In this document: in pieces, positions 1 through 64,000 of the stretch | How positions within the stretch are numbered: position 1 is the stretch's first letter | Layout of the letters: the number at the start of each line of letters is the position of its first letter | Assembly (NCBI RefSeq): GCF_009728145.1 | Contig: NZ_WOCA01000006.1 | Location: forward strand, 124,001-188,000 | Direction of reading: 5' to 3' | Length of the DNA stretch: 64,000 nt | Source: Ornithinibacillus caprae | Lineage (GTDB): Bacteria > Bacillota > Bacilli > Bacillales > Amphibacillaceae | Made by a program: the position numbers and the translations under genes | Notes under the pieces: model-generated | Told to the model about the DNA's origin: nothing | What the model saw: the letters and a program-made list of their open reading frames with translations, nothing else | The model's database searches: none

Positions 1-2
1 TA

Positions 3-1721
3 TTTGTTCGGTTTTCCACCGTGGTAGGCTTCCGTGGTTCTGCAGATACTGTGCGCGATGTTCGCGGGTTTGCAACCAAATTCTATACAGAAGAAGGAAA
101 CTATGATCTTGTAGCAAATAATATGCCGGTCTTTTTCATTCAAGATGCAATTAAGTTTCCGGATATTGTTCATGCGATAAAACCGGAACCACATAATGAA
201 ATGCCGCAAGCATCAGGTGCTCACGATACGTTTTGGGATTTTGTAGCTAACAATCAGGAATCAGCTCATCAAGTCATGTGGTTAATGTCTGATCGTGCTA
301 TACCTAGAAGCTATCGTATGATGCAAGGGTTTGGAATTCATACCTTCCGATTTGTTAATGAGCAAGGGAAGTCTCATTTTGTGAAATTCCATTGGGTACC
401 TAAGTTAGGTGTTCATTCATTGGTTTGGGATGAAGCGCAAAAGATAGCAGGGAAGGATCCAGACTATAATCGAAGAGATTTATATGAAGCAATTGAAAAA
501 GGGGATTATCCAGAATATGAATTAGGTGTCCAGATTATTGAAGAAAAGGATGAATTTGCGTTTGACTTTGATATTTTAGACCCAACCAAAATATGGCCAG
601 AAGAAGATGTTCCATTACAAATTATTGGGAAGTTGACGTTAAACAAAAATGTAGATAATGTGTTTGCGGAAACAGAGCAGGTAGCCTTTCATCCGGGTCA
701 TGTTGTTCCAGGTATTGATTTCACAAATGATCCATTATTACAAGGGAGATTATTTTCTTATACAGATACACAGTTAATACGACTTGGTGGTCCGAATTTC
801 CATGAGATCCCTATTAATCGACCAGTATGCCCATTTCATAATAATCAGCGGGACGGCTACCATAGACAGACGATCAATCAAGGAAAAGTTGCATATCATA
901 ATAATTCCTTAGCAGCAAATACCCCAGATGCGGTACCAAAGGAAAAAGGTGGATATGAACATTATCAGGAAAAGGTAGAGGGCAAGAAGGTTCAAGCTAG
1001 AAGTGAAAGCTTTCGAGATCATTTTTCTCAACCAAAATTATTTTGGAATAGTATGAGTGAACCGGAAAAAATGCATATCAAACAAGCATTTGCATTTGAA
1101 GTAGGTAAGGTTAAAAATAAATCTGTTAGACAGCAGGTAGTGGATATGTTTGCCAATGTTGATTTGGAATTAGCAACAGCATTTGCGAAGGATATTGGTG
1201 CAGAACCACCTGCAAAGGGAGGGTCAACTGTTACGCAAAGTTCTCCAGCACTAAGTCAGGAGAATACAGCAAAAGTAGCGATGACTCGTAAAGTAGGTGT
1301 TATTTTAAATAACGGGTTTAATCATATGGACGTAAAAACGATATTGGATGCATTAAAAAAGGAAGGAATCCATATGGAAATCATTAGTGCAAAACAAGGA
1401 AAAGTTACCGGTGCTAATGGAGAACAGCTAACCGTAGATGAGACATTTACAACAACAGACTCCGTATTATACGATGCCATTTATATTGTAGGTGGAAGTG
1501 GGGAAGATAAGAAATTCCACAAAGATGCAAATAAATTTGTCACGGAAGCTTTCATGCATTATAAGCCAATCGGTGCAACTCATGATGGGAAGAAGTGGAT
1601 TGAAGAAAATGATATGATGAATAGTAAAGGCGTTATTGCAACAGATAATGTACAAGAGTTTGTGGATAACTTTACAATTGCAATAGCTGCTCATCGACAT
1701 TGGGATCGAGAACTAATATAA
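3..1721 (+). CDS. Catalase, large-subunit (clade 2) type; 5' end cut by window edge
   Basis: Heme catalase that disproportionates hydrogen peroxide in the cytoplasm. The reading frame is open to the window edge (FVRFSTVVGFRGS), so the GTG at 21 is an internal Val codon and roughly the first 100 residues, including the catalytic His, lie outside. The heme-binding Tyr motif RLFSYTDTQ is present near residue 250 of the visible part, followed by the catalase immune-responsive region. The last ~150 residues form a DJ-1/PfpI-like (class I glutamine amidotransferase fold) domain starting near RKVGVILNNG; this domain marks the large, HPII-like catalases. It is a single gene followed by a hairpin terminator. 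Family assignment is firm. Confidence 0.96.
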   Translation, partial: FVRFSTVVGFRGSADTVRDVRGFATKFYTEEGNYDLVANNMPVFFIQDAIKFPDIVHAIKPEPHNEMPQASGAHDTFWDFVANNQESAHQVMWLMSDRAIPRSYRMMQGFGIHTFRFVNEQGKSHFVKFHWVPKLGVHSLVWDEAQKIAGKDPDYNRRDLYEAIEKGDYPEYELGVQIIEEKDEFAFDFDILDPTKIWPEEDVPLQIIGKLTLNKNVDNVFAETEQVAFHPGHVVPGIDFTNDPLLQGRLFSYTDTQLIRLGGPNFHEIPINRPVCPFHNNQRDGYHRQTINQGKVAYHNNSLAANTPDAVPKEKGGYEHYQEKVEGKKVQARSESFRDHFSQPKLFWNSMSEPEKMHIKQAFAFEVGKVKNKSVRQQVVDMFANVDLELATAFAKDIGAEPPAKGGSTVTQSSPALSQENTAKVAMTRKVGVILNNGFNHMDVKTILDALKKEGIHMEIISAKQGKVTGANGEQLTVDETFTTTDSVLYDAIYIVGGSGEDKKFHKDANKFVTEAFMHYKPIGATHDGKKWIEENDMMNSKGVIATDNVQEFVDNFTIAIAAHRHWDRELI

Positions 1722-1783
1722 TATAAAAAAACAAGAATGAACACCTTAAAAAACACACGATGATCGAATAACTTTAAGATAAA

Positions 1784-1819
1784 GCCACCATCAAATTAGT
1801 TCCAGGATGGTGGTTTTTT
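1784..1819 (+). terminator. Rho-independent terminator of the catalase gene
   Basis: An 8-bp perfect stem (CCACCATC / GATGGTGG) with a 13-base loop is followed by a run of six T. It lies about 60 bases after the catalase stop codon. Confidence 0.85.
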
Positions 1820-2042
1820 ACGATATATATTTCGACTCATTTACAGACTGCGATTAATATTGATGAAACATACCGACAAGCGTATAATGTTCGTAGGTGA
1901 ATATTTAAGTTTATCTATTATAAAACCCTATTCTTAGGGAAGGCTTAACATAAAGGAATATGTGCAATTTGTATAGAATTACATACATTTGCAAAGTCGT
2001 TTAAATAATTAATTAACGTTAATGGTTAGGAGGTAGTTTAAT

Positions 2043-3536
2043 ATGAAATTAAAGCAATTGTTACAATCGATTGAAGTAGAAAATAACATTGATTTAAGCG
2101 GTTTAGAAGTAACAGGAATTTCATATCATTCTCAAAAGGTTGAAAAAGGACATTTATTTGTTTGTGTGCGTGGTTATAAGACAGATGGGCATAAGTATTT
2201 AGCGGATGCAGTGAAACGAGGAGCTGAGGTAGCTGTTGTTGAAGAGATTCAACAAGATGTTGACGTACCACAAGTGGTGGTAGCTAATAGCAGAAAAGCG
2301 TTAGCCCAATTAGGTGCGGCCTACTATAATTATCCATCTGAAAAAATGCATATGATTGGAATTACAGCAACAAATGGTAAGACAACTACTTCCTATATGG
2401 CTAATGCCATTTTAGAGAATCAAGGTCATAAAACTGGGTTAATAGGTACGGTTACCATTAAAAATGGAGACCAATCAATTCCGGCTGATTTAACCACTCC
2501 AGAATCATTAGACCTACAAAAGTATTTAAATGATATGGTTAAAAACGATGTATCACATGTTACGATGGAAGTATCTTCCGCTGCACTTGAATTACATCGT
2601 GTGGAGGAAGTAGACTACAATATTGTTACCCTTAATAATATGAGCCGTGAGCACATGGAAATGCACGGTACATTTGAAAAGTACTTTGAGGCAAAATCTA
2701 GTTTAATTCGAAATGCTTCCGAGAATAGTCATGCTGTACTAAATCTAGATGATCCATATTCAGCTTCTTTAGTTGATCAAACAAAAGCACAAGTTATTTC
2801 ATTTGGATTAAATAATAACTCGGGACATATTCATTGTAAAAACCTTGACCTAACAACAGGAAGAGGAAGGTTTACGGTTGAGATTTTAAAACCATTCTCA
2901 GCAAGTGGAATTGATTATAAGCCAAGTGAATTTTTTGTAGAGTTAGCTGTTCCAGGATTACATTCCGTATATAATGCAATGGTCGCTATTACAATTGGCT
3001 TACTTAGCGGAGTTTCTATCCCAACGATTCAGAAGACGTTAAAAGAATTTACTGGTGTACCACGTAGGTTTGAATTTATTTATGAAGATGAATTTAAAGT
3101 TGTGGATGATCATTTTGCTAATCCAGGAAATATTAATGTTACATTACAGACATTAGATTTTATGGACTATAATAACTTACATTTAGTTTATGCGATTAGA
3201 GGTCAGCGTGGTGCTGTGATCAATCAAGAAAATGCTGAAGTAGTTGTGGATTGGGCATCTAGACTAGGCTTGAAAGAAGTAATTGCAACACGTAGTAATT
3301 CCCATACAACACCTAAAGACGAAGTTACTGACGATGAAGTGCAAGCCTTTTTAGATGTTATGGATAAAGCAGGCATTAAGGTGCATTTGTATGATGAATT
3401 ACCAGATGCTATTCTTGAAGGACTATCAAGAGCTAACACCAATGATTTAGTCTTACTTGCTGGTTGTCAAGGAATGGACTATGGTGCAGGTATAGCTCTA
3501 GATCGATTAAATAAAGAAAATGTTGAAGTGAAATAG
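2043..3536 (+). CDS. MurE-like Mur ligase with altered C-terminal motifs
   Basis: 497-residue protein of the ATP-dependent Mur ligase family, closest in layout to UDP-MurNAc-tripeptide synthetase. It has an N-terminal UMP-binding-like domain (about 1-100), a central ATPase domain with P-loop TATNGKTTT at 108-116 and the family sequence TTPESLDLQ further on, and a C-terminal domain. The start is fixed by TAGGAGG seven bases or so upstream. The canonical DYAHTPD motif is replaced by DDHFANPGN, and the substrate-choosing DNPR/DDPR motif of MurE is absent (RSNSHTTPKDE in its place). It stands alone, outside any dcw cluster. It may be a second, specialised Mur ligase rather than the essential MurE; the substrate is unknown. 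Confidence 0.8.
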   Translation: MKLKQLLQSIEVENNIDLSGLEVTGISYHSQKVEKGHLFVCVRGYKTDGHKYLADAVKRGAEVAVVEEIQQDVDVPQVVVANSRKALAQLGAAYYNYPSEKMHMIGITATNGKTTTSYMANAILENQGHKTGLIGTVTIKNGDQSIPADLTTPESLDLQKYLNDMVKNDVSHVTMEVSSAALELHRVEEVDYNIVTLNNMSREHMEMHGTFEKYFEAKSSLIRNASENSHAVLNLDDPYSASLVDQTKAQVISFGLNNNSGHIHCKNLDLTTGRGRFTVEILKPFSASGIDYKPSEFFVELAVPGLHSVYNAMVAITIGLLSGVSIPTIQKTLKEFTGVPRRFEFIYEDEFKVVDDHFANPGNINVTLQTLDFMDYNNLHLVYAIRGQRGAVINQENAEVVVDWASRLGLKEVIATRSNSHTTPKDEVTDDEVQAFLDVMDKAGIKVHLYDELPDAILEGLSRANTNDLVLLAGCQGMDYGAGIALDRLNKENVEVK

Positions 3537-3838
3537 CCAAAGTGAAACAAGCATAAAGTGAGCATATTATGGTTAGGATGTCATAAATATAGTATAAATA
3601 ACATCCTGAAAATGTGCATGTACACTGATAACTAAAGGCTCTTTTTGCGTGAGTTGTATAGATTTTGTAATAACTTGAAATGATAGTTGATGCGTTTATA
3701 CCGTTCGAAAAGCGACTGCCAGGAGTGGAAATCACGTTGCTGTTTCTACACGTTTTAAATCAATTAATCGTTAAGAATCGTAAAGAATAGAGCCTAACCA
3801 ATCAGTTAAAAAGCACTATTATTGAAGGAGGGCATTAA
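3537..3838. other. Intergenic region with one inverted repeat
   Basis: No gene is supported here. It contains AGGATGT (3575-3581) paired with ACATCCT (3601-3607), a possible hairpin without a T-run. Nothing else stands out except the GAAGGAGGG ribosome site for the next gene. Confidence 0.5.
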
Positions 3839-4045
3839 GTGATTTCGAATCAAAAAGAGTTTGATGAGTTTTTGTTAGAATCATTTAAAGATGGAATTCG
3901 CGTCCGTGAATTACGACTAACCGAAGACGAAGCGAACTATTTAAAGTGGAAAATTCCAAAAGCAACATTTAAAAAAATTAGAGATTGCGAATATGCATCT
4001 ACAAAAAAATGGTATGAAGTAAATACACGTCCCTCTGAAAAATAA
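3839..4045 (+). CDS. Small hypothetical protein, 68 aa
   Basis: GTG start with a strong ribosome site (GAAGGAGGG) eight bases before it. The product is charged, has no membrane segment or signal peptide, and I do not recognise its family. It is probably real because of the strong ribosome site and the terminator just after it. It stands as a single-gene unit convergent with the ferredoxin-NADP reductase gene. Confidence 0.65.
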   Translation: MISNQKEFDEFLLESFKDGIRVRELRLTEDEANYLKWKIPKATFKKIRDCEYASTKKWYEVNTRPSEK

Positions 4046-4056
4046 CATAAAAGTGA

Positions 4057-4105
4057 GGCTGTACCATAAGTCATGTTTCATGACTCATGGTACAGCCATT
4101 TTTTA
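4057..4105 (+). terminator. Strong terminator, probably bidirectional
   Basis: Long stem GGCTGTACCAT / ATGGTACAGCC with an inner AGTCATG / CATGACT extension, followed by ATTTTTTATT. It separates two convergent genes and could serve both strands. Confidence 0.85.
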
Positions 4106-4195
4106 TTAGATAAGTTAGTTTTCTTATACTGCATTCGTAATGCTTTTGAAAAGCCAAGTTTCCTAATGGCATCTGATTTGTATTCGAAAAACATA

Positions 4196-5182
4196 TTATG
4201 CAAATAAATGAGTGCTATGCACGCTTAGTTTGGCTTTTGGATTGATAAACTTTTTCGCATGGTTCACAGCAATAGTCGCTTCACCAAAGCCTGTCGCAAT
4301 CAATTTTGGCTTGCCGTCGTAGGAGCATATGTCTCCTGCAGCAAAAATGCCAGGAATATTTGTTTCCATTTGCATAGTAACGTTGATTGCATTCTTGGTA
4401 GTTTCTAATCCCCAATTTTTGATTGGTCCTATGTTTGTGATAAAACCATAATTAACAATGATATCTTCTACTTCCAGAACCTCGTTCTTTCCACCTTTTA
4501 CCTCTTGAATAATTACCTGCTTGATTTCTCCGTTATTTCCGATAAGACTTGTTACTTCAAAAGGTGTTTGAATGTCTACATTTGATTGCTTCAGTAAGGT
4601 TAGGCTGTGCTCATGTGCCCGAAAGTTATTTCTTCGATGAATAAGGGTGACCTGTTTTGCGATGGACTCTAATGCCAATGCCCAGTCAACAGCAGAATCT
4701 CCCCCACCACAAATCAATACTCGCCTATCTTGAAAATGATTTAAATTCGTAATGAAATAGTGTAGTGTATTACCTTCAAATTCTGTAGCATTATCTAGCT
4801 TAAGTTTGCGAGGCTGAAATGCACCAGCACCTGCAGTTATAATAATGCTTTTAGAATAATGGGAACTGGAGGTAGTTTCTATATAAAATGAGCCATCTTC
4901 TAACTTCTTTACTTGTTGTACAGACTCGTTTAAACAGATGCTTGGAGAAAATGCTTCAGCTTGTTTATGAAGCTGTTCAACTAATTCCTTTGCTTTCACT
5001 TTCGTAAAACCTGCTACATCATATATATACTTATCTGGGTAAAGCGCAGCTAACTGACCACCTACTTCAGGCATGCTATCTATTATTTTTACGGATGCCT
5101 CCCTCATTCCAGCATAAAATGCCGTGAATAACCCAACTGGTCCTGCACCAATAATAGTAATATCAACAACCTCTTCCTTCAT
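4196..5182 (-). CDS. Ferredoxin--NADP reductase, thioredoxin reductase-like (YumC type)
   Basis: 328-residue FAD enzyme that passes electrons between NADPH and ferredoxin or flavodoxin. An N-terminal FAD-binding fold (GAGPVG near 12-17), a central NADPH-binding site (GGGDSAVD) and the C-terminal FAD motif AAGD all show. The CxxC redox pair of true thioredoxin reductases is missing, which fits the Bacillus YumC/YcgT reductases. It is transcribed alone, divergent from the gamma-carbonic anhydrase gene. The paa cluster downstream lacks PaaE, so this enzyme could in principle supply electrons, but no ferredoxin gene lies beside it; that link is speculative. Confidence 0.9.
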   Translation of the reverse strand: MKEEVVDITIIGAGPVGLFTAFYAGMREASVKIIDSMPEVGGQLAALYPDKYIYDVAGFTKVKAKELVEQLHKQAEAFSPSICLNESVQQVKKLEDGSFYIETTSSSHYSKSIIITAGAGAFQPRKLKLDNATEFEGNTLHYFITNLNHFQDRRVLICGGGDSAVDWALALESIAKQVTLIHRRNNFRAHEHSLTLLKQSNVDIQTPFEVTSLIGNNGEIKQVIIQEVKGGKNEVLEVEDIIVNYGFITNIGPIKNWGLETTKNAINVTMQMETNIPGIFAAGDICSYDGKPKLIATGFGEATIAVNHAKKFINPKAKLSVHSTHLFA

Positions 5183-5404
5183 TTTCCAGCTCTCTCCCTC
5201 ATTTTAATATTGAATTTCCCGAACTATTCCATACAATAATCAAAATACTATATGACGTAAATTATACGGTTATTATAATAATGTTATATAAAGAATATTT
5301 AAATAATAAAAATTTGTCAACCATTCAGATGTGTAACTATAATATTAAATGTCGTATGATTTATGATATATTTATGGGGATGATGATCGGGGAGGAGGAG
5401 TTAA

Positions 5405-5938
5405 ATGATTTATCGATACAAAAATTATACACCAACTATTCATGAGACAGCATATATAGCGGATGGAGCCAAGGTTATTGGGAATGTAGAAATTGGAGCT
5501 TACTCCAGTGTCTGGTTTAACGCGGTGATCAGGGGGGATGAAGGTCCGATACGAATAGGAAAACGTTGTAATATTCAGGACAACGCAATGTGCCATCTAT
5601 ATGAGGAATTTCCATTAACCCTTGAAGACGAAGTATCGATTGGACATAATGCTATTATTCATGGGTGTATACTACGAAAAGGTGTCTTAGTTGGGATGGG
5701 TGCAACAGTTCTAGATGGAGCTGAGATTGGAGAGTATTCTATTATTGGTGCAAATAGCTTAGTTCCATCTAAAAAGGTGATTCCACCACACTCGCTTGTG
5801 CTTGGTGCACCAGGTAAGGTGGTTAGGAAACTAACGGATAAAGACTTTGAAATGATTGAAGATGCGATTCAAACCTATGCTAAAAAGGGGCAGGAATTTA
5901 AACAAGTAGATATTTTAGAGGAAGTTTCTAGGCTATGA
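5405..5938 (+). CDS. Gamma-carbonic anhydrase family protein, PaaY/YtoA-like
   Basis: 177-residue left-handed beta-helix (hexapeptide repeat) protein. Three histidines in the usual zinc-ligand positions (H64, H81, H86) and the conserved R43 region (IRGDEGPIRIG) are present. PaaY proteins of this family act as thioesterases on dead-end CoA esters in phenylacetate breakdown, whereas YtoA/YrdA relatives have unclear roles. Its place next to paaX favours the PaaY role, but the sequence alone cannot separate them. Ribosome site GGGGAGGAGG precedes the ATG; a terminator follows at once. Confidence 0.85.
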   Translation: MIYRYKNYTPTIHETAYIADGAKVIGNVEIGAYSSVWFNAVIRGDEGPIRIGKRCNIQDNAMCHLYEEFPLTLEDEVSIGHNAIIHGCILRKGVLVGMGATVLDGAEIGEYSIIGANSLVPSKKVIPPHSLVLGAPGKVVRKLTDKDFEMIEDAIQTYAKKGQEFKQVDILEEVSRL

Positions 5939-5939
5939 C

Positions 5940-5972
5940 AAAAGGTACTCCCGTAGATGGGGGTACCTTTTG
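5940..5972 (+). terminator. Terminator after the PaaY-like gene
   Basis: Near-perfect stem AAAGGTACTCCC / GGGGGTACCTTTT with a short loop, starting two bases after the stop codon. Confidence 0.85.
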
Positions 5973-6046
5973 TATGGCATACATGAAAGTATAGGTATAA
6001 TTAAGGGTTTTGGCAGAAGGACTAGGTCAAGTTAAGCTTATTACTG

Positions 6047-6889
6047 TTATTTTTCAATCGGAACTCCTTGTTCAAATACGGCTTCAAAAAAGCGTTTAGC
6101 AGGCTTGGCTAACATATGATAATAATCATTAAATAATGTTGCAGCAGAGTCACCTAACCATTTTTCTGGGAGTAATTCCTGTGGGAGGCTAGGGTCAACA
6201 AATAAAAACTTGCGATACTCGTGAACAAGTAATGCACATTCAACAAAGCAATTGCCATCACTCATATCGCCTTTTTCTAATTTGTTCTTATCAAGAATAT
6301 ACTTTTGACTATATTCCTGAATGAATTGAGAGTACTTTTCGTTAATATTATCCAGGTCCCAGCACTTCTCTACTAAGCTTTTATTCGTTTGCAACCCTTC
6401 ATAGGTCGCCCGAAAAAAGGAAACATATGGAGCAATATTGTACTTTTCTATTAAATTTTGTACCTGCTCTTCTAATGGATTTGGTGTGATCCAACAACTA
6501 TTGGATAGTAATCCAAACCCACTCCATACGAGCTCTTTTCGAAGCTCATCCCGTAAGTGGCGTTTCTCCTCAGGAATCGTGTAAACAAGCATTCTCCAGT
6601 CACCGTCCCAAGAAGGTGATTCTAGCTTATAAATGCGCTTCGAAGCTTCTTCCATTCGTTTCTTTCCACGTTCTGTCAAAGAATAATAGCTTTTATTACC
6701 TCTTTTTTCAGATTGCACCCAACCTTGCTTACTCATACGAGATATCGCAGCACGTACAGATTGTTCATTGTGACCAAATTCTTTTAATAAACGAATTAAA
6801 CTACCAATCCAAATAACATTACCATAATGACGAATATAATCCCCGTATAATGTGAAAATCATTGATCTTGTGTTGAATTGCTTTTCCAT
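6047..6889 (-). CDS. paaX: PaaX, phenylacetyl-CoA-responsive repressor
   Basis: 280-residue transcription factor. Residues ~1-75 form the winged-helix DNA-binding domain (SMIFTLYGDYIRHYG, then SVRAAISRMSKQGWV as recognition region), followed by the PaaX central domain (WDGDWRMLVYTIPEEKR) and the C-terminal domain. Characterised PaaX proteins repress paa operons and are released by phenylacetyl-CoA. It is divergent from paaA across a 256-bp region that holds the paaA promoter and an operator-like dyad. The start has GGAAAGGA upstream. Confidence 0.93.
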   Translation of the reverse strand: MEKQFNTRSMIFTLYGDYIRHYGNVIWIGSLIRLLKEFGHNEQSVRAAISRMSKQGWVQSEKRGNKSYYSLTERGKKRMEEASKRIYKLESPSWDGDWRMLVYTIPEEKRHLRDELRKELVWSGFGLLSNSCWITPNPLEEQVQNLIEKYNIAPYVSFFRATYEGLQTNKSLVEKCWDLDNINEKYSQFIQEYSQKYILDKNKLEKGDMSDGNCFVECALLVHEYRKFLFVDPSLPQELLPEKWLGDSAATLFNDYYHMLAKPAKRFFEAVFEQGVPIEK

Positions 6890-7029
6890 AGACTTTCCTT
6901 TCCTGTTCCCTTTACTTGATGGCTAACTTTATAAAGATTAGTGTACTACAGAATAAAAAAATATTCACTAATTCCTCCTAATTTTTTCATATTCCTATGC
7001 TAAATAAAAAACGAATAACATAAATTTGT

Positions 7030-7057
7030 AATATAAAAAACATGCTAATAGTGTAAA
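7030..7057 (-). promoter_or_regulatory. Candidate paaX promoter
   Basis: On the minus strand TTTACA (-35), a 16-base spacer and TATATT (-10). The leader to paaX would be about 130 bases. I see no ACGTT-N5-AACGT dyad over it, so autoregulation is not evident. Confidence 0.3.
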
Positions 7058-7083
7058 TATTTTTTAGAAAATTTGGTTTCTTC

Positions 7084-7112
7084 TTGATCATTATATAACA
7101 ATTTGATACCAT
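7084..7112 (+). promoter_or_regulatory. Sigma-A-type promoter of the paa operon
   Basis: TTGATC (-35), 17-base spacer, TACCAT (-10, four of six consensus). The operator-like dyad begins two positions after the -10, over the expected transcription start. The same layout recurs upstream of the thioesterase-PheDH unit. Confidence 0.65.
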
Positions 7113-7113
7113 A

Positions 7114-7128
7114 ACGTTATATAAACGT
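7114..7128 (+). promoter_or_regulatory. Operator-like dyad ACGTT-N5-AACGT, paaA copy
   Basis: Perfect 5-5-5 inverted repeat (ACGTT, ATATA, AACGT) placed immediately after the -10 box, where a repressor would block initiation. A second site with the same arms, spacing and position exists at 17699-17713. PaaX is the obvious candidate binder because its gene is adjacent, but a TetR-type regulator encoded elsewhere is possible. Confidence 0.7.
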
Positions 7129-7145
7129 AACAAGGGGAGATTGCG

Positions 7146-8135
7146 ATGTATAACTATGTGGAGGATGGGGACTCAAAAACAACTGCGTATGTCGAAGAAG
7201 ATCAAGAAAAATATGAACAGTTCATGGCTCGCATCGAAGCAGGTGAAAAAATTGAAGCAGATGATTGGATGCCAACTGAGTACCGACAAGCATTAATTAA
7301 ACTGATTTCTATGCATGGTATTAGTGAAATTATGGGGGCATTACCGGAGAAAGAATGGACCCCAAAAGCACCAACCTTGAGAAGAAAGCTTGGGATTATG
7401 GCGAAAGTTCAAGATGAAATGGGGCATGGTCAGTTATTATTACGTGTTGCAGAAGACTTGATGAAACCATATGGAAAGACAAGAGAGAACCTAATGGAAG
7501 ATCTCTTAAATGGAGATTTGAAGTTTCATAATGTTTTCCATATGCCAACCAAAACATGGGCAGATGCGGGGATGGTCGGGTGGTTAGTAGACGGCGCTGC
7601 AATTATGTCGCAAACAAATATGCTAGATGCATCCTATGGTCCATACCAACGGGCACTACAACGAATTTGTCAGGAAGAAGTTTTCCATGCTCAACACGGG
7701 GAAGCAATTATTATGGCTTTGGCAGAAGGTACGGATTATCAGCGTGAAATATTACAAGAGTCATTAAATCGCTGGTGGCCAGCTTTATTGATGTTTTTCG
7801 GCCCTAGTTCAGCTGCTACTACTGGATCATCCAAGCAAGATATTATGATTAAATATCGTGTTCGTAAAAGTACGAATGAAGAGCTAAGGCAAGCTTTTTT
7901 AGATAAATATTTGCCTCGAGTTTTCTCACTTGGGTTAACCGTTCCAGATGAAACCGTACATTATGATGAAAAAGAAGGAAAATGGATCTATCAACAACCA
8001 GATTGGAATGAATTTAAGCAAATCATCCGTAATAAGGGACCACGCTCTAAGGAGCGATTACGCTTACGTGAAATTGCTTATGAAAATAATCGTTGGGTAC
8101 GTCAAGCCTTAGTACCAGAAACAATTGGATCCTAA
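7146..8135 (+). CDS. paaA: Phenylacetyl-CoA epoxidase catalytic subunit PaaA
   Basis: 329-residue ferritin-like diiron monooxygenase subunit that epoxidises the aromatic ring of phenylacetyl-CoA, using O2 and electrons from NADPH. The two E-x-x-H iron-binding pairs are present at E91/H94 (QDEMGHGQ) and E178/H181 (EEVFHAQHGE), with the substrate-pocket region HMPTKTWAD at 132-140. Length is that of the family. It is first in the operon; AAGGGGAG precedes the ATG, and paaB follows after 20 bases. Confidence 0.97.
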   Translation: MYNYVEDGDSKTTAYVEEDQEKYEQFMARIEAGEKIEADDWMPTEYRQALIKLISMHGISEIMGALPEKEWTPKAPTLRRKLGIMAKVQDEMGHGQLLLRVAEDLMKPYGKTRENLMEDLLNGDLKFHNVFHMPTKTWADAGMVGWLVDGAAIMSQTNMLDASYGPYQRALQRICQEEVFHAQHGEAIIMALAEGTDYQREILQESLNRWWPALLMFFGPSSAATTGSSKQDIMIKYRVRKSTNEELRQAFLDKYLPRVFSLGLTVPDETVHYDEKEGKWIYQQPDWNEFKQIIRNKGPRSKERLRLREIAYENNRWVRQALVPETIGS

Positions 8136-8155
8136 AGGGTAGAGGGGGAAAAGTG

Positions 8156-8509
8156 ATGGATAAGGAATCTGATTTTTACCAAATTTATGAGGTGTTTAGT
8201 AGACGTGGAAAAAAAGCACCAATGCAACATCAGTTTAGTTTGCTTGCACCAAACGAAGAAATGGCGCTTATGATGGCCCAAGAGAACTTCATGCGTCGGG
8301 AAGAGGTAATAGATGTATGGGTCGTTAAACAAAATAATGTTCGAAAAATGTCTAGTGAAGAGCGGCAACAATGGACGAAACGTTTAGATAATAAAGATTA
8401 CCGCACGACAAAGGGATATGGTTATTTACGAAAGAAGTGGAAGGAAAAAGAACAGGGCATGCTAGATGAAAAAGAAATTTTATCATGGAAAGAGGTGGGC
8501 AAGAAGTGA
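8156..8509 (+). CDS. paaB: Phenylacetyl-CoA epoxidase subunit PaaB
   Basis: 117-residue small structural subunit of the epoxidase, thought to bridge the catalytic PaaAC units. The family opening (IYEVFSRRGKKAPMQHQFSL) is clear. I chose the ATG at 8156 because AGAGGGGG lies about seven bases upstream and translation further upstream would overlap paaA. The stop overlaps the GTG start of paaC (GTGA). Confidence 0.94.
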   Translation: MDKESDFYQIYEVFSRRGKKAPMQHQFSLLAPNEEMALMMAQENFMRREEVIDVWVVKQNNVRKMSSEERQQWTKRLDNKDYRTTKGYGYLRKKWKEKEQGMLDEKEILSWKEVGKK

Positions 8510-9321
8510 CAGTTGTGGAAAATGCAGAACAAGCAAAAAAAGATCCCTCCTACTTAAAGGCATTGACGGAACTAGTTTATCAATTGGCAGATGATGACTT
8601 TATTATATCTTTTCGTGGAGCAGAATGGTTAGGGTTAGCACCTCATATTGAGGAGGATGTTGCATTTTCTTCCATTACCCAAAATACGATGGGGCATGCT
8701 GTGATGTTCTATGAACTATTAGAAGAACTAGGTGAAGGGAATGCTGATGTATTAGCGCATGAACGAACTCTAGAGCAAAGGAGAAATGGAATATATCTAG
8801 AAAAGCGTAATGGGGAAGGGGCATATCATGAGGAACCCTATTATGACTGGGCATTAGCTGTTGTTCGAAACTATTTTTATGAAACCTTTAAAAAAATAAA
8901 AATGGAAGCGATTTCAACTAGTTCCTATAAACCATTAGCTAATGTTGCTTCTAAAGCGTTAATGGAGCAAACCTATCACTTGGCTCATTGGAAAATGTGG
9001 ATGAACCAATTGCAACATGCTACAGAAGATGCTCGTGAGCGAATTAACAGTCGGATTGAAGAAGCTTGGAGTGAATTTGAAGATGTATTAGAACTCGGAA
9101 GCTATGCCAATGACATGTTAAAGCATCAATTAATTTCAAGTGAGGATTATTTGAAGGAAGCATGGTTAAAAGAGGTAGGTGTGAACATAGCTAACCCACC
9201 AGAATCACCACTTGGAAAGAAGTATGGCAGCGGTAGAAATGGAGTCCATACTGCGGACTTAAAGCAAGCATTACAAACCTTTGCTGAGGTTTATAACAGT
9301 GACAAAAAAGCAGTTTGGTAA
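8506..9321 (+). CDS. paaC: Phenylacetyl-CoA epoxidase structural subunit PaaC
   Basis: 271-residue ferritin-like partner of PaaA that lacks a working diiron site in known complexes. Recognisable features are DDDFIISFRGAEWLGLAPHIEED near the N-terminus and the TMGHAVMFYELLEELG helix. I prefer the GTG at 8506, which overlaps the paaB stop and has AGAGGTGG at good spacing; an in-frame ATG at 8485 would add seven residues but has no ribosome site. Confidence 0.95.
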   Translation: MTVVENAEQAKKDPSYLKALTELVYQLADDDFIISFRGAEWLGLAPHIEEDVAFSSITQNTMGHAVMFYELLEELGEGNADVLAHERTLEQRRNGIYLEKRNGEGAYHEEPYYDWALAVVRNYFYETFKKIKMEAISTSSYKPLANVASKALMEQTYHLAHWKMWMNQLQHATEDARERINSRIEEAWSEFEDVLELGSYANDMLKHQLISSEDYLKEAWLKEVGVNIANPPESPLGKKYGSGRNGVHTADLKQALQTFAEVYNSDKKAVW

Positions 9322-9356
9322 ATCCATTCTAGCATTGTTGAGAGGAGGGAGTAGAG

Positions 9357-9857
9357 ATGAATGGGGAGCAAGGTATAGCGAATATCCGCTCCGTTTTACA
9401 AACGGTAGATGATCCAGAACTTCCTTCTGTAAGTGTTTTAGATCTTGGTATGGTTCATGATGTCACGTTACAGGGAAGAAATGTCATGATTACCATGGTT
9501 CCAACCTTTGCGGGATGTCCAGCACTGGATTTTATAGAATTAAATGTTAAAAAAGCCGTTGAGGATGTCGAGTGGGTGGACACTTGTGATGTGCATTTTA
9601 CATTTGAACATCAATGGTCAACAGATGCAATTACGGACCGAGGAAAAGAACAGTTAAAAAAGCATGGAATCTCTCCACCACCTGAAAACTATCAACCTGG
9701 TGATGAGTGGACGGTTAACTGTCCGTTTTGTGGGTCCGATTATACGTCAATGGAAAATGTGTTTGGTCCTACAGCTTGTCGCAGTATTTTATATTGTAGT
9801 GCTTGCAGAAATCCATTCGAAGCTATGAAACCCGTCGTAAGTTTGACAAAATCCTAG
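9357..9857 (+). CDS. paaD: PaaD, epoxidase maturation protein
   Basis: 166-residue protein with an N-terminal DUF59/MIP18-like domain (DDPELPSVSVLDLGMV near 18-33) and a C-terminal zinc ribbon with Cys at 122, 125, 147 and 150. PaaD is thought to help assemble metal centres of the epoxidase system. Start preceded by GAGAGGAGGGAG. In many bacteria paaE (reductase with a 2Fe-2S domain) would follow; here the next 320 bases are non-coding and no paaE is found in the window. Confidence 0.93.
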   Translation: MNGEQGIANIRSVLQTVDDPELPSVSVLDLGMVHDVTLQGRNVMITMVPTFAGCPALDFIELNVKKAVEDVEWVDTCDVHFTFEHQWSTDAITDRGKEQLKKHGISPPPENYQPGDEWTVNCPFCGSDYTSMENVFGPTACRSILYCSACRNPFEAMKPVVSLTKS

Positions 9858-10177
9858 ACACTTTTCACAAGATATTTAGTTTAATCTTTTTAGTAGATGT
9901 AAAATGCGATGTAAATTATTGTTCGGAAAACGCTCAGAAGATGGCCATTTAACTACAAAGAGATTTACTCTCTAGAAGTCGATTTCACTTCCAGCAAAAG
10001 GGCGACATCTGTTCAAGCTCTTTTAATCGCTTTCACAGTGTCTACTTTATCGCGGGTACGGCTTCACCCAAGGGAACAGCTTGACTTGTTCACTCTTCCG
10101 CCGAGGAACTATACTTCGGAACAATGCTAGTAGACGCAGGCGGATAAATAATAATATTAAAAAAGGAGTTTTAACAC
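9858..10177. other. 320-bp non-coding gap inside the paa cluster with a cre-like site
   Basis: No open frame with a ribosome site is present. Positions 10022-10035 match the CcpA cre consensus TGWAANCGNTNWCA in 13 of 14 positions (T for G at position 2). The stretch about 10040-10145 is more GC-rich than its neighbours and has short inverted pieces (TTCCG...CGGAA), reminiscent of degenerate intergenic repeats common in Bacillaceae. I see no clear terminator, so paaD and the EthD gene may still be cotranscribed. Confidence 0.4.
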
Positions 10178-10483
10178 ATGGTTAAATTAATCGCTTTATA
10201 TAAGCAACCGGAGGATAAGGAAAAATTTGACGAACATTACTTTAATACCCATGCACCAATTACGAGAAAGATTCCTGGTTTACGAGATATGAAGGTTACA
10301 AGAATTGTCGGCTCTCCAATGGGAAAAAGTGAGTATTACTTGCTTTGTGAGATGTTCTATGATGACCATGAATCACTACAAAAGGCCATGAAGACAGACG
10401 AAGGCAGAGCCTCTGGTAAAGACGTAATGCAATTCGCAGGGGATATTGTAACACTAATGATTGGTGAGGAAATTGATGAGTAA
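10178..10483 (+). CDS. EthD family protein
   Basis: 101-residue dimeric ferredoxin-like (EthD/YCII-type) protein; HYFNTHAPITRKIPGLRDM is the typical EthD opening with its conserved His. The family was named from ether-degrading gene clusters and members usually have no proven chemistry. Start by AAAAAAGGAG. It overlaps the next crotonase gene by eight bases, so it is translated as part of this catabolic operon, perhaps shielding or isomerising an unstable intermediate. That role is a guess. Confidence 0.85.
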   Translation: MVKLIALYKQPEDKEKFDEHYFNTHAPITRKIPGLRDMKVTRIVGSPMGKSEYYLLCEMFYDDHESLQKAMKTDEGRASGKDVMQFAGDIVTLMIGEEIDE

Positions 10484-11249
10484 AACGTATATCAATGTTT
10501 TAAAAGAGGGGCCAATTGGTATTATTCAGCTTAATCGACCAAACGCGTTGAATGCACTTAATCGATTGATGGTGGATGAAATTGTTGAACAACTGGAAGA
10601 ATTTAATCGAGACGATCAGATTCGAGTCATTCTTTTAAAAGGTAATCATCGCGCTTTTGCAGCAGGTGCAGATATTGAGGAAATGATGGAAGATACTCCT
10701 CTAACTCTCGAAATGACAGATCCATTTGCGGTATGGGATCGCATTAGTCTTATAAAAAAGCCTATTATTGCTGCTGTAAATGGTTTTGCATTAGGTGGTG
10801 GGTTTGAACTTGCTTTGCATTGCGATTTAATTATTGCGGCTGAAGATGCGAAATTTGGTTTTCCAGAAGTGAAGCTAGGTGTGATGCCAGGAGCTGGTGG
10901 GACACAATTTTTAACGAAGGCCATGGGTAGACGAAAAGCTCTTGAATGGATATGGCTAGGAGAATCTATGTCTGCAAAGGAAGCGGCACATTATGGCGTA
11001 ATTAATCGAGTGGTTGCTCCTGAGCTAGTAGAGGAAGAAGCAATGAGATTAGCAAATCAGCTCACTAAGCAAGCACCTATTTCATTAAGATTGATTAAGG
11101 AAGCAGTATATGCAGCAGAAGACTTACCACTACTCGAGGGGAAAAAACTAGAGCGGAAAAACTTCTATGTCACATTTGCATCTGAAGATCAAAACGAAGG
11201 AATGCAGGCATTTAAAGAAAAACGTCCACCTTCTTTTAAGGGGGTGTAG
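10476..11249 (+). CDS. paaF: Enoyl-CoA hydratase, PaaF-like
   Basis: 257-residue crotonase. The oxyanion-hole segment AFAAGADIEEM (60-70) and both catalytic glutamates, E111 (GGGFELAL) and E131 (FPEVKLG), are present 20 residues apart as in true hydratases. In the Paa pathway PaaF hydrates 2,3-dehydroadipyl-CoA. I use the ATG at 10476, with GGTGAGG upstream; this gives the usual family length. Assignment to PaaF rests on operon position; it could be a general short-chain hydratase. Confidence 0.88.
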   Translation: MSKTYINVLKEGPIGIIQLNRPNALNALNRLMVDEIVEQLEEFNRDDQIRVILLKGNHRAFAAGADIEEMMEDTPLTLEMTDPFAVWDRISLIKKPIIAAVNGFALGGGFELALHCDLIIAAEDAKFGFPEVKLGVMPGAGGTQFLTKAMGRRKALEWIWLGESMSAKEAAHYGVINRVVAPELVEEEAMRLANQLTKQAPISLRLIKEAVYAAEDLPLLEGKKLERKNFYVTFASEDQNEGMQAFKEKRPPSFKGV

Positions 11250-11251
11250 TC

Positions 11252-12028
11252 GTGGGTTTTGAAACCATTGTGTATGAAGTAGATGAACAAGTAGCAACAA
11301 TTACGTTGAATCGTCCAACAGCCTATCATGCAATAACGGAAATGATGAACAAGGAAATTACGAAGGCAATAAAAACAGCCAGTAAGGATGGGGATATTAG
11401 ATGTATTGTCCTAACAGGTAGTGGAAAGGCATTCTGTTCTGGTCAGGATTTAGCAGATGTTGATGAAGATACAAATCATGCCTCTTTTTTGCGGGAACGA
11501 TATCATCCGATGTTAATGGCGATGAAACAAGCGCCAAAACCAATCGTAGCTGCCATTAATGGGACAGCAGCTGGGGCAGGAATGAGTTTAGCGTTAGCGG
11601 CTGATTTTCGTGTTATGCAAGCAAAAGCAAAATTTATTAGTGCCTTTTTAAATGTTGGTCTAGTACCTGACTCGGGATTTATATATATACTTCCGCGTTT
11701 AGTTGGATATGCAAAGGCATTAGAAATAGCCGCAATAGGAAAACCAATTACAGGTGAGGAAGCATATGAACTTGGTTTGGTGACGGAAGTTTATGATTCA
11801 TCTGAGTGGGATGAAAAGGTAAAGCAATTTGTAAATCGTTTAGCTGCATTACCGACAACATCTTTTTCATTGATAAAAAGGTATATGTTGGATGGAATGC
11901 ATAGTGAATTAGATGTATTTTTGGAGCAAGAAGCACAAGCACAGCGGATCGCTGGTTTGACTCAAGATCATCAAGAAGGCCTACATGCATTTGCAGAAAA
12001 GCGTAAACCAAAATTTACGGGTAGATAG
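11252..12028 (+). CDS. paaG: Ring-epoxide isomerase, PaaG-like crotonase
   Basis: 258-residue crotonase. FCSGQDLADV (61-70) is the oxyanion region; the first hydratase Glu is replaced (GAGMSLAL) while D140 in LVPDSG matches the catalytic Asp of PaaG-type isomerases. PaaG converts the phenylacetyl-CoA epoxide to the oxepin form and shifts double bonds later in the route. GTG start two bases after the previous stop, with AAGGGGGTG overlapping the end of that gene. Confidence 0.9.
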   Translation: MGFETIVYEVDEQVATITLNRPTAYHAITEMMNKEITKAIKTASKDGDIRCIVLTGSGKAFCSGQDLADVDEDTNHASFLRERYHPMLMAMKQAPKPIVAAINGTAAGAGMSLALAADFRVMQAKAKFISAFLNVGLVPDSGFIYILPRLVGYAKALEIAAIGKPITGEEAYELGLVTEVYDSSEWDEKVKQFVNRLAALPTTSFSLIKRYMLDGMHSELDVFLEQEAQAQRIAGLTQDHQEGLHAFAEKRKPKFTGR

Positions 12029-12049
12029 AAAACAAGGAGGCTTTTAATT

Positions 12050-13573
12050 ATGGCAGAAGCAGTAACTCAAGAAGGAATTACGGAAGTAGGAACGATGAAA
12101 CGGCAACATTATTCCATGATTATAAATGGGGAACGTGTGGAAAGTAGCACTGGTGAAGTATTTGAAACATATAATCCAGCAAAAGGAGAAGTATTAGCGA
12201 CTGTTGCTAAAGCTAGTAAAGAGGAAGCTGAAAAGGCTGTTCAAGCGGCAAGAAATGCATTTGACCATGGGAAGTGGCGTAAGTATCCCATTGGGAAGCG
12301 TGCTCGTGTATTGAATAAGATTGCAGCAATAATGAGGGAACGATTTAAAGAGTTAGTAGAAATCGAAGTATTAAATAGTGGAAAGTCTGTTGGCGCTGCA
12401 CAAGTGCAAATTAATCAATCAATTGAGGACTTTGAATTTTATGCCGGTGCGATCGTTGGGCATCGTGGTGAGGTAAACAATATGCCATATGGATTCTTCA
12501 ATTATACACATAAAGAACCAGTAGGAGTTTGCGCCCAAATTATCCCGTGGAACTACCCAATGATGATGGCTGCTTGGAAGATTGCACCAGCTATTGCAGC
12601 AGGGTGTTCGGTAGTAGTGAAACCGGCTAGCTTAACCCCTATAACTGCCATTATTTTAAATGAGATTTGTCATGAAGCAGGTGTTCCAGAGGGTGTTGTA
12701 AATACTATTCCAGGTTCTGGTGAAGTTGTTGGAGATTACTTAGTACAACATAAAGATGTGAATAAAGTTGCATTTACCGGCTCGACACCAACAGGTAGAG
12801 ATATTATGGAAAAAGCCTCAGGCACATTAAAACGACTTACCCTTGAGCTTGGTGGTAAGTCACCGAATATTGTGTTTGAGGATGCAGATTTAGAAGCAGC
12901 AGTCCCTGGTTCTCTTTTTGGTATTTTCTTTAATACTGGCCAGTCCTGTGAAGCACGTTCACGCATGTTTGTTCATGAGTCAATCTATGATGAGTTCATG
13001 GAGCAATTTGTCGCGAAAACGAAGAAACTAAAACTAGGCGACCCGTTCGATAAAGGAACACATGTAGGATCTATTATCAGTCGTAGTCAATTAGAAAAAA
13101 TTGATGCGTATGTTCAATCTGCCGTAGAAGATGGAGCAACTATCTTAACCGGTGGTAAAGAAATGCAAATCGAAGGATTTGAAAATGGTTATTGGTATGA
13201 GCCAACCATCATTGTCGATGTGACACCGGACATGAAAGCAGTTCGGGAGGAGATTTTTGGACCAGTAGTTGTTGTGGAGAAGTTTAGCGACGAAAAAGAT
13301 GTCATTAAGCGAGCGAATGATACCGAATATGGATTAGGTTCTGCAGTATGGACGACAAATCAAGCTCGAGCAACTCGTGTAGCCCATCAAATTGAAGCGG
13401 GAATTGTAATGGTGAACAGTCCGTTCTCTGCATTTCCAGGAACGCCATTTGGAGGTTACAAGCAATCAGGATTTGGTAGAGAGTTAAGTGTGGAAACACT
13501 AGATTTATACATGGAAGATAAAAGTGTTCTTGCTTATTATGGATCTAAACCACTAAATCCTTTTGGAGTATAA
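12050..13573 (+). CDS. Aldehyde dehydrogenase, probable ring-opened semialdehyde dehydrogenase (PaaZ-ALDH/PacL role)
   Basis: 507-residue NAD(P)-dependent aldehyde dehydrogenase. PWNYP (N168), K191, E266 (LELGGK) and the catalytic C300 (NTGQSCEARSR) are all present. It is a single-domain protein, whereas E. coli PaaZ is fused to a MaoC-type hydratase that opens the oxepin ring. Some bacteria split these functions and use a stand-alone dehydrogenase (PacL) for 3-oxo-5,6-dehydrosuberyl-CoA semialdehyde; the operon position supports this here. Overall similarity to betaine-aldehyde-type dehydrogenases leaves phenylacetaldehyde as an alternative substrate. Confidence 0.85.
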   Translation: MAEAVTQEGITEVGTMKRQHYSMIINGERVESSTGEVFETYNPAKGEVLATVAKASKEEAEKAVQAARNAFDHGKWRKYPIGKRARVLNKIAAIMRERFKELVEIEVLNSGKSVGAAQVQINQSIEDFEFYAGAIVGHRGEVNNMPYGFFNYTHKEPVGVCAQIIPWNYPMMMAAWKIAPAIAAGCSVVVKPASLTPITAIILNEICHEAGVPEGVVNTIPGSGEVVGDYLVQHKDVNKVAFTGSTPTGRDIMEKASGTLKRLTLELGGKSPNIVFEDADLEAAVPGSLFGIFFNTGQSCEARSRMFVHESIYDEFMEQFVAKTKKLKLGDPFDKGTHVGSIISRSQLEKIDAYVQSAVEDGATILTGGKEMQIEGFENGYWYEPTIIVDVTPDMKAVREEIFGPVVVVEKFSDEKDVIKRANDTEYGLGSAVWTTNQARATRVAHQIEAGIVMVNSPFSAFPGTPFGGYKQSGFGRELSVETLDLYMEDKSVLAYYGSKPLNPFGV

Positions 13574-13588
13574 AGAAAGGGGCATACC

Positions 13589-14464
13589 ATGACAATACGA
13601 AATATCGTAGTCGTGGGAGCTGGTGTAATGGGGCGAGGCATTGCCTATGTCTCGGCCCTTGCTGGTTTCCGCACAACGTTAGTAGATATATCTGAAAAAC
13701 AGCTTCAAGATGCCTATGAATATGCCAAAAACACCTCGGAAAAAGGTGTCCAACGAGGGAAGATAACAGTCGATGAATCTCTAAATCTATTCAATCATTT
13801 ACATACGTCTATAAATTTGGAGCAAACCGTAAAAGATGCTGATTTAATCATTGAAGCAGTACCAGAAAAACGTGAGTTGAAAAAGAATGTACTAGAGGTA
13901 ACTGATCAACATGCACCGAAGCACACTATTCTTGCATCAAATACCTCTACGATTAGCCCAACGGAGTTAGGTTCTTATACTACTCGACCAAAACAAGTTG
14001 CCGTCATGCACTTTTTTAATCCAGTTTATAGCATGCGTTTGGTTGAAATAGTTAAAGGGCTAGAAACAAGTCAAGAAGCAGTTTCCATTATTCAACAGGT
14101 AGCTGAAAAGATGGGCAAGGAAACGGTTGAAGTGAACGAGTTTCCGGGGTTTGTGACCAGTCGGATTAGTGCCTTAGTCGGAAATGAGGCATTTCATATG
14201 CTACAAGAAGGAGTTGCCACTGCTGAAGATATCGATAAAGCGATCCGACTCGGGTTGAATTATCCGATGGGACCATTAGAGCTTGGTGATTTAGTTGGTT
14301 TAGATGCTCGCTTAAATAACTTGAAATACCTACATGAAACATTAGGAGAAAAATATCGACCAGCACCTTTACTTGAACAATATGTGAAGGCAGGAAGATT
14401 AGGAAGAAAAACAGGCAAAGGTGTTTATGACTATACCGATAAAGGTGAGATGGTGAAAAAATGA
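13589..14464 (+). CDS. paaH: 3-hydroxyacyl-CoA dehydrogenase PaaH
   Basis: 291-residue NAD-dependent 3-hydroxyacyl-CoA dehydrogenase. The Rossmann motif GAGVMG is at 10-15, the catalytic His is in MHFFNP, and the C-terminal dimerisation domain contains NYPMGPLELGDLVGLD. In this operon it should oxidise 3-hydroxyadipyl-CoA to 3-oxoadipyl-CoA. The stop overlaps the start of the thiolase gene by four bases (ATGA), indicating coupled translation. Confidence 0.93.
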   Translation: MTIRNIVVVGAGVMGRGIAYVSALAGFRTTLVDISEKQLQDAYEYAKNTSEKGVQRGKITVDESLNLFNHLHTSINLEQTVKDADLIIEAVPEKRELKKNVLEVTDQHAPKHTILASNTSTISPTELGSYTTRPKQVAVMHFFNPVYSMRLVEIVKGLETSQEAVSIIQQVAEKMGKETVEVNEFPGFVTSRISALVGNEAFHMLQEGVATAEDIDKAIRLGLNYPMGPLELGDLVGLDARLNNLKYLHETLGEKYRPAPLLEQYVKAGRLGRKTGKGVYDYTDKGEMVKK

Positions 14465-15663
14465 GAGATGTCGTAATCGTGGATGCTGTCCGTACGCCAA
14501 TTGGAAGATATAAAGGTGCATTAAAAAGTATACGACCAGATGACCTTGGCGCAACGGTTATTCAAGCTTTGGTCGACCGAAATCCATCCGTTCCACTAGA
14601 GCAAATTGAAGAGGTAGTCCTTGGTAATGCCAATCAAGCTGGAGAAGATAATCGGAATGTTGCCAGAATGTCTACCCTTCTAGCTGGGTTACCAGTAACG
14701 GTGGGGGCAACAACGATTAATAGATTATGTGGTTCTGGTCTAGACGCGGTTATGTATGCTGCACGAGCTATAGCGGTGGGTGAAGGTGATATTTTCATAG
14801 CAGGTGGCACAGAGAGTATGACACGTGCTCCTTTTGTTATGGCCAAACCAACAAAGGATTTTCCACGTGGAAATATGGAACTCTTGGATACAACGATTGG
14901 CTGGCGGTTTGTTAATAAAAAACTAGAACAGCGATATGGGACGGACTCTATGCCGCAAACAGCAGAAAATGTAGCTGAGCGTTATCGCATTACAAGGGAA
15001 GAGCAGGATCAATTTGCCTATGAAAGTCAGCAACGCGCCAAGCAAGCGGTAGAATCTGGCCGCTTAGAAGATGAGCTCGTACCGGTTTTTTATCATGATC
15101 GAAAAGGGAATGAGGTTGTAGTTGCCCAGGATGAACATCCACGTCCTGAAACGACATTGGAAAAGTTGTCTACTTTACAGCCAATCTTTGATGGTGGAAC
15201 AATTACAGCGGGAAATGCATCAGGAGTAAATGATGGTGCATCCGCCTTACTAGTCATGAGTGCTGAAAAGGCTAAGGATTTAGGGTTAAATCCATTAGTG
15301 AAATATGTTGTTAGTGCAACAGCAGGTCTTGAACCATCGATAATGGGATTAGGTCCAATCTATGCCTCGAAAAAGGCGTTGAATCGAGCTGGGTTAATGG
15401 TTGATCAAATTGGATTGGTGGAGTTAAATGAGGCATTTGCTTCTCAGTCTATCGAATGTATTCGTCAGTTAGGTCTTGATCATGAACAGGTAAATGTGAA
15501 TGGTGGAGCAATAGCGTTTGGGCATCCATTAGGTGCAAGTGGTGCACGTATCCTTACAACACTCATTCATGAAATGAAAAAACGCGATACACAGTATGGT
15601 CTAGCAACAATGTGTGTCGGTGTAGGTCAAGGCATATCTGTTGTTGTGGAAAATGTTGATTGA
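14461..15663 (+). CDS. paaJ: 3-oxoadipyl-CoA / 3-oxo-5,6-dehydrosuberyl-CoA thiolase PaaJ
   Basis: 400-residue thiolase. The acyl-accepting C90 (NRLCGSGLDA), H355 (AFGHPLGASG) and C385 (CVGVGQG) form the expected catalytic set. Length and motifs match the PaaJ/PcaF group, which releases acetyl-CoA and finally succinyl-CoA. It follows paaH without a gap and is the last gene of the tight part of the operon; a 132-base space follows. Confidence 0.93.
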   Translation: MRDVVIVDAVRTPIGRYKGALKSIRPDDLGATVIQALVDRNPSVPLEQIEEVVLGNANQAGEDNRNVARMSTLLAGLPVTVGATTINRLCGSGLDAVMYAARAIAVGEGDIFIAGGTESMTRAPFVMAKPTKDFPRGNMELLDTTIGWRFVNKKLEQRYGTDSMPQTAENVAERYRITREEQDQFAYESQQRAKQAVESGRLEDELVPVFYHDRKGNEVVVAQDEHPRPETTLEKLSTLQPIFDGGTITAGNASGVNDGASALLVMSAEKAKDLGLNPLVKYVVSATAGLEPSIMGLGPIYASKKALNRAGLMVDQIGLVELNEAFASQSIECIRQLGLDHEQVNVNGGAIAFGHPLGASGARILTTLIHEMKKRDTQYGLATMCVGVGQGISVVVENVD

Positions 15664-15795
15664 ACATGGTTAGTGAGGGTCGAGGAGAAGGTGATTTACT
15701 CATATATAGTGTGGGAGTGTTCATAAATCAAAATAATCGCTCATAATGATTTTTTCAGTATCACGGAAAATATACTTGAAAGGAGTTTAACAACC

Positions 15796-16572
15796 TTGAA
15801 AAACATCCTTTATCAAAAGGAAAACGGTATTGCTTATGTAACGATCAATAGAGAAAAAGCTTTAAACTGCTTTAACTTTGAAACACTCCAAAACCTTCAG
15901 CAGGTAATCGAACAAATCCATATCGATCCAGAGATTCAAGTAGTTATTATTACTGGTGCGGGGCAGAAGGCATTTAGTGCTGGAGCTGACCTTAAAGAAC
16001 GAAAAACGCTCACTGAAACAGAAGTACGTAGAAATGTAAAAAAGATTCGCGACGTCTTTAATCAGATTGCACAGCTTCCGCAACCAACGATAGCTGCAGT
16101 AAATGGGTATGCGTTTGGTGGTGGTTTTGAATTAATACTAGCTTGTGACTTTGCAATTGCAGTAAGCGGTGCTCAAATGGGCTTAACGGAAACGAGTTGG
16201 GCAATTATACCAGGTGCAGGAGGAACACAGCGGTTACCTAGACTAGTTGGTGAAATGAAGGCAAAGGAATTAATTTTAACGGCAAAAAAATTAACAGCAG
16301 AAGAAGCACTAGAGTTAGGTGTGTTGCTTCAAGTAGTAGATGAAGGAGAACTGCTTTCTACATGTGAGCAACTAGCGAGAGATATCATGAAAAATGGACC
16401 AATTGCTGTTAAACAGGCAAAACATGCGATTATTCAAGGAATGAATACGGATATTCAAACCGGTCTCGAAATTGAATCAAAGGCATATGAACTAACAATT
16501 CCAACAGAGGATCGGATGGAAGCATTACTAGCATTTAGTAAGAAACGTCAGCCAGAGTTTAGAGGTAAATAG
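15796..16572 (+). CDS. Enoyl-CoA hydratase/isomerase family protein (third crotonase)
   Basis: 258-residue crotonase with AFSAGADLKER (59-69) and two catalytic glutamates at E112 and E132, again 20 apart, so probably a hydratase. The run LTETSWAIIPGAGGTQRL is typical of the Bacillus YngF/methylglutaconyl-CoA hydratase subgroup. It may serve the phenylacetate route or a branched-chain acid route. TTG start, with GAAAGGAG nine bases upstream. Confidence 0.88.
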   Translation: MKNILYQKENGIAYVTINREKALNCFNFETLQNLQQVIEQIHIDPEIQVVIITGAGQKAFSAGADLKERKTLTETEVRRNVKKIRDVFNQIAQLPQPTIAAVNGYAFGGGFELILACDFAIAVSGAQMGLTETSWAIIPGAGGTQRLPRLVGEMKAKELILTAKKLTAEEALELGVLLQVVDEGELLSTCEQLARDIMKNGPIAVKQAKHAIIQGMNTDIQTGLEIESKAYELTIPTEDRMEALLAFSKKRQPEFRGK

Positions 16573-16591
16573 TTTTATAAGGTGAGATCTT

Positions 16592-16645
16592 ATGAGCGCA
16601 CCAACATCGGCCACAAACGCACCAGCCAGTCTAAATCATCATTAA
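16592..16645 (+). CDS. Possible 17-codon ORF
   Basis: ATG with AAGGTGAG upstream opens a short Ala/Pro/Ser/Thr-rich frame between the third crotonase and the NPD gene. It may be a leader-like peptide or chance. Nothing else supports it. Confidence 0.2.
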   Translation: MSAPTSATNAPASLNHH

Positions 16646-16657
16646 AGGAGGGTCAAC

Positions 16658-17641
16658 ATGCACGATATCTGTACGTTACTAAATATCAGTTATCCAATCA
16701 TCCAAGGAGGAATGGGGAATATAAGTAATGCTTCCTTAACAGCCGCTGTTTCAGAAGCAGGAGGGCTAGGGACGATTGGGTGTGGAACAATGTCCCCAGA
16801 AGAGGTTGAAAAAATTATACTCTCCATGAAACAACTAACTGATCATCCCTTTGCTGTGAACATTGCTATTAATGTAACTCCGTATGTAGAAGAGTTACTT
16901 ACCTTAGTTATAAAACATGAGATTCCGATCGTATCTTTATCAGCAGGTAACCCTGCACCTTACATACCAATTTTACATGAACATAATATACAGGTAATTG
17001 CTATAGTAGCGGCAGTAAAGCATGCTCAAAAAGCAGAGGCTGCTGGAGCTGATCTTTTAGTAGCAGAAGGTTTTGAAGCAGCAGGAATAAATTCAAATTT
17101 AGAACTTACAACATTTACCTTAATTCCACAAATAGTTCAGCAGGTGAATATACCTGTAATTGCAGCAGGAGGAATTGGGGATGGAAAAGGATTAGCAGCT
17201 GCATTAACATTAGGGGCTAGTGGTGTTCAGCTGGGTACGCGATTAATTGCCACCAAGGAAGCTCCTTTCCATAAATCATACAAGAAAGGGTTGATCCAGG
17301 CTGAAGGATCAGATGCAATTATCATAGGTCGTTCAGTAGGAAGAGTTAGACGGGTATTAAAGAATAACTATGCTGAAAAGCTATATTCCTTAGAAAAAAG
17401 TGGTTTATCTTTAGAAGAATATAATCGGCTAACTTCAGAAGACCAACACATTCGAGGAGCGATTCAAGGTGACGAGAATAATGGTTTCTTAAATAGTGGG
17501 CAAGTAGCAGGCTTAATTCAGGATGAACCAAGTGTTGCAGAACTCTTTGAAAAGATGGTCCAGGAAGCAAATCAACAAACGCAACGTACTTCCCAAATAA
17601 TACAATCTGTTCCCCGATCCATTAGTCGAAATAACAAATAA
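16658..17641 (+). CDS. NPD-like flavoprotein (nitronate monooxygenase / FabK-like family)
   Basis: 327-residue TIM-barrel FMN protein of the 2-nitropropane dioxygenase-like family. YPIIQGGMGNIS at the N-terminus, AEGFEAAG (phosphate/FMN region) and IAAGGIGDGKG are the hallmarks. Family members include nitronate monooxygenases and enoyl-ACP reductase FabK; residues do not settle which. It follows a crotonase and has AAAGGAGGG as ribosome site. A redox step on an enoyl-CoA intermediate is conceivable. Confidence 0.85.
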   Translation: MHDICTLLNISYPIIQGGMGNISNASLTAAVSEAGGLGTIGCGTMSPEEVEKIILSMKQLTDHPFAVNIAINVTPYVEELLTLVIKHEIPIVSLSAGNPAPYIPILHEHNIQVIAIVAAVKHAQKAEAAGADLLVAEGFEAAGINSNLELTTFTLIPQIVQQVNIPVIAAGGIGDGKGLAAALTLGASGVQLGTRLIATKEAPFHKSYKKGLIQAEGSDAIIIGRSVGRVRRVLKNNYAEKLYSLEKSGLSLEEYNRLTSEDQHIRGAIQGDENNGFLNSGQVAGLIQDEPSVAELFEKMVQEANQQTQRTSQIIQSVPRSISRNNK

Positions 17642-17668
17642 AATATATTGACTTTTCAAAATATATAA

Positions 17669-17697
17669 TTGACTGCATTGTTACGCAGTGATAAAAT
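17669..17697 (+). promoter_or_regulatory. Sigma-A promoter of the thioesterase-PheDH-E1 unit
   Basis: TTGACT (-35), 17-base spacer, TAAAAT (-10). The dyad ACGTT-N5-AACGT starts two positions after the -10, matching the paaA promoter base for base in spacing. A weak cre-like piece (TGTAAGCG followed by TTTCA, 17747-17759) lies downstream. Confidence 0.75.
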
Positions 17698-17698
17698 A

Positions 17699-17713
17699 AC
17701 GTTTAAATAACGT
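17699..17713 (+). promoter_or_regulatory. Operator-like dyad ACGTT-N5-AACGT, second copy
   Basis: Perfect inverted repeat ACGTT, TAAAT, AACGT. It shares the flanking ATA before the left arm with the paaA copy; only the AT-rich spacer and the right flank differ. Position right after the -10 box predicts repression. This ties the downstream unit to the paa operon. Confidence 0.72.
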
Positions 17714-17821
17714 CATATAATAACTTTTCATTAAATAAGGTAATAATGTAAGCGTTTCAATGAACTTGTACATGTATTTAACCCTATACTAACAGTGGAA
17801 ATGGGGAAAAGGAGTGGTACC

Positions 17822-18226
17822 TTGAAGCCGGGAATGGAAATTGGCAGGAAGGAATCAATAGAAATAGAAGTGACCGAAGATATGTTTGCTAGTTTTGAAG
17901 GAAAAGTTGTACATCCAGCATATTCAACTGTAGCAATGGTTTACCATATGGAATGGGTGTCTAGAAAGATCATACTACCGTTTTTAGAGGATCATGAAGA
18001 GGGTATGGGAGCTGCAGTAGAACTAAAACATATTAATGCGTCACCAGTACATTCTAAAGTGAAATTAATCGCAACTCTTACAGAATATAAAGATCAACAA
18101 GTAATTACCAAGGTTGAAGCATATAATGAACAAGGGATTATTGGTAAAGGGATAGTTAAACAAGTAATTCTACCGAAAAAAGTGATTCAACAAAAACTAT
18201 CTGTACCAGAAAGTGAAAACATGTAA
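17822..18226 (+). CDS. FlK-like hotdog thioesterase
   Basis: 134 residues from the TTG at 17822, which has AAAAGGAG seven bases upstream; the in-frame GTG at 17795 would lack a ribosome site. The fold family is that of fluoroacetyl-CoA thioesterase. T36, E44 and H70 fall at exactly the spacing of the FlK catalytic triad (T42, E50, H76; constant offset of six). It probably hydrolyses a CoA ester made in this pathway, for instance to free CoA from a blocked or toxic aromatic acyl-CoA. Substrate unknown. First gene of the PheDH unit. Confidence 0.8.
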
Positions 18227-18252
18227 AAGAATCCTCGCGTAGGAGGTTTTTT

Positions 18253-19392
18253 ATGGGATTAATAGAAGGGTTATCAATAGATGAAGAATTTACACTCTTA
18301 GATAAAATGTCCGAACACGAACAGATTGTATTTTGTAATAATCCAAACTCAGGGTTACGGGCAATTATTGCAATACATAATACAACATTAGGACCAGCAC
18401 TTGGAGGATGTAGAATGCATCCTTATCAAAGTATAGAAGAGGCTTTGGAAGATGTGCTTCGTCTTTCAAAAGGTATGACTTATAAATGTGCTGCAGCAGA
18501 TGTTGACTTTGGTGGTGGAAAAGCCGTCATCATCGGCGATCCCCTCACAGACAAAACACCAGAACTATTCCGCTCATTTGGCCAATATGTTGACTCACTC
18601 GGAGGCCGATTTTATACAGGAACTGACATGGGTACAACCATGGATGATTTTATTCAGGCAATGAAAGAAACTACTAATATTGTTGGGGTGCCAGAAGCAT
18701 ATGGAGGAGGCGGTGATTCTTCCATCCCTACTGCCATGGGAGTGCTATACGGTATCCAGGCAACAAACCAAGCCTTATTTGGAAAACAGAAACTTAATGG
18801 GGTCTCCTATGCTATACAGGGACTCGGTAAAGTGGGCTTTAAGGTAGCCGAGCGATTGCTAGATGAAGGAGCGAGCATCGTTGTAACAGATGTAAGTGAA
18901 GAAAAATTGCAGGCTATAAACAAAAAAGCAACTCAAACCGCTGGGAATGTCCAAATAGTTGAACAAACCAAAATCTACTCTCAGGATGTGGATATATTTG
19001 TACCGTGTGCAGTTGGTGGAGTGATTAATGATGATACGATTAACCAATTAAAAGCTAAAGCAATTGTTGGTTCCACTAATAACCAATTGAAATCAGAAGA
19101 GCATGGAAAAAAAATATCAGAAAAAGGTATATTATATGCACCTGACTACATTGTGAATGCTGGTGGACTTATACAGGTAGCAGATGAATTATATGGTGCG
19201 AATAAAGAACGAGTTCTTGCAAAGACGAAAGAAATCTATCATGTGATCCTCGAAGTCTACCAACAAGCAGAAATCCACCAAATAACAACTAATGAAGCTG
19301 CAAATCGAATATGTGAAAGAATTATCGCTGAGAAAGCGAGAAGAAATAGTTTTTATACGAGGTCTATTAAACCTAAATGGGATATACGATAA
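18253..19392 (+). CDS. Phenylalanine dehydrogenase
   Basis: 379-residue NAD-dependent amino acid dehydrogenase of the Glu/Leu/Phe/Val family, converting L-phenylalanine to phenylpyruvate and ammonia. Catalytic K78, K90 and D125 are present, and the Rossmann motif is GLGKVG at 190-195. The two positions that separate phenylalanine from leucine dehydrogenases in Bacillus enzymes are Gly and Leu here (G123 in YTGTDMG, L306 in [11 protein letters not shown]), as in phenylalanine dehydrogenase, where leucine dehydrogenase has Ala and Val. The insertion [13 protein letters not shown] also matches the phenylalanine enzymes. AGGAGG precedes the start; E1 genes follow. Confidence 0.9.
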
Positions 19393-19421
19393 TGTAGTTT
19401 ACTAGAATTGGAGGTTTCGGC

Positions 19422-20477
19422 ATGGAGAATAATTTTCCTATCCTGAAAATAATGGATGATCAAGGTAATTTATTGGAAGAATCGTACAGGGAAAAGTTAG
19501 ATAAACAGCTGGTTTACCAATTTTATTACCATATGTGTAGAATTCGTACGTTTGATCAGAAGGCGAAAAATCTACAACGACAGGGACGAATAGGAACATA
19601 TCCGCCGTTTGAAGGGCAGGAAGCAGCACAGGTTGGAAGTGCATTAGCTTTAGGGCCAAATGATTGGATGTTTCCGACCTATCGTGATCATGGAGCGATG
19701 TTAACATTTGGGTCTGATATGATAAGAACTTTTCTGTATTGGAATGGAAGAGTAGAGGGGTGTGTGCCTCCTAATGGGAAAAACATCTTCCCTGCAGCTG
19801 TTCCGATAGCAACACAATTACCACATGCTGCAGGTGCTGCTTGGGCAGAAAAAAGAAAAGGGACCAATAATGTATCGATTGTGTACTTTGGAGATGGAGC
19901 AACATCAGAAGGTGATTTCCATGAAGGGTTAAACTTTGCTAGTGTCTTTCAAACACCAACGATCTTTTTTAATCAAAATAATCGGTATGCTATTTCGGTT
20001 CCGTTTGATAAACAAATGAATTCAAAAACAATAGCCCAAAAAGCTATTGCCTATGAAATACCTAGTGTAAGAATTGATGGAAATGATTGTTTTTCCGTTT
20101 ATTTTGAAACAAAAAAAGCGGTTGAGCGAGCAAGAAATGGTGAGGGTCCAACGTTGATTGAAGCAGTAACTTGGCGAACAGGAGCTCATACTACTGCAGA
20201 TGATCCAACTAAATATCGACCACAGGATCAAGGGAAGGATATTGTAGAACCAATTACTCGTCTAGAGCGATTTATGAAGAACTACGGTTTTTGGAATGAA
20301 GCAGAAATTACGCAAATGAAGATGAATATCGAAGAAGAAGTGGAAGCGGCTGTTAAAGGGATGGAAGAATATCCAAAAGCGAAAGTAGAAGATTTATTTG
20401 ATCATGTATATGCAAATCCTCCAAAGCAATTGCAGGAACAAAAAGACACTTACTTGGAACTATTAAGGAGGGAATAA
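19422..20477 (+). CDS. 2-oxoacid dehydrogenase E1 component, alpha subunit
   Basis: 351-residue thiamine-diphosphate enzyme subunit, similar to PdhA. The ThDP motif runs from GDG (157-159) to NN (186-187); PTYRDHGAML and the HAAGAAWAEKRKG segment are typical. It works with the beta subunit to decarboxylate a 2-oxoacid and load the acyl group on a lipoyl-E2. Because it sits one gene after phenylalanine dehydrogenase and under a paa-type operator, phenylpyruvate is the likely substrate, giving phenylacetyl-CoA. No E2 or E3 gene is nearby. A pyruvate or branched-chain role cannot be excluded from sequence alone. Confidence 0.88.
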   Translation: MENNFPILKIMDDQGNLLEESYREKLDKQLVYQFYYHMCRIRTFDQKAKNLQRQGRIGTYPPFEGQEAAQVGSALALGPNDWMFPTYRDHGAMLTFGSDMIRTFLYWNGRVEGCVPPNGKNIFPAAVPIATQLPHAAGAAWAEKRKGTNNVSIVYFGDGATSEGDFHEGLNFASVFQTPTIFFNQNNRYAISVPFDKQMNSKTIAQKAIAYEIPSVRIDGNDCFSVYFETKKAVERARNGEGPTLIEAVTWRTGAHTTADDPTKYRPQDQGKDIVEPITRLERFMKNYGFWNEAEITQMKMNIEEEVEAAVKGMEEYPKAKVEDLFDHVYANPPKQLQEQKDTYLELLRRE

Positions 20478-20478
20478 T

Positions 20479-21498
20479 ATGGCTACACAGGTAAAAAAAA
20501 CACCTCAACAGAATGCTGTTACAGAGAAAATGACACTGATTCAAGCGATTAATGATGGAATGAAAACGGTACTTGAAAATGATCAGATGACTCTGATTTT
20601 AGGGGAGGACGTTGGTAAAAACGGAGGAGTTTTCCGTGCAACGGATGGGCTACAAGAACAATTTGGAGAGGATCGTGTAGTCGATACCCCTCTATCAGAA
20701 TCAGGTATTATCGGAACCTCTGTCGGTCTTGCTGTAAATGGGTTCAAACCGATTGCAGAGATTCAATTTATGGGCTTTATTTATCCGGCATATGATCAAA
20801 TTATGACTCATGTATCTCGTTTGCGAATGAAAACAATGGGGCATTTCTCGGTTCCTATGGTAATTAGGGCGCCCTATGGAGCGGGAGTTCGAGCTCCAGA
20901 AGTACACTCTGATTCTGCAGAAGTACTTTTTACTCACATGCCGGGGTTAAAAGTCGTTTGTCCAGCAACGCCACACGATGCAAAAGGATTATTGATTGCA
21001 GCAGTAGAAGATCCCGACCCAGTATTATATCTCGAGCCAATGCGTAGCTACCGTTCAACTAAAGAAGAAGTACCGGTAGATTCATACAGTATAGAAATTG
21101 GAAAAGGAAACATTCGCAAGGAAGGGAATGATGTTACGGTTATTGCTTGGGGAGCGATGATCCCAACTGTGGAAAAAGCGGTACAGCAAATAGAACGAAA
21201 TGGGGTGAGTTGTGAAGTAATTGATTTACGCACATTGTATCCATTAGACAGAAACATCATTGCAGAGTCTGTTCAAAAAACTGGTAGAGCTGTGGTTGTA
21301 CATGAGGCTCATGCTACTAGTGGTCTTGGGAATGATATAGTATCTGTGATTAATGATACGTCATTTCTTTACTTGAAGGCTCCAATCGAGAGAGTAACAG
21401 GATTTGATGTTCCAGTACCATTCTTTGCTTTGGAGGAACATTACCTTCCGACACCAAAGCGTGTCCAAATAGCTATTGAAAAAGTAGTTCATTTTTAG
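20479..21498 (+). CDS. 2-oxoacid dehydrogenase E1 component, beta subunit
   Basis: 339-residue E1 beta (PdhB/BkdAB-like). LGEDVGKNGGVFRAT, TPLSESGIIG and the C-terminal transketolase-like domain with VHEAHATSGLG are clear family marks. It begins two bases after the alpha subunit's stop, with AAGGAGG inside the end of that gene, so the two are cotranslated. The N-terminal ~17 residues are longer than in many homologues. The unit ends here; no lipoyl-domain gene follows, so a shared E2/E3 from another complex would be needed. Confidence 0.9.
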   Translation: MATQVKKTPQQNAVTEKMTLIQAINDGMKTVLENDQMTLILGEDVGKNGGVFRATDGLQEQFGEDRVVDTPLSESGIIGTSVGLAVNGFKPIAEIQFMGFIYPAYDQIMTHVSRLRMKTMGHFSVPMVIRAPYGAGVRAPEVHSDSAEVLFTHMPGLKVVCPATPHDAKGLLIAAVEDPDPVLYLEPMRSYRSTKEEVPVDSYSIEIGKGNIRKEGNDVTVIAWGAMIPTVEKAVQQIERNGVSCEVIDLRTLYPLDRNIIAESVQKTGRAVVVHEAHATSGLGNDIVSVINDTSFLYLKAPIERVTGFDVPVPFFALEEHYLPTPKRVQIAIEKVVHF

Positions 21499-21680
21499 CG
21501 TTAAAGTTAATTTTCTTGGCATGCTTAAGCAGAACCTAGCTCTTTCAATAAATGCTTGCATCAAGAGTATAGGGCTTCTTAAAATTTCAAGAATCCCTTT
21601 AACCATAACCAAGTTTTTAAACGATTAGGAAAATGTAACTAGAAAAATAAAAAATTTATAAATCCTTACAACCTCTAATG

Positions 21681-21694
21681 GGTAAGCGTTTACA
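21681..21694 (+). promoter_or_regulatory. cre-like CcpA site
   Basis: GGTAAGCGTTTACA matches the cre consensus TGWAANCGNTNWCA at 13 of 14 positions. It lies 25 bases before the -35 box of the ABC importer promoter, so it could serve carbon control of this importer. Confidence 0.5.
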
Positions 21695-21719
21695 AAATTG
21701 TAAAATATTTTAGAATTGC

Positions 21720-21747
21720 TTGACTCCGGTTAAGAGTATGATATAAT
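21720..21747 (+). promoter_or_regulatory. Promoter of the ABC importer operon
   Basis: TTGACT (-35), 16-base spacer, TATAAT (-10), about 50 bases before the ribosome site AAGGGGG of the substrate-binding protein gene. Confidence 0.75.
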
Positions 21748-21795
21748 TTGTCAAATATATTTTGAATATTATATGAAAATAAGGGGGAATACGTA

Positions 21796-22794
21796 ATGAA
21801 GAGATGGCTTCAGTTAATGGTTTTAGCAATGATTAGCGTCTTAGTATTAGCTGCATGTGACGATAGTACGAGCGGAGATGGTGATGGAAAAACGTTTAAA
21901 ATCGGAGCATCACAAATAGTAGAGCATCCATCGCTTGATCGAGCATATGAAGGTTTTCAAGCTGCATTAGAAGATGCGGGATTAGATGTAGAGTATGACT
22001 TTCAAAGTGCTCAAGGAGATCAAAACAATGTTAAACCGATCTCAGATGGTTTTGTAGCGGACGGTGTAGATATGATTTTTGCAAATTCAACACCTAGTGC
22101 GTTGGGAGCATTACAAGCTACTGAAAACACGAAGGATATTCCAGTATTATTTACATCAGTTACAGATGCTGTAGATGCTGGTTTGGTAGCTGCAATGGAT
22201 GAACCAGGCGAAAATATAACTGGGGTTGTTGACCTTCATCCAGATGCAATTCAAGAAACTGTGAAATTTATAGATACGTATTTCCAAGATGCAACAGTAG
22301 GATTGATTTATAACGCTGGTGAACAAAACTCCGTGACTCAAATTGAAGCAGTAAAATCTGCTGCTGAAGGTACTAGTTTAAGTTTTGAAGAGCGTACAGT
22401 AGCAAACTCTTCAGAAGTACAACAAGCAGCAACTACATTAGTTAGTGATATTGATGTATTTTATATCGTTACCGATAACACAGTTGTTTCTGCATTAGAA
22501 AGTGTTGTGGGGGTAGCAAATGATCAAGATATACCTTTAGTTGTAGGGGAACCAGATTCTTTAGCAAAAGGCGGCTTTGTCACTTACGGAATTGACTACT
22601 ACACCATTGGTTATCGTACAGGGGAAATGGCTGTTGAGATCTTAACAGGGGAAAAAACAACTCAGGACATCGATGTGGAATATCCACCAGAAATTCAACT
22701 ATTTATCAATAAAGAAGCGGTGGAAGAGCAAGCTGTTGAATGGGTTGATGCATGGGATGATGAAGCACAATTTGTAGAGTCGGAAGAAGAATAA
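21796..22794 (+). CDS. ABC importer substrate-binding lipoprotein, TrpX-like
   Basis: 332-residue lipoprotein with a signal peptide and lipobox LVLAAC (Cys at about 21), then a two-lobed periplasmic-binding domain of the TrpX/ABC_sub_bind family (KIGASQIVEHPSLDRAYEGF start). Family members of the TrpXYZ group have been linked to aromatic amino acids. Encoded right after the phenylalanine dehydrogenase and E1 genes, it plausibly captures phenylalanine or a related aromatic compound at the cell surface. The acidic C-terminal tail is a loose end. Confidence 0.85.
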   Translation: MKRWLQLMVLAMISVLVLAACDDSTSGDGDGKTFKIGASQIVEHPSLDRAYEGFQAALEDAGLDVEYDFQSAQGDQNNVKPISDGFVADGVDMIFANSTPSALGALQATENTKDIPVLFTSVTDAVDAGLVAAMDEPGENITGVVDLHPDAIQETVKFIDTYFQDATVGLIYNAGEQNSVTQIEAVKSAAEGTSLSFEERTVANSSEVQQAATTLVSDIDVFYIVTDNTVVSALESVVGVANDQDIPLVVGEPDSLAKGGFVTYGIDYYTIGYRTGEMAVEILTGEKTTQDIDVEYPPEIQLFINKEAVEEQAVEWVDAWDDEAQFVESEEE

Positions 22795-22825
22795 ATCAAT
22801 AAAATTTCATTGAGTAAATAAATGC

Positions 22826-22851
22826 AAAGCAGGCTCAAGCCTGCTTTGTTA
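22826..22851 (+). terminator. Internal terminator/attenuator between binding protein and permease
   Basis: Nine-bp stem AAAGCAGGC / GCCTGCTTT with a four-base loop, followed by a weak GTTATT tail. It probably lets the binding protein be made in excess of the membrane parts, a usual pattern in ABC importers. Confidence 0.65.
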
Positions 22852-22896
22852 TTCTAAGAAACTTACTAAAATAGTGCGAGAAGGGGGACATCAAGG

Positions 22897-23883
22897 GTGC
22901 TGTTATCATTATTTGGTGCTATTGAATCAGGAATTATATATGGAATTATGGCTTTAGGTGTATACCTTACCTTCCGCGTTTTGGATTTTCCTGATTTAAC
23001 GGTTGACGGTAGTTTCGTTACTGGTGCAGGAGTAGCAGCCATTTCTATCGTAAATGGTGTATCACCAATTGTTGCTACTATGCTTGCGATAATCGCTGGA
23101 TTTATTGCAGGATGTATAACGGGATTACTTCATACAAAAGGAAAAATTAATGCGCTTCTATCTGGGATTTTGATGATGATCGCTCTATATTCCATTAATT
23201 TACGAATAATGGCTTCACCAACCGTATCCTTATTAGGTGAATCTACTATTTTTAGACAGCTACAACCATTATGGTCTGCAGTTGGTCTTGATTCATTTTT
23301 CAATGGTATTTTACAACTATTCGGTGCAGATAGAGTACCGTCAACGTGGGTAATTGTATTCTTTATGATTGTTGTTGTACTAATAATTAAATTTTTAACT
23401 GATTATTTCTTGAAAACCGAGGTTGGCTTAGCATTAAGAGCAACCGGGGATAATAAACGTATGATCCGAAGTTTTTCCGCTAATACCGATAATTTAATCA
23501 TTGTCGGAGTGGGTATTTCTAATGCGATGGTAGCACTCTCAGGGGCATTAATTGCACAGCATGGTGGATTTGCTGATGTGCAAATGGGGATCGGAATGAT
23601 CGTCATTGGTCTTGCTTCGGTTATTATTGGGGAAGCACTGTTTGGTAAAAAGACCATTGCTATTGCAACTATTGCGGTTATTGGTGGAGCAGTCATCTAT
23701 CGAATCGTAGTTACATTAGCGCTTCGTGTTGATTTCTTGGAAACAGGTGATATGAAATTAATAACTGCAGTACTTGTTATTGTTGCCTTAGTTGCACCAA
23801 AAATCATGAACGCTCGGAAAGAACAAAAAAGACGCTTACGTAAACGAGCAGAATTAAGCACACAAATAGAGGAGGCATCGTGA
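22897..23883 (+). CDS. ABC importer permease, TrpY-like
   Basis: 328-residue integral membrane protein (branched-chain amino acid/ribose-type permease family, BPD_transp_2) with about eight hydrophobic segments. LRATGDNKRMIRSF is the cytoplasmic coupling loop. GTG start with GAAGGGGG upstream. It pairs with the TrpX-like protein before it and the ATPase after it. Confidence 0.88.
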   Translation: MLLSLFGAIESGIIYGIMALGVYLTFRVLDFPDLTVDGSFVTGAGVAAISIVNGVSPIVATMLAIIAGFIAGCITGLLHTKGKINALLSGILMMIALYSINLRIMASPTVSLLGESTIFRQLQPLWSAVGLDSFFNGILQLFGADRVPSTWVIVFFMIVVVLIIKFLTDYFLKTEVGLALRATGDNKRMIRSFSANTDNLIIVGVGISNAMVALSGALIAQHGGFADVQMGIGMIVIGLASVIIGEALFGKKTIAIATIAVIGGAVIYRIVVTLALRVDFLETGDMKLITAVLVIVALVAPKIMNARKEQKRRLRKRAELSTQIEEAS

Positions 23884-23884
23884 T

Positions 23885-24679
23885 ATGCTAAATCTAAGCA
23901 ATATCTCTATTACATTTAACGAAGGAACACCAGATGAAAAAAAAGCCTTACAACGTATAAACCTTGAGCTGAAACAAGGGGAATTCGTTACGGTGATTGG
24001 GAGTAATGGTGCTGGGAAGTCGACACTAATGAATGTTATTTCGGGTAATCTAGCTCCAGACGTAGGTGATGTATCCATCGCGAATAATAAGGTTACTTTT
24101 TTACCAGAGTATAAACGTTCTACGATGATCGGTCGTGTTTTCCAAGATCCAATGGCTGGTACAGCACCTTCGATGACGATTGAAGAGAACTTAGCGATGG
24201 CTTACTCAAGAAATAAAAAACGAAAATTAAAGCTAGGTGTATCGAAAAAAAGAAAAGAGTACTTTCGTGAATATTTAACAACCTTAAATCTAGGTTTGGA
24301 AGATCGCTTAAATGCAAAGGTGGGGTTGCTTTCGGGTGGAGAACGACAAGCGCTCTCTTTATTAATGGCAACATTTACTGAGCCAAATATTTTATTACTT
24401 GATGAACATACAGCCGCACTTGATCCTTCTCGTGCTGAATTAATCACTAAAATTACACAAGATGTGGTACAAAAGTTTGGATTAACCACATTGATGGTCA
24501 CACATAATATGCAGCAAGCATTAGATCTAGGAAATCGACTCATTATGATGGATAAAGGCCAAATTATTTTAGATATTAATGGCGATAAGAAACAACAGTT
24601 AACCATCGAAGACTTATTACAGGAGTTTAAACGTATTCGAGGGGAACAGTTTGAAAGTGATCGGGCAGTACTCGGTTAA
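23885..24679 (+). CDS. ABC importer ATP-binding protein, TrpZ-like
   Basis: 264-residue ATPase: Walker A GSNGAGKST near 39-47, signature LSGGERQ, Walker B ILLLDEHTAALDP, and the H-loop THNMQQAL. The ATG lies one base after the permease stop. A terminator follows at once, so this ends the importer operon. Confidence 0.93.
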   Translation: MLNLSNISITFNEGTPDEKKALQRINLELKQGEFVTVIGSNGAGKSTLMNVISGNLAPDVGDVSIANNKVTFLPEYKRSTMIGRVFQDPMAGTAPSMTIEENLAMAYSRNKKRKLKLGVSKKRKEYFREYLTTLNLGLEDRLNAKVGLLSGGERQALSLLMATFTEPNILLLDEHTAALDPSRAELITKITQDVVQKFGLTTLMVTHNMQQALDLGNRLIMMDKGQIILDINGDKKQQLTIEDLLQEFKRIRGEQFESDRAVLG

Positions 24680-24687
24680 ACGATATG

Positions 24688-24717
24688 AACGTCACATGTG
24701 TGGCGTTTTTATTTTTT
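24688..24717 (+). terminator. Terminator of the ABC importer operon
   Basis: Nine-bp stem AACGTCACA / TGTGGCGTT (one G-U pair), then TTTATTTTTT. Confidence 0.85.
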
Positions 24718-24838
24718 GAGAGTAGATTTTTTCTAATCAATGGTGCGAACTGAAGCTCTTGTTTGTCATTCTAAGAACCAATCTAACCCCCTTTACATAG
24801 CCTAATTTTAAACGAGTTGAATTATGTGAAGGGGATTG

Positions 24839-25465
24839 ATGTATGTGGAAAAACCAATTATTCATTCGAATCCACCAGTTGAAGAAGTAAAAAGTGTTCG
24901 TCAGCCTAAAATAAGCACAGAAGCAGTAGTTGGCACAGATTCCATGATTATTGGAGACATTACGGTAGCGGATGATGTTTTTATTGGCTTTAAGAATTTA
25001 CTTCGAGCAGATTCTGGATATCCTTATTTCATAGGTGATTATACGAACATTCAAGATTATGTACTTATGCATGTCCACCCCGGTAGCGAACACGTAGAAA
25101 TCGGTGGAAAAAAATGGGGTGTTTATTTAGAAGGGGAAAATAGTGTTCTTCACCATGCAGCCGTACATGGACCACTTTTCATTGGAAGGAACACATTCAT
25201 TGGTCAGCATGCAAACATTTATGGTGCAGTTATTGGAAGGGATTGTGTTATTATGCACGGGGCCACCGTAACAAATCACGTCATTATTGGTGACAACCGC
25301 TTTGTTGCGCCAGGCCAGTCAGTTTGGAAGCAAGAAGATGCTGATCAATTACCACCAGTTCCAGATAAATATAAGGATTTAAACCAATACATTGTCGACC
25401 ACTATTACCGACTAGGAAAATCTTATGATCATCATACACCATTGGCATTTTCTAAGGGTGATTGA
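24839..25465 (+). CDS. Gamma-carbonic anhydrase, Cam-like
   Basis: 208-residue left-handed beta-helix protein. The conserved Arg (LRADSG), and H78, H105 and H110 with the Cam spacing (H-x4-H within LHHAAVHG) suggest a working zinc/iron site for CO2 hydration. The KKWGVYLEGENSVLHH stretch resembles the archaeal Cam/CcmM group, unlike the shorter PaaY-like protein at 5.4 kb. The acidic loop with the Glu proton shuttle of Cam is not apparent. GAAGGGG precedes the ATG closely; a GTG six bases on is an alternative start. Confidence 0.82.
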   Translation: MYVEKPIIHSNPPVEEVKSVRQPKISTEAVVGTDSMIIGDITVADDVFIGFKNLLRADSGYPYFIGDYTNIQDYVLMHVHPGSEHVEIGGKKWGVYLEGENSVLHHAAVHGPLFIGRNTFIGQHANIYGAVIGRDCVIMHGATVTNHVIIGDNRFVAPGQSVWKQEDADQLPPVPDKYKDLNQYIVDHYYRLGKSYDHHTPLAFSKGD

Positions 25466-25638
25466 GAGCAGACCGTTCAAGAGAGAAGCCGTCACAAATA
25501 GCCACTTGAAATGGGATGGACTATTCGCTGATAACTGTAATATGTGCTAGAATCCAGCAGGGAAATGCTGAATAAATAAAAAATCCGATGAAAAACCAGC
25601 AAAAGAAGCGCTGATTATATATCCAAGCAACCAACATA

Positions 25639-25668
25639 AAAAGGCTTTCCACCTAAGGAAAGCCTTTT
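25639..25668 (-). terminator. Bidirectional terminator downstream of gdhA
   Basis: Ten-bp stem AAGGCTTTCC / GGAAAGCCTT with A- and T-runs on both sides. It lies a few bases after the leftward glutamate dehydrogenase stop and also closes the rightward carbonic anhydrase transcript. Confidence 0.85.
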
Positions 25669-25671
25669 ATA

Positions 25672-27057
<1,386 letters not shown>

Positions 27058-27329
27058 CTAATTTATCTATATAATTAATTGTAAGTACTAGCTATTATGA
27101 CTAGGTGTTAATTATATCAAAAATAAAAGTAAGATGAGAAGTAAAAAAGATTTAACGATTTTGTTACGAAGTTTATGCTGTCTGTAGTACAGCCAAAGTT
27201 TGCCATAAAAGCTTTAACAAAATCCCTATATTTATAGGATAATCGGATTATCTATTACTAGTCATTTTTTTCGTCTTTTCTACATTCTGTTTTGTTAAAA
27301 TAAAGGCAGATAATTTTTCTAAATTTTTA

Positions 27330-27360
27330 TTGACCTTTACGTAACGTGAATCTCTATAGT
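27330..27360 (+). promoter_or_regulatory. MerR-type promoter with 19-bp spacer
   Basis: TTGACC (-35) and TATAGT (-10) are separated by 19 bases, the stretched spacing used by MerR activators. A near-palindrome TTTACGT-A-ACGTGAA sits in the spacer. The gene it drives encodes a MerR protein, so autoregulation is likely. The remaining intergenic stretch 27049-27329 shows no other feature. Confidence 0.75.
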
Positions 27361-27385
27361 AGAGAAAAAGGAGATGAGGTTAGGT

Positions 27386-28426
27386 ATGCAAATTAAAGAA
27401 GTAGCAGAAAGATTGAATACAACAGCACGAACGATTCGCTTTTATGAGGAAAAAGGATTAATTACTCCTAAAAAGGATACAGTAAATGATTATCGATATT
27501 TTTCGGAAAAGGACCTTGTTCGTTTAAGTACGATTCTTGCATTAAGGGAAGTAGGAGTTCGGGTTGATGAGATTAAGGAATTACTAGATCATCCAACGAT
27601 AAGTATTCCAGAGTATCTTAACATCCAACGATCTGTACTATATGAAAAATGGATTGAAATGAGAGATATGATTGAAACTATTGATGACATGGTGAAAGAA
27701 ACCACAAGTGATTCTGTGCTTCCAGAAAACTTCTATGACTTGGCTCATCATTTAAGTAACCTAAAACGGATTCGTAAGAGCTGGAAGGATCGTTGGAATT
27801 TCGATGGTCAGGCCACACATTACGATGAAAATATTAAAAGGCAAGGTCATCGTTTTAATGTCCATGAAGGATATGATACAGTTTTGGAGAAAATAAAAAA
27901 TAAAATAAACCTTAATCTAGGTGATACTTGTCTAGATATAGGGATTGGTACTGGGAATTTAGGAGCAAAATTTTTGCCACTTGGAGTAAAAGTTATTGGG
28001 GTTGACCAGTCTGAAAAAATGCTTATAACATGTAAAGAAAAGCATCCAGAAATAGAAACGAGAAAAGGGCATTTTTTAGCTCTTCCAATATTGGATCATT
28101 CTGTAGAAGCGGTTGTATCAAGCTATGCCTTACATCATTTGCCTGACGATCAAAAATTAATCGCGTTAGAGGAAATGACTAGAGTTCTAAAATCAGGTGG
28201 TCAAATTTGTATTGGAGATCTAATGTTTAAAAATCAACTACACCGTGAACAAGTTCTAAGTAGTTTTCGTGAAGCCGAGAATCAGTTAGCTATAGATTGT
28301 ATTGAGGACGAATTTTATGCAGATCAATCGTTGTTAGTAGAATGGTTATCTTACCATGGATTTCAAGTAGAAAAGCAACAGATTAATGATATTCTCGGAT
28401 TCGTATATGCAAGATTAATAAATTAA
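27386..28426 (+). CDS. MerR regulator fused to a class I SAM methyltransferase
   Basis: 346-residue two-domain protein. Residues 1-~70 are a MerR winged helix (IKEVAERLNTTARTIRFYEEKGL), followed by a short helical linker. From about 145 on is a class I methyltransferase: LDIGIGTGNLGAKF (SAM-binding motif I), VDQSEKML, and ALHHLPDD with LKSGGQICIGD. The ATG at 27386 has GAGG six bases upstream and gives the usual MerR N-terminus; the ATG at 27374 overlaps the ribosome site. The methyl-accepting substrate and signal are unknown; SAM or a small molecule could be sensed. Confidence 0.85.
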   Translation: MQIKEVAERLNTTARTIRFYEEKGLITPKKDTVNDYRYFSEKDLVRLSTILALREVGVRVDEIKELLDHPTISIPEYLNIQRSVLYEKWIEMRDMIETIDDMVKETTSDSVLPENFYDLAHHLSNLKRIRKSWKDRWNFDGQATHYDENIKRQGHRFNVHEGYDTVLEKIKNKINLNLGDTCLDIGIGTGNLGAKFLPLGVKVIGVDQSEKMLITCKEKHPEIETRKGHFLALPILDHSVEAVVSSYALHHLPDDQKLIALEEMTRVLKSGGQICIGDLMFKNQLHREQVLSSFREAENQLAIDCIEDEFYADQSLLVEWLSYHGFQVEKQQINDILGFVYARLIN

Positions 28427-28482
28427 TTTTGTTAAACTATTGCATCCTCCATTTTAGTGTGGTAGTATCTAAATACAATATA

Positions 28483-28511
28483 TTGAGAAAATTTAATAAC
28501 AATCATACTAT
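28483..28511 (+). promoter_or_regulatory. Promoter of the cobalamin riboswitch and nrd operon
   Basis: TTGAGA (-35), 17-base spacer, TACTAT (-10), placed just before the riboswitch so that the aptamer is at the transcript's 5' end. Confidence 0.65.
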
Positions 28512-28523
28512 ATATAGTATTAA

Positions 28524-28690
28524 CGAGTTAAGGTGACACGCATTGTCTTAAAAGGGAATCTAGTGAAAATCTAGAACTGTCCCCGCAACTGTAAGTGTGG
28601 ACGAACGAGGTAACCACTGTATCTAGCATTCGCGAGATATGGGAAGGTCTTTAGTAGAGAGAAACACGAGTCAGGAGACCTGCCATAACT
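28524..28690 (+). ncRNA. Cobalamin (B12) riboswitch
   Basis: Typical cobalamin-aptamer order: GGTGACACG opening, AAAAGGGAA, the core GTCCCCGCAACTGT, and the closing box GAGTCAGGAGACCTGCC. A terminator hairpin and the ribosome site of nrdE follow. In known examples bound adenosylcobalamin lowers expression; here that would switch off the B12-independent ribonucleotide reductase when B12 is plentiful. Confidence 0.93.
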
Positions 28691-28758
28691 TGTAGTTTCA
28701 TTTCTCCGGGGCGAGAGAAGGTGGGACGATAGGATTCTATACTTATTTCTGTCGTTTT

Positions 28759-28800
28759 AAGCCGTTCCTCCAATTAGAGTGAACGGCTTTTGTATTTTTT
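28759..28800 (+). terminator. Riboswitch-controlled terminator before nrdE
   Basis: Nine-bp stem AAGCCGTTC / GAACGGCTT followed by TTGTATTTTTT, ending just before the AGGAGG of nrdE. It is the likely expression platform of the cobalamin riboswitch. Confidence 0.8.
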
Positions 28801-28819
28801 AATAATAGGAGGAACTGCA

Positions 28820-31054
28820 ATGATTACCGAAACGAAATCAGTACATGAAAACGTAATAACATTCCTGGAACACAATGCTAGTGGATTATCTTTAGACTTA
28901 GAAGCATATAAAGAAAAGGCACTTAGGCAAATTACCAATGACGTTTCTTGGGAAAATGCGATGGATATTTTAGTTAAAAATGCATTGGAGAACATAGATG
29001 AAGCAAATCCGAATTGGACGTATTTAGCTAGTCGAATATATTTACAAGAATTGTATCGAAAAGCAGCCTTCAATCGTGATTATGATTATGATGGAAGGTA
29101 TGGAAGTTTGTATCATCTAATAGATATATTGACGAATAAAGGGATATATACTACTAGTTTGCTAGATAACTATTCAAAAACCGAGATAAATGATTTAGAG
29201 CAGGAAATTGTGCCAGATCGTGACTTGCTTTTTAACTATCTTGGATTATATACATTAGCAACGAGGTACCTGGCAACAGATCATGAAAAAAATACATATG
29301 AATTGCCACAGGAGCGTTGGATGATTATTGCGATGTACCTTATGCAAGATGAGCCCAAAGAACAGCGGTTAGAATTGGTGAAAGAGGCGTATTGGGCACT
29401 TAGTAACCTATATATGACAGTGGCAACGCCAACGCTAACCAATGCAGGTAAAACCCACGGTCAATTGTCCAGCTGTTTTATTGATACCGTTGATGATAGC
29501 TTGCAATCAATCTATGACAGCAATACAGATATTGCTAAGCTGTCCAAAAATGGCGGTGGGATTGGAGTCTATATGGGGAAAATTCGTGCTAGAGGAAGTT
29601 CGATAAAGGGCTTTAAAGGGATGTCCAGTGGTGTGGTTCCTTGGATTAAACAATTAAATAACACAGCAGTGAATGTGGATCAGCTAGGGACTCGAAAAGG
29701 TGCCATTGCTATTTATTTAGATGTATGGCATATGGATATTGAGTCATTTCTTGATTTAAAGCTGAATAATGGTGACGATCGCATGAGGGCTCACGATATC
29801 TTTACTGGTGTTTGTCTGCCAGATTATTTTATGGAGCAGGTTGAAAATAGAGGAGATTGGTACTTATTTGATCCTCATGAAGTACGACAGGTAATGGGAT
29901 ATTCATTGGAAGACTTTTACGATGAACAAAAAGGTAGTGGAACGTGGCGCTTGAAATATGAAGCGTGTGTTCAGTCTGATTTACTTACAAAAAGAAAAGT
30001 ACCAGCAATTGAAATTATGAAACGTATTATGAAATCTCAGCTTGAATCTGGCACACCATTTATGTTCTATCGTGATGAAGTAAATAGAAAAAATGCTAAT
30101 CCACAAAATGGCATGATTTATTGTTCGAATCTTTGTACCGAAATCACACAAAATCAGTCACCGACAGAGTTTCTGGAAGAGTACGTTGAAAATGAAAATA
30201 CAATTGTAAAAAAATATAAGACGGGTGATTACGTTGTGTGTAATCTAAGCTCGATAAATTTAGGTAGAGCAATTCCTAATCAAGTTCTTGAACGATTGAT
30301 TACGATTCAGGTAAGGATGCTTGATAATGTTATCGATATAAACACATTGCCAATTAAACAGACGCAATTGACGAACCAAAAATATCGTGCTATTGGACTT
30401 GGAACGTTTGGATGGCATCATCTATTGGCTCTTAAAAATATTCATTGGGAATCAAATGAAGCAGTGGAATATACGACAGAAGTCTATGAAAAAATAGCAT
30501 ATTTAACCATAAAGGCAAGTATGGAGCTGAGTAAAGAAAAAGGAAGTTATCCAGCATTTGAAGGAAGTAAATGGAGTACAGGCGATTACTTTCAGGAAAG
30601 AAATTACACAGATGAAAATTGGGCAAACCTTCAAAAGGATATCCAACAATACGGGATTCGTAATGGATACTTAATGGCAGTAGCTCCAAACTCAACAACA
30701 GCAATGATTGCGGGATCAACAGCAAGTATTGACCCTATATTCAAAGTATTTTATTACGAAGAGAAAAAAGATTTTAAAATTCCAACAACAGCACCAGATA
30801 TTAATCATCAAACCTATGATTTCTACAGGAAATCAGCTTATATTTTGGACCAACGTTGGTCAATTAGGCAAAATGCTGCTCGACAAAGACATATAGACCA
30901 AAGCATATCCTTTAATTTCTATGTTCCTAATACTATTCGAGCTTCTGTTCTTCTAGATTTGCATTTATTAGCATGGAGGGAAGGCTTAAAAACAACGTAT
31001 TATGTTCGATCTACTTCAAGTGATATTGAGGAATGTGAGTGGTGTGCAAGTTGA
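28820..31054 (+). CDS. nrdE: Ribonucleoside-diphosphate reductase alpha subunit, class Ib (NrdE)
   Basis: 744-residue catalytic subunit that reduces ribonucleotides to deoxyribonucleotides. Redox pair C219 (QLSSCFID) and C474 (VVCNLSS), thiyl-radical C439 with N437 and E441 (SNLCTEI), and the C-terminal C739/C742 pair (CEWC) are all present. The ATG has AATAGGAGGA upstream. The cobalamin riboswitch in front and nrdI directly behind place it in a B12-controlled class Ib operon. Confidence 0.93.
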   Translation: MITETKSVHENVITFLEHNASGLSLDLEAYKEKALRQITNDVSWENAMDILVKNALENIDEANPNWTYLASRIYLQELYRKAAFNRDYDYDGRYGSLYHLIDILTNKGIYTTSLLDNYSKTEINDLEQEIVPDRDLLFNYLGLYTLATRYLATDHEKNTYELPQERWMIIAMYLMQDEPKEQRLELVKEAYWALSNLYMTVATPTLTNAGKTHGQLSSCFIDTVDDSLQSIYDSNTDIAKLSKNGGGIGVYMGKIRARGSSIKGFKGMSSGVVPWIKQLNNTAVNVDQLGTRKGAIAIYLDVWHMDIESFLDLKLNNGDDRMRAHDIFTGVCLPDYFMEQVENRGDWYLFDPHEVRQVMGYSLEDFYDEQKGSGTWRLKYEACVQSDLLTKRKVPAIEIMKRIMKSQLESGTPFMFYRDEVNRKNANPQNGMIYCSNLCTEITQNQSPTEFLEEYVENENTIVKKYKTGDYVVCNLSSINLGRAIPNQVLERLITIQVRMLDNVIDINTLPIKQTQLTNQKYRAIGLGTFGWHHLLALKNIHWESNEAVEYTTEVYEKIAYLTIKASMELSKEKGSYPAFEGSKWSTGDYFQERNYTDENWANLQKDIQQYGIRNGYLMAVAPNSTTAMIAGSTASIDPIFKVFYYEEKKDFKIPTTAPDINHQTYDFYRKSAYILDQRWSIRQNAARQRHIDQSISFNFYVPNTIRASVLLDLHLLAWREGLKTTYYVRSTSSDIEECEWCAS

Positions 31055-31485
31055 GAGCGGTTATAGCTTATTTGTCATATAGCGGAAACACACAAGAGGT
31101 TGCAGAAATGATTGCTTCAAATCTAGAAGAGCAAGGGTTTTTAGTGGATCGGCATCGAATGGGGATTGATCCACCTATTCATGCTAACGAATATGACTTC
31201 ATATTTATTGGTACTTTCACTTGGGATAGAGGGGCTACCCCGGAAGAGGTAAAGGATTTTGTTTTGGAAGTAGGATATAAGCCAAATAATGTTGCTGTTT
31301 TTGGGACAGGTGATACGCAATTTGGCGGAGACGAATTATTTTGTAAGGCAGTAGATAAGTTAGTACATTTCTACCAAAGTAAGTGGTCAGGTTTAAAAAT
31401 AGAACAATCACCAAGAGGAGCACAAGAAGCTCTAATTGAACATTGGTTGGAAGGAGTAATACATCATGGAAAAATCCTTGCTTAA
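31051..31485 (+). CDS. nrdI: NrdI flavodoxin-like activator
   Basis: 144-residue flavodoxin-fold protein (AYLSYSGNTQEVAEMI phosphate loop near 5-20; GTFTWDRGATPEEVKDF). NrdI supplies the oxidant needed to build the manganese-tyrosyl radical of NrdF. TTG start overlaps the nrdE stop; its 3' end overlaps nrdF by 20 bases. It is placed between nrdE and nrdF. Confidence 0.88.
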   Translation: MRAVIAYLSYSGNTQEVAEMIASNLEEQGFLVDRHRMGIDPPIHANEYDFIFIGTFTWDRGATPEEVKDFVLEVGYKPNNVAVFGTGDTQFGGDELFCKAVDKLVHFYQSKWSGLKIEQSPRGAQEALIEHWLEGVIHHGKILA

Positions 31486-32509
31486 ACGAGCTAAAACATT
31501 AGAGCCTATGCATCCTAATAAATCAACGGGACTTTTTGGTGGGAAATCTAGTGGAATTTTAAATTGGAATGATATTGCATACCCACATTGGTATAAAATG
31601 TATAAACGGCTTGTAGGAAATTATTGGCAGGCAGACGAAGTAAATATGGCAAGCGACATTAAGCAATTTTCAACATTATCGAAGTCAGAACAAGAGGCAT
31701 ACTTGAAAATTATCGGTTTATTATCAACGTTAGATGCACCCCAAACAAGAACTGCATTGCTACTATCGTTGTATGCAACAGATCCATCTGTTCAATCGAT
31801 TATGGCGGTCATCGCACAGCAGGAGGCAGTTCATAATGAGAGCTATTCCTATGTTCTATCATCTGTTGTGTCACTAGACGAACAAAACAATACCTTTCAA
31901 TTGGGGAGGACGGACCAAGTTCTTTTGAACAGAAACGAACAGCTCATGGAACAATATAATGCGTTTGTCGAAGAGCCAACTGTAGAGAATATCTTAAAAA
32001 CAATGGTTTATACGGCATTATTAGAAGGGATGTTTTTCTATTCAGGGTTCGCATTCTTTTACCATTTAGCTAGACATAATAAAATGGTAGGAACGTCAAC
32101 GATGATTAGCTATATTAATAGAGATGAGCTGGAGCATGGAAGATTTATTGCCGAGTTATTTCGAGCAACCTTATCAGAAAATCCTCATTTAAATACAAGT
32201 GAATTTACCGATTGGGTGTATAAGCATTTTAAACATTCTGTAGAGCTTGAAATCGAATGGTCTTCCTATGTTCTAGCAGAAGTAGATGGAATGGATATGG
32301 AAGAAATGAAGGGATATATAAAGTATCGGGCAAATAAAATGTTACGGATGATGGGATTAAGTGAAATTTATTCGGAAAATGTAGATAATCCAATGAAGTG
32401 GATTCGAGCATATGTAGATGAGTTTGATGGCACGAAAACGGACTTCTTTGAACAGAAATCACGTCAATACGCAAAAACAAGCGATCTCAATGGATTTGAT
32501 GATCTATAA
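31466..32509 (+). CDS. nrdF: Ribonucleoside-diphosphate reductase beta subunit, class Ib (NrdF)
   Basis: 347-residue ferritin-like radical-generating subunit. Metal ligands D90, E120, H123, E187, E221 and H224 and the radical Y127 are all in place (LDAPQT, QQEAVHNESYS, LLEGMFFYSGF, RDELEHG). It therefore looks active. GGAAGGAG precedes the ATG inside nrdI. Last gene of the operon. Confidence 0.94.
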   Translation: MEKSLLKRAKTLEPMHPNKSTGLFGGKSSGILNWNDIAYPHWYKMYKRLVGNYWQADEVNMASDIKQFSTLSKSEQEAYLKIIGLLSTLDAPQTRTALLLSLYATDPSVQSIMAVIAQQEAVHNESYSYVLSSVVSLDEQNNTFQLGRTDQVLLNRNEQLMEQYNAFVEEPTVENILKTMVYTALLEGMFFYSGFAFFYHLARHNKMVGTSTMISYINRDELEHGRFIAELFRATLSENPHLNTSEFTDWVYKHFKHSVELEIEWSSYVLAEVDGMDMEEMKGYIKYRANKMLRMMGLSEIYSENVDNPMKWIRAYVDEFDGTKTDFFEQKSRQYAKTSDLNGFDDL

Positions 32510-32690
32510 TTAATGCTGGGTCTTCAGTTATGTGCTGTTCCCGTAGGCACACTCCGTTCCAATCATTGACCACAGAGTGTAACGCTAGCAATGTGTATTT
32601 CCGTAGCGGTGTACGGAGGAGTATGTTATATCTCCGGTTCGTATTATATAATAGAAAAAACAATAATCATTACTTTAATACAGACGGGAG
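32510..32690. repeat. Intergenic element resembling a degenerate Bacillaceae repeat
   Basis: No gene: an open frame crosses it but has no ribosome site. On the minus strand the piece around 32535-32580 reads like GATTGGAACGG...GCCTACGGGAACAGCAC, which I recall as close to a common dispersed intergenic sequence of Bacillus-like genomes. The -10-like TATAAT at 32647-32652 may serve the next gene. Confidence 0.35.
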
Positions 32691-32697
32691 ATACGTT

Positions 32698-33282
32698 ATG
32701 GAGGTTAGGGAATATCAGTCATCCGATGAGGAAGGTTGGTTAAGGTGTCGAGTATTATCATTTTTACAAACAGCATATTACGATAATGTACTTCAAGAAA
32801 AAGAAACCTATGAGAATCCAGCAATTGAATTAGTAGCAGTAAAAGACGACCAACTAGTAGGCTTGATCGATGTAGAATACGAAAAGACGGAGCGAACATT
32901 GTGTTCTAGAGGAAACGGACTTGGCGGAATGATCTGGCATCTTGCTGTTCATCCTGATTTTAGGCGTAACGGCATTGGCAATAAGTTATTAGCTGAAGCT
33001 GAAAAACTAGCAAAACAAAAAGGGCTAAATCGATTAGAAGCTTGGACTAGAGATGACGATTGGGTTAATAGCTGGTATGAAAAAAATAACTTTAGACGTG
33101 TAGATTCTTATTTGCATGTATATATGGATGGGCAAAATGAATTGAAAAACACTATTACTAGTGAAAAACCTTCTCTGTATCCAGTTCAAGTGTTTGCTCA
33201 TTATACCGGAAAAGAGACCAAAAAGATAAAAGCTAACTATAAGCGTGTCCATGAATGTATTTGTTATGAAAAGGAACTTTAA
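32698..33282 (+). CDS. GNAT family N-acetyltransferase
   Basis: 194-residue acetyltransferase; acetyl-CoA-binding motif A is HPDFRRNGIGNKLLAEAEK, with the preceding IWHLAV strand. Substrate unknown. The ATG at 32698 follows GACGGGAG and starts the protein at a normal GNAT N-terminus; upstream starts in the repeat-like region are not credible. The C-terminal ~60 residues after the GNAT core are of unknown function. Confidence 0.85.
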   Translation: MEVREYQSSDEEGWLRCRVLSFLQTAYYDNVLQEKETYENPAIELVAVKDDQLVGLIDVEYEKTERTLCSRGNGLGGMIWHLAVHPDFRRNGIGNKLLAEAEKLAKQKGLNRLEAWTRDDDWVNSWYEKNNFRRVDSYLHVYMDGQNELKNTITSEKPSLYPVQVFAHYTGKETKKIKANYKRVHECICYEKEL

Positions 33283-33311
33283 AGAAGCTACCAATCAGGC
33301 AGCTTCTTTTC
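33281..33311 (+). terminator. Bidirectional terminator between convergent genes
   Basis: Nine-bp stem AAAGAAGCT / AGCTTCTTT directly after the GNAT stop; also downstream of the leftward amidase. Confidence 0.8.
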
Positions 33312-33313
33312 CT

Positions 33314-34162
33314 TTACTCCAATAGAAACTTTTTAATTCCGTTTGTAATGGCTTTGGCTACACCAGACTGATACTCCTCTGTTTGAATAACTAATAAATC
33401 ATTTGAATTCGTAATGAAGCCTAGCTCGATTAATACAGCAGGACTGTTGTTATATCGTAGGACTCGATAATCATCACGTAATACCCCGCGGTTCCGTAGA
33501 TTAACTTCCTCAGCAAGCGACGTATGAATGGAATTCGCTAATTCAAGGTCTGAGCCATAGGAGTAATAATATGTGTTGAATCCACCGACATTTTCCATGG
33601 AAAATGAATTGTAGTGGATACTAATAAACGCATCAGGCTTATTTGTATTGCTGATTTCAATGCGCTTATCGAGCGAAACAAATTTATCATTCGTTCGAGT
33701 TAAAATAACATTTGCTCCAGTGGAGTTTAAATAATCAGCGATCTTCTTAGAAGTAGTTAAAATAATATCTTTTTCAAGTACACCATTATGACCAATTGCT
33801 CCAGGGTCTTTTCCTCCGTGACCGGGATCAACGACTATGGTATAGTCTGACAAAGCACCAGACGAGAAGAAAATGTCGTCTTGTAGAGGTTCAACGGGTT
33901 GTACGTAGTTGGAAGCTACCCATGCTTTTTCTCCGTTATAGTTGATTTGATACCATCCGGACTTTTCGGTTAGCTTTGTGAACGTGTTGCCTTTTTGTAA
34001 GGTTCCTATTATTTCTCCGGTAGTTGATGGAGAATCTCGAACATGTAACGAATTTACAATAACTTCATAAGTATCCCCGTTCTTTGCTTCTGTCGTGATT
34101 GCAAACATGTGAAGTAACAGAAAAAAACTAAACATAGCTATTAAATTTTGAAAGACTTTCAT
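33314..34162 (-). CDS. N-acetylmuramoyl-L-alanine amidase with SH3 domain
   Basis: 282-residue secreted cell-wall hydrolase. A signal peptide (MKVFQNLIAMFSFFLLL, cleavage near TEA) is followed by an SH3b domain (~30-90, VNSLHVRDSP and GWYQINYNGEKAWV) and an Amidase_3 domain with zinc ligands H (DPGHGG), E (VLEKD), H (SIHYN) and catalytic E (IELGF). It cuts the amide bond between MurNAc and the peptide stem. The start at 34162 has AAGGAG nine bases or so upstream and begins right at the signal peptide. Confidence 0.92.
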   Translation of the reverse strand: MKVFQNLIAMFSFFLLLHMFAITTEAKNGDTYEVIVNSLHVRDSPSTTGEIIGTLQKGNTFTKLTEKSGWYQINYNGEKAWVASNYVQPVEPLQDDIFFSSGALSDYTIVVDPGHGGKDPGAIGHNGVLEKDIILTTSKKIADYLNSTGANVILTRTNDKFVSLDKRIEISNTNKPDAFISIHYNSFSMENVGGFNTYYYSYGSDLELANSIHTSLAEEVNLRNRGVLRDDYRVLRYNNSPAVLIELGFITNSNDLLVIQTEEYQSGVAKAITNGIKKFLLE

Positions 34163-34324
34163 AGTAATCTCCTTGCTGTAAAAAAATTGATGCCAATACT
34201 TAAGATTGTCCATAATTTGCTATTTTAAACTTACTTCTAAAAATCGATTTTTGCAGGAAATTCTGGATAATTGGTCGAATTTGTAAAGGATAGATGTTTT
34301 AACTTAATTAAGTATAAGTAAACT

Positions 34325-34903
34325 TTGAAGGAATTGGGATACGAAAGCATAAGTATAAACGGGGTGCAGCATTTGTTGAAAAGGAAATATGGGGACCGTG
34401 CAAACTGGAAAAGGATTATAGATAGAGATTATTCGCAGGAATATATTCAATCGGAAAAGTTTAATGGATATATTACTCTTTTAAAAATGAATAAGGTAAA
34501 AGATAAACTTCATGTTAGCTATGGTGAAAAGGATGTTTGTATTGTCGATCATGGATATAGCTGGCTACAGCAGTTTCCTAATGGTAAACACCACTCCATA
34601 ACAGTAACCTTTAATGAGAAAGAGGAAATTGTCCAATGGTATATAGATATTTGTCTTGAAAATGGGATAGAAAACGATATTCCATGGATGGATGACTTAT
34701 TTCTTGATATTGTCGTTTTGCCTACGGGAGAGATTATTTTACTAGATGAGGATGAGTTAGAAGAAGCGTTATCTAAGGGTGACATCGATCACGATCTATA
34801 TCAGTTAGCTTGGCAGGAAGTAGAAGAAGTCCTAACTAGCATAAAGAGTGGTAATTTTGAGTTGCTTCAATTAGCTCATGAACATAGGGAAATATTAGGT
34901 TGA
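34325..34903 (+). CDS. DUF402 domain protein
   Basis: About 192 residues; the central part (VCIVDHGYSWLQQFPNGKHHSITVTFN and the ...WYIDICLENGIE... strand, then DLFLDIVVLPTGEIILLDEDEL) matches the DUF402 family of metal-dependent nucleotide/pyrophosphate phosphatase-like proteins. The exact start is unclear: TTG at 34325 has no good ribosome site, and other TTG codons follow. Single gene. Confidence 0.75.
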   Translation: MKELGYESISINGVQHLLKRKYGDRANWKRIIDRDYSQEYIQSEKFNGYITLLKMNKVKDKLHVSYGEKDVCIVDHGYSWLQQFPNGKHHSITVTFNEKEEIVQWYIDICLENGIENDIPWMDDLFLDIVVLPTGEIILLDEDELEEALSKGDIDHDLYQLAWQEVEEVLTSIKSGNFELLQLAHEHREILG

Positions 34904-34931
34904 AAATTACCTCTAAGAATGGGGATAGGAA

Positions 34932-36065
34932 ATGTGGATGAATGATGTTATTGTGCTTATTGTTGTGTTTTTCCTTTGTTTAGGTGCTTTTGATAAATTA
35001 ATAGGAAATAAGCTAGGACTAGGTGAACGCTTTGCAGAAGGCTTTATGGCCATGGGGCCATTGACGATTGCGATGGTTGGTATCATTTCTATGGCGCCAG
35101 TAATTGCAGATCTAATCGCTCCAGTTGTAACTCCTGTCTATCGGTTAATAGGAGCGGATCCTGCTGCATTTGCCAATACGATTCTAGCTATTGACATGGG
35201 TGGCTATGCATTGGCTCAACAGATGTCGTTAAGTGAAGAAGCAGAGATTTTTTCATGGGTTTTTTTGGGAACAATGATGGGGCCAACCATCGTATTTACC
35301 ATACCAGTTGCCCTTGGAATCATAAAAAAAGAAGATCACCCCTATTTAGCTAAGGGAATTATGCTAGGTTTGATTACGGTTCCGATTGGTTGTTTAGTAG
35401 GTGGGGCAGTAGCAAACTTACATATGATCATGATTTTGAAAAATTTAGCCCCCACTATTTTGTTTTCGATCTTCATTGCAATCGGGTTATGGAAAAAGCC
35501 TGAAAAGATGATCAAGGGCTTTACCATTTTTGCTAAATTAATTGAGATAATCGCGATTATAGGGTTAGTTGCAATAATCATAGAAACGATTACTGGTTAT
35601 GTGGTAATCCCTAATATGACTCCTATAAATGAAGGGATAGTCATAGTTGGAACAATTGCGGTATTTCTAGCTGGAGCTTTTCCGATGGTTACCTTTATTC
35701 AACAGGTGTTTCAAAAGCCATTGAAAAAAATCGGTTCTTGGTTAGGAATTGGAAACAGCTCCACTACCGGTCTGCTTGCATCGCTTGCACATGTTATTCC
35801 AATGCTGAGTCTTCTAAAGGAAATGGACCCAAAAGGAAAAGTGATTAATATTGCATTTGCAGTAAGTGCGGGATTTGTATTGGGAAGTCATCTTGGATTT
35901 GTTGCGGGCATAGAGAAGGAAATGACGTTTGCATTAATTGTCGGTAAGCTTGTTGGAGGGGTGAGTGCAGTTGGCTTAGCGTTACTAACAACAAAAAGCA
36001 ATTCTATGGAGATGAATACTCCTGATCACGAAACAAATTCCTATATAATTCGTAATACTAAATAA
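34932..36065 (+). CDS. eutH: EutH-like ethanolamine permease
   Basis: 377-residue membrane protein with about ten hydrophobic segments; FAEGFMAMGPLTIAMVGI and the glycine-rich end match EutH. EutH carries protonated ethanolamine across the membrane at low concentration. No other eut gene is in the window, so it may work as an orphan transporter, possibly with another substrate. Two short membrane-protein genes follow closely. Confidence 0.85.
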   Translation: MWMNDVIVLIVVFFLCLGAFDKLIGNKLGLGERFAEGFMAMGPLTIAMVGIISMAPVIADLIAPVVTPVYRLIGADPAAFANTILAIDMGGYALAQQMSLSEEAEIFSWVFLGTMMGPTIVFTIPVALGIIKKEDHPYLAKGIMLGLITVPIGCLVGGAVANLHMIMILKNLAPTILFSIFIAIGLWKKPEKMIKGFTIFAKLIEIIAIIGLVAIIIETITGYVVIPNMTPINEGIVIVGTIAVFLAGAFPMVTFIQQVFQKPLKKIGSWLGIGNSSTTGLLASLAHVIPMLSLLKEMDPKGKVINIAFAVSAGFVLGSHLGFVAGIEKEMTFALIVGKLVGGVSAVGLALLTTKSNSMEMNTPDHETNSYIIRNTK

Positions 36066-36083
36066 GAAAAATGAGGTGAGAAA

Positions 36084-36263
36084 ATGAACGGTTTAGAAAT
36101 GATTATTATTTTAATATTAATTGTGGCTGTTTTTGCTTCTATTGCAGGATGGTTAAATACAAAACTACTATTGAAAGATTTAGCTGAAGTGAAAGAAAAA
36201 TTGGGAATAGAGGAAAAGGAAGAAAATAATGGTCTATTCATTAAAAACGACTTAGATAATTAG
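36084..36263 (+). CDS. Small single-pass membrane protein, 59 aa
   Basis: ATG with GAGGTGAG six bases upstream. An N-terminal hydrophobic helix (MIIILILIVAVFASIAGWL) is followed by a charged, coiled-coil-prone tail. It lies 18 bases after eutH and 11 before the next gene, so it is most likely cotranscribed. Function unknown; it could be a small helper subunit of the transporter. Confidence 0.6.
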   Translation: MNGLEMIIILILIVAVFASIAGWLNTKLLLKDLAEVKEKLGIEEKEENNGLFIKNDLDN

Positions 36264-36274
36264 GGAGAATCGTA

Positions 36275-36850
36275 ATGAAAAAATTGAATAAACGAAAATT
36301 ATTAATTAGTGTACTAGTCATTGTGTTTGTATTAATCGCGATAACATGGCAATTTCCATTTTCTACACTTAGTTTACATAAGCAAATTCGCTACAATCCA
36401 GACAATATAGTGATGGGGCAATATTTGGCTAACTTAGATGAATTCACTCAGTTGTATGAGGATCAACCAGCGGATGACTATATGACAGCGCAAGTTCAAT
36501 CACTAATGAAACTATATGAACTACCATGGTTGAATTCTAAAGAAACGGCTCAAGTGGATCAAGATGTGTTAAGTAATACATTATTTAAAATACAAAGTAA
36601 CAGAAAGATAGTCACCGAATTAATATTTAGAGAAGAATATGATCAAACCACGAAAATGTATTTACAGAGTCTTCTTGAGAATATACTTAGATTAGAAGAG
36701 GAAGTTATAAAACTAAAGCATTCGCAGACATTTACGAAAAACCAATTAAAAAGGGTGACAGGAAATGTCCATGGTTATTTGTGGAGCCATTTGGATGCAG
36801 TTAAAACCTTCTATACCTCTTACAAAAGTGAGTATGAATACTCAAACTAA
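36275..36850 (+). CDS. Hypothetical membrane-anchored protein, 191 aa
   Basis: An N-terminal signal anchor (residues ~9-27) followed by a helical, charged outside part of about 160 residues. I do not recognise the family. Ribosome site TAGGGAG. It could be part of the small operon with eutH and the 59-residue protein. Confidence 0.65.
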   Translation: MKKLNKRKLLISVLVIVFVLIAITWQFPFSTLSLHKQIRYNPDNIVMGQYLANLDEFTQLYEDQPADDYMTAQVQSLMKLYELPWLNSKETAQVDQDVLSNTLFKIQSNRKIVTELIFREEYDQTTKMYLQSLLENILRLEEEVIKLKHSQTFTKNQLKRVTGNVHGYLWSHLDAVKTFYTSYKSEYEYSN

Positions 36851-36914
36851 TTCATGCTCAGCATATCTTAGTTAATGATACAATATAGGAAATACATAAG
36901 GGGAGGACGTACGT

Positions 36915-37811
36915 TTGAACGACCAATTTAGTAAACCAAAAGGATTTGGTGAAATACTAGATCACACATTTCGCCTATGTAAAAATCATTTTTCAAAACT
37001 TTTTCTTATCTTTCTGATTGTAGTAGGACCGCTCTATTTACTGGAGGCACTTTCCTTATTTGCTTCAGGCACTAGTTTTTTTAGACAAATAGGTAGCGGA
37101 AGTACATGGTTTGAGCAAATTATGTCCGGCTATGATGAAGCACTGTACAACACGTCTTTAGGTGCAGATCTATTAATTAGTATGGCAATGCTTGTCCTAG
37201 TTCCGGTAGCATATGCTGCAACTCTATTTGCAATTCAGATGATAAAAAACAATGAGGAATTTACCGTAAGTACTGTAATTAAGCAAGCTTTTTCTAGATT
37301 TTGGCCAATTTTGGGGAGTAGCTTACTTTTTGGATTAATCGCGTTTATTTTATTGTTTGCTTTGTTCGTGTTTATATTCATTCCTAGTATAATTGGAGGA
37401 GTTATTGATTTAGGACTAGGGATTATCATGGCAATTATTCTATTTTTAGGTTTAGGTCTTTTAATTGCATGGCTACTAACTAGATGGAGTTTCTATCTAT
37501 CTGTCACTGTACTAGAACATGATGCACCAGGATTACCACGAAGCTTTAGGTTAACCCGTAAAAATTCATGGCGAATATTAGGACTTTATATTGTATTAGG
37601 CTTGATTACAATCGTTATCGGGGTAGCCATTGAAGGGATATTCACCTTTATATTAGGTAATAGTGTATTGTTTACAATTATTGTGAATTTGGTTTCGCTA
37701 TTCACATCCATGATTTTTGCTGTTGCATATGCGGTCATGTATTTTGATCTAAAGACAAGGCAAGATGGGGACGACCTCCAAGAAATGATTGATGATTACA
37801 ACAATCAATAA
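36915..37811 (+). CDS. Membrane protein at the head of the MoxR/DUF58 operon
   Basis: 298 residues with about five to six membrane segments and a C-terminal acidic tail. Similar proteins (related to the membrane domain of glycerophosphodiester phosphodiesterases) sit before DUF4129 genes in Bacillaceae. TTG start with AGGGGAGGA upstream. Exact function unknown. Confidence 0.75.
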   Translation: MNDQFSKPKGFGEILDHTFRLCKNHFSKLFLIFLIVVGPLYLLEALSLFASGTSFFRQIGSGSTWFEQIMSGYDEALYNTSLGADLLISMAMLVLVPVAYAATLFAIQMIKNNEEFTVSTVIKQAFSRFWPILGSSLLFGLIAFILLFALFVFIFIPSIIGGVIDLGLGIIMAIILFLGLGLLIAWLLTRWSFYLSVTVLEHDAPGLPRSFRLTRKNSWRILGLYIVLGLITIVIGVAIEGIFTFILGNSVLFTIIVNLVSLFTSMIFAVAYAVMYFDLKTRQDGDDLQEMIDDYNNQ

Positions 37812-37821
37812 AGTGAAACTT

Positions 37822-37972
37822 CATTCAGTGGGGGTTTTCTTCATCCCCCGCTGAATGTTAGTTGAACCAATCGGACATTTACGGGCAGTTGATCCCCCAC
37901 TTATCCTTCTTCACTTCAAAGTCTTGAAGTGAGGGTTTTACTGACCGTTATGTGGGATAAAATTTCTAGTTT
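37822..37972 (+). repeat. Nested-hairpin intergenic element
   Basis: Three strong stems follow each other: CATTCAGTGGGGG / CCCCCGCTGAATG (37822-37857), TCACTTCAA / TTGAAGTGA with a four-base loop, and an outer pair CGGGCAGT / ACTGACCG with one mismatch. It has more structure than a simple terminator and interrupts the spacing between two genes of one operon. It looks like a dispersed repeat or structured RNA element. Confidence 0.55.
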
Positions 37973-37990
37973 GTAAGTAAGGTGATGAGG

Positions 37991-38638
37991 ATGGAAAACA
38001 TCGATAAAGCTAAAAGTGAAATAGAAGAGATTCTAAATAACAGGGAATATCAAGTATATTATGAGGATCAAAGAAGCATCTTCGACATATGGTGGGATAA
38101 ATTGTCTGCCTGGTTTGGAGATCTATTATCGAAGCTGTTCGCTGACTTAAATCCATCTTCTGGATTCGCGGATACACTACTTATTCTCTTAATTGGAGTG
38201 GTCATATTATTAATTGCTGTGGCTATCTTTTTATCTATTCGATTGATTAGAAGAAAGAGAGTTTTCCAGGAACATCAACCATTGCTGTCTAAATCGGAAA
38301 TGGAATGGTCTGTAAACCGTCACCTAAAGGAAGCGGAAAAACATGAGGAAATGGGAGATTATTCCACAGCTACACGACATATATTCTTAGCTTTGTTGCT
38401 TTACTTCCATGAAAAAGAATGGTTAATAGCGCAGGTTTGGAAAACAAACTGGGAGTATTTTGATGAATTACAAAAATCAAACACTAATCGAGCTTCTGCA
38501 TTTTATCGGCTGGCTCATTTGTTTGATGAAGTTGTTTATGGTGAGCGGAACCTAGAAGAAAAAGAGTATATAGCATATCGCCAGGATGCACTTAAATGGA
38601 TTCATAGGGAAGACAATGGAATGGTAGAAGAAGGTTAG
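37991..38638 (+). CDS. DUF4129 domain protein
   Basis: 215 residues: a short N-terminal part, one membrane helix (~61-86), and a C-terminal DUF4129 domain with RHIFLALLLYFHEKEW. The ATG at 37991 has AAGGTGATGAGG upstream. DUF4129 proteins sit beside DUF4350 and MoxR in many Gram-positive genomes and are thought to belong to a membrane-bound complex. Confidence 0.82.
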   Translation: MENIDKAKSEIEEILNNREYQVYYEDQRSIFDIWWDKLSAWFGDLLSKLFADLNPSSGFADTLLILLIGVVILLIAVAIFLSIRLIRRKRVFQEHQPLLSKSEMEWSVNRHLKEAEKHEEMGDYSTATRHIFLALLLYFHEKEWLIAQVWKTNWEYFDELQKSNTNRASAFYRLAHLFDEVVYGERNLEEKEYIAYRQDALKWIHREDNGMVEEG

Positions 38639-38655
38639 AAGGGGGTTCAGAAGCA

Positions 38656-39795
38656 TTGCAGAAGCGTTCGTTAAGAAATAAAACATGGCTATGGCTAGTT
38701 ATCATATTACTCATGTTTGTAGCTGTTAATTATTTTCTCGTCTCTAAGCAGCCGCAGGAATATCCAAGCTATGTTTCTGAATCGCCATCACCAACAGGTG
38801 TAAAGGCATTTTATACATATTTGCAAGGGGAAACAGATGCTGTAGAAAGGTGGTCTCATGAACCACATTTATTAAAAAAAGCGGAAAATCAGCAGTTATT
38901 GTTCATGATAGAGCCGTTTTTTGTTCCTGAGCAAAAGGAAATGGATGGTTACATTTCGTTTATGGAAGCAGGTAATACCATTGTATTACTGGACAATAAT
39001 CCAGATGGAATGTTTGGACTGAAGACAGAATATGTCCTAGAACAGGATGGTCCTGTTGAGGTTCGGGATGGTAAAGAGGAGCGATACAAAGCATCTATAA
39101 CCTCCCCCGTTCGAATGAGGGCCAGCCAAAATGATGAGGTATTACTTTCTGATCAAATCGGCGTTGTGGCATTAAAACGTTCCTTTGGAGAGGGCCAATT
39201 AATTGTTGCAAACGCACCTAATTGGATAACCAATGAAATCATCCTGGATGAGGACCACCTCCAATTGATTACATCTCTAATCCTTGAGGAAAATCAAAGC
39301 TGGGACACTATTTTGTTTGATGAATACATTCATGTTACGGGACATGGGCCGAAAATAACATCACTTTATCCAAAATGGATAGTAGTTTTTGCTCTTCAAA
39401 GTGGATTAATTGCTGTCTCATGGCTATGGAATCGAGGGAAGCGCTTTGGACAGGTTATACGGCCGAGGGAAGAGGTCGTTCGATTTAGTAATGAACGAAT
39501 TAAAGCACTTGCCTCATGGTACCAGCGTGGAAGACGTTATCAGGATTCCTTAAGGATTCAAGCAGACTATGTTAAGCTACTGTTACAAGAACGATGGGGA
39601 ATACCTTATCGAAAAGAATGGATAGATTGTACAGATCAACTCAAGGTAAGACGAAAGCAAATGACAGAGGATGAGATCCTATCTTTTGTAAAAGAGATAA
39701 CAAAGCTATTAAATAAAGAATCTATTAATAAACAAGAATATGTTTTGTGGTCTAAACGAATGGATCAATTACAGAAAGAGGTGGAAGAAGGATGA
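38656..39795 (+). CDS. DUF4350 domain protein
   Basis: 379 residues: an N-terminal membrane helix (~10-27), an outside domain (DUF4350, with SPTGVKAFYTYLQ and the DEYIHVTGHG region), a second membrane helix (~237-256) and a C-terminal cytoplasmic part. TTG start, GAAGGGGG upstream. It overlaps moxR by four bases. Confidence 0.82.
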   Translation: MQKRSLRNKTWLWLVIILLMFVAVNYFLVSKQPQEYPSYVSESPSPTGVKAFYTYLQGETDAVERWSHEPHLLKKAENQQLLFMIEPFFVPEQKEMDGYISFMEAGNTIVLLDNNPDGMFGLKTEYVLEQDGPVEVRDGKEERYKASITSPVRMRASQNDEVLLSDQIGVVALKRSFGEGQLIVANAPNWITNEIILDEDHLQLITSLILEENQSWDTILFDEYIHVTGHGPKITSLYPKWIVVFALQSGLIAVSWLWNRGKRFGQVIRPREEVVRFSNERIKALASWYQRGRRYQDSLRIQADYVKLLLQERWGIPYRKEWIDCTDQLKVRRKQMTEDEILSFVKEITKLLNKESINKQEYVLWSKRMDQLQKEVEEG

Positions 39796-40721
39796 ACAGT
39801 AAATTAGCAGCCTTATTAACATCATATGATGAACAAATACTAGGTCAAAAGGCGAATTTAAGACTATTAGTATCTGCGATTTTAGCAGGTGGACATGTGC
39901 TTATTGAAGGTGTGCCAGGTACAGGGAAAACACAGATGGTTCGAACGCTCTCTAATCTATTAGGTGGTAGATTTAATAGAATTCAGTTTACACCTGACTT
40001 GCTACCAAGTGATATAACTGGTAGTACGATTTTTAATTTGAAGGAGAATACGTTTCAAACGATTAAAGGACCAATTTTTTCTAATGTCCTGTTAGCAGAC
40101 GAAATAAATCGTACTCCTGCAAAAACACAAGCAGCTCTATTAGAGGCCATGGAAGAAAAGCAGGTAACGATTCAAGGCGAGACATACAAGTTACCTGAGG
40201 TGTTTTTTGTAGTCGCAACCCAAAATCCGATTGAATTTGAAGGCACCTATCCTCTACCGGAAGCCCAGCAGGATCGTTTCCTGTTTAAATTAGATATTAA
40301 ATTTCCAACAGCTGAAGAGGAAACAAATGTGTTACGTAATGTATTAGAAAATCGTTATAACGAAGAGGTCATAGAAGCGATATTGGATATAGAAACGTTT
40401 ATGGAAATCCGAAGAGAAATTGAAGCTGTAACATTAAATGAAGATGTTTTAGCCTATATTATCCAAATTGTACGGCGAACTAGGGAAACGGAATCTATTC
40501 GATTTGGAGCAAGTACTAGGGCGGCAATTTCTATTGGCAAAGCTGCAAAGGCATGGGCCTATTTAGCCGAACGCGACTATGTAACTCCTGATGATGTGAA
40601 GATGGTAGCCAAACCAGCATTACGCCATCGTATTCAGATATCTCCGCATATGGAATTGGAGGGAGTGAGCCTTGACCAAATCATTGAAGAACTTGTGGGA
40701 GCGATTCCTGTTCCAAGATAG
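39792..40721 (+). CDS. MoxR family AAA+ ATPase
   Basis: 309 residues: Walker A GVPGTGKT at 40-47, Walker B ADEINRTPAKTQ, and the AAA lid domain. MoxR ATPases act as chaperones, often activating a partner with a von Willebrand factor A-like (DUF58) domain; that partner is the next gene, with which it overlaps by 50 bases. Confidence 0.92.
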   Translation: MNSKLAALLTSYDEQILGQKANLRLLVSAILAGGHVLIEGVPGTGKTQMVRTLSNLLGGRFNRIQFTPDLLPSDITGSTIFNLKENTFQTIKGPIFSNVLLADEINRTPAKTQAALLEAMEEKQVTIQGETYKLPEVFFVVATQNPIEFEGTYPLPEAQQDRFLFKLDIKFPTAEEETNVLRNVLENRYNEEVIEAILDIETFMEIRREIEAVTLNEDVLAYIIQIVRRTRETESIRFGASTRAAISIGKAAKAWAYLAERDYVTPDDVKMVAKPALRHRIQISPHMELEGVSLDQIIEELVGAIPVPR

Positions 40722-42030
40722 AGGGATTCTACCAACGAATAGATTATTGCTCATTTATGTGATTTTCTCATCCCTCCTCATCATGCTCTCTGTTTTAGGT
40801 CTATCATGGCCAGTTATTATTTCGTTTAATCTACTCTTTCTTTTAGGGACATTATTTGATTTGTTATTTTCACCAAAAAGAAAACAGATTCATGCTGTAC
40901 GAAATATACAAGAAGAAATGGAAAGAGGAATTCGATATCAAGTGAAAATTCAATTTCACAATGAATCCGACCATTCATATAGGTTTCAACTGATTGACGG
41001 AATTCCACAGACGTTTCAAAAACGTTTTCCAATAAAAGGAATGGTAGAGAAGGGATCATCTACAACTGTTACGTATGAAACTTTTGCTCCAGTTCGAGGA
41101 AAATATCATCTGGAGACGATTTATGTTAGATATAGCAGTTTGCTAGGTTTGTGGGAAAAACAAACATTCATTCAGCAGCAGGATGAGGTGAAGGTCATTC
41201 CCGATTTGACAGATACAAAACGATATTTGGAAAATGCACAGAAATTTCTTTTGTATGAAGGTACTAAAATACGAAAGCAGAAAAGTGGAGCGGGAGAGTT
41301 TTCTAGAATTCGAAATTATGTTGTTGGAGATGACCCGCGTAAAATAAACTGGCGTCAAACAGCAAAGCTTCAAGAGGTAATGGCAAACGAATTTGAACCG
41401 GAGCATGGTAAATATATAACGATCTTAATTGATTGCGGTAGAATGATGGGAGCGGAGCTTAAGAAAGGAAACCGTTTAGAAAAAGCCTTGGAAGCCTCTT
41501 TAACAGTTGCTGCTGCTGCACTTAAAAATGATGACTATGTGAGTGTGTTAGCTTTCTCTAAAGATGTAAAAGTATATGTACCGCCAGCAAAGGGAATGGA
41601 TCAGCTACAAAAGATTTTACAAGCAGTATACGATTTAGAAGTAGATTCAATTGAATCCAACTTCTCAGCTGTATTGAACTACTTACAATCTATTCAAAAG
41701 AAGCGAAGTCTTATGTTGATGTTTAGTGATGTACATACATTTTTACATGAGGAAAGTACGTTGCTTTATTTAAAACGATTACGACAAAGGCATTTATTTC
41801 TTATGATCGGAGTAGAAGATCAGGAATTACTTACAACAACAAGACTGAACTCTAAAACAGTACAATCAGCAATGATAAAGAGTATCGCCCAACAACAAGT
41901 GCAGTATAAAAAGCGAGAAAAGGTAAAATGGGAAGCGCAAGGGCTAATCATGATTGAAGCAAAGGAAGATAGATTAGCATCAGAAGCGGTATCCAGATAT
42001 ATTCATATTATGAACCAAGGATTATTATAG
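40672..42030 (+). CDS. DUF58 domain protein
   Basis: 452 residues: two membrane helices at ~22-60, an immunoglobulin-like section, then the DUF58/vWFA-like domain (GEFSRIRNYVVGDDPRKINWRQTAK, and TILIDCGRMMG). The TTG start, 50 bases inside moxR, has GGAGGGAGTGAG at good distance and is credible. Partner of the MoxR ATPase. Confidence 0.88.
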   Translation: MTKSLKNLWERFLFQDRGILPTNRLLLIYVIFSSLLIMLSVLGLSWPVIISFNLLFLLGTLFDLLFSPKRKQIHAVRNIQEEMERGIRYQVKIQFHNESDHSYRFQLIDGIPQTFQKRFPIKGMVEKGSSTTVTYETFAPVRGKYHLETIYVRYSSLLGLWEKQTFIQQQDEVKVIPDLTDTKRYLENAQKFLLYEGTKIRKQKSGAGEFSRIRNYVVGDDPRKINWRQTAKLQEVMANEFEPEHGKYITILIDCGRMMGAELKKGNRLEKALEASLTVAAAALKNDDYVSVLAFSKDVKVYVPPAKGMDQLQKILQAVYDLEVDSIESNFSAVLNYLQSIQKKRSLMLMFSDVHTFLHEESTLLYLKRLRQRHLFLMIGVEDQELLTTTRLNSKTVQSAMIKSIAQQQVQYKKREKVKWEAQGLIMIEAKEDRLASEAVSRYIHIMNQGLL

Positions 42031-42075
42031 AAGTACAACTGGCGAGGTAAATACTCCATAACGGTAGGTGTTGGA

Positions 42076-43065
42076 ATGAATAGTAAACAATTTGTAAAGC
42101 AGCATCGTGAGGATTGGAAGCAACTCGAACAATACATATCGATTCTTCATAAACGTAGAAGAAAAGTTCGTGGAAATGATATAGATGCATTTCACCATTT
42201 GTATCAAAAGGTGGCACAACACCTATCCTATAGTCAAACTTTTTTTCCGAAAGAAGATGTAACTGCTTATTTAAATGGGTTAGTATCGAAAGCACATAAT
42301 CTATTATATAAGGATCAGATGTCTAGCTTCCAACAGATTCGTTACTTTTTCTCAACAAAATTTATCGGGCTCTTACTGGAACAATGGAAATTTATTATCT
42401 TTGCGATGATTTTATTTACAATTGGTGGAATAGCCAGTTTCATTTCTGTAGCTAATGATCCGCTTCACCTTTACTCCATAGTTCCTGATGAGATGGCATA
42501 TGGGGTGGATCCAGAACAACTGGGTGTTGGTCATGATGCAATTGATTCCTCACTAATGTCAGCAGAAATTATGACTAATAATATACAAGTGGCTATGTTG
42601 GCCTTTGCCAGTGGTATTACCTTTGGAATCTTAACTATTTATGTCTTAGTTTATAATGGGATGTTAATAGGTGCGCTTGCAGCTGTATTCTGGCATTCAG
42701 GTATGTCCTATGAATTTTGGGCATATATTGTGCCACATGGCATGGTTGAATTAGCAGCTATATTTATTGCGGGTGGAGCTGGATTGTTAATGGGGTATAA
42801 ATTATTTGTGCCGGGCTCTTACACACGTGGCTACCAATTAAAGCAACAAGCCATTCGTTCTGTTCAGCTTTTTTTAGGCACGGTTCCACTATTTATTATT
42901 GCGGGGGTTATTGAAGGGTTTATTACCCCTTCCTCTTTATCTCTTGAAGTTAAATATCTAGTTGCATGTATAACGGTAATTGGTTTAGTAGTCTATATTA
43001 TTTGTGGAAAACTGTTGCTTGAAAGAAGAAGGCTTCAGGATAGCACATTAGAAATTGAGGGATGA
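42076..43065 (+). CDS. SpoIIM-like (DUF95) membrane protein
   Basis: 329 residues: a cytoplasmic N-terminal part, then about six membrane segments with ASGITFGILTIYVLVYNGMLIG and PHGMVELAAIFIAGGAGLLMGY, matching the stage II sporulation protein M family. In this operon it is not expected to be the sporulation SpoIIM itself. Stop overlaps the RDD gene start by four bases. Confidence 0.85.
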   Translation: MNSKQFVKQHREDWKQLEQYISILHKRRRKVRGNDIDAFHHLYQKVAQHLSYSQTFFPKEDVTAYLNGLVSKAHNLLYKDQMSSFQQIRYFFSTKFIGLLLEQWKFIIFAMILFTIGGIASFISVANDPLHLYSIVPDEMAYGVDPEQLGVGHDAIDSSLMSAEIMTNNIQVAMLAFASGITFGILTIYVLVYNGMLIGALAAVFWHSGMSYEFWAYIVPHGMVELAAIFIAGGAGLLMGYKLFVPGSYTRGYQLKQQAIRSVQLFLGTVPLFIIAGVIEGFITPSSLSLEVKYLVACITVIGLVVYIICGKLLLERRRLQDSTLEIEG

Positions 43066-43859
43066 AAATGACAAAAGAACAGATTGATATAAAAACCCCA
43101 GAATTTGTTTCCCTTCAGTTTAAGCTTGCGGGTCTTGGATCGAGGGCAGCAGCAATGATTTTAGACCAAGTTATTTTAACGATCCTCAATATTATAGCAA
43201 TAGTGTTACTATTGTTTATAACCAGCTCAGACATTATGTTAATGGCCGAACCAGGCTGGTTATTTGCCGTTTTTATTATTGTGTTATTTGTAGTTAACTG
43301 GGGATATTTTTTTGTGTGCGAGTTTTTTTTCGGGGGGAAAACGATTGGAAAGCATATGGTTGGAATTAGGGTAATCCAAGAAAATGGGCATAGTGTTACC
43401 TTTCTATCTGCGATAATTAGAAATTTATTACGAATTGTTGATATGCTTCCAACTAGTTATTTCTTAGGAATCGTTCTTATATTCTTTCATTCGAAGCATA
43501 AGCGGTTGGGGGATATGGCTGCAGGAACAATTGTTGTTCATGAGCGACAAGTAAAGAGGCAGTCAAAGAGTGCTATTGAAAAAGAAATAGACCGACGAGG
43601 ACTATCAAAAGATACGCTACAAGTAGAGGAATGGGTAATTCGCTCACTTGGAGAAAAAGATTGGAAATTATTAAAAACCTATACACAAAAATTTCCAACT
43701 TTACAGGATTATCGTAAAGTCCAATTAACGAAAGAAATAGCTTCCATTCTATTATCGAAAATCGGTCTGGAAGCTGGTACAAAAACAAATCAGGAATTAG
43801 AAAATATATTACTCGTTCTTTATCTTTACATGAAGGAAGAATGGGAGTATGAATTATAA
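43062..43859 (+). CDS. RDD family membrane protein
   Basis: 265 residues: RDD domain with LGSRAAAMILDQVIL near the start, three to four membrane helices, FFGGKTIGKHMVGIRV, and the closing LGDMAAGTIV. A C-terminal cytoplasmic tail follows. Last gene of the MoxR/DUF58 operon. Confidence 0.87.
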   Translation: MKMTKEQIDIKTPEFVSLQFKLAGLGSRAAAMILDQVILTILNIIAIVLLLFITSSDIMLMAEPGWLFAVFIIVLFVVNWGYFFVCEFFFGGKTIGKHMVGIRVIQENGHSVTFLSAIIRNLLRIVDMLPTSYFLGIVLIFFHSKHKRLGDMAAGTIVVHERQVKRQSKSAIEKEIDRRGLSKDTLQVEEWVIRSLGEKDWKLLKTYTQKFPTLQDYRKVQLTKEIASILLSKIGLEAGTKTNQELENILLVLYLYMKEEWEYEL

Positions 43860-44072
43860 AAAAACTAACACGCATCATTCTAAAGGCGAGTGATATAGGG
43901 TATATAGGGTAGGGAAGCTGGTTATTTAATCATTGGATCTTAATTCGTAGTTGATGAATACTGTGCAATAAAGATTTACAAAAAGGGTATATGGTATATA
44001 AGAGAAAAACATAAACTAACTTGGAATTAGAGTACAATAAATAGCCCTTTCCATATGAAAAGAGCTAAGATA

Positions 44073-44564
44073 TTAGGTTGCTGTTATTGAATGTGTGTTC
44101 TTCTTTTGAACAAATTTAATAAATAACAAGCGAATGACAGGTCCCATAACTACAATTTGCAAAGGGAGAGCAAATATGAAATTCATAGTGAAAATATGCA
44201 GGTAGTCTTTATAGAGAGTTCCATTTTGAACCCCAGCATGTATATAGGACGTAACTAAACCATAAAAAGACATACAAGAAGCCATGCCAAATACCATACA
44301 TGTAGACATAGAAAAAACAAATAATGGTATGTTTTTCTTGTTAAAAGGTAATAAAGAGACAACTTTTCTAGCTAATGGACCCACAAAGAATAAATCCAAT
44401 ACAAGAGCAATGACATAAGCAAGAACGAATTGAATGACAATCCCCTTAAATGATATGATGCCAAACAAATCATTCATAAACATGTTATAAAAGGTCATTA
44501 CAACAACCATTCCAAAGCACATCATAGATCCAAAATATAAACCTTCTTTTCTAGTTGTAGGCAA
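44073..44564 (-). CDS. DUF2798-like membrane protein
   Basis: 163 residues with four hydrophobic segments that form two similar halves (FGMVVVMTFYNMF and FGMASCMSFYGLV), so it is an internal duplication of a two-helix unit. This matches the DUF2798 family. Function unknown; single leftward gene with AGGAGTGG upstream. Confidence 0.75.
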   Translation of the reverse strand: MPTTRKEGLYFGSMMCFGMVVVMTFYNMFMNDLFGIISFKGIVIQFVLAYVIALVLDLFFVGPLARKVVSLLPFNKKNIPLFVFSMSTCMVFGMASCMSFYGLVTSYIHAGVQNGTLYKDYLHIFTMNFIFALPLQIVVMGPVIRLLFIKFVQKKNTHSITAT

Positions 44565-44732
44565 AATTTTTCCACTCCTTTATATTAAATTGTACTTAGT
44601 AAGTATAGTTAAAAAGAAGAACTTCTCGTAAGTGACAAAATTGTGAACTTTTTATAGAGAAAAATCGAAGGGAACCAATTAATTACTTGACTGGTGGGGA
44701 GGTTATGTGAAAAAAAGAAATTTCAAAAAGTT

Positions 44733-44839
44733 ATAGCTGCACAGTACAACCATACTTGTAATTAAATGATCTTGCAAGGTGATCACTATTTTTAGGGTGG
44801 TCTTTTTTCGTATTAGACTAGAAACTGTGCAGCAGCTAT
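44733..44839. repeat. Short element bounded by inverted ends
   Basis: ATAGCTGCACAGT at 44733-44745 is the inverse of ACTGTGCAG-CAG-CTAT at 44824-44839 (three extra bases). Inside lies a small hairpin followed by TTTTTT (44779-44807). The sequence CAACCATA next to AGTACAA recurs at about 47303. It may be a miniature mobile-like element or an old terminator region. Confidence 0.35.
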
Positions 44840-44840
44840 C

Positions 44841-45491
44841 CTATATTGAATGGTTTCTATCTTTTTCATAATTTAGTGTTGTACTATAGTGTGTTAATAT
44901 GCGGTCTATTACTTTTTTAGTTAGTGGCATAAAGTAATTAAGTATTAGGCCGCCTAAACACACCGTTAATAATGTCCCAACGCCAATTGGTCCATTAAAA
45001 ATAATTGCCAGTAGCAAGAATAGAAGGTAAATCAACGTTCTAGCAAAAAATATACTTCTTCTCGTTAATTCTTGAATGATTAATGTTAATCGGTCATCTG
45101 GAATTGGTGCAAAATTTGTATGTAAATATGTTGCAGTTCCTAACCCTATCACAACTAAGCCGACTCCAAAAAACACAAATTTGCTATATAAGAGTTCAGG
45201 TGCATTCCAATATTGTAATACAAAAAGCCAAAAATCAATACCTATACCCATTATAAATGCCGTTAACAGCCCCAAAACTTCTGGTCTTTTCCTACTTATA
45301 AGTGAATTGCAACATACTAAAATGATAGCGATTATGATTTCCCAGCTTCCCACAGTTAGCCCCACATTTATCGACAGTCCTACCAATAGTGCAACAAAAG
45401 GTGAAGTTCCAAGGTCTGCTAGTATCGTTAAAGAAATACCAAGGGTTAATATTAAAATTCCTAATACATAAAAAACATATCTCATTTTCAC
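44841..45491 (-). CDS. YczE/YyaS-type membrane protein
   Basis: 216 residues, five to six membrane segments; LADLGTSPFVALLVGLS and GTATYLHTNFAPIPDDRL are typical of the YczE/YitT-like group. Divergent from the MarR gene and carrying its own copy of the putative MarR operator, so it is probably a target of that regulator. Substrate unknown. Confidence 0.8.
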   Translation of the reverse strand: MKMRYVFYVLGILILTLGISLTILADLGTSPFVALLVGLSINVGLTVGSWEIIIAIILVCCNSLISRKRPEVLGLLTAFIMGIGIDFWLFVLQYWNAPELLYSKFVFFGVGLVVIGLGTATYLHTNFAPIPDDRLTLIIQELTRRSIFFARTLIYLLFLLLAIIFNGPIGVGTLLTVCLGGLILNYFMPLTKKVIDRILTHYSTTLNYEKDRNHSI

Positions 45492-45515
45492 TGTACTCGC
45501 TCTCTTTTTTATATT

Positions 45516-45540
45516 TTTTTATTGCAAATACAACAAAGTT
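45516..45540 (-). promoter_or_regulatory. Putative MarR operator, copy facing the YczE-like gene
   Basis: Read on the minus strand, TTTGTTGTATTTGCAATAAAAA differs from the second copy at two positions only. It lies 25 bases before the leftward gene. Confidence 0.65.
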
Positions 45541-45561
45541 ACGTTAAATTTAATATATGTT

Positions 45562-45587
45562 ATTTTTGTTGCATTTGCAACAAAAAT
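45562..45587 (+). promoter_or_regulatory. Putative MarR operator, copy facing the MarR gene
   Basis: Perfect 12-bp arms around a TT spacer: ATTTTTGTTGCA and its inverse TGCAACAAAAAT. It is 18 bases before the MarR start codon and would overlap its promoter, fitting autorepression. Confidence 0.8.
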
Positions 45588-45605
45588 TATACGAGGAGGG
45601 TCATA

Positions 45606-46058
45606 ATGACGGAAATACTTCGTGAAATAGGAATGATCGCTAGGGCATTGGACTCTATAAGTAATATCGAATTTAAAGAATATGACCTGACAAAAGGTCA
45701 GTATTTGTACCTAGTGCGAATATGTGAAAACGCAGGAATCATTCAAGAAAAGTTAGCAGAAATGATTAAAGTAGACCGAACAACAGCAGCTCGTGCAATA
45801 AAAAAACTTGAAAGTAATGGCTTTATTGAAAAAAGAGAAGATCCTCATAACCAAAAAATAAGAAAGCTCTTTCCTACTGATAAGGGGAAAACGATTTATC
45901 CTTTTATTAAAAGAGAAAATGATTATTCAAATAGTGTCGCATTAGCGGGATTTTCCGAAAGAGAAGCAGATAGCCTTTTCTATCTTCTTCAAAAGGTAAG
46001 AAAAAATGTAGAAAAGGACTGGGAATATGTAAAAAGGGGAAACAAGCGAAATTATTAA
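45606..46058 (+). CDS. MarR family regulator
   Basis: 150 residues; winged helix with IIQEKLAEMIKVDRTTAARAIKKLESNGFIEKREDPHN split as helix-turn-helix and wing. The ATG at 45606 has GAGGAGGG upstream; earlier starts would run through the operators. It likely represses itself with paiA-paiB and the divergent membrane protein gene. Confidence 0.9.
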   Translation: MTEILREIGMIARALDSISNIEFKEYDLTKGQYLYLVRICENAGIIQEKLAEMIKVDRTTAARAIKKLESNGFIEKREDPHNQKIRKLFPTDKGKTIYPFIKRENDYSNSVALAGFSEREADSLFYLLQKVRKNVEKDWEYVKRGNKRNY

Positions 46059-46079
46059 TTGATTAAGGAGCGTGAGTAG

Positions 46080-46601
<522 letters not shown>

Positions 46602-46624
46602 CTATTATTGAAAGGTGGATGATT

Positions 46625-47236
46625 ATGTATATACCAACACAATTCAAAATAACAGATGAAGCAATGAATTACGAAATTATGAAAGAACACAGTTTTGCGG
46701 TTCTTTTTTCTGAGCATAATGAAGCGCCATTTGCCACTCATTTGCCGTTAATTTTAAACAAGGAAAATACATATTTATATGGACACTTTGCTCGTCCTAA
46801 TCCTCAGTGGAGAGATATCGAAAACCAAACTGTTCTAGCTATTTTCTATGGACCTCACTGTTATATCTCCCCATCTTGGTATGAGACGAATCAAGCAGTA
46901 CCGACATGGAATTACGTGACTGTTCATGTTTATGGAGAAGTCGAGTTGTTAAAGGATGAAATTGAATTAAAGGATTCCTTACATGAAATGGTATTGAAAT
47001 ATGAAGCGCCTGACAGTTCATATAGATTAGAAGATGTAGATGCTGAGTTTCTCTCTGGAATGAAAAAAGGGATACAAGGTTTTAAAATTAAAATCAAAAA
47101 GATAGAAGGAAAAGCTAAGTTGAGTCAAAATCATTCATTACAGCGACAAGAACTAGTTATTAATCAACTAGAACAATTTTCAAACACGAATGAGCATCAG
47201 ATTTCTTCATTAATGAAGGCAAATCTAAAAAAGTGA
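46625..47236 (+). CDS. paiB: PaiB, FMN-binding negative regulator family
   Basis: 203 residues. [32 protein letters not shown] and [13 protein letters not shown] are the family marks of PaiB, a split-barrel flavin-binding protein that in B. subtilis affects sporulation and degradative-enzyme genes. The ATG at 46625 has AAAGGTGG six bases upstream. Confidence 0.92.
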
Positions 47237-47350
47237 TTGTTTAATGTGAACGGTGAGATTATATTGAAGAAGAACAACTAACAATACAAAGTTATTTGCT
47301 GCGTAGTACAACCATAATCTGCAATAAGGTTTCGAAAACAGATCAAAATA

Positions 47351-47377
47351 AAAATCCGAACTTTCGTTCGGATTTTT
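47351..47377 (+). terminator. Bidirectional terminator between paiB and the leftward ABC operon
   Basis: Ten-bp stem AAAATCCGAA / TTCGGATTTT with a six-base loop and a T-run. Confidence 0.88.
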
Positions 47378-47461
47378 GACCCGTGTTTAATAGTTATTAA
47401 TACCCACTTTAAACTTATGAGGTGAAACCGAAGAAGGTAAGAGTCTCCTTCGTTTCTTTCT

Positions 47462-48700
47462 TTAAGATCGGATCCACTTCCAAATCTCACCTGGAGTAGC
47501 ATTTTTTCCGTACATTAAAATACCCACTTTAAATATTTTCCCAGCAAGCTTCATGAAGATCCAGATGCTAATGATTAATACGGCAATAGCAATGATTAAT
47601 TCAATCCATGGCCAATCTTCTAAAGTAGTTAGGCGCATGATTAGAACACCAGGAGCAGTAAATGGAATGTAAGAACTAACCTTTGCAATCATTCCACTTG
47701 GATCTCCAATAACTGGACCAGCGATAATAAAGGAGATAAACGGCAGCATCATAACCATACCTTGGAAGTTACCAGAGGTCGACATATCTGCCATCGTTGC
47801 TCCAATTCCTACAAAAATCGCTGCAAATAATAGGTACCCAAGTATGGCGATAAATACTAGTAATAATGTTTCTGGCACAAATAGATATTCAAGAATTGGT
47901 AGATCAAGTTGCCACAAGGCAATTGGAATAGCGAATAATAGTAGAACCACTACTTGAATCATCCCTAGAACAAAATACCCGAAAATCTTTCCTTGCATTA
48001 ATTCTCCAGGAGTAACGGATGATAAAATGATTTCTGCAATTTTGTCTTTCTTTTCCTGTGAGGCACTTTGGAAAATCATCATCCCTGTTATGACAATGGC
48101 AAATAGAATAATTCCAGCAAATAACCCTGGCACGATTCGTTCTAAATTAGCGGAATCTGTACCACTTTGCCCTTCTATAGTTGATTCTTCTATTTCTGAT
48201 TGATTTTCAAAAACCACTCCTTGAGATAGAATAGCCATCTCTTCTTCTGACAAGCCTAGTTGTGCAATACGCATTCCTTGAAGAGGCTCGCCTAGTAATT
48301 GAACTTGTTGATTAAAATATGAGTCAATTTCTTCACTCGTATATACAGACACAACACCATTTTCTAATACCTGTTCATTTAAATAGATATATGCTGTATC
48401 TTCCATATCTTCAAGTTCCTCTTTCGCTTCATCTTCTGATAGGGTTGTAGTTTCTATATCCCAATCTAACTCATAAAGATTGGCTGTTTCTTGTATACTA
48501 GTCATTGCATTAATTTCATCATTTACGAAAACTGTTGTAGAGGTGTCCTCACCATCAGAATCACCGATTAAACTACCGATCAGAAAGAATACTAAGAAAA
48601 GAGCAGGTGTTAAAAATAGTCCAATGACAAATGTCTTATTCTTTAAATTTCGTTTGATTTCCCATTTTGCTACCTTCCATGTATTACGCATTTGCCTCAC
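47462..48700 (-). CDS. ABC-2 type permease, YhaP/NatB-like
   Basis: 412 residues: an N-terminal membrane helix (~26-46), a large acidic outside domain, and five to six membrane helices in the C-terminal half. Family of sodium or drug exporters (NatB/YhaP). The ATPase gene overlaps its start by 17 bases. Confidence 0.87.
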   Translation of the reverse strand: MRQMRNTWKVAKWEIKRNLKNKTFVIGLFLTPALFLVFFLIGSLIGDSDGEDTSTTVFVNDEINAMTSIQETANLYELDWDIETTTLSEDEAKEELEDMEDTAYIYLNEQVLENGVVSVYTSEEIDSYFNQQVQLLGEPLQGMRIAQLGLSEEEMAILSQGVVFENQSEIEESTIEGQSGTDSANLERIVPGLFAGIILFAIVITGMMIFQSASQEKKDKIAEIILSSVTPGELMQGKIFGYFVLGMIQVVVLLLFAIPIALWQLDLPILEYLFVPETLLLVFIAILGYLLFAAIFVGIGATMADMSTSGNFQGMVMMLPFISFIIAGPVIGDPSGMIAKVSSYIPFTAPGVLIMRLTTLEDWPWIELIIAIAVLIISIWIFMKLAGKIFKVGILMYGKNATPGEIWKWIRS

Positions 48701-49613
48701 CTGCTTCCTTTAATAGATTCTTATCCGTTGCAATATCAATAAAGATTTCATGAAGAGAGATTCGATTTATTTTTAATTCATTCACAGTTATGCTTTCTGG
48801 TAAATTCTTTATCCAATTTGTTGGTTGAATATCCTTTTCCAAGAATAGAATAGATATGTCATCATTTTGTTCTACCCGTTGGACCTGTGGGATTTTTTCT
48901 AATTCTGAGATTTCATTTTTCCCATGAATAGTACATTTGAAATTCGCATATTCTGTTTTCACATCATCTAATGTTCCATAAATAACTTTTTGCCCATGCT
49001 GAATCATGAATAAACGGTCACACATTTCTTCTACTAAATTCATTTGGTGAGAAGATAGTAAGATAGCAGTTCCATTGTTCGCTAACTTACGGATCTCTTC
49101 TTTAAATATTTCTTGGCTAACTGGGTCAAGTCCAGAAAATGGTTCATCTAAAATTAGCAGCTCTGGTTCGTGGAGAATGGAACCAATAAACTGAACTTTT
49201 TGTCCCATCCCTTTTGAGAGCTCCTCAACAGCTACATTCTCTTTCCCTTCTAGGTCAAACTTTTTAAGGTATTGTAAAGCACGTTCTTTTGCTTTATCCA
49301 ATGGATAATCCTTTAGGTCAGCTAAATAGAGTAATATATCCATTACTTTCACATTTTTATATAGGCCACGCTCTTCCGGTAAATAGCCAATTTTATGGCG
49401 TGGAATCCCATTTCCATTATTGTGAAATGTAATCGCTCCTTGGTCTGGATACATGATCCCCATAATATTACGAATCGTTGTTGATTTTCCAGCACCATTT
49501 GGGCCGAGAATAGCCATAATTTCTCCTTTACGAACATCAAAAGAGATACTTTTTAATGCTTTTTTGTCTTTAAAAGATTTTTCAAGATCTTTAACTGTTA
49601 ACATGACTTCCAT
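48684..49613 (-). CDS. ABC transporter ATP-binding protein, YhaQ/NatA-like
   Basis: 309 residues: Walker A GPNGAGKST, signature LSKGMGQK, Walker B LLILDEPFSGLDP; the C-terminal ~80 residues form the extra domain of NatA-type ATPases. It drives the YhaP-like permease; the pair is probably an efflux system. Confidence 0.9.
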   Translation of the reverse strand: MEVMLTVKDLEKSFKDKKALKSISFDVRKGEIMAILGPNGAGKSTTIRNIMGIMYPDQGAITFHNNGNGIPRHKIGYLPEERGLYKNVKVMDILLYLADLKDYPLDKAKERALQYLKKFDLEGKENVAVEELSKGMGQKVQFIGSILHEPELLILDEPFSGLDPVSQEIFKEEIRKLANNGTAILLSSHQMNLVEEMCDRLFMIQHGQKVIYGTLDDVKTEYANFKCTIHGKNEISELEKIPQVQRVEQNDDISILFLEKDIQPTNWIKNLPESITVNELKINRISLHEIFIDIATDKNLLKEAGEANA

Positions 49614-49653
49614 TCGTATTCACCCTTTCTGTATTTTTCTCCCTGTGTAAATC

Positions 49654-50553
49654 CTACCATACTAAACTATTTCTTGTGAGAAATTTATCATCAAAGAATA
49701 TTGGAACTCCAACTCCATTTTTTTCTGCATGGATATGAAGGTGTGGCTCGGATGTATTTCCTGAATTACCAACTGCTCCGATTTTGGTTCCCTCTTGTAT
49801 AGTATCACCGACTTCCACGGATACACTTTCTTTAAGCATATGCGCTATATAGACGACGACATTTTGTTCACATTCTAGTGCAACATAATTTCCTTCAGGC
49901 TCATTTGGATTAGAATCTGGTGGAATTAAATCAGGTAACCCATCCCTTACCTCCACGACGGTTCCATTACAAGGGCTATATAGTGGATCTTGAAATATTT
50001 CGTATTTTTCTAGATCCTTAGGATATAATCCTTTTGTTCGAGTCCCTAACTTATTTAATTTGACTATATCTAGTGCATACTGTTGAGGTTCATAGGCGTG
50101 ATGGTAATTCATAATTGTACTACTCCCGCCATGTCCAATGTAATAGACTCCATTTTGTAAAGGAAAAGAAAGATCGATAGACTCATCTTTTATTGAAAAA
50201 CTACTAAAAGCAGAAATATTATATAGGCCAAAAATAATGATTAAAAAAACATTTACACCAATAGAAAATTTTCTTGCTTTATGTTGAGTAGTATCTTCAA
50301 ATTTTTGATGCTTTATTTTTTTCCAGGACAGAAAAATGGTAATGACTAATAATAACGGAAATACAAATCTTAGGTAGTAGCTAACCCAAGACCAATTTCC
50401 CGATAAAAATAACCAAGTAATAATCATAATGGTAGCTACAAGCAAAGTGCCCCATTCAAGTTTGCTATTTATCTTTGCTCTCCAAAGCATATAGAGAAAG
50501 CAAGCAGGTAATAATAGCTGGATAAGTAGAACCTGGATAATGGTTAAGAGCAT
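49654..50553 (-). CDS. Membrane-anchored M23 family peptidase
   Basis: 299 residues: four membrane helices in the first ~125 residues, then an outside M23 (LytM-like) domain with the metal-site histidines in HLHIH and an upstream H and D (NYHHAYEPQQYALD). It probably cuts peptidoglycan cross-bridges or is an inactive relative. It lies at the end of a YtrA-like ABC operon. Confidence 0.8.
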   Translation of the reverse strand: MLLTIIQVLLIQLLLPACFLYMLWRAKINSKLEWGTLLVATIMIITWLFLSGNWSWVSYYLRFVFPLLLVITIFLSWKKIKHQKFEDTTQHKARKFSIGVNVFLIIIFGLYNISAFSSFSIKDESIDLSFPLQNGVYYIGHGGSSTIMNYHHAYEPQQYALDIVKLNKLGTRTKGLYPKDLEKYEIFQDPLYSPCNGTVVEVRDGLPDLIPPDSNPNEPEGNYVALECEQNVVVYIAHMLKESVSVEVGDTIQEGTKIGAVGNSGNTSEPHLHIHAEKNGVGVPIFFDDKFLTRNSLVW

Positions 50554-50567
50554 GGTTTCACCTCAAA

Positions 50568-51428
50568 TTATATGTTTGGAGTTAGCAACAATGAAATAAT
50601 CTCCTCTAATTCAACTGCAGAATGATCCGTCCATTGGATTCCCTGTTCTTGTAAGAACTGCTGTGTTACATCTGGTTGATTGGAAATTAATTGTTGGTTG
50701 TAACGTACTATCTCCCCTGGAATTTTGGAGCTTGGTAATACGGTATCCTTTAACCAGAAACGCTTATAACTTTCGGTTAATGCTTCTTTTTCATAGTTGC
50801 CAATCATTTCTCCATCATGTAATACGAATAAGTAATCAGAAAGTTTCTTAATATCCTCAACTTGGTGGCTGGCTATGAGGATGGCATGCTCTCCTTGATC
50901 CATCCAATCTACTAATACATCAATTAATAGTTTTTTAGAAGGAATGTCCATAAAAGATGTTGGTTCATCCAATATTAATAATGGTGCATTTCTTGGAATA
51001 GTTAGTGCTAAGTTAAGTTTTTGCTGCATTCCTTGTGATAGTTTACTGAATTTTTTATTTAACGGTATGTCAAAAAGGTGAACCATGTTCTCAAATAGCT
51101 CCTCGCTCCAATTCGGATATAAAGGAGATATTAGTTCCTTTAATTGTTTGCCATTAAAGGCATCCCAACCAATGATCGTTTGTGGTTGATAAGCTACAGA
51201 TTGTTTCCAGTCTTCACCTGGTCCGTGCACAAATTGATCGAGAAGTTTGATGTTTCCTTGATCTGGTTTGACTAGATTCATAATCATTTTTAATAAGGTA
51301 CTCTTTCCAGACCCGTTATTCCCCACTAAAGCGGTAATCGTTCCTGATTCGATAGTTAAATTAATTGGACCAAGTTGAAAATCATCTATTTTTTTCTGCA
51401 GGTGAGTGATATTTAACAATGATTGCAT
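50568..51428 (-). CDS. ABC transporter ATP-binding protein, YtrB-like
   Basis: 286 residues: Walker A GNNGSGKST near 36-44, signature LSQGMQQ, Walker B LLILDEPTSFMD. It pairs with the two permeases upstream in the same operon. Confidence 0.88.
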   Translation of the reverse strand: MQSLLNITHLQKKIDDFQLGPINLTIESGTITALVGNNGSGKSTLLKMIMNLVKPDQGNIKLLDQFVHGPGEDWKQSVAYQPQTIIGWDAFNGKQLKELISPLYPNWSEELFENMVHLFDIPLNKKFSKLSQGMQQKLNLALTIPRNAPLLILDEPTSFMDIPSKKLLIDVLVDWMDQGEHAILIASHQVEDIKKLSDYLFVLHDGEMIGNYEKEALTESYKRFWLKDTVLPSSKIPGEIVRYNQQLISNQPDVTQQFLQEQGIQWTDHSAVELEEIISLLLTPNI

Positions 51429-51430
51429 GA

Positions 51431-51832
51431 TTAATCCTCCTTCTCTTGATCTCTATAGGTATCTAATACCTGATCAAAAATATCTTTAATTTGTTCGATT
51501 GAATAGTGATAATTCAAAGCAGTTTGCACTGCATTTTCAATGGTTTTTTTAACAGATGAAACTTTAACCTCTTGTTTTAAGGATTCGTTTACTTCTGCAA
51601 CAAAGGTTCCTTTTCCTTGAATCGTTTTGATAAACCCTTGTATCTCCAGATTTTGATATGCCCGTCTTATCGTGATTACACTGATTTCAAGGTCCTTTGA
51701 TAAGGCTCTTATCGAAGGTAGTGAAGTTCCAGCAGGTAAATGTCCACCTGCAATTAAAGCTTTAAGTTGATGTTCAATTTGATGATAGATTGGTTCGCGT
51801 GAATCTTGGGACAAACGGATCGGTAGTTCCAT
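51431..51832 (-). CDS. GntR family regulator, YtrA-like
   Basis: 133 residues; short GntR protein of the YtrA group, a winged helix (LPAGTSLPSIRALSKDLEISVITIRRAY) with a short tail. I start at 51832 because AAGGGGTG precedes it; the longer frame upstream lacks a ribosome site. YtrA regulators respond to cell-wall antibiotics in Bacillus. It probably controls its own operon through a dyad near 53.4 kb. Confidence 0.87.
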   Translation of the reverse strand: MELPIRLSQDSREPIYHQIEHQLKALIAGGHLPAGTSLPSIRALSKDLEISVITIRRAYQNLEIQGFIKTIQGKGTFVAEVNESLKQEVKVSSVKKTIENAVQTALNYHYSIEQIKDIFDQVLDTYRDQEKED

Positions 51833-51890
51833 GGAACACACCCCTTTCTGGGCAACTATAATATAAAAATTTATCAAAAGGTGGATATTA

Positions 51891-52616
51891 TTATTGGTAA
51901 TCGATAGTTTCCATATTCTTTATCATTTTATATTTCCAATAATGTAAACCAAAATAAGCAATCAAGATAGAGAAAATCACTATTGGTATTGGCCATTTTT
52001 GTACAGCGATTGCAGTGAAATGAACGATTCCATAAGAGAAGATCCATGGAAAAATTACAATTCCAAAAATAATAAAGACTAGAAGTAATCCAGATAATAT
52101 AAAAGCTAGTTTCTTGTTAGGAACTATATACATCCCAGTATCATATGTGACTATTGCGGATCCGAAAAAAATTCCGAATGACAGCCAAGTTATTGAAAAA
52201 GCAATGTAATTGCTAGGAGCTAATAGATTTTGTAACTCAGTAGAAAATAAATACATACAAATTAACACCAAAACTTGAGCTGGAAGTGAGTAAACGAAGT
52301 AGATGATGAGCCTACTTTTAGCAATTACCTCTTTGGGTAATGGGAGCTGCATTTGGTTGTGCAAAATGGGAGAAATCCACAAGTCGCCTCTGATAACTTG
52401 GTCCTGCAATACTTTTGGTTTCATCCAAATCGGCGCGAATGTAAATAATACTATGAATAATAGATCATAAATTCCGATGTTATTTGCGGTTTCTGTTAGT
52501 AAAATGATGAGCAGAGTATAAATTGCAAAGAAAATAATGGTATAGATAAATCCTGCCCATGATGCTTGTAGTTCAAAGGATGCTATCCTCATTGCTTCCT
52601 TCATATCGTTAACCAC
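51891..52616 (-). CDS. ABC transporter membrane protein, second of a pair
   Basis: 241 residues with six hydrophobic segments. It is a paralogue of the next upstream gene: NDMKEAMRIASFEL aligns with NTWKQAFKLATFEL. GTG start chosen from that alignment; an ATG 12 bases inside with AAGGTGG is an alternative. Function is export or signalling with the YtrB-like ATPase. Confidence 0.75.
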   Translation of the reverse strand: MVNDMKEAMRIASFELQASWAGFIYTIIFFAIYTLLIILLTETANNIGIYDLLFIVLFTFAPIWMKPKVLQDQVIRGDLWISPILHNQMQLPLPKEVIAKSRLIIYFVYSLPAQVLVLICMYLFSTELQNLLAPSNYIAFSITWLSFGIFFGSAIVTYDTGMYIVPNKKLAFILSGLLLVFIIFGIVIFPWIFSYGIVHFTAIAVQKWPIPIVIFSILIAYFGLHYWKYKMIKNMETIDYQ

Positions 52617-52629
52617 CTTGTTTTCCCCC

Positions 52630-53358
52630 CTATATATAATCTATTTTGTTCATATTTCTTTTCATGTAATTCTTCCAAAAATGATAACCGCTATATGCAG
52701 CAATGATTGAAGCAATAGAGGTAAACAATGGCCATTTATCAGCTGCAATGATGGACCAATAAACAAAGCCATGGCCAGTAATTGCGTGAAACAGCGTAAA
52801 TAAGATACTCCCTATCCCTACAGTGAGTATTCCTATAATAAACAATCCAGCAGTCGTAGCTAAAAAGCCTTTATCACCTGTATCACTTGCAGGAAATATA
52901 AAACCTACGTAGAAACTAAACGATAACCATAAGATAGCAAATGCAATCATACTATCAATAGAAAAATGGGCAGGAAAAGTTGCTAAATATAGCAATCCTA
53001 CTATTGCTATGACCTGAAAAGGAAAGGTATAGATGAAATGGATAATAAATCTACTTTTAATCAGAACCTCTTCTTTAATCGGTAAATGTTTTTGCATTAG
53101 TAATATAGGAGAGACTATAAAGTTTGGTTGTATATTTTGAATTTGAAAAGCCTTTGGTTTAGGCATTGCTGTAGCAAATGAAAATAAAATCATAAAGAAA
53201 AGATCAAATCCTAGAAATCCATTCTCTACATACTCAGGTAGGGATTTTCTGAGATAACCTAAAAGAAATAGTGTAATTACAAGAGAAAAAATTAAATTTA
53301 TTTTTGATTGTTTTAATTCAAAAGTTGCCAGTTTAAATGCTTGTTTCCATGTATTCAA
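52630..53358 (-). CDS. ABC transporter membrane protein, first of a pair
   Basis: 242 residues with six hydrophobic segments, paralogous to the protein encoded after it. TTG start with AAGGGGG upstream. First gene of the YtrA-like operon. Confidence 0.75.
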   Translation of the reverse strand: MNTWKQAFKLATFELKQSKINLIFSLVITLFLLGYLRKSLPEYVENGFLGFDLFFMILFSFATAMPKPKAFQIQNIQPNFIVSPILLMQKHLPIKEEVLIKSRFIIHFIYTFPFQVIAIVGLLYLATFPAHFSIDSMIAFAILWLSFSFYVGFIFPASDTGDKGFLATTAGLFIIGILTVGIGSILFTLFHAITGHGFVYWSIIAADKWPLFTSIASIIAAYSGYHFWKNYMKRNMNKIDYI

Positions 53359-53385
53359 TATAAAATCCCCCTTACAACTGTTATG

Positions 53386-53407
53386 CTGTTTATATATTTA
53401 TATACAG
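53386..53407 (-). promoter_or_regulatory. Operator-like dyad before the YtrA-type operon
   Basis: CTGTTTATATA next to TTTATATACAG: 9 of 11 positions pair. It overlaps the -10 box and start region of the leftward promoter, a good place for the GntR repressor. Confidence 0.55.
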
Positions 53408-53434
53408 TATATGAATATTAATTATAATTGTCAA
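53406..53434 (-). promoter_or_regulatory. Sigma-A promoter of the YtrA-type operon
   Basis: On the minus strand TTGACA (-35, perfect), 17-base spacer, TATACT (-10). Confidence 0.8.
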
Positions 53435-53649
53435 TTAAATATTGAAGATTCTTCATAAACCGTAATCGAAAGTGGTGTTGTTCACATTTTTGACAAATTA
53501 ACATTATTTTTGTGAAAAAGTGAGCAAATAGTATTTACGATTAGTAAAATGCGTGTTATTATCAAAGTGTAATAAGGAAACACCTTACAATATATTGTGA
53601 AACAATGAGCATTATGAAAATGAATCAAAACATAAAGGAGATGGTAAGC

Positions 53650-54159
53650 ATGATTATGAACTTTATCCGTAATAATAAAATTTTCGCAGGAGTATTAGCA
53701 ATTATTCGAGTATATATTGGTTATAGCTGGCTAACAAGTGGCTGGGGTAAAGTAACTGGTGGCGGATTTGATGCAAGTGGATTCTTACATGGAGCAGTCG
53801 CAAGTGCAGGTGGAGAGCATCCAGCAGTACAAGGCTGGTGGGCAGCATTTTTAGAAAGTGTAGCCATTCCAAATGCAGGACTATTTAGCTTTTTGGTAAT
53901 GTGGGGTGAAGTGCTTGTAGGAGTAGCATTAATCCTAGGAATCTTTACTAACTTTGCAGCACTAATGGGAATTACGATGAACTTCGCATTTTTATTCAGT
54001 GGAACAGTAAGCACAAACGCACAAATGGTATTACTAACCGTATTCTTGATTGTAGCAGGGTTTAATGCAGGTCGTTATGGTTTAGACAGATGGATCATTC
54101 CTTTCTTGAAAAACTATACTCCACAAAAAAGAGATAAAAAAGAAATTGCAGTTGCATAA
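53650..54159 (+). CDS. DoxX family membrane protein
   Basis: 169 residues, four membrane helices: AIIRVYIGYSWLTSGWGK, and later NAGLFSFLVMWGEVLVGVALILG. DoxX proteins relate to quinol/thiosulfate oxidation subunits and in other bacteria to redox-stress complexes. The ATG at 53650 has AAAGGAGATGG upstream. Single gene. Confidence 0.85.
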   Translation: MIMNFIRNNKIFAGVLAIIRVYIGYSWLTSGWGKVTGGGFDASGFLHGAVASAGGEHPAVQGWWAAFLESVAIPNAGLFSFLVMWGEVLVGVALILGIFTNFAALMGITMNFAFLFSGTVSTNAQMVLLTVFLIVAGFNAGRYGLDRWIIPFLKNYTPQKRDKKEIAVA

Positions 54160-54169
54160 AAACAAAGAA

Positions 54170-54206
54170 AAAAGCTGATCCTCCGAAAAGGAAGATCAGC
54201 TTTTTA
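54170..54206 (+). terminator. Bidirectional terminator after the DoxX gene
   Basis: Stem AAAAGCTGATC / GATCAGCTTTT with a 13-base loop region and a T-run; it also ends the leftward PH-domain gene. Confidence 0.85.
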
Positions 54207-54213
54207 AGCTCGC

Positions 54214-54588
54214 CTAGCACACATATTCAGCTAGTACGCTTTGTACTTTATAAATATTTAATTGTTTGTTAAATGTCTTTTCGATTGGTGCTGATAAACC
54301 AGAAACCCAAATTTTTAGTTCTGCGTCTAAATCAAATGTCCCTGCTGTTTCTACAGAAAAGTTCGTGATGTTTTTATAAGGGATCGAGCGATATTCCACT
54401 TTTTTACCTGTTACCCCTTGCTTGTCTACTAGAATTAACCGTTTGTTAGTGAATACAAATAAGTCCCGAATAAGTTTATATGCATGCTCTACATTCTCTG
54501 TAGGCGCAAGCAGATCTTTTAGTTCTTTTTCTGCTGTTTTGCTATCGATCTCGGATGCATTTCCCATCATACCATCAAATAATCCCAT
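54214..54588 (-). CDS. Bacterial PH-domain protein
   Basis: 124 residues; bacterial pleckstrin-homology domain (YKLIRDLFVFTNKRLILVDKQG, then YRSIPYKNITNFSVE). Commonly single-domain in Bacillus; function unknown. AGGAGG precedes the ATG. Confidence 0.85.
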   Translation of the reverse strand: MGLFDGMMGNASEIDSKTAEKELKDLLAPTENVEHAYKLIRDLFVFTNKRLILVDKQGVTGKKVEYRSIPYKNITNFSVETAGTFDLDAELKIWVSGLSAPIEKTFNKQLNIYKVQSVLAEYVC

Positions 54589-54732
54589 GAAAATGACCTC
54601 CTATTATTCATTCTGCTTTTATTATATCAATAATTAGATTAAATAGTAACTTACTTTTAAATGGAGATGTTTATTCCATTGATACGATGTAAACAATGGA
54701 TGATATATCTATTTTATGGAGGGATATGTTTG

Positions 54733-55320
54733 ATGAAGGGATTATTACCTTTAGTTTTGGCAATGCTCCTATTGAGCGCATGTGGAAATAACAATAATAA
54801 AGAAGACATACAAGGGCAGACGGAGGAAGATCCAGGAATTGCAACAATTAGCAATCAGATTGCAAAGGAAACATCTACTCTTGTCTCTCTAGTAAATAGC
54901 AGTGGAGAGAGAATTGGCGAAGCAAAATTAGAACAACGTCAAGATGGTGTAAATATAACACTGGAAGCAACAGGCTTACCACCCGGTACACATGGCTTTC
55001 ATATTCATGAGGTTGGAAAATGTCAGCCACCAACATTTGGCTCTGCCGAAGGGCATTTCAATCCGACACAAAAAGGGCACGGATTTAATCATCCGGAGGG
55101 ACCTCATGCAGGAGATTTGCCAAATATTGATGTAGCAGAAGATGGTACCGTAAAAGCAGAAGTACTTGCAGAACATGTAACCTTACAAAAAGGAGAGGAA
55201 CACTCACTTTTAAAAGAAGGTGGAACTGCCCTAATGATTCATTCCGATGCGGATGATTATGAGTCACAGCCCGCCGGTGATGCAGGGGAACGAATTGCTT
55301 GTGGTGTAATTGCTGAATAG
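54733..55320 (+). CDS. sodC: Cu/Zn superoxide dismutase, lipoprotein
   Basis: 195 residues. Signal peptide with lipobox LLSAC, then a SodC domain. The copper histidines (HGFHIHE, EGHFNP and MIHSDADD) and zinc ligands (KGHG, GPHAGD) are present, as is the active-site Arg (GERIACG) and both disulfide cysteines (GKC and ACG). It removes superoxide outside the membrane. I start at the ATG at 54733, which has GGAGGG upstream and begins the signal peptide. Confidence 0.93.
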   Translation: MKGLLPLVLAMLLLSACGNNNNKEDIQGQTEEDPGIATISNQIAKETSTLVSLVNSSGERIGEAKLEQRQDGVNITLEATGLPPGTHGFHIHEVGKCQPPTFGSAEGHFNPTQKGHGFNHPEGPHAGDLPNIDVAEDGTVKAEVLAEHVTLQKGEEHSLLKEGGTALMIHSDADDYESQPAGDAGERIACGVIAE

Positions 55321-55325
55321 CTTAC

Positions 55326-55358
55326 AAAGAGACTTTCAGTTTTGAAGGTCTCTTTTTT
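55326..55358 (+). terminator. Terminator after sodC
   Basis: Stem AAAGAGAC / GTCTCTTT with a 14-base loop, then TTTT. Confidence 0.85.
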
Positions 55359-55556
55359 ATGTCTTTTTATTTGATAAGGTGATTAAGTTTGCGGGTCTTA
55401 AGGTCTGATTTCATAAAGTAAACAAGATAAATATAGTAATTTAGACCTGTTTTCAAAAGGTAATTAGCTCAATAATGTTTCTTTTTAATTTATTATTTAT
55501 TTTCTGATATTTAAATGGTGTAATTTAACTGTAAAATTTATCAAGGAGGAAATGAT

Positions 55557-55991
55557 ATGAAAAAATTAAAAGTATTAACAATTGGATTGGGACTAGTTGT
55601 AACTCTGGCATTAGGATTTCAACCGACAATAGCTGAAGCACATTTCAATGAATCACATGAATTAGAGCCAATTTCTCAATTAAATGAAAACGCACCATTC
55701 GCTTACCCAACAGTTATAGGACTGGAAGCACCATCAAGTATATATGGTTCGAATGCATCTCCACAATTCAAGTTGAATTTTTCGGGTGACAGAGGTGGTG
55801 GTACGTACAGATGGACCTTTACTCCTGGTAATGGTGATTCGACTCGATCTGGATCAACTTCAGCAACAAGCCATTCACTAAACCATAATTATTATTTAGG
55901 TAATCGTGATAGCGATAGTTATGAAGTAAGAGCATCAGTAACTGGCTATAGCTACGATAGTACTATTAAAGTAGTGAGACACTATCGTTAA
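55557..55991 (+). CDS. Small secreted protein, 144 aa
   Basis: An N-terminal signal peptide (KKLKVLTIGLGLVVTLALG, cleavage near AEA) and a mature part rich in Ser, Gly, Tyr, Asn and Thr with predicted beta strands (GGGTYRWTFTPGNGDS, SDSYEVRASVTGYSYDS). I do not recognise it. It has AAGGAGG upstream and is followed by a hairpin and then an ABC transporter, which may be its exporter, sensor or immunity partner. Other reading: an unrelated exported protein. Confidence 0.7.
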   Translation: MKKLKVLTIGLGLVVTLALGFQPTIAEAHFNESHELEPISQLNENAPFAYPTVIGLEAPSSIYGSNASPQFKLNFSGDRGGGTYRWTFTPGNGDSTRSGSTSATSHSLNHNYYLGNRDSDSYEVRASVTGYSYDSTIKVVRHYR

Positions 55992-56006
55992 AGTGAATTT
56001 ACATAT

Positions 56007-56039
56007 AGAAGAAGCAACTATCTCTTAGTTGCTTCTTCT
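56007..56039 (+). terminator. Hairpin between secreted protein and ABC genes
   Basis: Thirteen- to fourteen-bp stem AGAAGAAGCAACTA / TAGTTGCTTCTTCT with a five-base loop. The following bases are not a clean T-run, so it may only dampen read-through. Confidence 0.7.
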
Positions 56040-56069
56040 ATAATTATAAGATAAATAGGAGACTGTTTT

Positions 56070-56738
56070 ATGATTCTACTTAAAAACATTAACGTAACTT
56101 ATCCTTCATTAGAGAAACCAATCTTAAAAAACATTAATTTGCACATCAAAACTGGAGAGTGGGTATCTCTTGTAGGTCCATCGGGATCTGGAAAGACTTC
56201 GTTTTTAAAGGTTATATCTGGAAAACTGGATACTGTAGAGGGAAATGTGATTATACATGAAACTGATATTAATGGGCTTTCAGCTCACAAAAGACATGAA
56301 TTTATACGTCGACATGTATCAACTGTATATCAGCAATTTAGACTGCTCCCTCAGTTTTCCGTATTAGAAAATATTATGTTGCCGTTAATCCCTCATGAGA
56401 ATAAAAAAAGGATACAAAGTAGGGCAAGAGAACTGATTGATGAAGTTGGCTTAACCCATAGAGTAACTCATTTTCCACACCAACTATCAGGTGGAGAACA
56501 ACAACGCGTAGCTTTCGCAAGAGCCCTTATTACTGATCCTTCTATTCTTTTATGTGACGAACCAACAGGAAATTTGGATACTAATAATCGTGATATTATT
56601 TTAGAGTTATTAACTCAGATACATAAAAAAGGAAAAACTATTATTTTGGCTACACATGATGAAATTGTTGCTAAAAAAGGAAAAAATATACTTACTTTTC
56701 ATGAAGAGGATGTTCATAAAGGAGAAGTAGTTCTATGA
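56070..56738 (+). CDS. ABC transporter ATP-binding protein, LolD/MacB-like
   Basis: 222 residues: Walker A GPSGSGKT near 36-43, signature LSGGEQQR, Walker B ILLCDEPTGNLD. It belongs to the group that works with FtsX/MacB-type permeases. The stop overlaps the permease gene by four bases. Confidence 0.92.
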   Translation: MILLKNINVTYPSLEKPILKNINLHIKTGEWVSLVGPSGSGKTSFLKVISGKLDTVEGNVIIHETDINGLSAHKRHEFIRRHVSTVYQQFRLLPQFSVLENIMLPLIPHENKKRIQSRARELIDEVGLTHRVTHFPHQLSGGEQQRVAFARALITDPSILLCDEPTGNLDTNNRDIILELLTQIHKKGKTIILATHDEIVAKKGKNILTFHEEDVHKGEVVL

Positions 56739-59213
56739 TTCGTTATAGTTGGCGATCGGTGAAAAATAACTTTTGGTCATCCTTTTTAGTCATGTGCTCC
56801 CTTATTGCTATATTTATAGCGGGACCTGTTAGTATTTCGGCGTTATTTGATATACAAGCAAAAGTCGATGACAATATACAAGTATACGCGAGAGGTAGCT
56901 ATGACATATTAATTCGTTCAAGTAATTCCAAAACAGAAGTTTGAGGAAGAATTAGGAAAGGTAGAAGAAAATTATTTAACAACAGGTGATGGGGGCATCA
57001 CTCTGGAGGAGTGGGAACAAATTAAAAATTTGTCCAGTGTAGAGATAGCAGCCCCAATAGCTTCCCTAGGGTACTTCACTGGAGAAAATAAAACCTTTAC
57101 TTTAGCTTACCCACATACTAGTAGCTATATAGAAACTGAATTCAATACAACCGATGGAGTTAATGAATATACAATTCGTGATGAGGGCGGTTATTTTTAT
57201 GTTTTAGAACAAGAGGGCTACCTAGAAGGATTTGATTTTTATAAAGAACCTGGTCATGGTTATATAGGAGAAGGTATGAAACCTGAATTTGGTATTCCCC
57301 TAACCTATCACCTTACAGTTGGAGTCGATCAAGAAGAAGAGGAAAAATTGACAGGTATAGATCTTTCAGCTCTTAAAAATCCAATTCCAGCACAACTTGA
57401 ATGGAGCTATAGTCAGTATGGTGCAAAGAGAAATATTCCGATTATTTACTTATCTGATTCCTTTGTTTCATTGAGGGCTGAAACAAGTTTATCGGAATTA
57501 GATTGGGGTAGTGAACAAACGATTCAATTAAAGGAAGAGCTTGATCTCCAAGATAACGAGGCTTTCTTTTTTTCTGAGAAATATGAAACCTTAGGGGATA
57601 GATTATCGAAAATCGAGCGCTTGAATACAGAGGGAATAAAAATTTTCTTATCTGATCAAATAAAACCATTTTATTATGAACCCTTTTCTTATAATTATGA
57701 TGGTACCTTCAGTGGGGAGGAAAACTATTCATTTGGAATTAGTGAGACTCCTATATTTTATCGTACAAAACCAATTGATTACACAATTCGTAAAGATCAA
57801 ACCTTGGAGGTTAAACAAATAGGGCAAGATTCAGGGGTTCCTGTATACCGAGAAATTGAAAAACAAGGAGTTTCTGTTAGGGAGAAACGGGAGGATATAC
57901 CATTTCTTTTATATCCAGTTGGTACCTTTACAACAAAATCTCATCAGGAATCGTTGGCCGCAAGCCCATTAGGCATCTATCAACAAGCACCAACCACTAA
58001 GCTGGATGACGGCACAACCCTTCATGAAACAATTACTCCTGGTAGCTTTATTAGTTCACCAGCACATGGAATTGTTAGCTTAGAGGATGCTGCATATATC
58101 AAGGGAGATGCCCCTATTGATGCTATTAGACTAAGGGTAGATGGTATTAATTCATACAACGAAGAAGCAATACGGAAAATTAATGATGTTATTCTCGATA
58201 TTTCAGAAATTGGTGGTTTTGATATCGTAGTGGTGGCTGGAGCATCTCCATCACCCGTAATAATGGACGTAGAAGGAGTAGGGGAGGTTGAGCAATCGTG
58301 GACTAGTCTAGGGGCAGCGGCGACTATATCTGAGGGTTGGAATACAACTAATCTATTAATCTCAAGTGTATTTCTAATGATTAGTATAGTATACATAGTA
58401 AACCACGCCATGTTTAGAAAGTATACGAAAAAAAATGAAACTAAATTACTATCAGATATAGGCTGGAAAGTAAGACATATTAAGCAATTCCATTTAATAG
58501 AAAATTACTTGTTAATAATATTTTCGGGTATATTAGGAGGATTAATACTTTTTATCCTTTATTTGTTTAATCTAGTTAGTAGTATTACATTAGTAATCTA
58601 CCTAATTATTGTCCTGTTAACCTTTTTAATTCCTTTTTTGATTATAGTTTTAGTTAAAAATAAACTACGATCAACTAATAGGTTTAATGGAGTTAAATTT
58701 AAGAAGGTTTGGTTGAAAAATGTTTTATTCTATAAAAAATTGATAATTTTATGTTTCCTTCAGTTAATATTTGTTACATTTTTATTCAATTTCGTACCTG
58801 CAAACTTATTTGTTACAAATCAATCAACTGGTGATACTAACTTAGGGGTGTTTATTAATGATCTAATTTTGATTTTGATTTTGGTCATATTAGTAGCAAC
58901 TCTTTACATCGCTACAACTACAATAATTGATAGTATTTCTTCATTCCTTTTTATTAGAAAAGAAGAAATTTTAACTTTAAGGGATATTGGTTGGCGAGTA
59001 AAAGACATCCATAATACTTTTATGAAAGAATCAATTGCTTGGATCATACCCTCATTTATTATTGGTATGGCTATAAGTATCATTATATCAAGTACTGTAC
59101 TTACATTCACTGTAGAATTAGTATTCCTCTCTATATGTATAACTCTATTGTTAAGTATAGGAAGCATGATTTTGGTATATAATTTAATAAAAAGAACACT
59201 AAAAAAGATTTAG
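56735..59213 (+). pseudogene. FtsX/MacB-like ABC permease interrupted by a one-base frameshift
   Basis: The frame beginning at 56735 (one membrane helix, MIRYSWRSVKNNFWSSF start) stops at 56942-56944. The +1 frame continues without a start to 59213. Removing one base near 56939 turns KTEV-stop into KTEFEEELGKVEENYL and gives one 825-residue protein with a large outside domain and a C-terminal FtsX-like part with about seven helices. It may be a real mutation or a sequencing error; either way the parts belong to one gene. Confidence 0.85.
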
Positions 59214-59228
59214 AGTGAATTCATAACA

Positions 59229-59280
59229 AAAATGGTAAGTATTCGTTTGTTCTATACGAATATTTACCATTTTGTATTTT
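59229..59280 (+). terminator. Terminator after the ABC permease gene
   Basis: Long stem AAAATGGTAAGTATTCG / CGAATATTTACCATTTT (one G-U) and a following GTATTTTT. Confidence 0.85.
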
Positions 59281-59385
59281 TAGGAGAGTTGACCGTGATG
59301 ATCCGTGGAAAGGGTAGCTTGGATGTCCTGGTCCAGGGTTCCTATCTCATGGTTCTGCTAATTTGATAAAAAATAACATTTATTA

Positions 59386-59414
59386 TTGACATTTTTGTGA
59401 TAAAGTTACATAAT
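59386..59414 (+). promoter_or_regulatory. Promoter of the sugar-acid operon
   Basis: TTGACA (-35), 17-base spacer, CATAAT (-10). Copies of AAATAACATT at 59371-59380 and 59424-59433 flank it, 53 bases apart. Confidence 0.75.
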
Positions 59415-59427
59415 GGTGTTAGTAAAT

Positions 59428-59440
59428 AACATTAAATGTT
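59428..59440 (+). promoter_or_regulatory. Operator-like dyad AACAT-TAA-ATGTT
   Basis: Small perfect inverted repeat just after the predicted transcription start and before the DeoR gene; likely binding place of that regulator. Confidence 0.45.
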
Positions 59441-59469
59441 TAAAATTAACAAAGTGAAGGGTTGATCCT

Positions 59470-60219
59470 ATGCAACCAACTGAACGTAGAGAATGGGTTA
59501 TGCAACAAGTAAGAGAGAACGGCAAAGTTGAAATTGAAGTGCTTTCTGCAGAGCTAAATGTCTCCCCGATGACTATTCGACGAGATTTAGATCAGCTGGA
59601 GGAGGAGGGGAAGGTAATCCGTATTCACGGAGGAGCCGTCTTGCCGAAGCCGCTTATAACTGAAACCCCGTTCTTCGCAAAGGAAAGCAGAAGAATTGAA
59701 CAGAAAAGAATGATTGCTCAAAAGGCACTTTCTTATATAAAAGAAGGTCAAACGATCATACTAGATTCAGGAACAACTACACTAGAATTAGCAAGATTAC
59801 TACGCAATCGAGAGAATATTACAGTGATTACCAATGACATAAAGATAGCAGCTGAATTAGTGGATAGTTCCCTGAAGGTAATTGTAACAGGTGGGGAATT
59901 ACAAAATGATGTCGGTGCATTATTTGGTCCACAAACACATCAATTTTTAAAAAATATTCATGTTGATTTATTTTTCTTAGGAGCACATGCGATTGATGTT
60001 CAAGCTGGTGTAACGTCTCCAACGTTTGAAAAGTCACTAGTTAAACAGCTAATGATTCAAGCAGCAGAGAGTACATTGCTTGTAGCGGATTCAAGTAAAA
60101 TTGATCAAAAAGCATTTTCTAAAGTTTGCAATTTAAGCGAACTAACTGGATTTATTACCGATCAAGATATTTCAGATACGATGAAAAATGAATTATCTGA
60201 TTCGATAGATATTTTATAA
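59470..60219 (+). CDS. DeoR family regulator
   Basis: 249 residues: N-terminal helix-turn-helix (VEIEVLSAELNVSPMTIRRDLDQLEEEGKVIRIHGGAVL split across two helices), then the DeoR sensor domain (IILDSGTTTLELARLL, and VTGGELQND). It probably represses its own operon until a phosphorylated sugar acid binds. First gene of the operon. Confidence 0.9.
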   Translation: MQPTERREWVMQQVRENGKVEIEVLSAELNVSPMTIRRDLDQLEEEGKVIRIHGGAVLPKPLITETPFFAKESRRIEQKRMIAQKALSYIKEGQTIILDSGTTTLELARLLRNRENITVITNDIKIAAELVDSSLKVIVTGGELQNDVGALFGPQTHQFLKNIHVDLFFLGAHAIDVQAGVTSPTFEKSLVKQLMIQAAESTLLVADSSKIDQKAFSKVCNLSELTGFITDQDISDTMKNELSDSIDIL

Positions 60220-60237
60220 CAAACGAGGTGAGGCATC

Positions 60238-61536
60238 ATGAGAGTTGGAGTAGTAGCTGACGACCTAACGGGAGCAAATGCTACAGGTGTACGTTTAAGT
60301 AAACAAGGCTTTAGCTCTGCTACGGTTGTATTTAATGATAAAATTCCAGACTCGAGAGAACTAGATGCGGTATGTATTGATACCGATTCCCGCTATGCCT
60401 TGGATGAAATTGTTGAAAATCGAGTAAACCAAGCAATAAGAAATTTACAGGAATGGGATGCAAAGATTATATGTAAACGAATTGATAGCACTGTTCGAGG
60501 GAAGATTGGACTAGAAATCGATACAGTTCTTAATGCAACTGGACCAGAGAGTGTTGCAATCGTTGTGGCATCATTTCCCGATTCTGGAAGAATTTCATCT
60601 GGTGGCTATTTATTAGTAGAGGGCGTTCCTGTTCAGGATACTGATGTGGCAAAAGACCCGGTAATGCCAATTACCCAATCCTATGTCCCAGCTATTATTG
60701 AGGAGCAAAGTAAATATTCGGTTGGACATATTGGGTTAGATATGGTGTTAGCTGGTGCTGAACCATTAAAAAATGCAATTAATCGAGGGGTAAAGGCTGG
60801 TCAACGAATTATAGTCATTGACGCTGTTACGGATGAAGATATTGAAACGATAGCTGAGTCAATGGTAGAGGTTGAGAACGTTAAGCTTGTTCCTGTTGAT
60901 CCTGGTCCTTTGACTGCTGCCTATTCAAAGGCATATTCTCATCAATTAGTTGAGCAGAGCAAGGTTATTGTAACAGTTGGAAGCGTGACATCATTATCTG
61001 CCAGGCAGCTTCAATATTTGAAAGAAAAGACGAATTCTACACCTGTATATGTCTCCGCAGAAAAACTAGCTACATTACAATCTAGCTGGGAGGAAGAAGT
61101 AAACAGGGCAATAGAGGTAGCACTTGAACGAATTCAACAAGATGATGTGCTGATTATTACTACCCATAAAGACGGGGCAAAACTAGTTAACTTTAAAGCT
61201 ATTGCTGAAAGAGAAAACACCACACAAGATGCTCTGGCTAAGCGAATTACGGATGGGCTTGGCAAAATAACGAGGCGGGTTCTTGAAAAAACGACTTATC
61301 CCGTTCAAGGATGTTTTACAAGTGGTGGGGATGTTACCGCCTCTTTATGTGCACTAAGTATGGCATCAGGAATCAAGTTAGAGGATGAAGTTTTACCATT
61401 AGCAGCTTATGGGACATTGATTGGCGGCCATTTCCCTGGACTACCGATCGTTACAAAAGGCGGTATGGTTGGGGATAAGAAGTCTATTTATGCAAGTGTG
61501 AAATATTTACGTACAAAAACGAACAGGAGGGTATAA
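60238..61536 (+). CDS. Four-carbon acid sugar kinase (DUF1537 family, DtnK/OtnK-like)
   Basis: 432 residues: N-terminal DUF1537 domain (VVADDLTGANATG near 5-17, KRIDSTVRGKIG), and a C-terminal ATP-binding domain (GCFTSGGDVTASLC). It should phosphorylate a four-carbon sugar acid such as D-threonate or D-erythronate. GAGGTGAGG precedes the ATG. Confidence 0.9.
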   Translation: MRVGVVADDLTGANATGVRLSKQGFSSATVVFNDKIPDSRELDAVCIDTDSRYALDEIVENRVNQAIRNLQEWDAKIICKRIDSTVRGKIGLEIDTVLNATGPESVAIVVASFPDSGRISSGGYLLVEGVPVQDTDVAKDPVMPITQSYVPAIIEEQSKYSVGHIGLDMVLAGAEPLKNAINRGVKAGQRIIVIDAVTDEDIETIAESMVEVENVKLVPVDPGPLTAAYSKAYSHQLVEQSKVIVTVGSVTSLSARQLQYLKEKTNSTPVYVSAEKLATLQSSWEEEVNRAIEVALERIQQDDVLIITTHKDGAKLVNFKAIAERENTTQDALAKRITDGLGKITRRVLEKTTYPVQGCFTSGGDVTASLCALSMASGIKLEDEVLPLAAYGTLIGGHFPGLPIVTKGGMVGDKKSIYASVKYLRTKTNRRV

Positions 61537-61539
61537 AAC

Positions 61540-62556
61540 ATGACTAACGAACGAGCGATAATCGCTATACCAATGGGGGATCCAGCAGGTATTGGCCCTG
61601 AGATCACAGCAAAATCTTTAGTGAATGAAGATATCTATAATATGTGTAAGCCGGTTGTAATAGGGGACGCAAAAGTATTCGCTAAAGCAATTGAAATTGT
61701 GGAAGCAAGCCTGAAAATTAACGTAATTGAAAAACCGGAAGAAGGTAAATACGAATTCGGAACTGTTGATATTATCGATTTGAAAAATATTGATATGGAT
61801 CAATTACAATATGGTGAGGTTCAAGCGCAATGCGGTAAAGCTGCATTTGAATACATTAAAACTTCTGTAGACCTTGCAAAAGAAGGAACTGTTAAAGCGT
61901 TAGCAACAACTCCGATTAATAAAGAGTCATTGAAAGCGGCAAAAGTTCCTTATATTGGACATACAGAAATGCTAGAAGATCTTGCAGATACAAAAGATCC
62001 ATTAACCATGTTCCAAGTGAATGGCATGAGAATCTTCTTCTTAACACGTCATTTATCATTAAAAGCTGCGATTGCACAAATGACAAAAGAGCGTGTTCGA
62101 GATTATCTAAATCGTTGTGATAAAGCACTTCAACGTTTAGGTGTCGAAAATCGCAAATTCGCGGTTGCCGGTCTAAACCCACATAGTGGAGAAGGCGGTT
62201 TATTTGGAATGGAAGAGGTTGATGAAATCGGACCAGGAATCGAAGCGGCGGTTCAGGATGGAATCGATGCAGTTGGTCCAGTTCCAGCTGACTCGGTATT
62301 TTTCCAAGCATTGAACGGAAAATATGATGCTGTCCTTTCGTTGTACCATGATCAAGGACATATTGCTGCGAAGATGACAGATTTTCACCGGACCATTTCC
62401 ATTACAAATGGTCTACCATTTTTAAGAACATCTGTCGACCATGGTACAGCGTTTGATATTGCTGGGAAGAACATTGCATCAAGTGTCAGCATGGAAGAAT
62501 GTATCAAATTAGCTGCTGAATATGCACCGAAATTTACTAGAGACACATTGGGATAA
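61540..62556 (+). CDS. pdxA2: PdxA2, 4-phospho sugar-acid dehydrogenase
   Basis: 338 residues of the PdxA family: metal-site histidines in [14 protein letters not shown] and LYHDQGHIA. Beside a DUF1537 kinase it is PdxA2 and would oxidise and decarboxylate D-threonate/D-erythronate 4-phosphate to dihydroxyacetone phosphate, not the vitamin B6 reaction. GGAGGG precedes the ATG, three bases after the kinase stop. Confidence 0.9.
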
Positions 62557-62561
62557 ATAAA

Positions 62562-62589
62562 TGCTGAGGTTAGTTTAATAACCTCAGCA
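62562..62589 (+). other. Hairpin between pdxA2 and the permease gene
   Basis: Eleven-bp stem TGCTGAGGTTA / TAACCTCAGCA with a six-base loop and no T-run; perhaps it protects the upstream mRNA end after processing. Confidence 0.6.
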
Positions 62590-62636
62590 AAATTGGTAAA
62601 AAAATGAAAGCCATTTCATGAGGGGAGAGAAAGTCC

Positions 62637-64000
62637 ATGGAAGTTTCAGGTACACAAATGATTATCGGTCTAATATTAGGTATTGCTTTATTAATTCTTT
62701 TGGTTTTAAAAACAAAGGTTCACGCATTTATCGCACTTCTTATCGCAGCTTCTATCACAGGAATCGTAGGGGGTATGAATCCTAATGATGTAGTTGCAGA
62801 AATCACCAATGGTTTTGGTAGTACATTAGGCTCTATTGGTATTATTATCGGTTTAGGGGTAATGATGGGGCGGATATTAGAAGTATCAGGAGCTGCAGAA
62901 AAGCTAGCCTATACACTAATTAAAAAATTAGGAAAGAAAAAAGAAGAATGGGCGATGGCAGTTGCAGGTTATCTAGTAGCAATTCCAATCTTTGTAGATT
63001 CAGCGTTCGTTATTTTACACCCACTAGTGAAAGCATTATCGAGAAAAACAGGTAAATCTGTTGTTGCATTAGGAGTGGCTTTAGCTGTTGGATTAGCGGT
63101 TACCCACCATGCAGTACCACCAACACCAGGTCCATTAGGAGTAGCTGGGATATTTGGTGCAGATGTAGGTTTAATGATTTTAGTAGGTCTTCTATTTTCT
63201 GTACCTATTATTATTGTTGGTGTGTTATATGCTAAATGGATTGGAAAGAAAATACACCAGGTTCCAGCTGAAGACGGAGAAGGCTTTGTAAGGTTGGATG
63301 AGGGTGCAGTTTATAAAGAATTTTTACATGCCGTAGATGAAAGAGAAAAAGAACTTCCTTCATTTGCAAAAGCTATAATGCCTATACTAGTACCAATTAT
63401 TTTGATTTTCATTAATACAACTTTTGGTGCGTTACATGATTCAGGCGTTATAACATTAAATGAGACATTGCTTTCTTATATTATGTTTATCGGTAACCCA
63501 GTAATTGCTGTAGGACTTGGATTAATTGTTGCTATCTATACGCTCACGAATAATCTTCGTAAATCAGAAACGCTAGATCGTATGGAAGAAGGAATTAAGA
63601 CGGCAGGTATTATTTTACTTGTAACAGGAGCAGGTGGTGCGCTAGGTAATGTACTACGTGCAAGTGGTACAGGTGATTTAATTGCTGAGCAAGTTGCACA
63701 ATGGTCAATACCAGCTATTTTAGTACCTTTCTTTATTGCTACGTTTGTTCGTCTCGTACAAGGTAGTGGAACGGTAGCAATGATAACAGCTGCATCTATC
63801 TCTGCTCCTATCGTTGCAAGTCTAGACGTAAACTTAGTGTTAGCTGCACAAGCAGCTGCATTAGGTGCAATGATTTTCTCTTACTTTAATGATAGCTTAT
63901 TCTGGGTTGTAAACAGAATGTTAGGAATTAAAAATGTAAAAGAGCAGATTCTAGTTTGGTCTGTACCAACAACCATTGCTTGGGGTGTAGCATTAATTAT
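62637..64000 (+). CDS. GntP family permease (3' end beyond the window)
   Basis: Open frame from the ATG at 62637 (AGGGGAG upstream) to the window edge, about 454 codons visible. It has many membrane helices and family features (GLGVMMGRILEVSGAAEKLA, PPTPGPLGVAGIFGADVG, and LVQGSGTVAMITAAS). GntP permeases import gluconate-type sugar acids; here the substrate is likely the same four-carbon acid handled by the kinase and PdxA2. Confidence 0.92.
   Translation, partial: MEVSGTQMIIGLILGIALLILLVLKTKVHAFIALLIAASITGIVGGMNPNDVVAEITNGFGSTLGSIGIIIGLGVMMGRILEVSGAAEKLAYTLIKKLGKKKEEWAMAVAGYLVAIPIFVDSAFVILHPLVKALSRKTGKSVVALGVALAVGLAVTHHAVPPTPGPLGVAGIFGADVGLMILVGLLFSVPIIIVGVLYAKWIGKKIHQVPAEDGEGFVRLDEGAVYKEFLHAVDEREKELPSFAKAIMPILVPIILIFINTTFGALHDSGVITLNETLLSYIMFIGNPVIAVGLGLIVAIYTLTNNLRKSETLDRMEEGIKTAGIILLVTGAGGALGNVLRASGTGDLIAEQVAQWSIPAILVPFFIATFVRLVQGSGTVAMITAASISAPIVASLDVNLVLAAQAAALGAMIFSYFNDSLFWVVNRMLGIKNVKEQILVWSVPTTIAWGVALI

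What the first reader, a model, noticed from the sequence alone, without database searches (positions are those of the whole stretch)
17669..24679. Possible direct route: phenylalanine import, phenylpyruvate, phenylacetyl-CoA without phenylacetate
The second unit encodes phenylalanine dehydrogenase and 2-oxoacid dehydrogenase E1 alpha/beta, followed by a TrpXYZ-like importer. The oxidative decarboxylation of phenylpyruvate would give phenylacetyl-CoA, the substrate of PaaABC, with no need for PaaK, which is missing from the window. Known routes to phenylacetyl-CoA usually go through phenylacetate plus ligase or a ferredoxin-dependent 2-oxoacid oxidoreductase. A dedicated phenylpyruvate dehydrogenase under paa-type control would be a new arrangement.
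Basis: inference. Interest (0 to 1): 0.85.

Follow-up and report, generated by a model that had tools for sequence, protein, structure and literature searches.

The report
Direct phenylalanine-to-phenylacetyl-CoA enzyme, split complex
Next to the genes that break down phenylacetyl-CoA, this Bacillus relative carries a phenylalanine dehydrogenase and half of a pyruvate-dehydrogenase-like machine that probably makes phenylacetyl-CoA straight from phenylalanine; the other half appears to lie in its tyrosine-type degradation operon, and similar gene sets recur in many Bacillus relatives.

Summary
PaaK is absent from the whole genome (best hit 21 bits); IOR has no match over cut-off. The dehydrogenase matches characterised Bacillus badius PheDH at 14 of 14 published catalytic and pocket residues, and B. 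badius has paa genes followed by PheDH-E1alpha-E1beta-E2-E3. The E1 is a distinct clade, not PDH or BKD; in 397 order genomes it occurs in 156 of 167 with paaA and 9 of 230 without. In all 11 sampled genomes of the genus a matching E2 sits in the 4-hydroxyphenylacetate (hpa) operon, beside a second dehydrogenase with Asn instead of Val at pocket position 144. E1 belongs to the paa-linked lineage, E2 to the hpa-linked one: probably a hybrid complex serving both rings. No substrate has been assayed. A PDH-like phenylpyruvate step is proposed for pristinamycin biosynthesis (PglB/C); ten paper searches found no dedicated catabolic use.

The parts
6047..6889 (-). PaaX repressor
   Evidence: TIGR02277 372.7 bits, cut-off 264.55
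7146..9857 (+). paaA, paaB, paaC, paaD (phenylacetyl-CoA epoxidase); no paaE recognised
   Evidence: TIGR02156/02157/02158/02159 all over cut-off
10461..17641 (+). lower paa genes: two enoyl-CoA hydratase/isomerase genes, aldehyde dehydrogenase, 3-hydroxyacyl-CoA dehydrogenase, 3-oxoadipyl-CoA-type thiolase, a third crotonase, NMO/FabK-like gene
   Evidence: order conserved in relatives
17669..17697 (+). promoter-like site of the E1 unit (TTGACT-17-TAAAAT)
   Evidence: consensus scan; the scan found fewer sites than its shuffles, so weak evidence
17795..18226 (+). FlK-family hotdog acyl-CoA thioesterase; proposed to release 4-hydroxyphenylacetate (and phenylacetate) from its CoA ester
   Evidence: PF22636 115 bits; PDB 2cwz and FlK chains; found in 40 of 52 loci with E1alpha at 57% identity or more
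18253..19392 (+). L-phenylalanine dehydrogenase (Phe to phenylpyruvate)
   Evidence: 14 of 14 catalytic/pocket residues of B. badius PheDH conserved; own LeuDH-type gene differs at 4 of the 14
19422..20477 (+). E1alpha of the proposed arylpyruvate dehydrogenase
   Evidence: TIGR03181 470.8 bits; own clade in tree; orthologues
20479..21498 (+). E1beta of the proposed arylpyruvate dehydrogenase
   Evidence: PRK09212 307 bits, cut-off 321; 64-81% to the E1beta of the family cassette loci
21720..21747 (+). promoter-like site of the importer unit, preceded by a cre-like sequence
21796..24679 (+). ABC importer (SBP, permease, ATPase), probably for phenylalanine or aromatic amino acids
   Evidence: TrpX family below cut-off; PDB relatives 6hni, 3lkv, 3lft; permease and ATPase relatives in 27 of 52 cassette loci

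Best explanation
The unit encodes the first half of a side-chain route for phenylalanine that enters the paa pathway at phenylacetyl-CoA. The importer (21796-24679) brings in the amino acid; PheDH (18253-19392) oxidises it to phenylpyruvate; E1alpha/beta (19422-21498), a thiamine-diphosphate 2-oxoacid dehydrogenase E1 of a clade of its own, decarboxylates phenylpyruvate and passes the phenylacetyl group to the lipoyl arm of an E2, which hands it to CoA; E3 reoxidises the lipoyl group. Phenylacetyl-CoA goes directly to PaaABC. In this genus the E2 is not in the paa locus: it is most probably the otherwise partnerless E2 in the hpa operon (G000:C39:27219-28457), beside a second aromatic dehydrogenase (Asn at pocket position 144), with E3 borrowed from another complex. 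The same E1 would then also convert 4-hydroxyphenylpyruvate from tyrosine, and a thioesterase would free 4-hydroxyphenylacetate for HpaBC. Shown by sequence: gene identities, PheDH pocket, absence of PaaK and IOR over cut-off, co-occurrence, trees. Inferred: E1 substrate, E1-E2 pairing, thioesterase role, transport substrate.
For: PheDH catalytic and pocket residues identical to B. badius PheDH at 14/14 (residues from passages of PMC8543943). In B. badius NBRC 15713 the 380-aa PheDH lies after paa genes, PaaX, NMO and a Na+ symporter and before E1alpha-E1beta-E2-E3. E1 clade: 156 of 167 paaA+ and 9 of 230 paaA- genomes in the order sample of 397. Of 77 loci counted out of 80 fetched from named genomes: E1alpha at 57% or more, 52 loci: amino-acid dehydrogenase in 41, E2 49, paa genes 41, hpa genes 8, paa or hpa 46; E1alpha under 50%, 14 loci: 0 dehydrogenase, 0 paa, 0 hpa. 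E2 of the matching clade in 23 of 27 paaA+ genomes, exactly the 23 with the E1 clade; the other 4 have 40-41% at best. All 11 sampled genus genomes: E1 without E2 in the paa locus, E2 without E1 in the hpa locus. E1 tree: window in the paa-linked lineage; E2 tree: own E2 in the hpa-linked lineage, support 0.997. Pocket residue 144: Val in 38 of 41 paa-only loci (Ala 2, Asn 1), Asn in 17 of 17 hpa-only loci, 11 of which are the window genus; Asn arises at least twice on the tree. E2 and E3 directly after the E1 inside paa clusters: G043, G072, Piscibacillus, Tenuibacillus.
Against: No activity data. 8 of 11 genus paa loci lack PheDH and 9 of 11 lack the thioesterase while keeping E1 (the window has both), so those species must use the hpa dehydrogenase or an aminotransferase. 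Absence of PaaK is not associated with the E1 in the order sample (Fisher p = 1.0); 4 of 11 paaK+ genomes in the family sample lack the E1, and 11 of 167 paaA+ genomes of the order sample lack it. The E1-E2 pairing between operons rests on co-occurrence, elimination and orthology; the PDH or BKD E2 could serve. E1alpha passes the NCBI 'pyruvate dehydrogenase' cut-off. Thr59, where PDH and BKD have Phe, is shared with sister E1s that have no aromatic neighbours, so it does not prove aryl specificity. Cassettes also occur without paa or hpa in the fetched flanks (6 of 52), and the E1 clade occurs in 6 family and 9 order genomes without paaA.
Confidence: 0.8

Rival explanations
1. The E1 is an accessory pyruvate or branched-chain 2-oxoacid dehydrogenase that happens to sit beside paa genes (for example to burn pyruvate from HpaI-type cleavage).
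For: E1alpha scores 470.8 bits on the PDH model TIGR03181, over its cut-off; the hpa route yields pyruvate (established knowledge of the pathway).
Against: The genome already has a PDH-type complex (C3), a BKD-type complex with a LeuDH-type gene (C11), an acetoin-type complex and an acetoin-type orphan E1 (types assigned by gene order and tree). The window E1 is a separate clade, adjacent to a PheDH and not a LeuDH, and tied to paaA, whose pathway makes no pyruvate.
Confidence: 0.08
2. Arylpyruvate dehydrogenase as proposed, but it uses the E2 (and E3) of the PDH or BKD complex, the hpa E2 having another role.
For: No E2 in the paa locus in the 11 sampled genus genomes; E2 sharing between E1s is known in other complexes (recalled).
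Against: The hpa E2 is the only E2 found in the genome without its own E1 beside it; its orthologues lie directly after this E1 in relatives; co-occurrence 23 of 23 with the E1 clade and 0 of 4 without.
Confidence: 0.12
3. The cassette makes phenylacetyl-CoA only for hydrolysis: PheDH + E1/E2 + thioesterase form a phenylacetate-excreting (energy or detoxification) pathway, not a feed into PaaABC.
For: Thioesterase in 40 of 52 cassette loci; the E1 clade occurs in genomes without paaA (6 of 29 E1-positive genomes of the family sample).
Against: The strong co-occurrence with paaA; phenylacetate could not be taken back without PaaK; thioesterase missing from 9 of 11 genus paa loci that keep E1.
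Confidence: 0.1
4. Phenylalanine is degraded by the aldehyde route: phenylpyruvate decarboxylase, phenylacetaldehyde dehydrogenase (the ALDH at 12050-13573) and an unrecognised phenylacetate-CoA ligase.
For: An ALDH lies in the operon and scores 464 bits on StyD, below its cut-off of 850; the TIGR02155 search had 11 first-look candidates in the genome, so other ligase-like genes exist.
Against: The ALDH is 83-91% conserved in the 14 family paa loci L051-L064, with or without PaaK, and fits the ring-opened semialdehyde step (established knowledge of split PaaZ); no PaaK above 22 bits in the genome. Phenylpyruvate decarboxylase was not searched for.
Confidence: 0.08

Closest known systems
PglB/PglC, 'phenylpyruvate dehydrogenase' of L-phenylglycine biosynthesis (Streptomyces pristinaespiralis; passages of PMC10685826 and PMC7089894)
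   Same: PDH-like E1 alpha/beta pair suggested to turn phenylpyruvate into phenylacetyl-CoA, in an operon with a thioesterase; no E2 gene is named in the passages read
   Different: Antibiotic biosynthesis; an aminotransferase and no PheDH in the operon; product oxidised by PglA and not fed to PaaABC (there the paa operon competes for it); sequences not compared here
Bacillus badius phenylalanine dehydrogenase (passages of PMC8543943 and PMC10354591)
   Same: 14 of 14 catalytic and pocket residues; same E1alpha-E1beta partners in B. badius itself
   Different: The passages read treat it as a biocatalyst and do not mention its operon
Branched-chain 2-oxoacid dehydrogenase locus with LeuDH-type gene (own C11 locus, L018)
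   Same: Amino-acid dehydrogenase in one locus with E1alpha, E1beta and E2: the same logic for branched-chain amino acids
   Different: Different clade of E1 and E2; different pocket in the dehydrogenase
PaaK route and indolepyruvate/phenylpyruvate:ferredoxin oxidoreductase route to phenylacetyl-CoA
   Same: Same product
   Different: PaaK and IOR models have no match over cut-off in the genome

Membership tests
Phenylacetate (paa) catabolic cluster | PaaABC(D) epoxidase genes | tested here: met
   All over cut-off
Phenylacetate (paa) catabolic cluster | PaaK ligase | tested here: not met
   21.3 bits best in the genome, cut-off 646.3
Phenylacetate (paa) catabolic cluster | PaaE reductase | tested here: inconclusive
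   No PaaE match among the operon ORFs scanned except 47 bits of the haloarchaeal PaaE model (cut-off 100) in the C-terminus of PaaD; whole genome not searched
Phenylalanine dehydrogenase (EC 1.4.1.20) | Catalytic and substrate-pocket residues of BbPheDH | tested here: met
   14/14
Phenylalanine dehydrogenase (EC 1.4.1.20) | Activity with L-Phe | not testable with these tools
   Needs assay
2-oxoacid dehydrogenase E1 (alpha2beta2 type) | E1_dh domain in alpha and PDH-type beta subunit | tested here: met
   PF00676 285.3 bits, TIGR03181 over cut-off; beta 307 bits on PRK09212, cut-off 321; PDB alignments
Pyruvate dehydrogenase E1 (TIGR03181 equivalog) | Score over the curated cut-off | tested here: met
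   470.8 against 411.35; but the PDH-type E1alpha at C3 also scores 474.8 and is only 39% identical to the window E1, so the model does not separate them
Pyruvate dehydrogenase E1 (TIGR03181 equivalog) | Groups with the genome's PDH in a tree | tested here: not met
   Separate clade
Phenylpyruvate dehydrogenase (PglB/C type) | Sequence kinship to PglB/PglC | not tested
   No PglB/C sequence obtained
Phenylpyruvate/arylpyruvate dehydrogenase | Oxidative decarboxylation of phenylpyruvate to phenylacetyl-CoA | not testable with these tools
   Inferred from context
Indolepyruvate:ferredoxin oxidoreductase | TIGR03336 over cut-off | tested here: not met
   0 of 17 genomes over cut-off; best in this genome 21.3 bits against 650.9

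The most novel reading that the evidence does not exclude
A single arylpyruvate dehydrogenase serves two ring-cleavage pathways and its subunits are divided between their operons: E1 of the paa-linked lineage in the phenylalanine/paa operon, E2 of the hpa-linked lineage in the tyrosine/hpa operon, each operon in the window's genome keeping its own tuned dehydrogenase (Val144 for Phe, Asn144 for Tyr). The series G013 (paa E1 only, complete complex at hpa), G125 (paa E1, hpa E2-E3), window genus (paa E1, hpa E2) shows how a hybrid complex can arise by reciprocal loss from two duplicated complexes.
Probability: 0.6. Interest if true: 0.85.

Novelty: new variant of a known kind. Interest (0 to 1): 0.74.

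Why it matters
If right, it adds an aryl-dedicated kind of 2-oxoacid dehydrogenase complex to the pyruvate, 2-oxoglutarate, branched-chain and acetoin kinds, gives a physiological partner to the much-used Bacillus phenylalanine dehydrogenases, supplies a ligase-free entry to the phenylacetyl-CoA hub in many Bacillus relatives, corrects a likely 'pyruvate dehydrogenase' annotation, and offers a natural case of a multi-enzyme complex divided between two operons.

Tried and rejected
Replacement of PaaK by the E1 as a general rule: rejected. In the family sample the window-type E1 (70% or more) goes with PaaK absence (intact PaaK in 1 of 16 genomes with it, 10 of 11 paaA+ genomes without it; 11 of the 16 are one genus, so not independent), but in the order sample PaaK and E1 are unassociated.

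T-box or other known riboswitch for the importer: none at the gathering threshold; Rfam gave only a cobalamin riboswitch at 28514-28701 in 3500-29000. PaaX-controlled E1 unit: a k-mer comparison of upstream stretches showed no obvious operator shared with paaA; words shared by the E1 unit and the importer proved to contain cre-like sequences. Aryl-specific E1 residues: Thr59 and others are shared with sister E1s without aromatic context; Asn184 (37 of 37) and Asn108 (35 of 37) are aryl-clade-specific among the E1s aligned but their position relative to substrate was not modelled. No structure prediction was run: only single chains can be folded, and from established knowledge the active site lies between subunits.

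Literature: 10 searches showed no paper that, from its listing or the passages I opened, describes a PDH-type phenylpyruvate dehydrogenase feeding paa catabolism; most listed papers were not opened and the library lacks most subscription journals. Opened by passages only: PMC10685826, PMC9007349, PMC6498646, PMC7089894, PMC9239090, PMC8543943, PMC10354591; PMC8967036 was searched for the Asn145/Val144 point without a match, and PMC8543943 holds neither 'N145' nor 'tyrosine'. Teufel 2010 is not held. I recall, unverified, that the annotation tool GapMind lists a two-subunit phenylpyruvate decarboxylase; the passages of its paper that I read do not mention it. Recalled and from no call: the cre consensus, the Tyr-binding role of Asn145 in Lysinibacillus sphaericus PheDH, PaaI specificity, and the ligands of 6hni/3lkv/3lft.
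Full report
Observation. The stretch 17795-24679 holds, on +, an FlK-family thioesterase, a Glu/Leu/Phe/Val-type dehydrogenase, E1alpha, E1beta and a three-gene ABC importer, directly after a paa operon (paaABCD, crotonases, aldehyde dehydrogenase, hydroxyacyl-CoA dehydrogenase, thiolase, NMO-like gene) with divergent paaX. PaaK is missing from the window and from the assembly (21.3 bits, cut-off 646.3); IOR is not over cut-off in any of 17 genomes looked at, this one included. The genus is probably Ornithinibacillus: contig C57 of G098, a genome of the same genus, has the length and E1 position of a contig of O. californiensis DSM 16628 (inference).

Which dehydrogenase. The 380-aa ORF at L187:11820-12962 of Bacillus badius NBRC 15713 has, number for number, the 14 catalytic and pocket residues that PMC8543943 lists for B. 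badius PheDH (passages of the paper; length 380 from a passage of PMC10354591). The window enzyme is 74% identical to it and has the same residue at all 14 positions. The genome's own LeuDH-type gene, in the BKD-type locus, differs at four (F86L, G123A, V144T, L306V). So the first step is very probably phenylalanine to phenylpyruvate.

Which E1. The genome has seven PF00676 matches: PDH-type at C3, BKD-type at C11, acetoin-type at C22:347k, an acetoin-type orphan pair at C22:226k, OGDH at C38, the window's, and a weak 30-bit one (types by gene order and tree). In the tree the window E1alpha lies apart from PDH, BKD and acetoin types in a well-supported clade of Bacillus-relative E1s. It passes the NCBI PDH equivalog cut-off, as the C3 E1alpha does, so automatic annotation will probably call it pyruvate dehydrogenase.

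Distribution. In 146 family genomes the E1alpha search shows a gap: 30 loci in 29 genomes at 57-100% identity, the next at 49% or less. paaA is over cut-off in 27 of 146. Of these 27, 23 have the E1 clade; 6 E1 genomes lack paaA. PaaK, taken as present at 590 bits or more (only one genome reaches the curated cut-off; next matches are at 191 bits), is intact in 11 of the 27, split with a stop in G013 and absent in 15. All 16 without intact PaaK have the E1 clade; so do 7 of the 11 with PaaK. In 397 order genomes paaA is over cut-off in 167, the E1 clade (E up to 1e-120) in 165, both in 156, paaA alone in 11, E1 alone in 9 (Fisher p about 5e-84, not corrected for kinship). The two weakest paaA matches (G251, G508) were dropped before this count as the two of 169 not over cut-off. 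Among the 167, 137 have PaaK (128 with E1) and 30 do not (28 with E1): no association. The E1 is thus a companion of the paa pathway, usually beside PaaK, and the only recognised entry in this genus.

Neighbourhoods. Of 52 loci with E1alpha at 57% or more: dehydrogenase 41, E2 49, thioesterase 40, paa genes 41, hpa genes 8, importer permease and ATPase 27, PaaK 4 within the flanks, paa or hpa 46. Of 14 loci under 50%: none has dehydrogenase, paa, hpa or thioesterase (13 have an E2). The remaining 11 (50-57%) add 3 with dehydrogenase and 1 with paa. Other transporters stand in such loci: a sodium:neurotransmitter-type symporter in B. badius, an amino-acid permease in Priestia, an NhaC-type carrier in G044 and others.

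The missing E2. No E2 or E3 lies in the paa locus in any of the 11 sampled genomes of the genus (in G060 the locus is cut by a contig end). The genome has five E2s; four stand beside their own E1, the fifth (C39) stands in a 4-hydroxyphenylacetate operon with HpaE, HpaB, HpaD and HpaG over cut-off, after a second aromatic dehydrogenase. This E2 has lipoyl, E3-binding and catalytic domains and is 50-63% identical to E2s that follow this E1 in the family loci, against 32-36% to the PDH, BKD and acetoin E2s of the genome and 36-40% to its other E2s in another alignment. In 27 paaA+ genomes an E2 of this clade (54% or more) occurs in exactly the 23 that have the E1 clade. In all 11 genus genomes it is in an hpa locus without an E1 (in G098 the contig begins inside that operon). 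In the trees the window E1 belongs to the paa-linked lineage (with Piscibacillus, Tenuibacillus, Sporosarcina, B. badius), while the E2 belongs to the lineage that holds all the family hpa-locus copies sampled except those of G103-like loci, together with some loci without hpa in the flanks (support 0.997). Relatives show the steps: E1-E2-E3 in paa (G043, G072; E2 without E3 in G045), E1 only in paa plus E1-E2-E3 at hpa (G013), E1 in paa plus E2-E3 in hpa (G125), E1 in paa plus E2 in hpa (this genus). G072's E1alpha frame carries a stop codon.

Two rings. Pocket position 144 of the dehydrogenase is Val in 38 of 41 paa-only loci (Ala 2, Asn 1) and Asn in 17 of 17 hpa-only loci (11 of them the window genus); in loci with both, Asn 3 and Val 1; in loci with neither in the flanks, Asn 9, Val 6, Ser 1, Ala 1 (79 enzymes with Gly123, at least one locus counted twice, the window's own Val not included). 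On a tree made without that column Asn arises at least twice: in the hpa-linked lineage and in the Sporosarcina/Paenisporosarcina group; there L099, which has paa and hpa genes, and L097, a short contig, carry a Val and an Asn copy in tandem. I recall that the matching Asn in L. sphaericus PheDH contacts the tyrosine hydroxyl; two papers that I searched for this do not mention it. The reading is that one complex serves phenylpyruvate and 4-hydroxyphenylpyruvate. HpaB needs free 4-hydroxyphenylacetate, which would explain a thioesterase; but 9 of 11 genus paa loci and all 11 fetched hpa loci of the genus lack it, so in most of the genus it must lie elsewhere or be dispensable.

Control. The E1 unit and the importer each have a promoter-like site, but the scan found fewer such sites than shuffled sequence gives (39 against 55.5). 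Cre-like sequences (recalled consensus, up to 2 mismatches) lie before the importer in 12 of 18 loci (11 of 11 of the genus, at a similar position in 10), before the E1 unit in 9 of 18, and before paaA in 0 of the 16 that had sequence there; base-shuffled stretches give about 0.07-0.18 each. This suggests catabolite repression, and gives no support to 'paa-type control'.

Known or new. A PDH-like phenylpyruvate-to-phenylacetyl-CoA step is proposed in print for pristinamycin phenylglycine (PglB/C; passages of PMC10685826 and PMC7089894). My ten paper searches showed no account of it in paa catabolism or beside PheDH. I rate it a new variant of a known kind.

Noticed in passing
window 4196-5182 (-): The paa operon lacks a recognised PaaE reductase; a thioredoxin-reductase-like flavoprotein (below that family's cut-off, ferredoxin-NADP-reductase-like by eye) lies near paaX here and in G013, G125 and G100. 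Candidate substitute for PaaE.
   Followed up: partly
window 10178-10483: EthD-family gene between paaD and the first crotonase, 81-94% conserved in the family paa loci fetched that contain it; role unknown.
   Followed up: no
window 16658-17641: NMO/FabK-like flavoprotein kept in many paa clusters of Bacillus relatives; role unknown.
   Followed up: no
G000:C22:226431-227318 (L014): Second E1alpha/beta pair without E2, close in sequence to the acetoin-type pair at C22:347k, near genes that look by eye like thiamine biosynthesis.
   Followed up: no
G013:C1:1658398-1659928: paaK is split with an in-frame stop near a paa + E1 cluster: possible ongoing loss of PaaK.
   Followed up: partly
window 28514-28701: Cobalamin riboswitch upstream of the gene at 28790, which looks by eye like a ribonucleotide reductase.
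   Followed up: no
window 24836-25465: Gamma-carbonic-anhydrase/CcmM-like hexapeptide protein after the importer; another, scoring higher on PaaY, is at 5405-5938.
   Followed up: no
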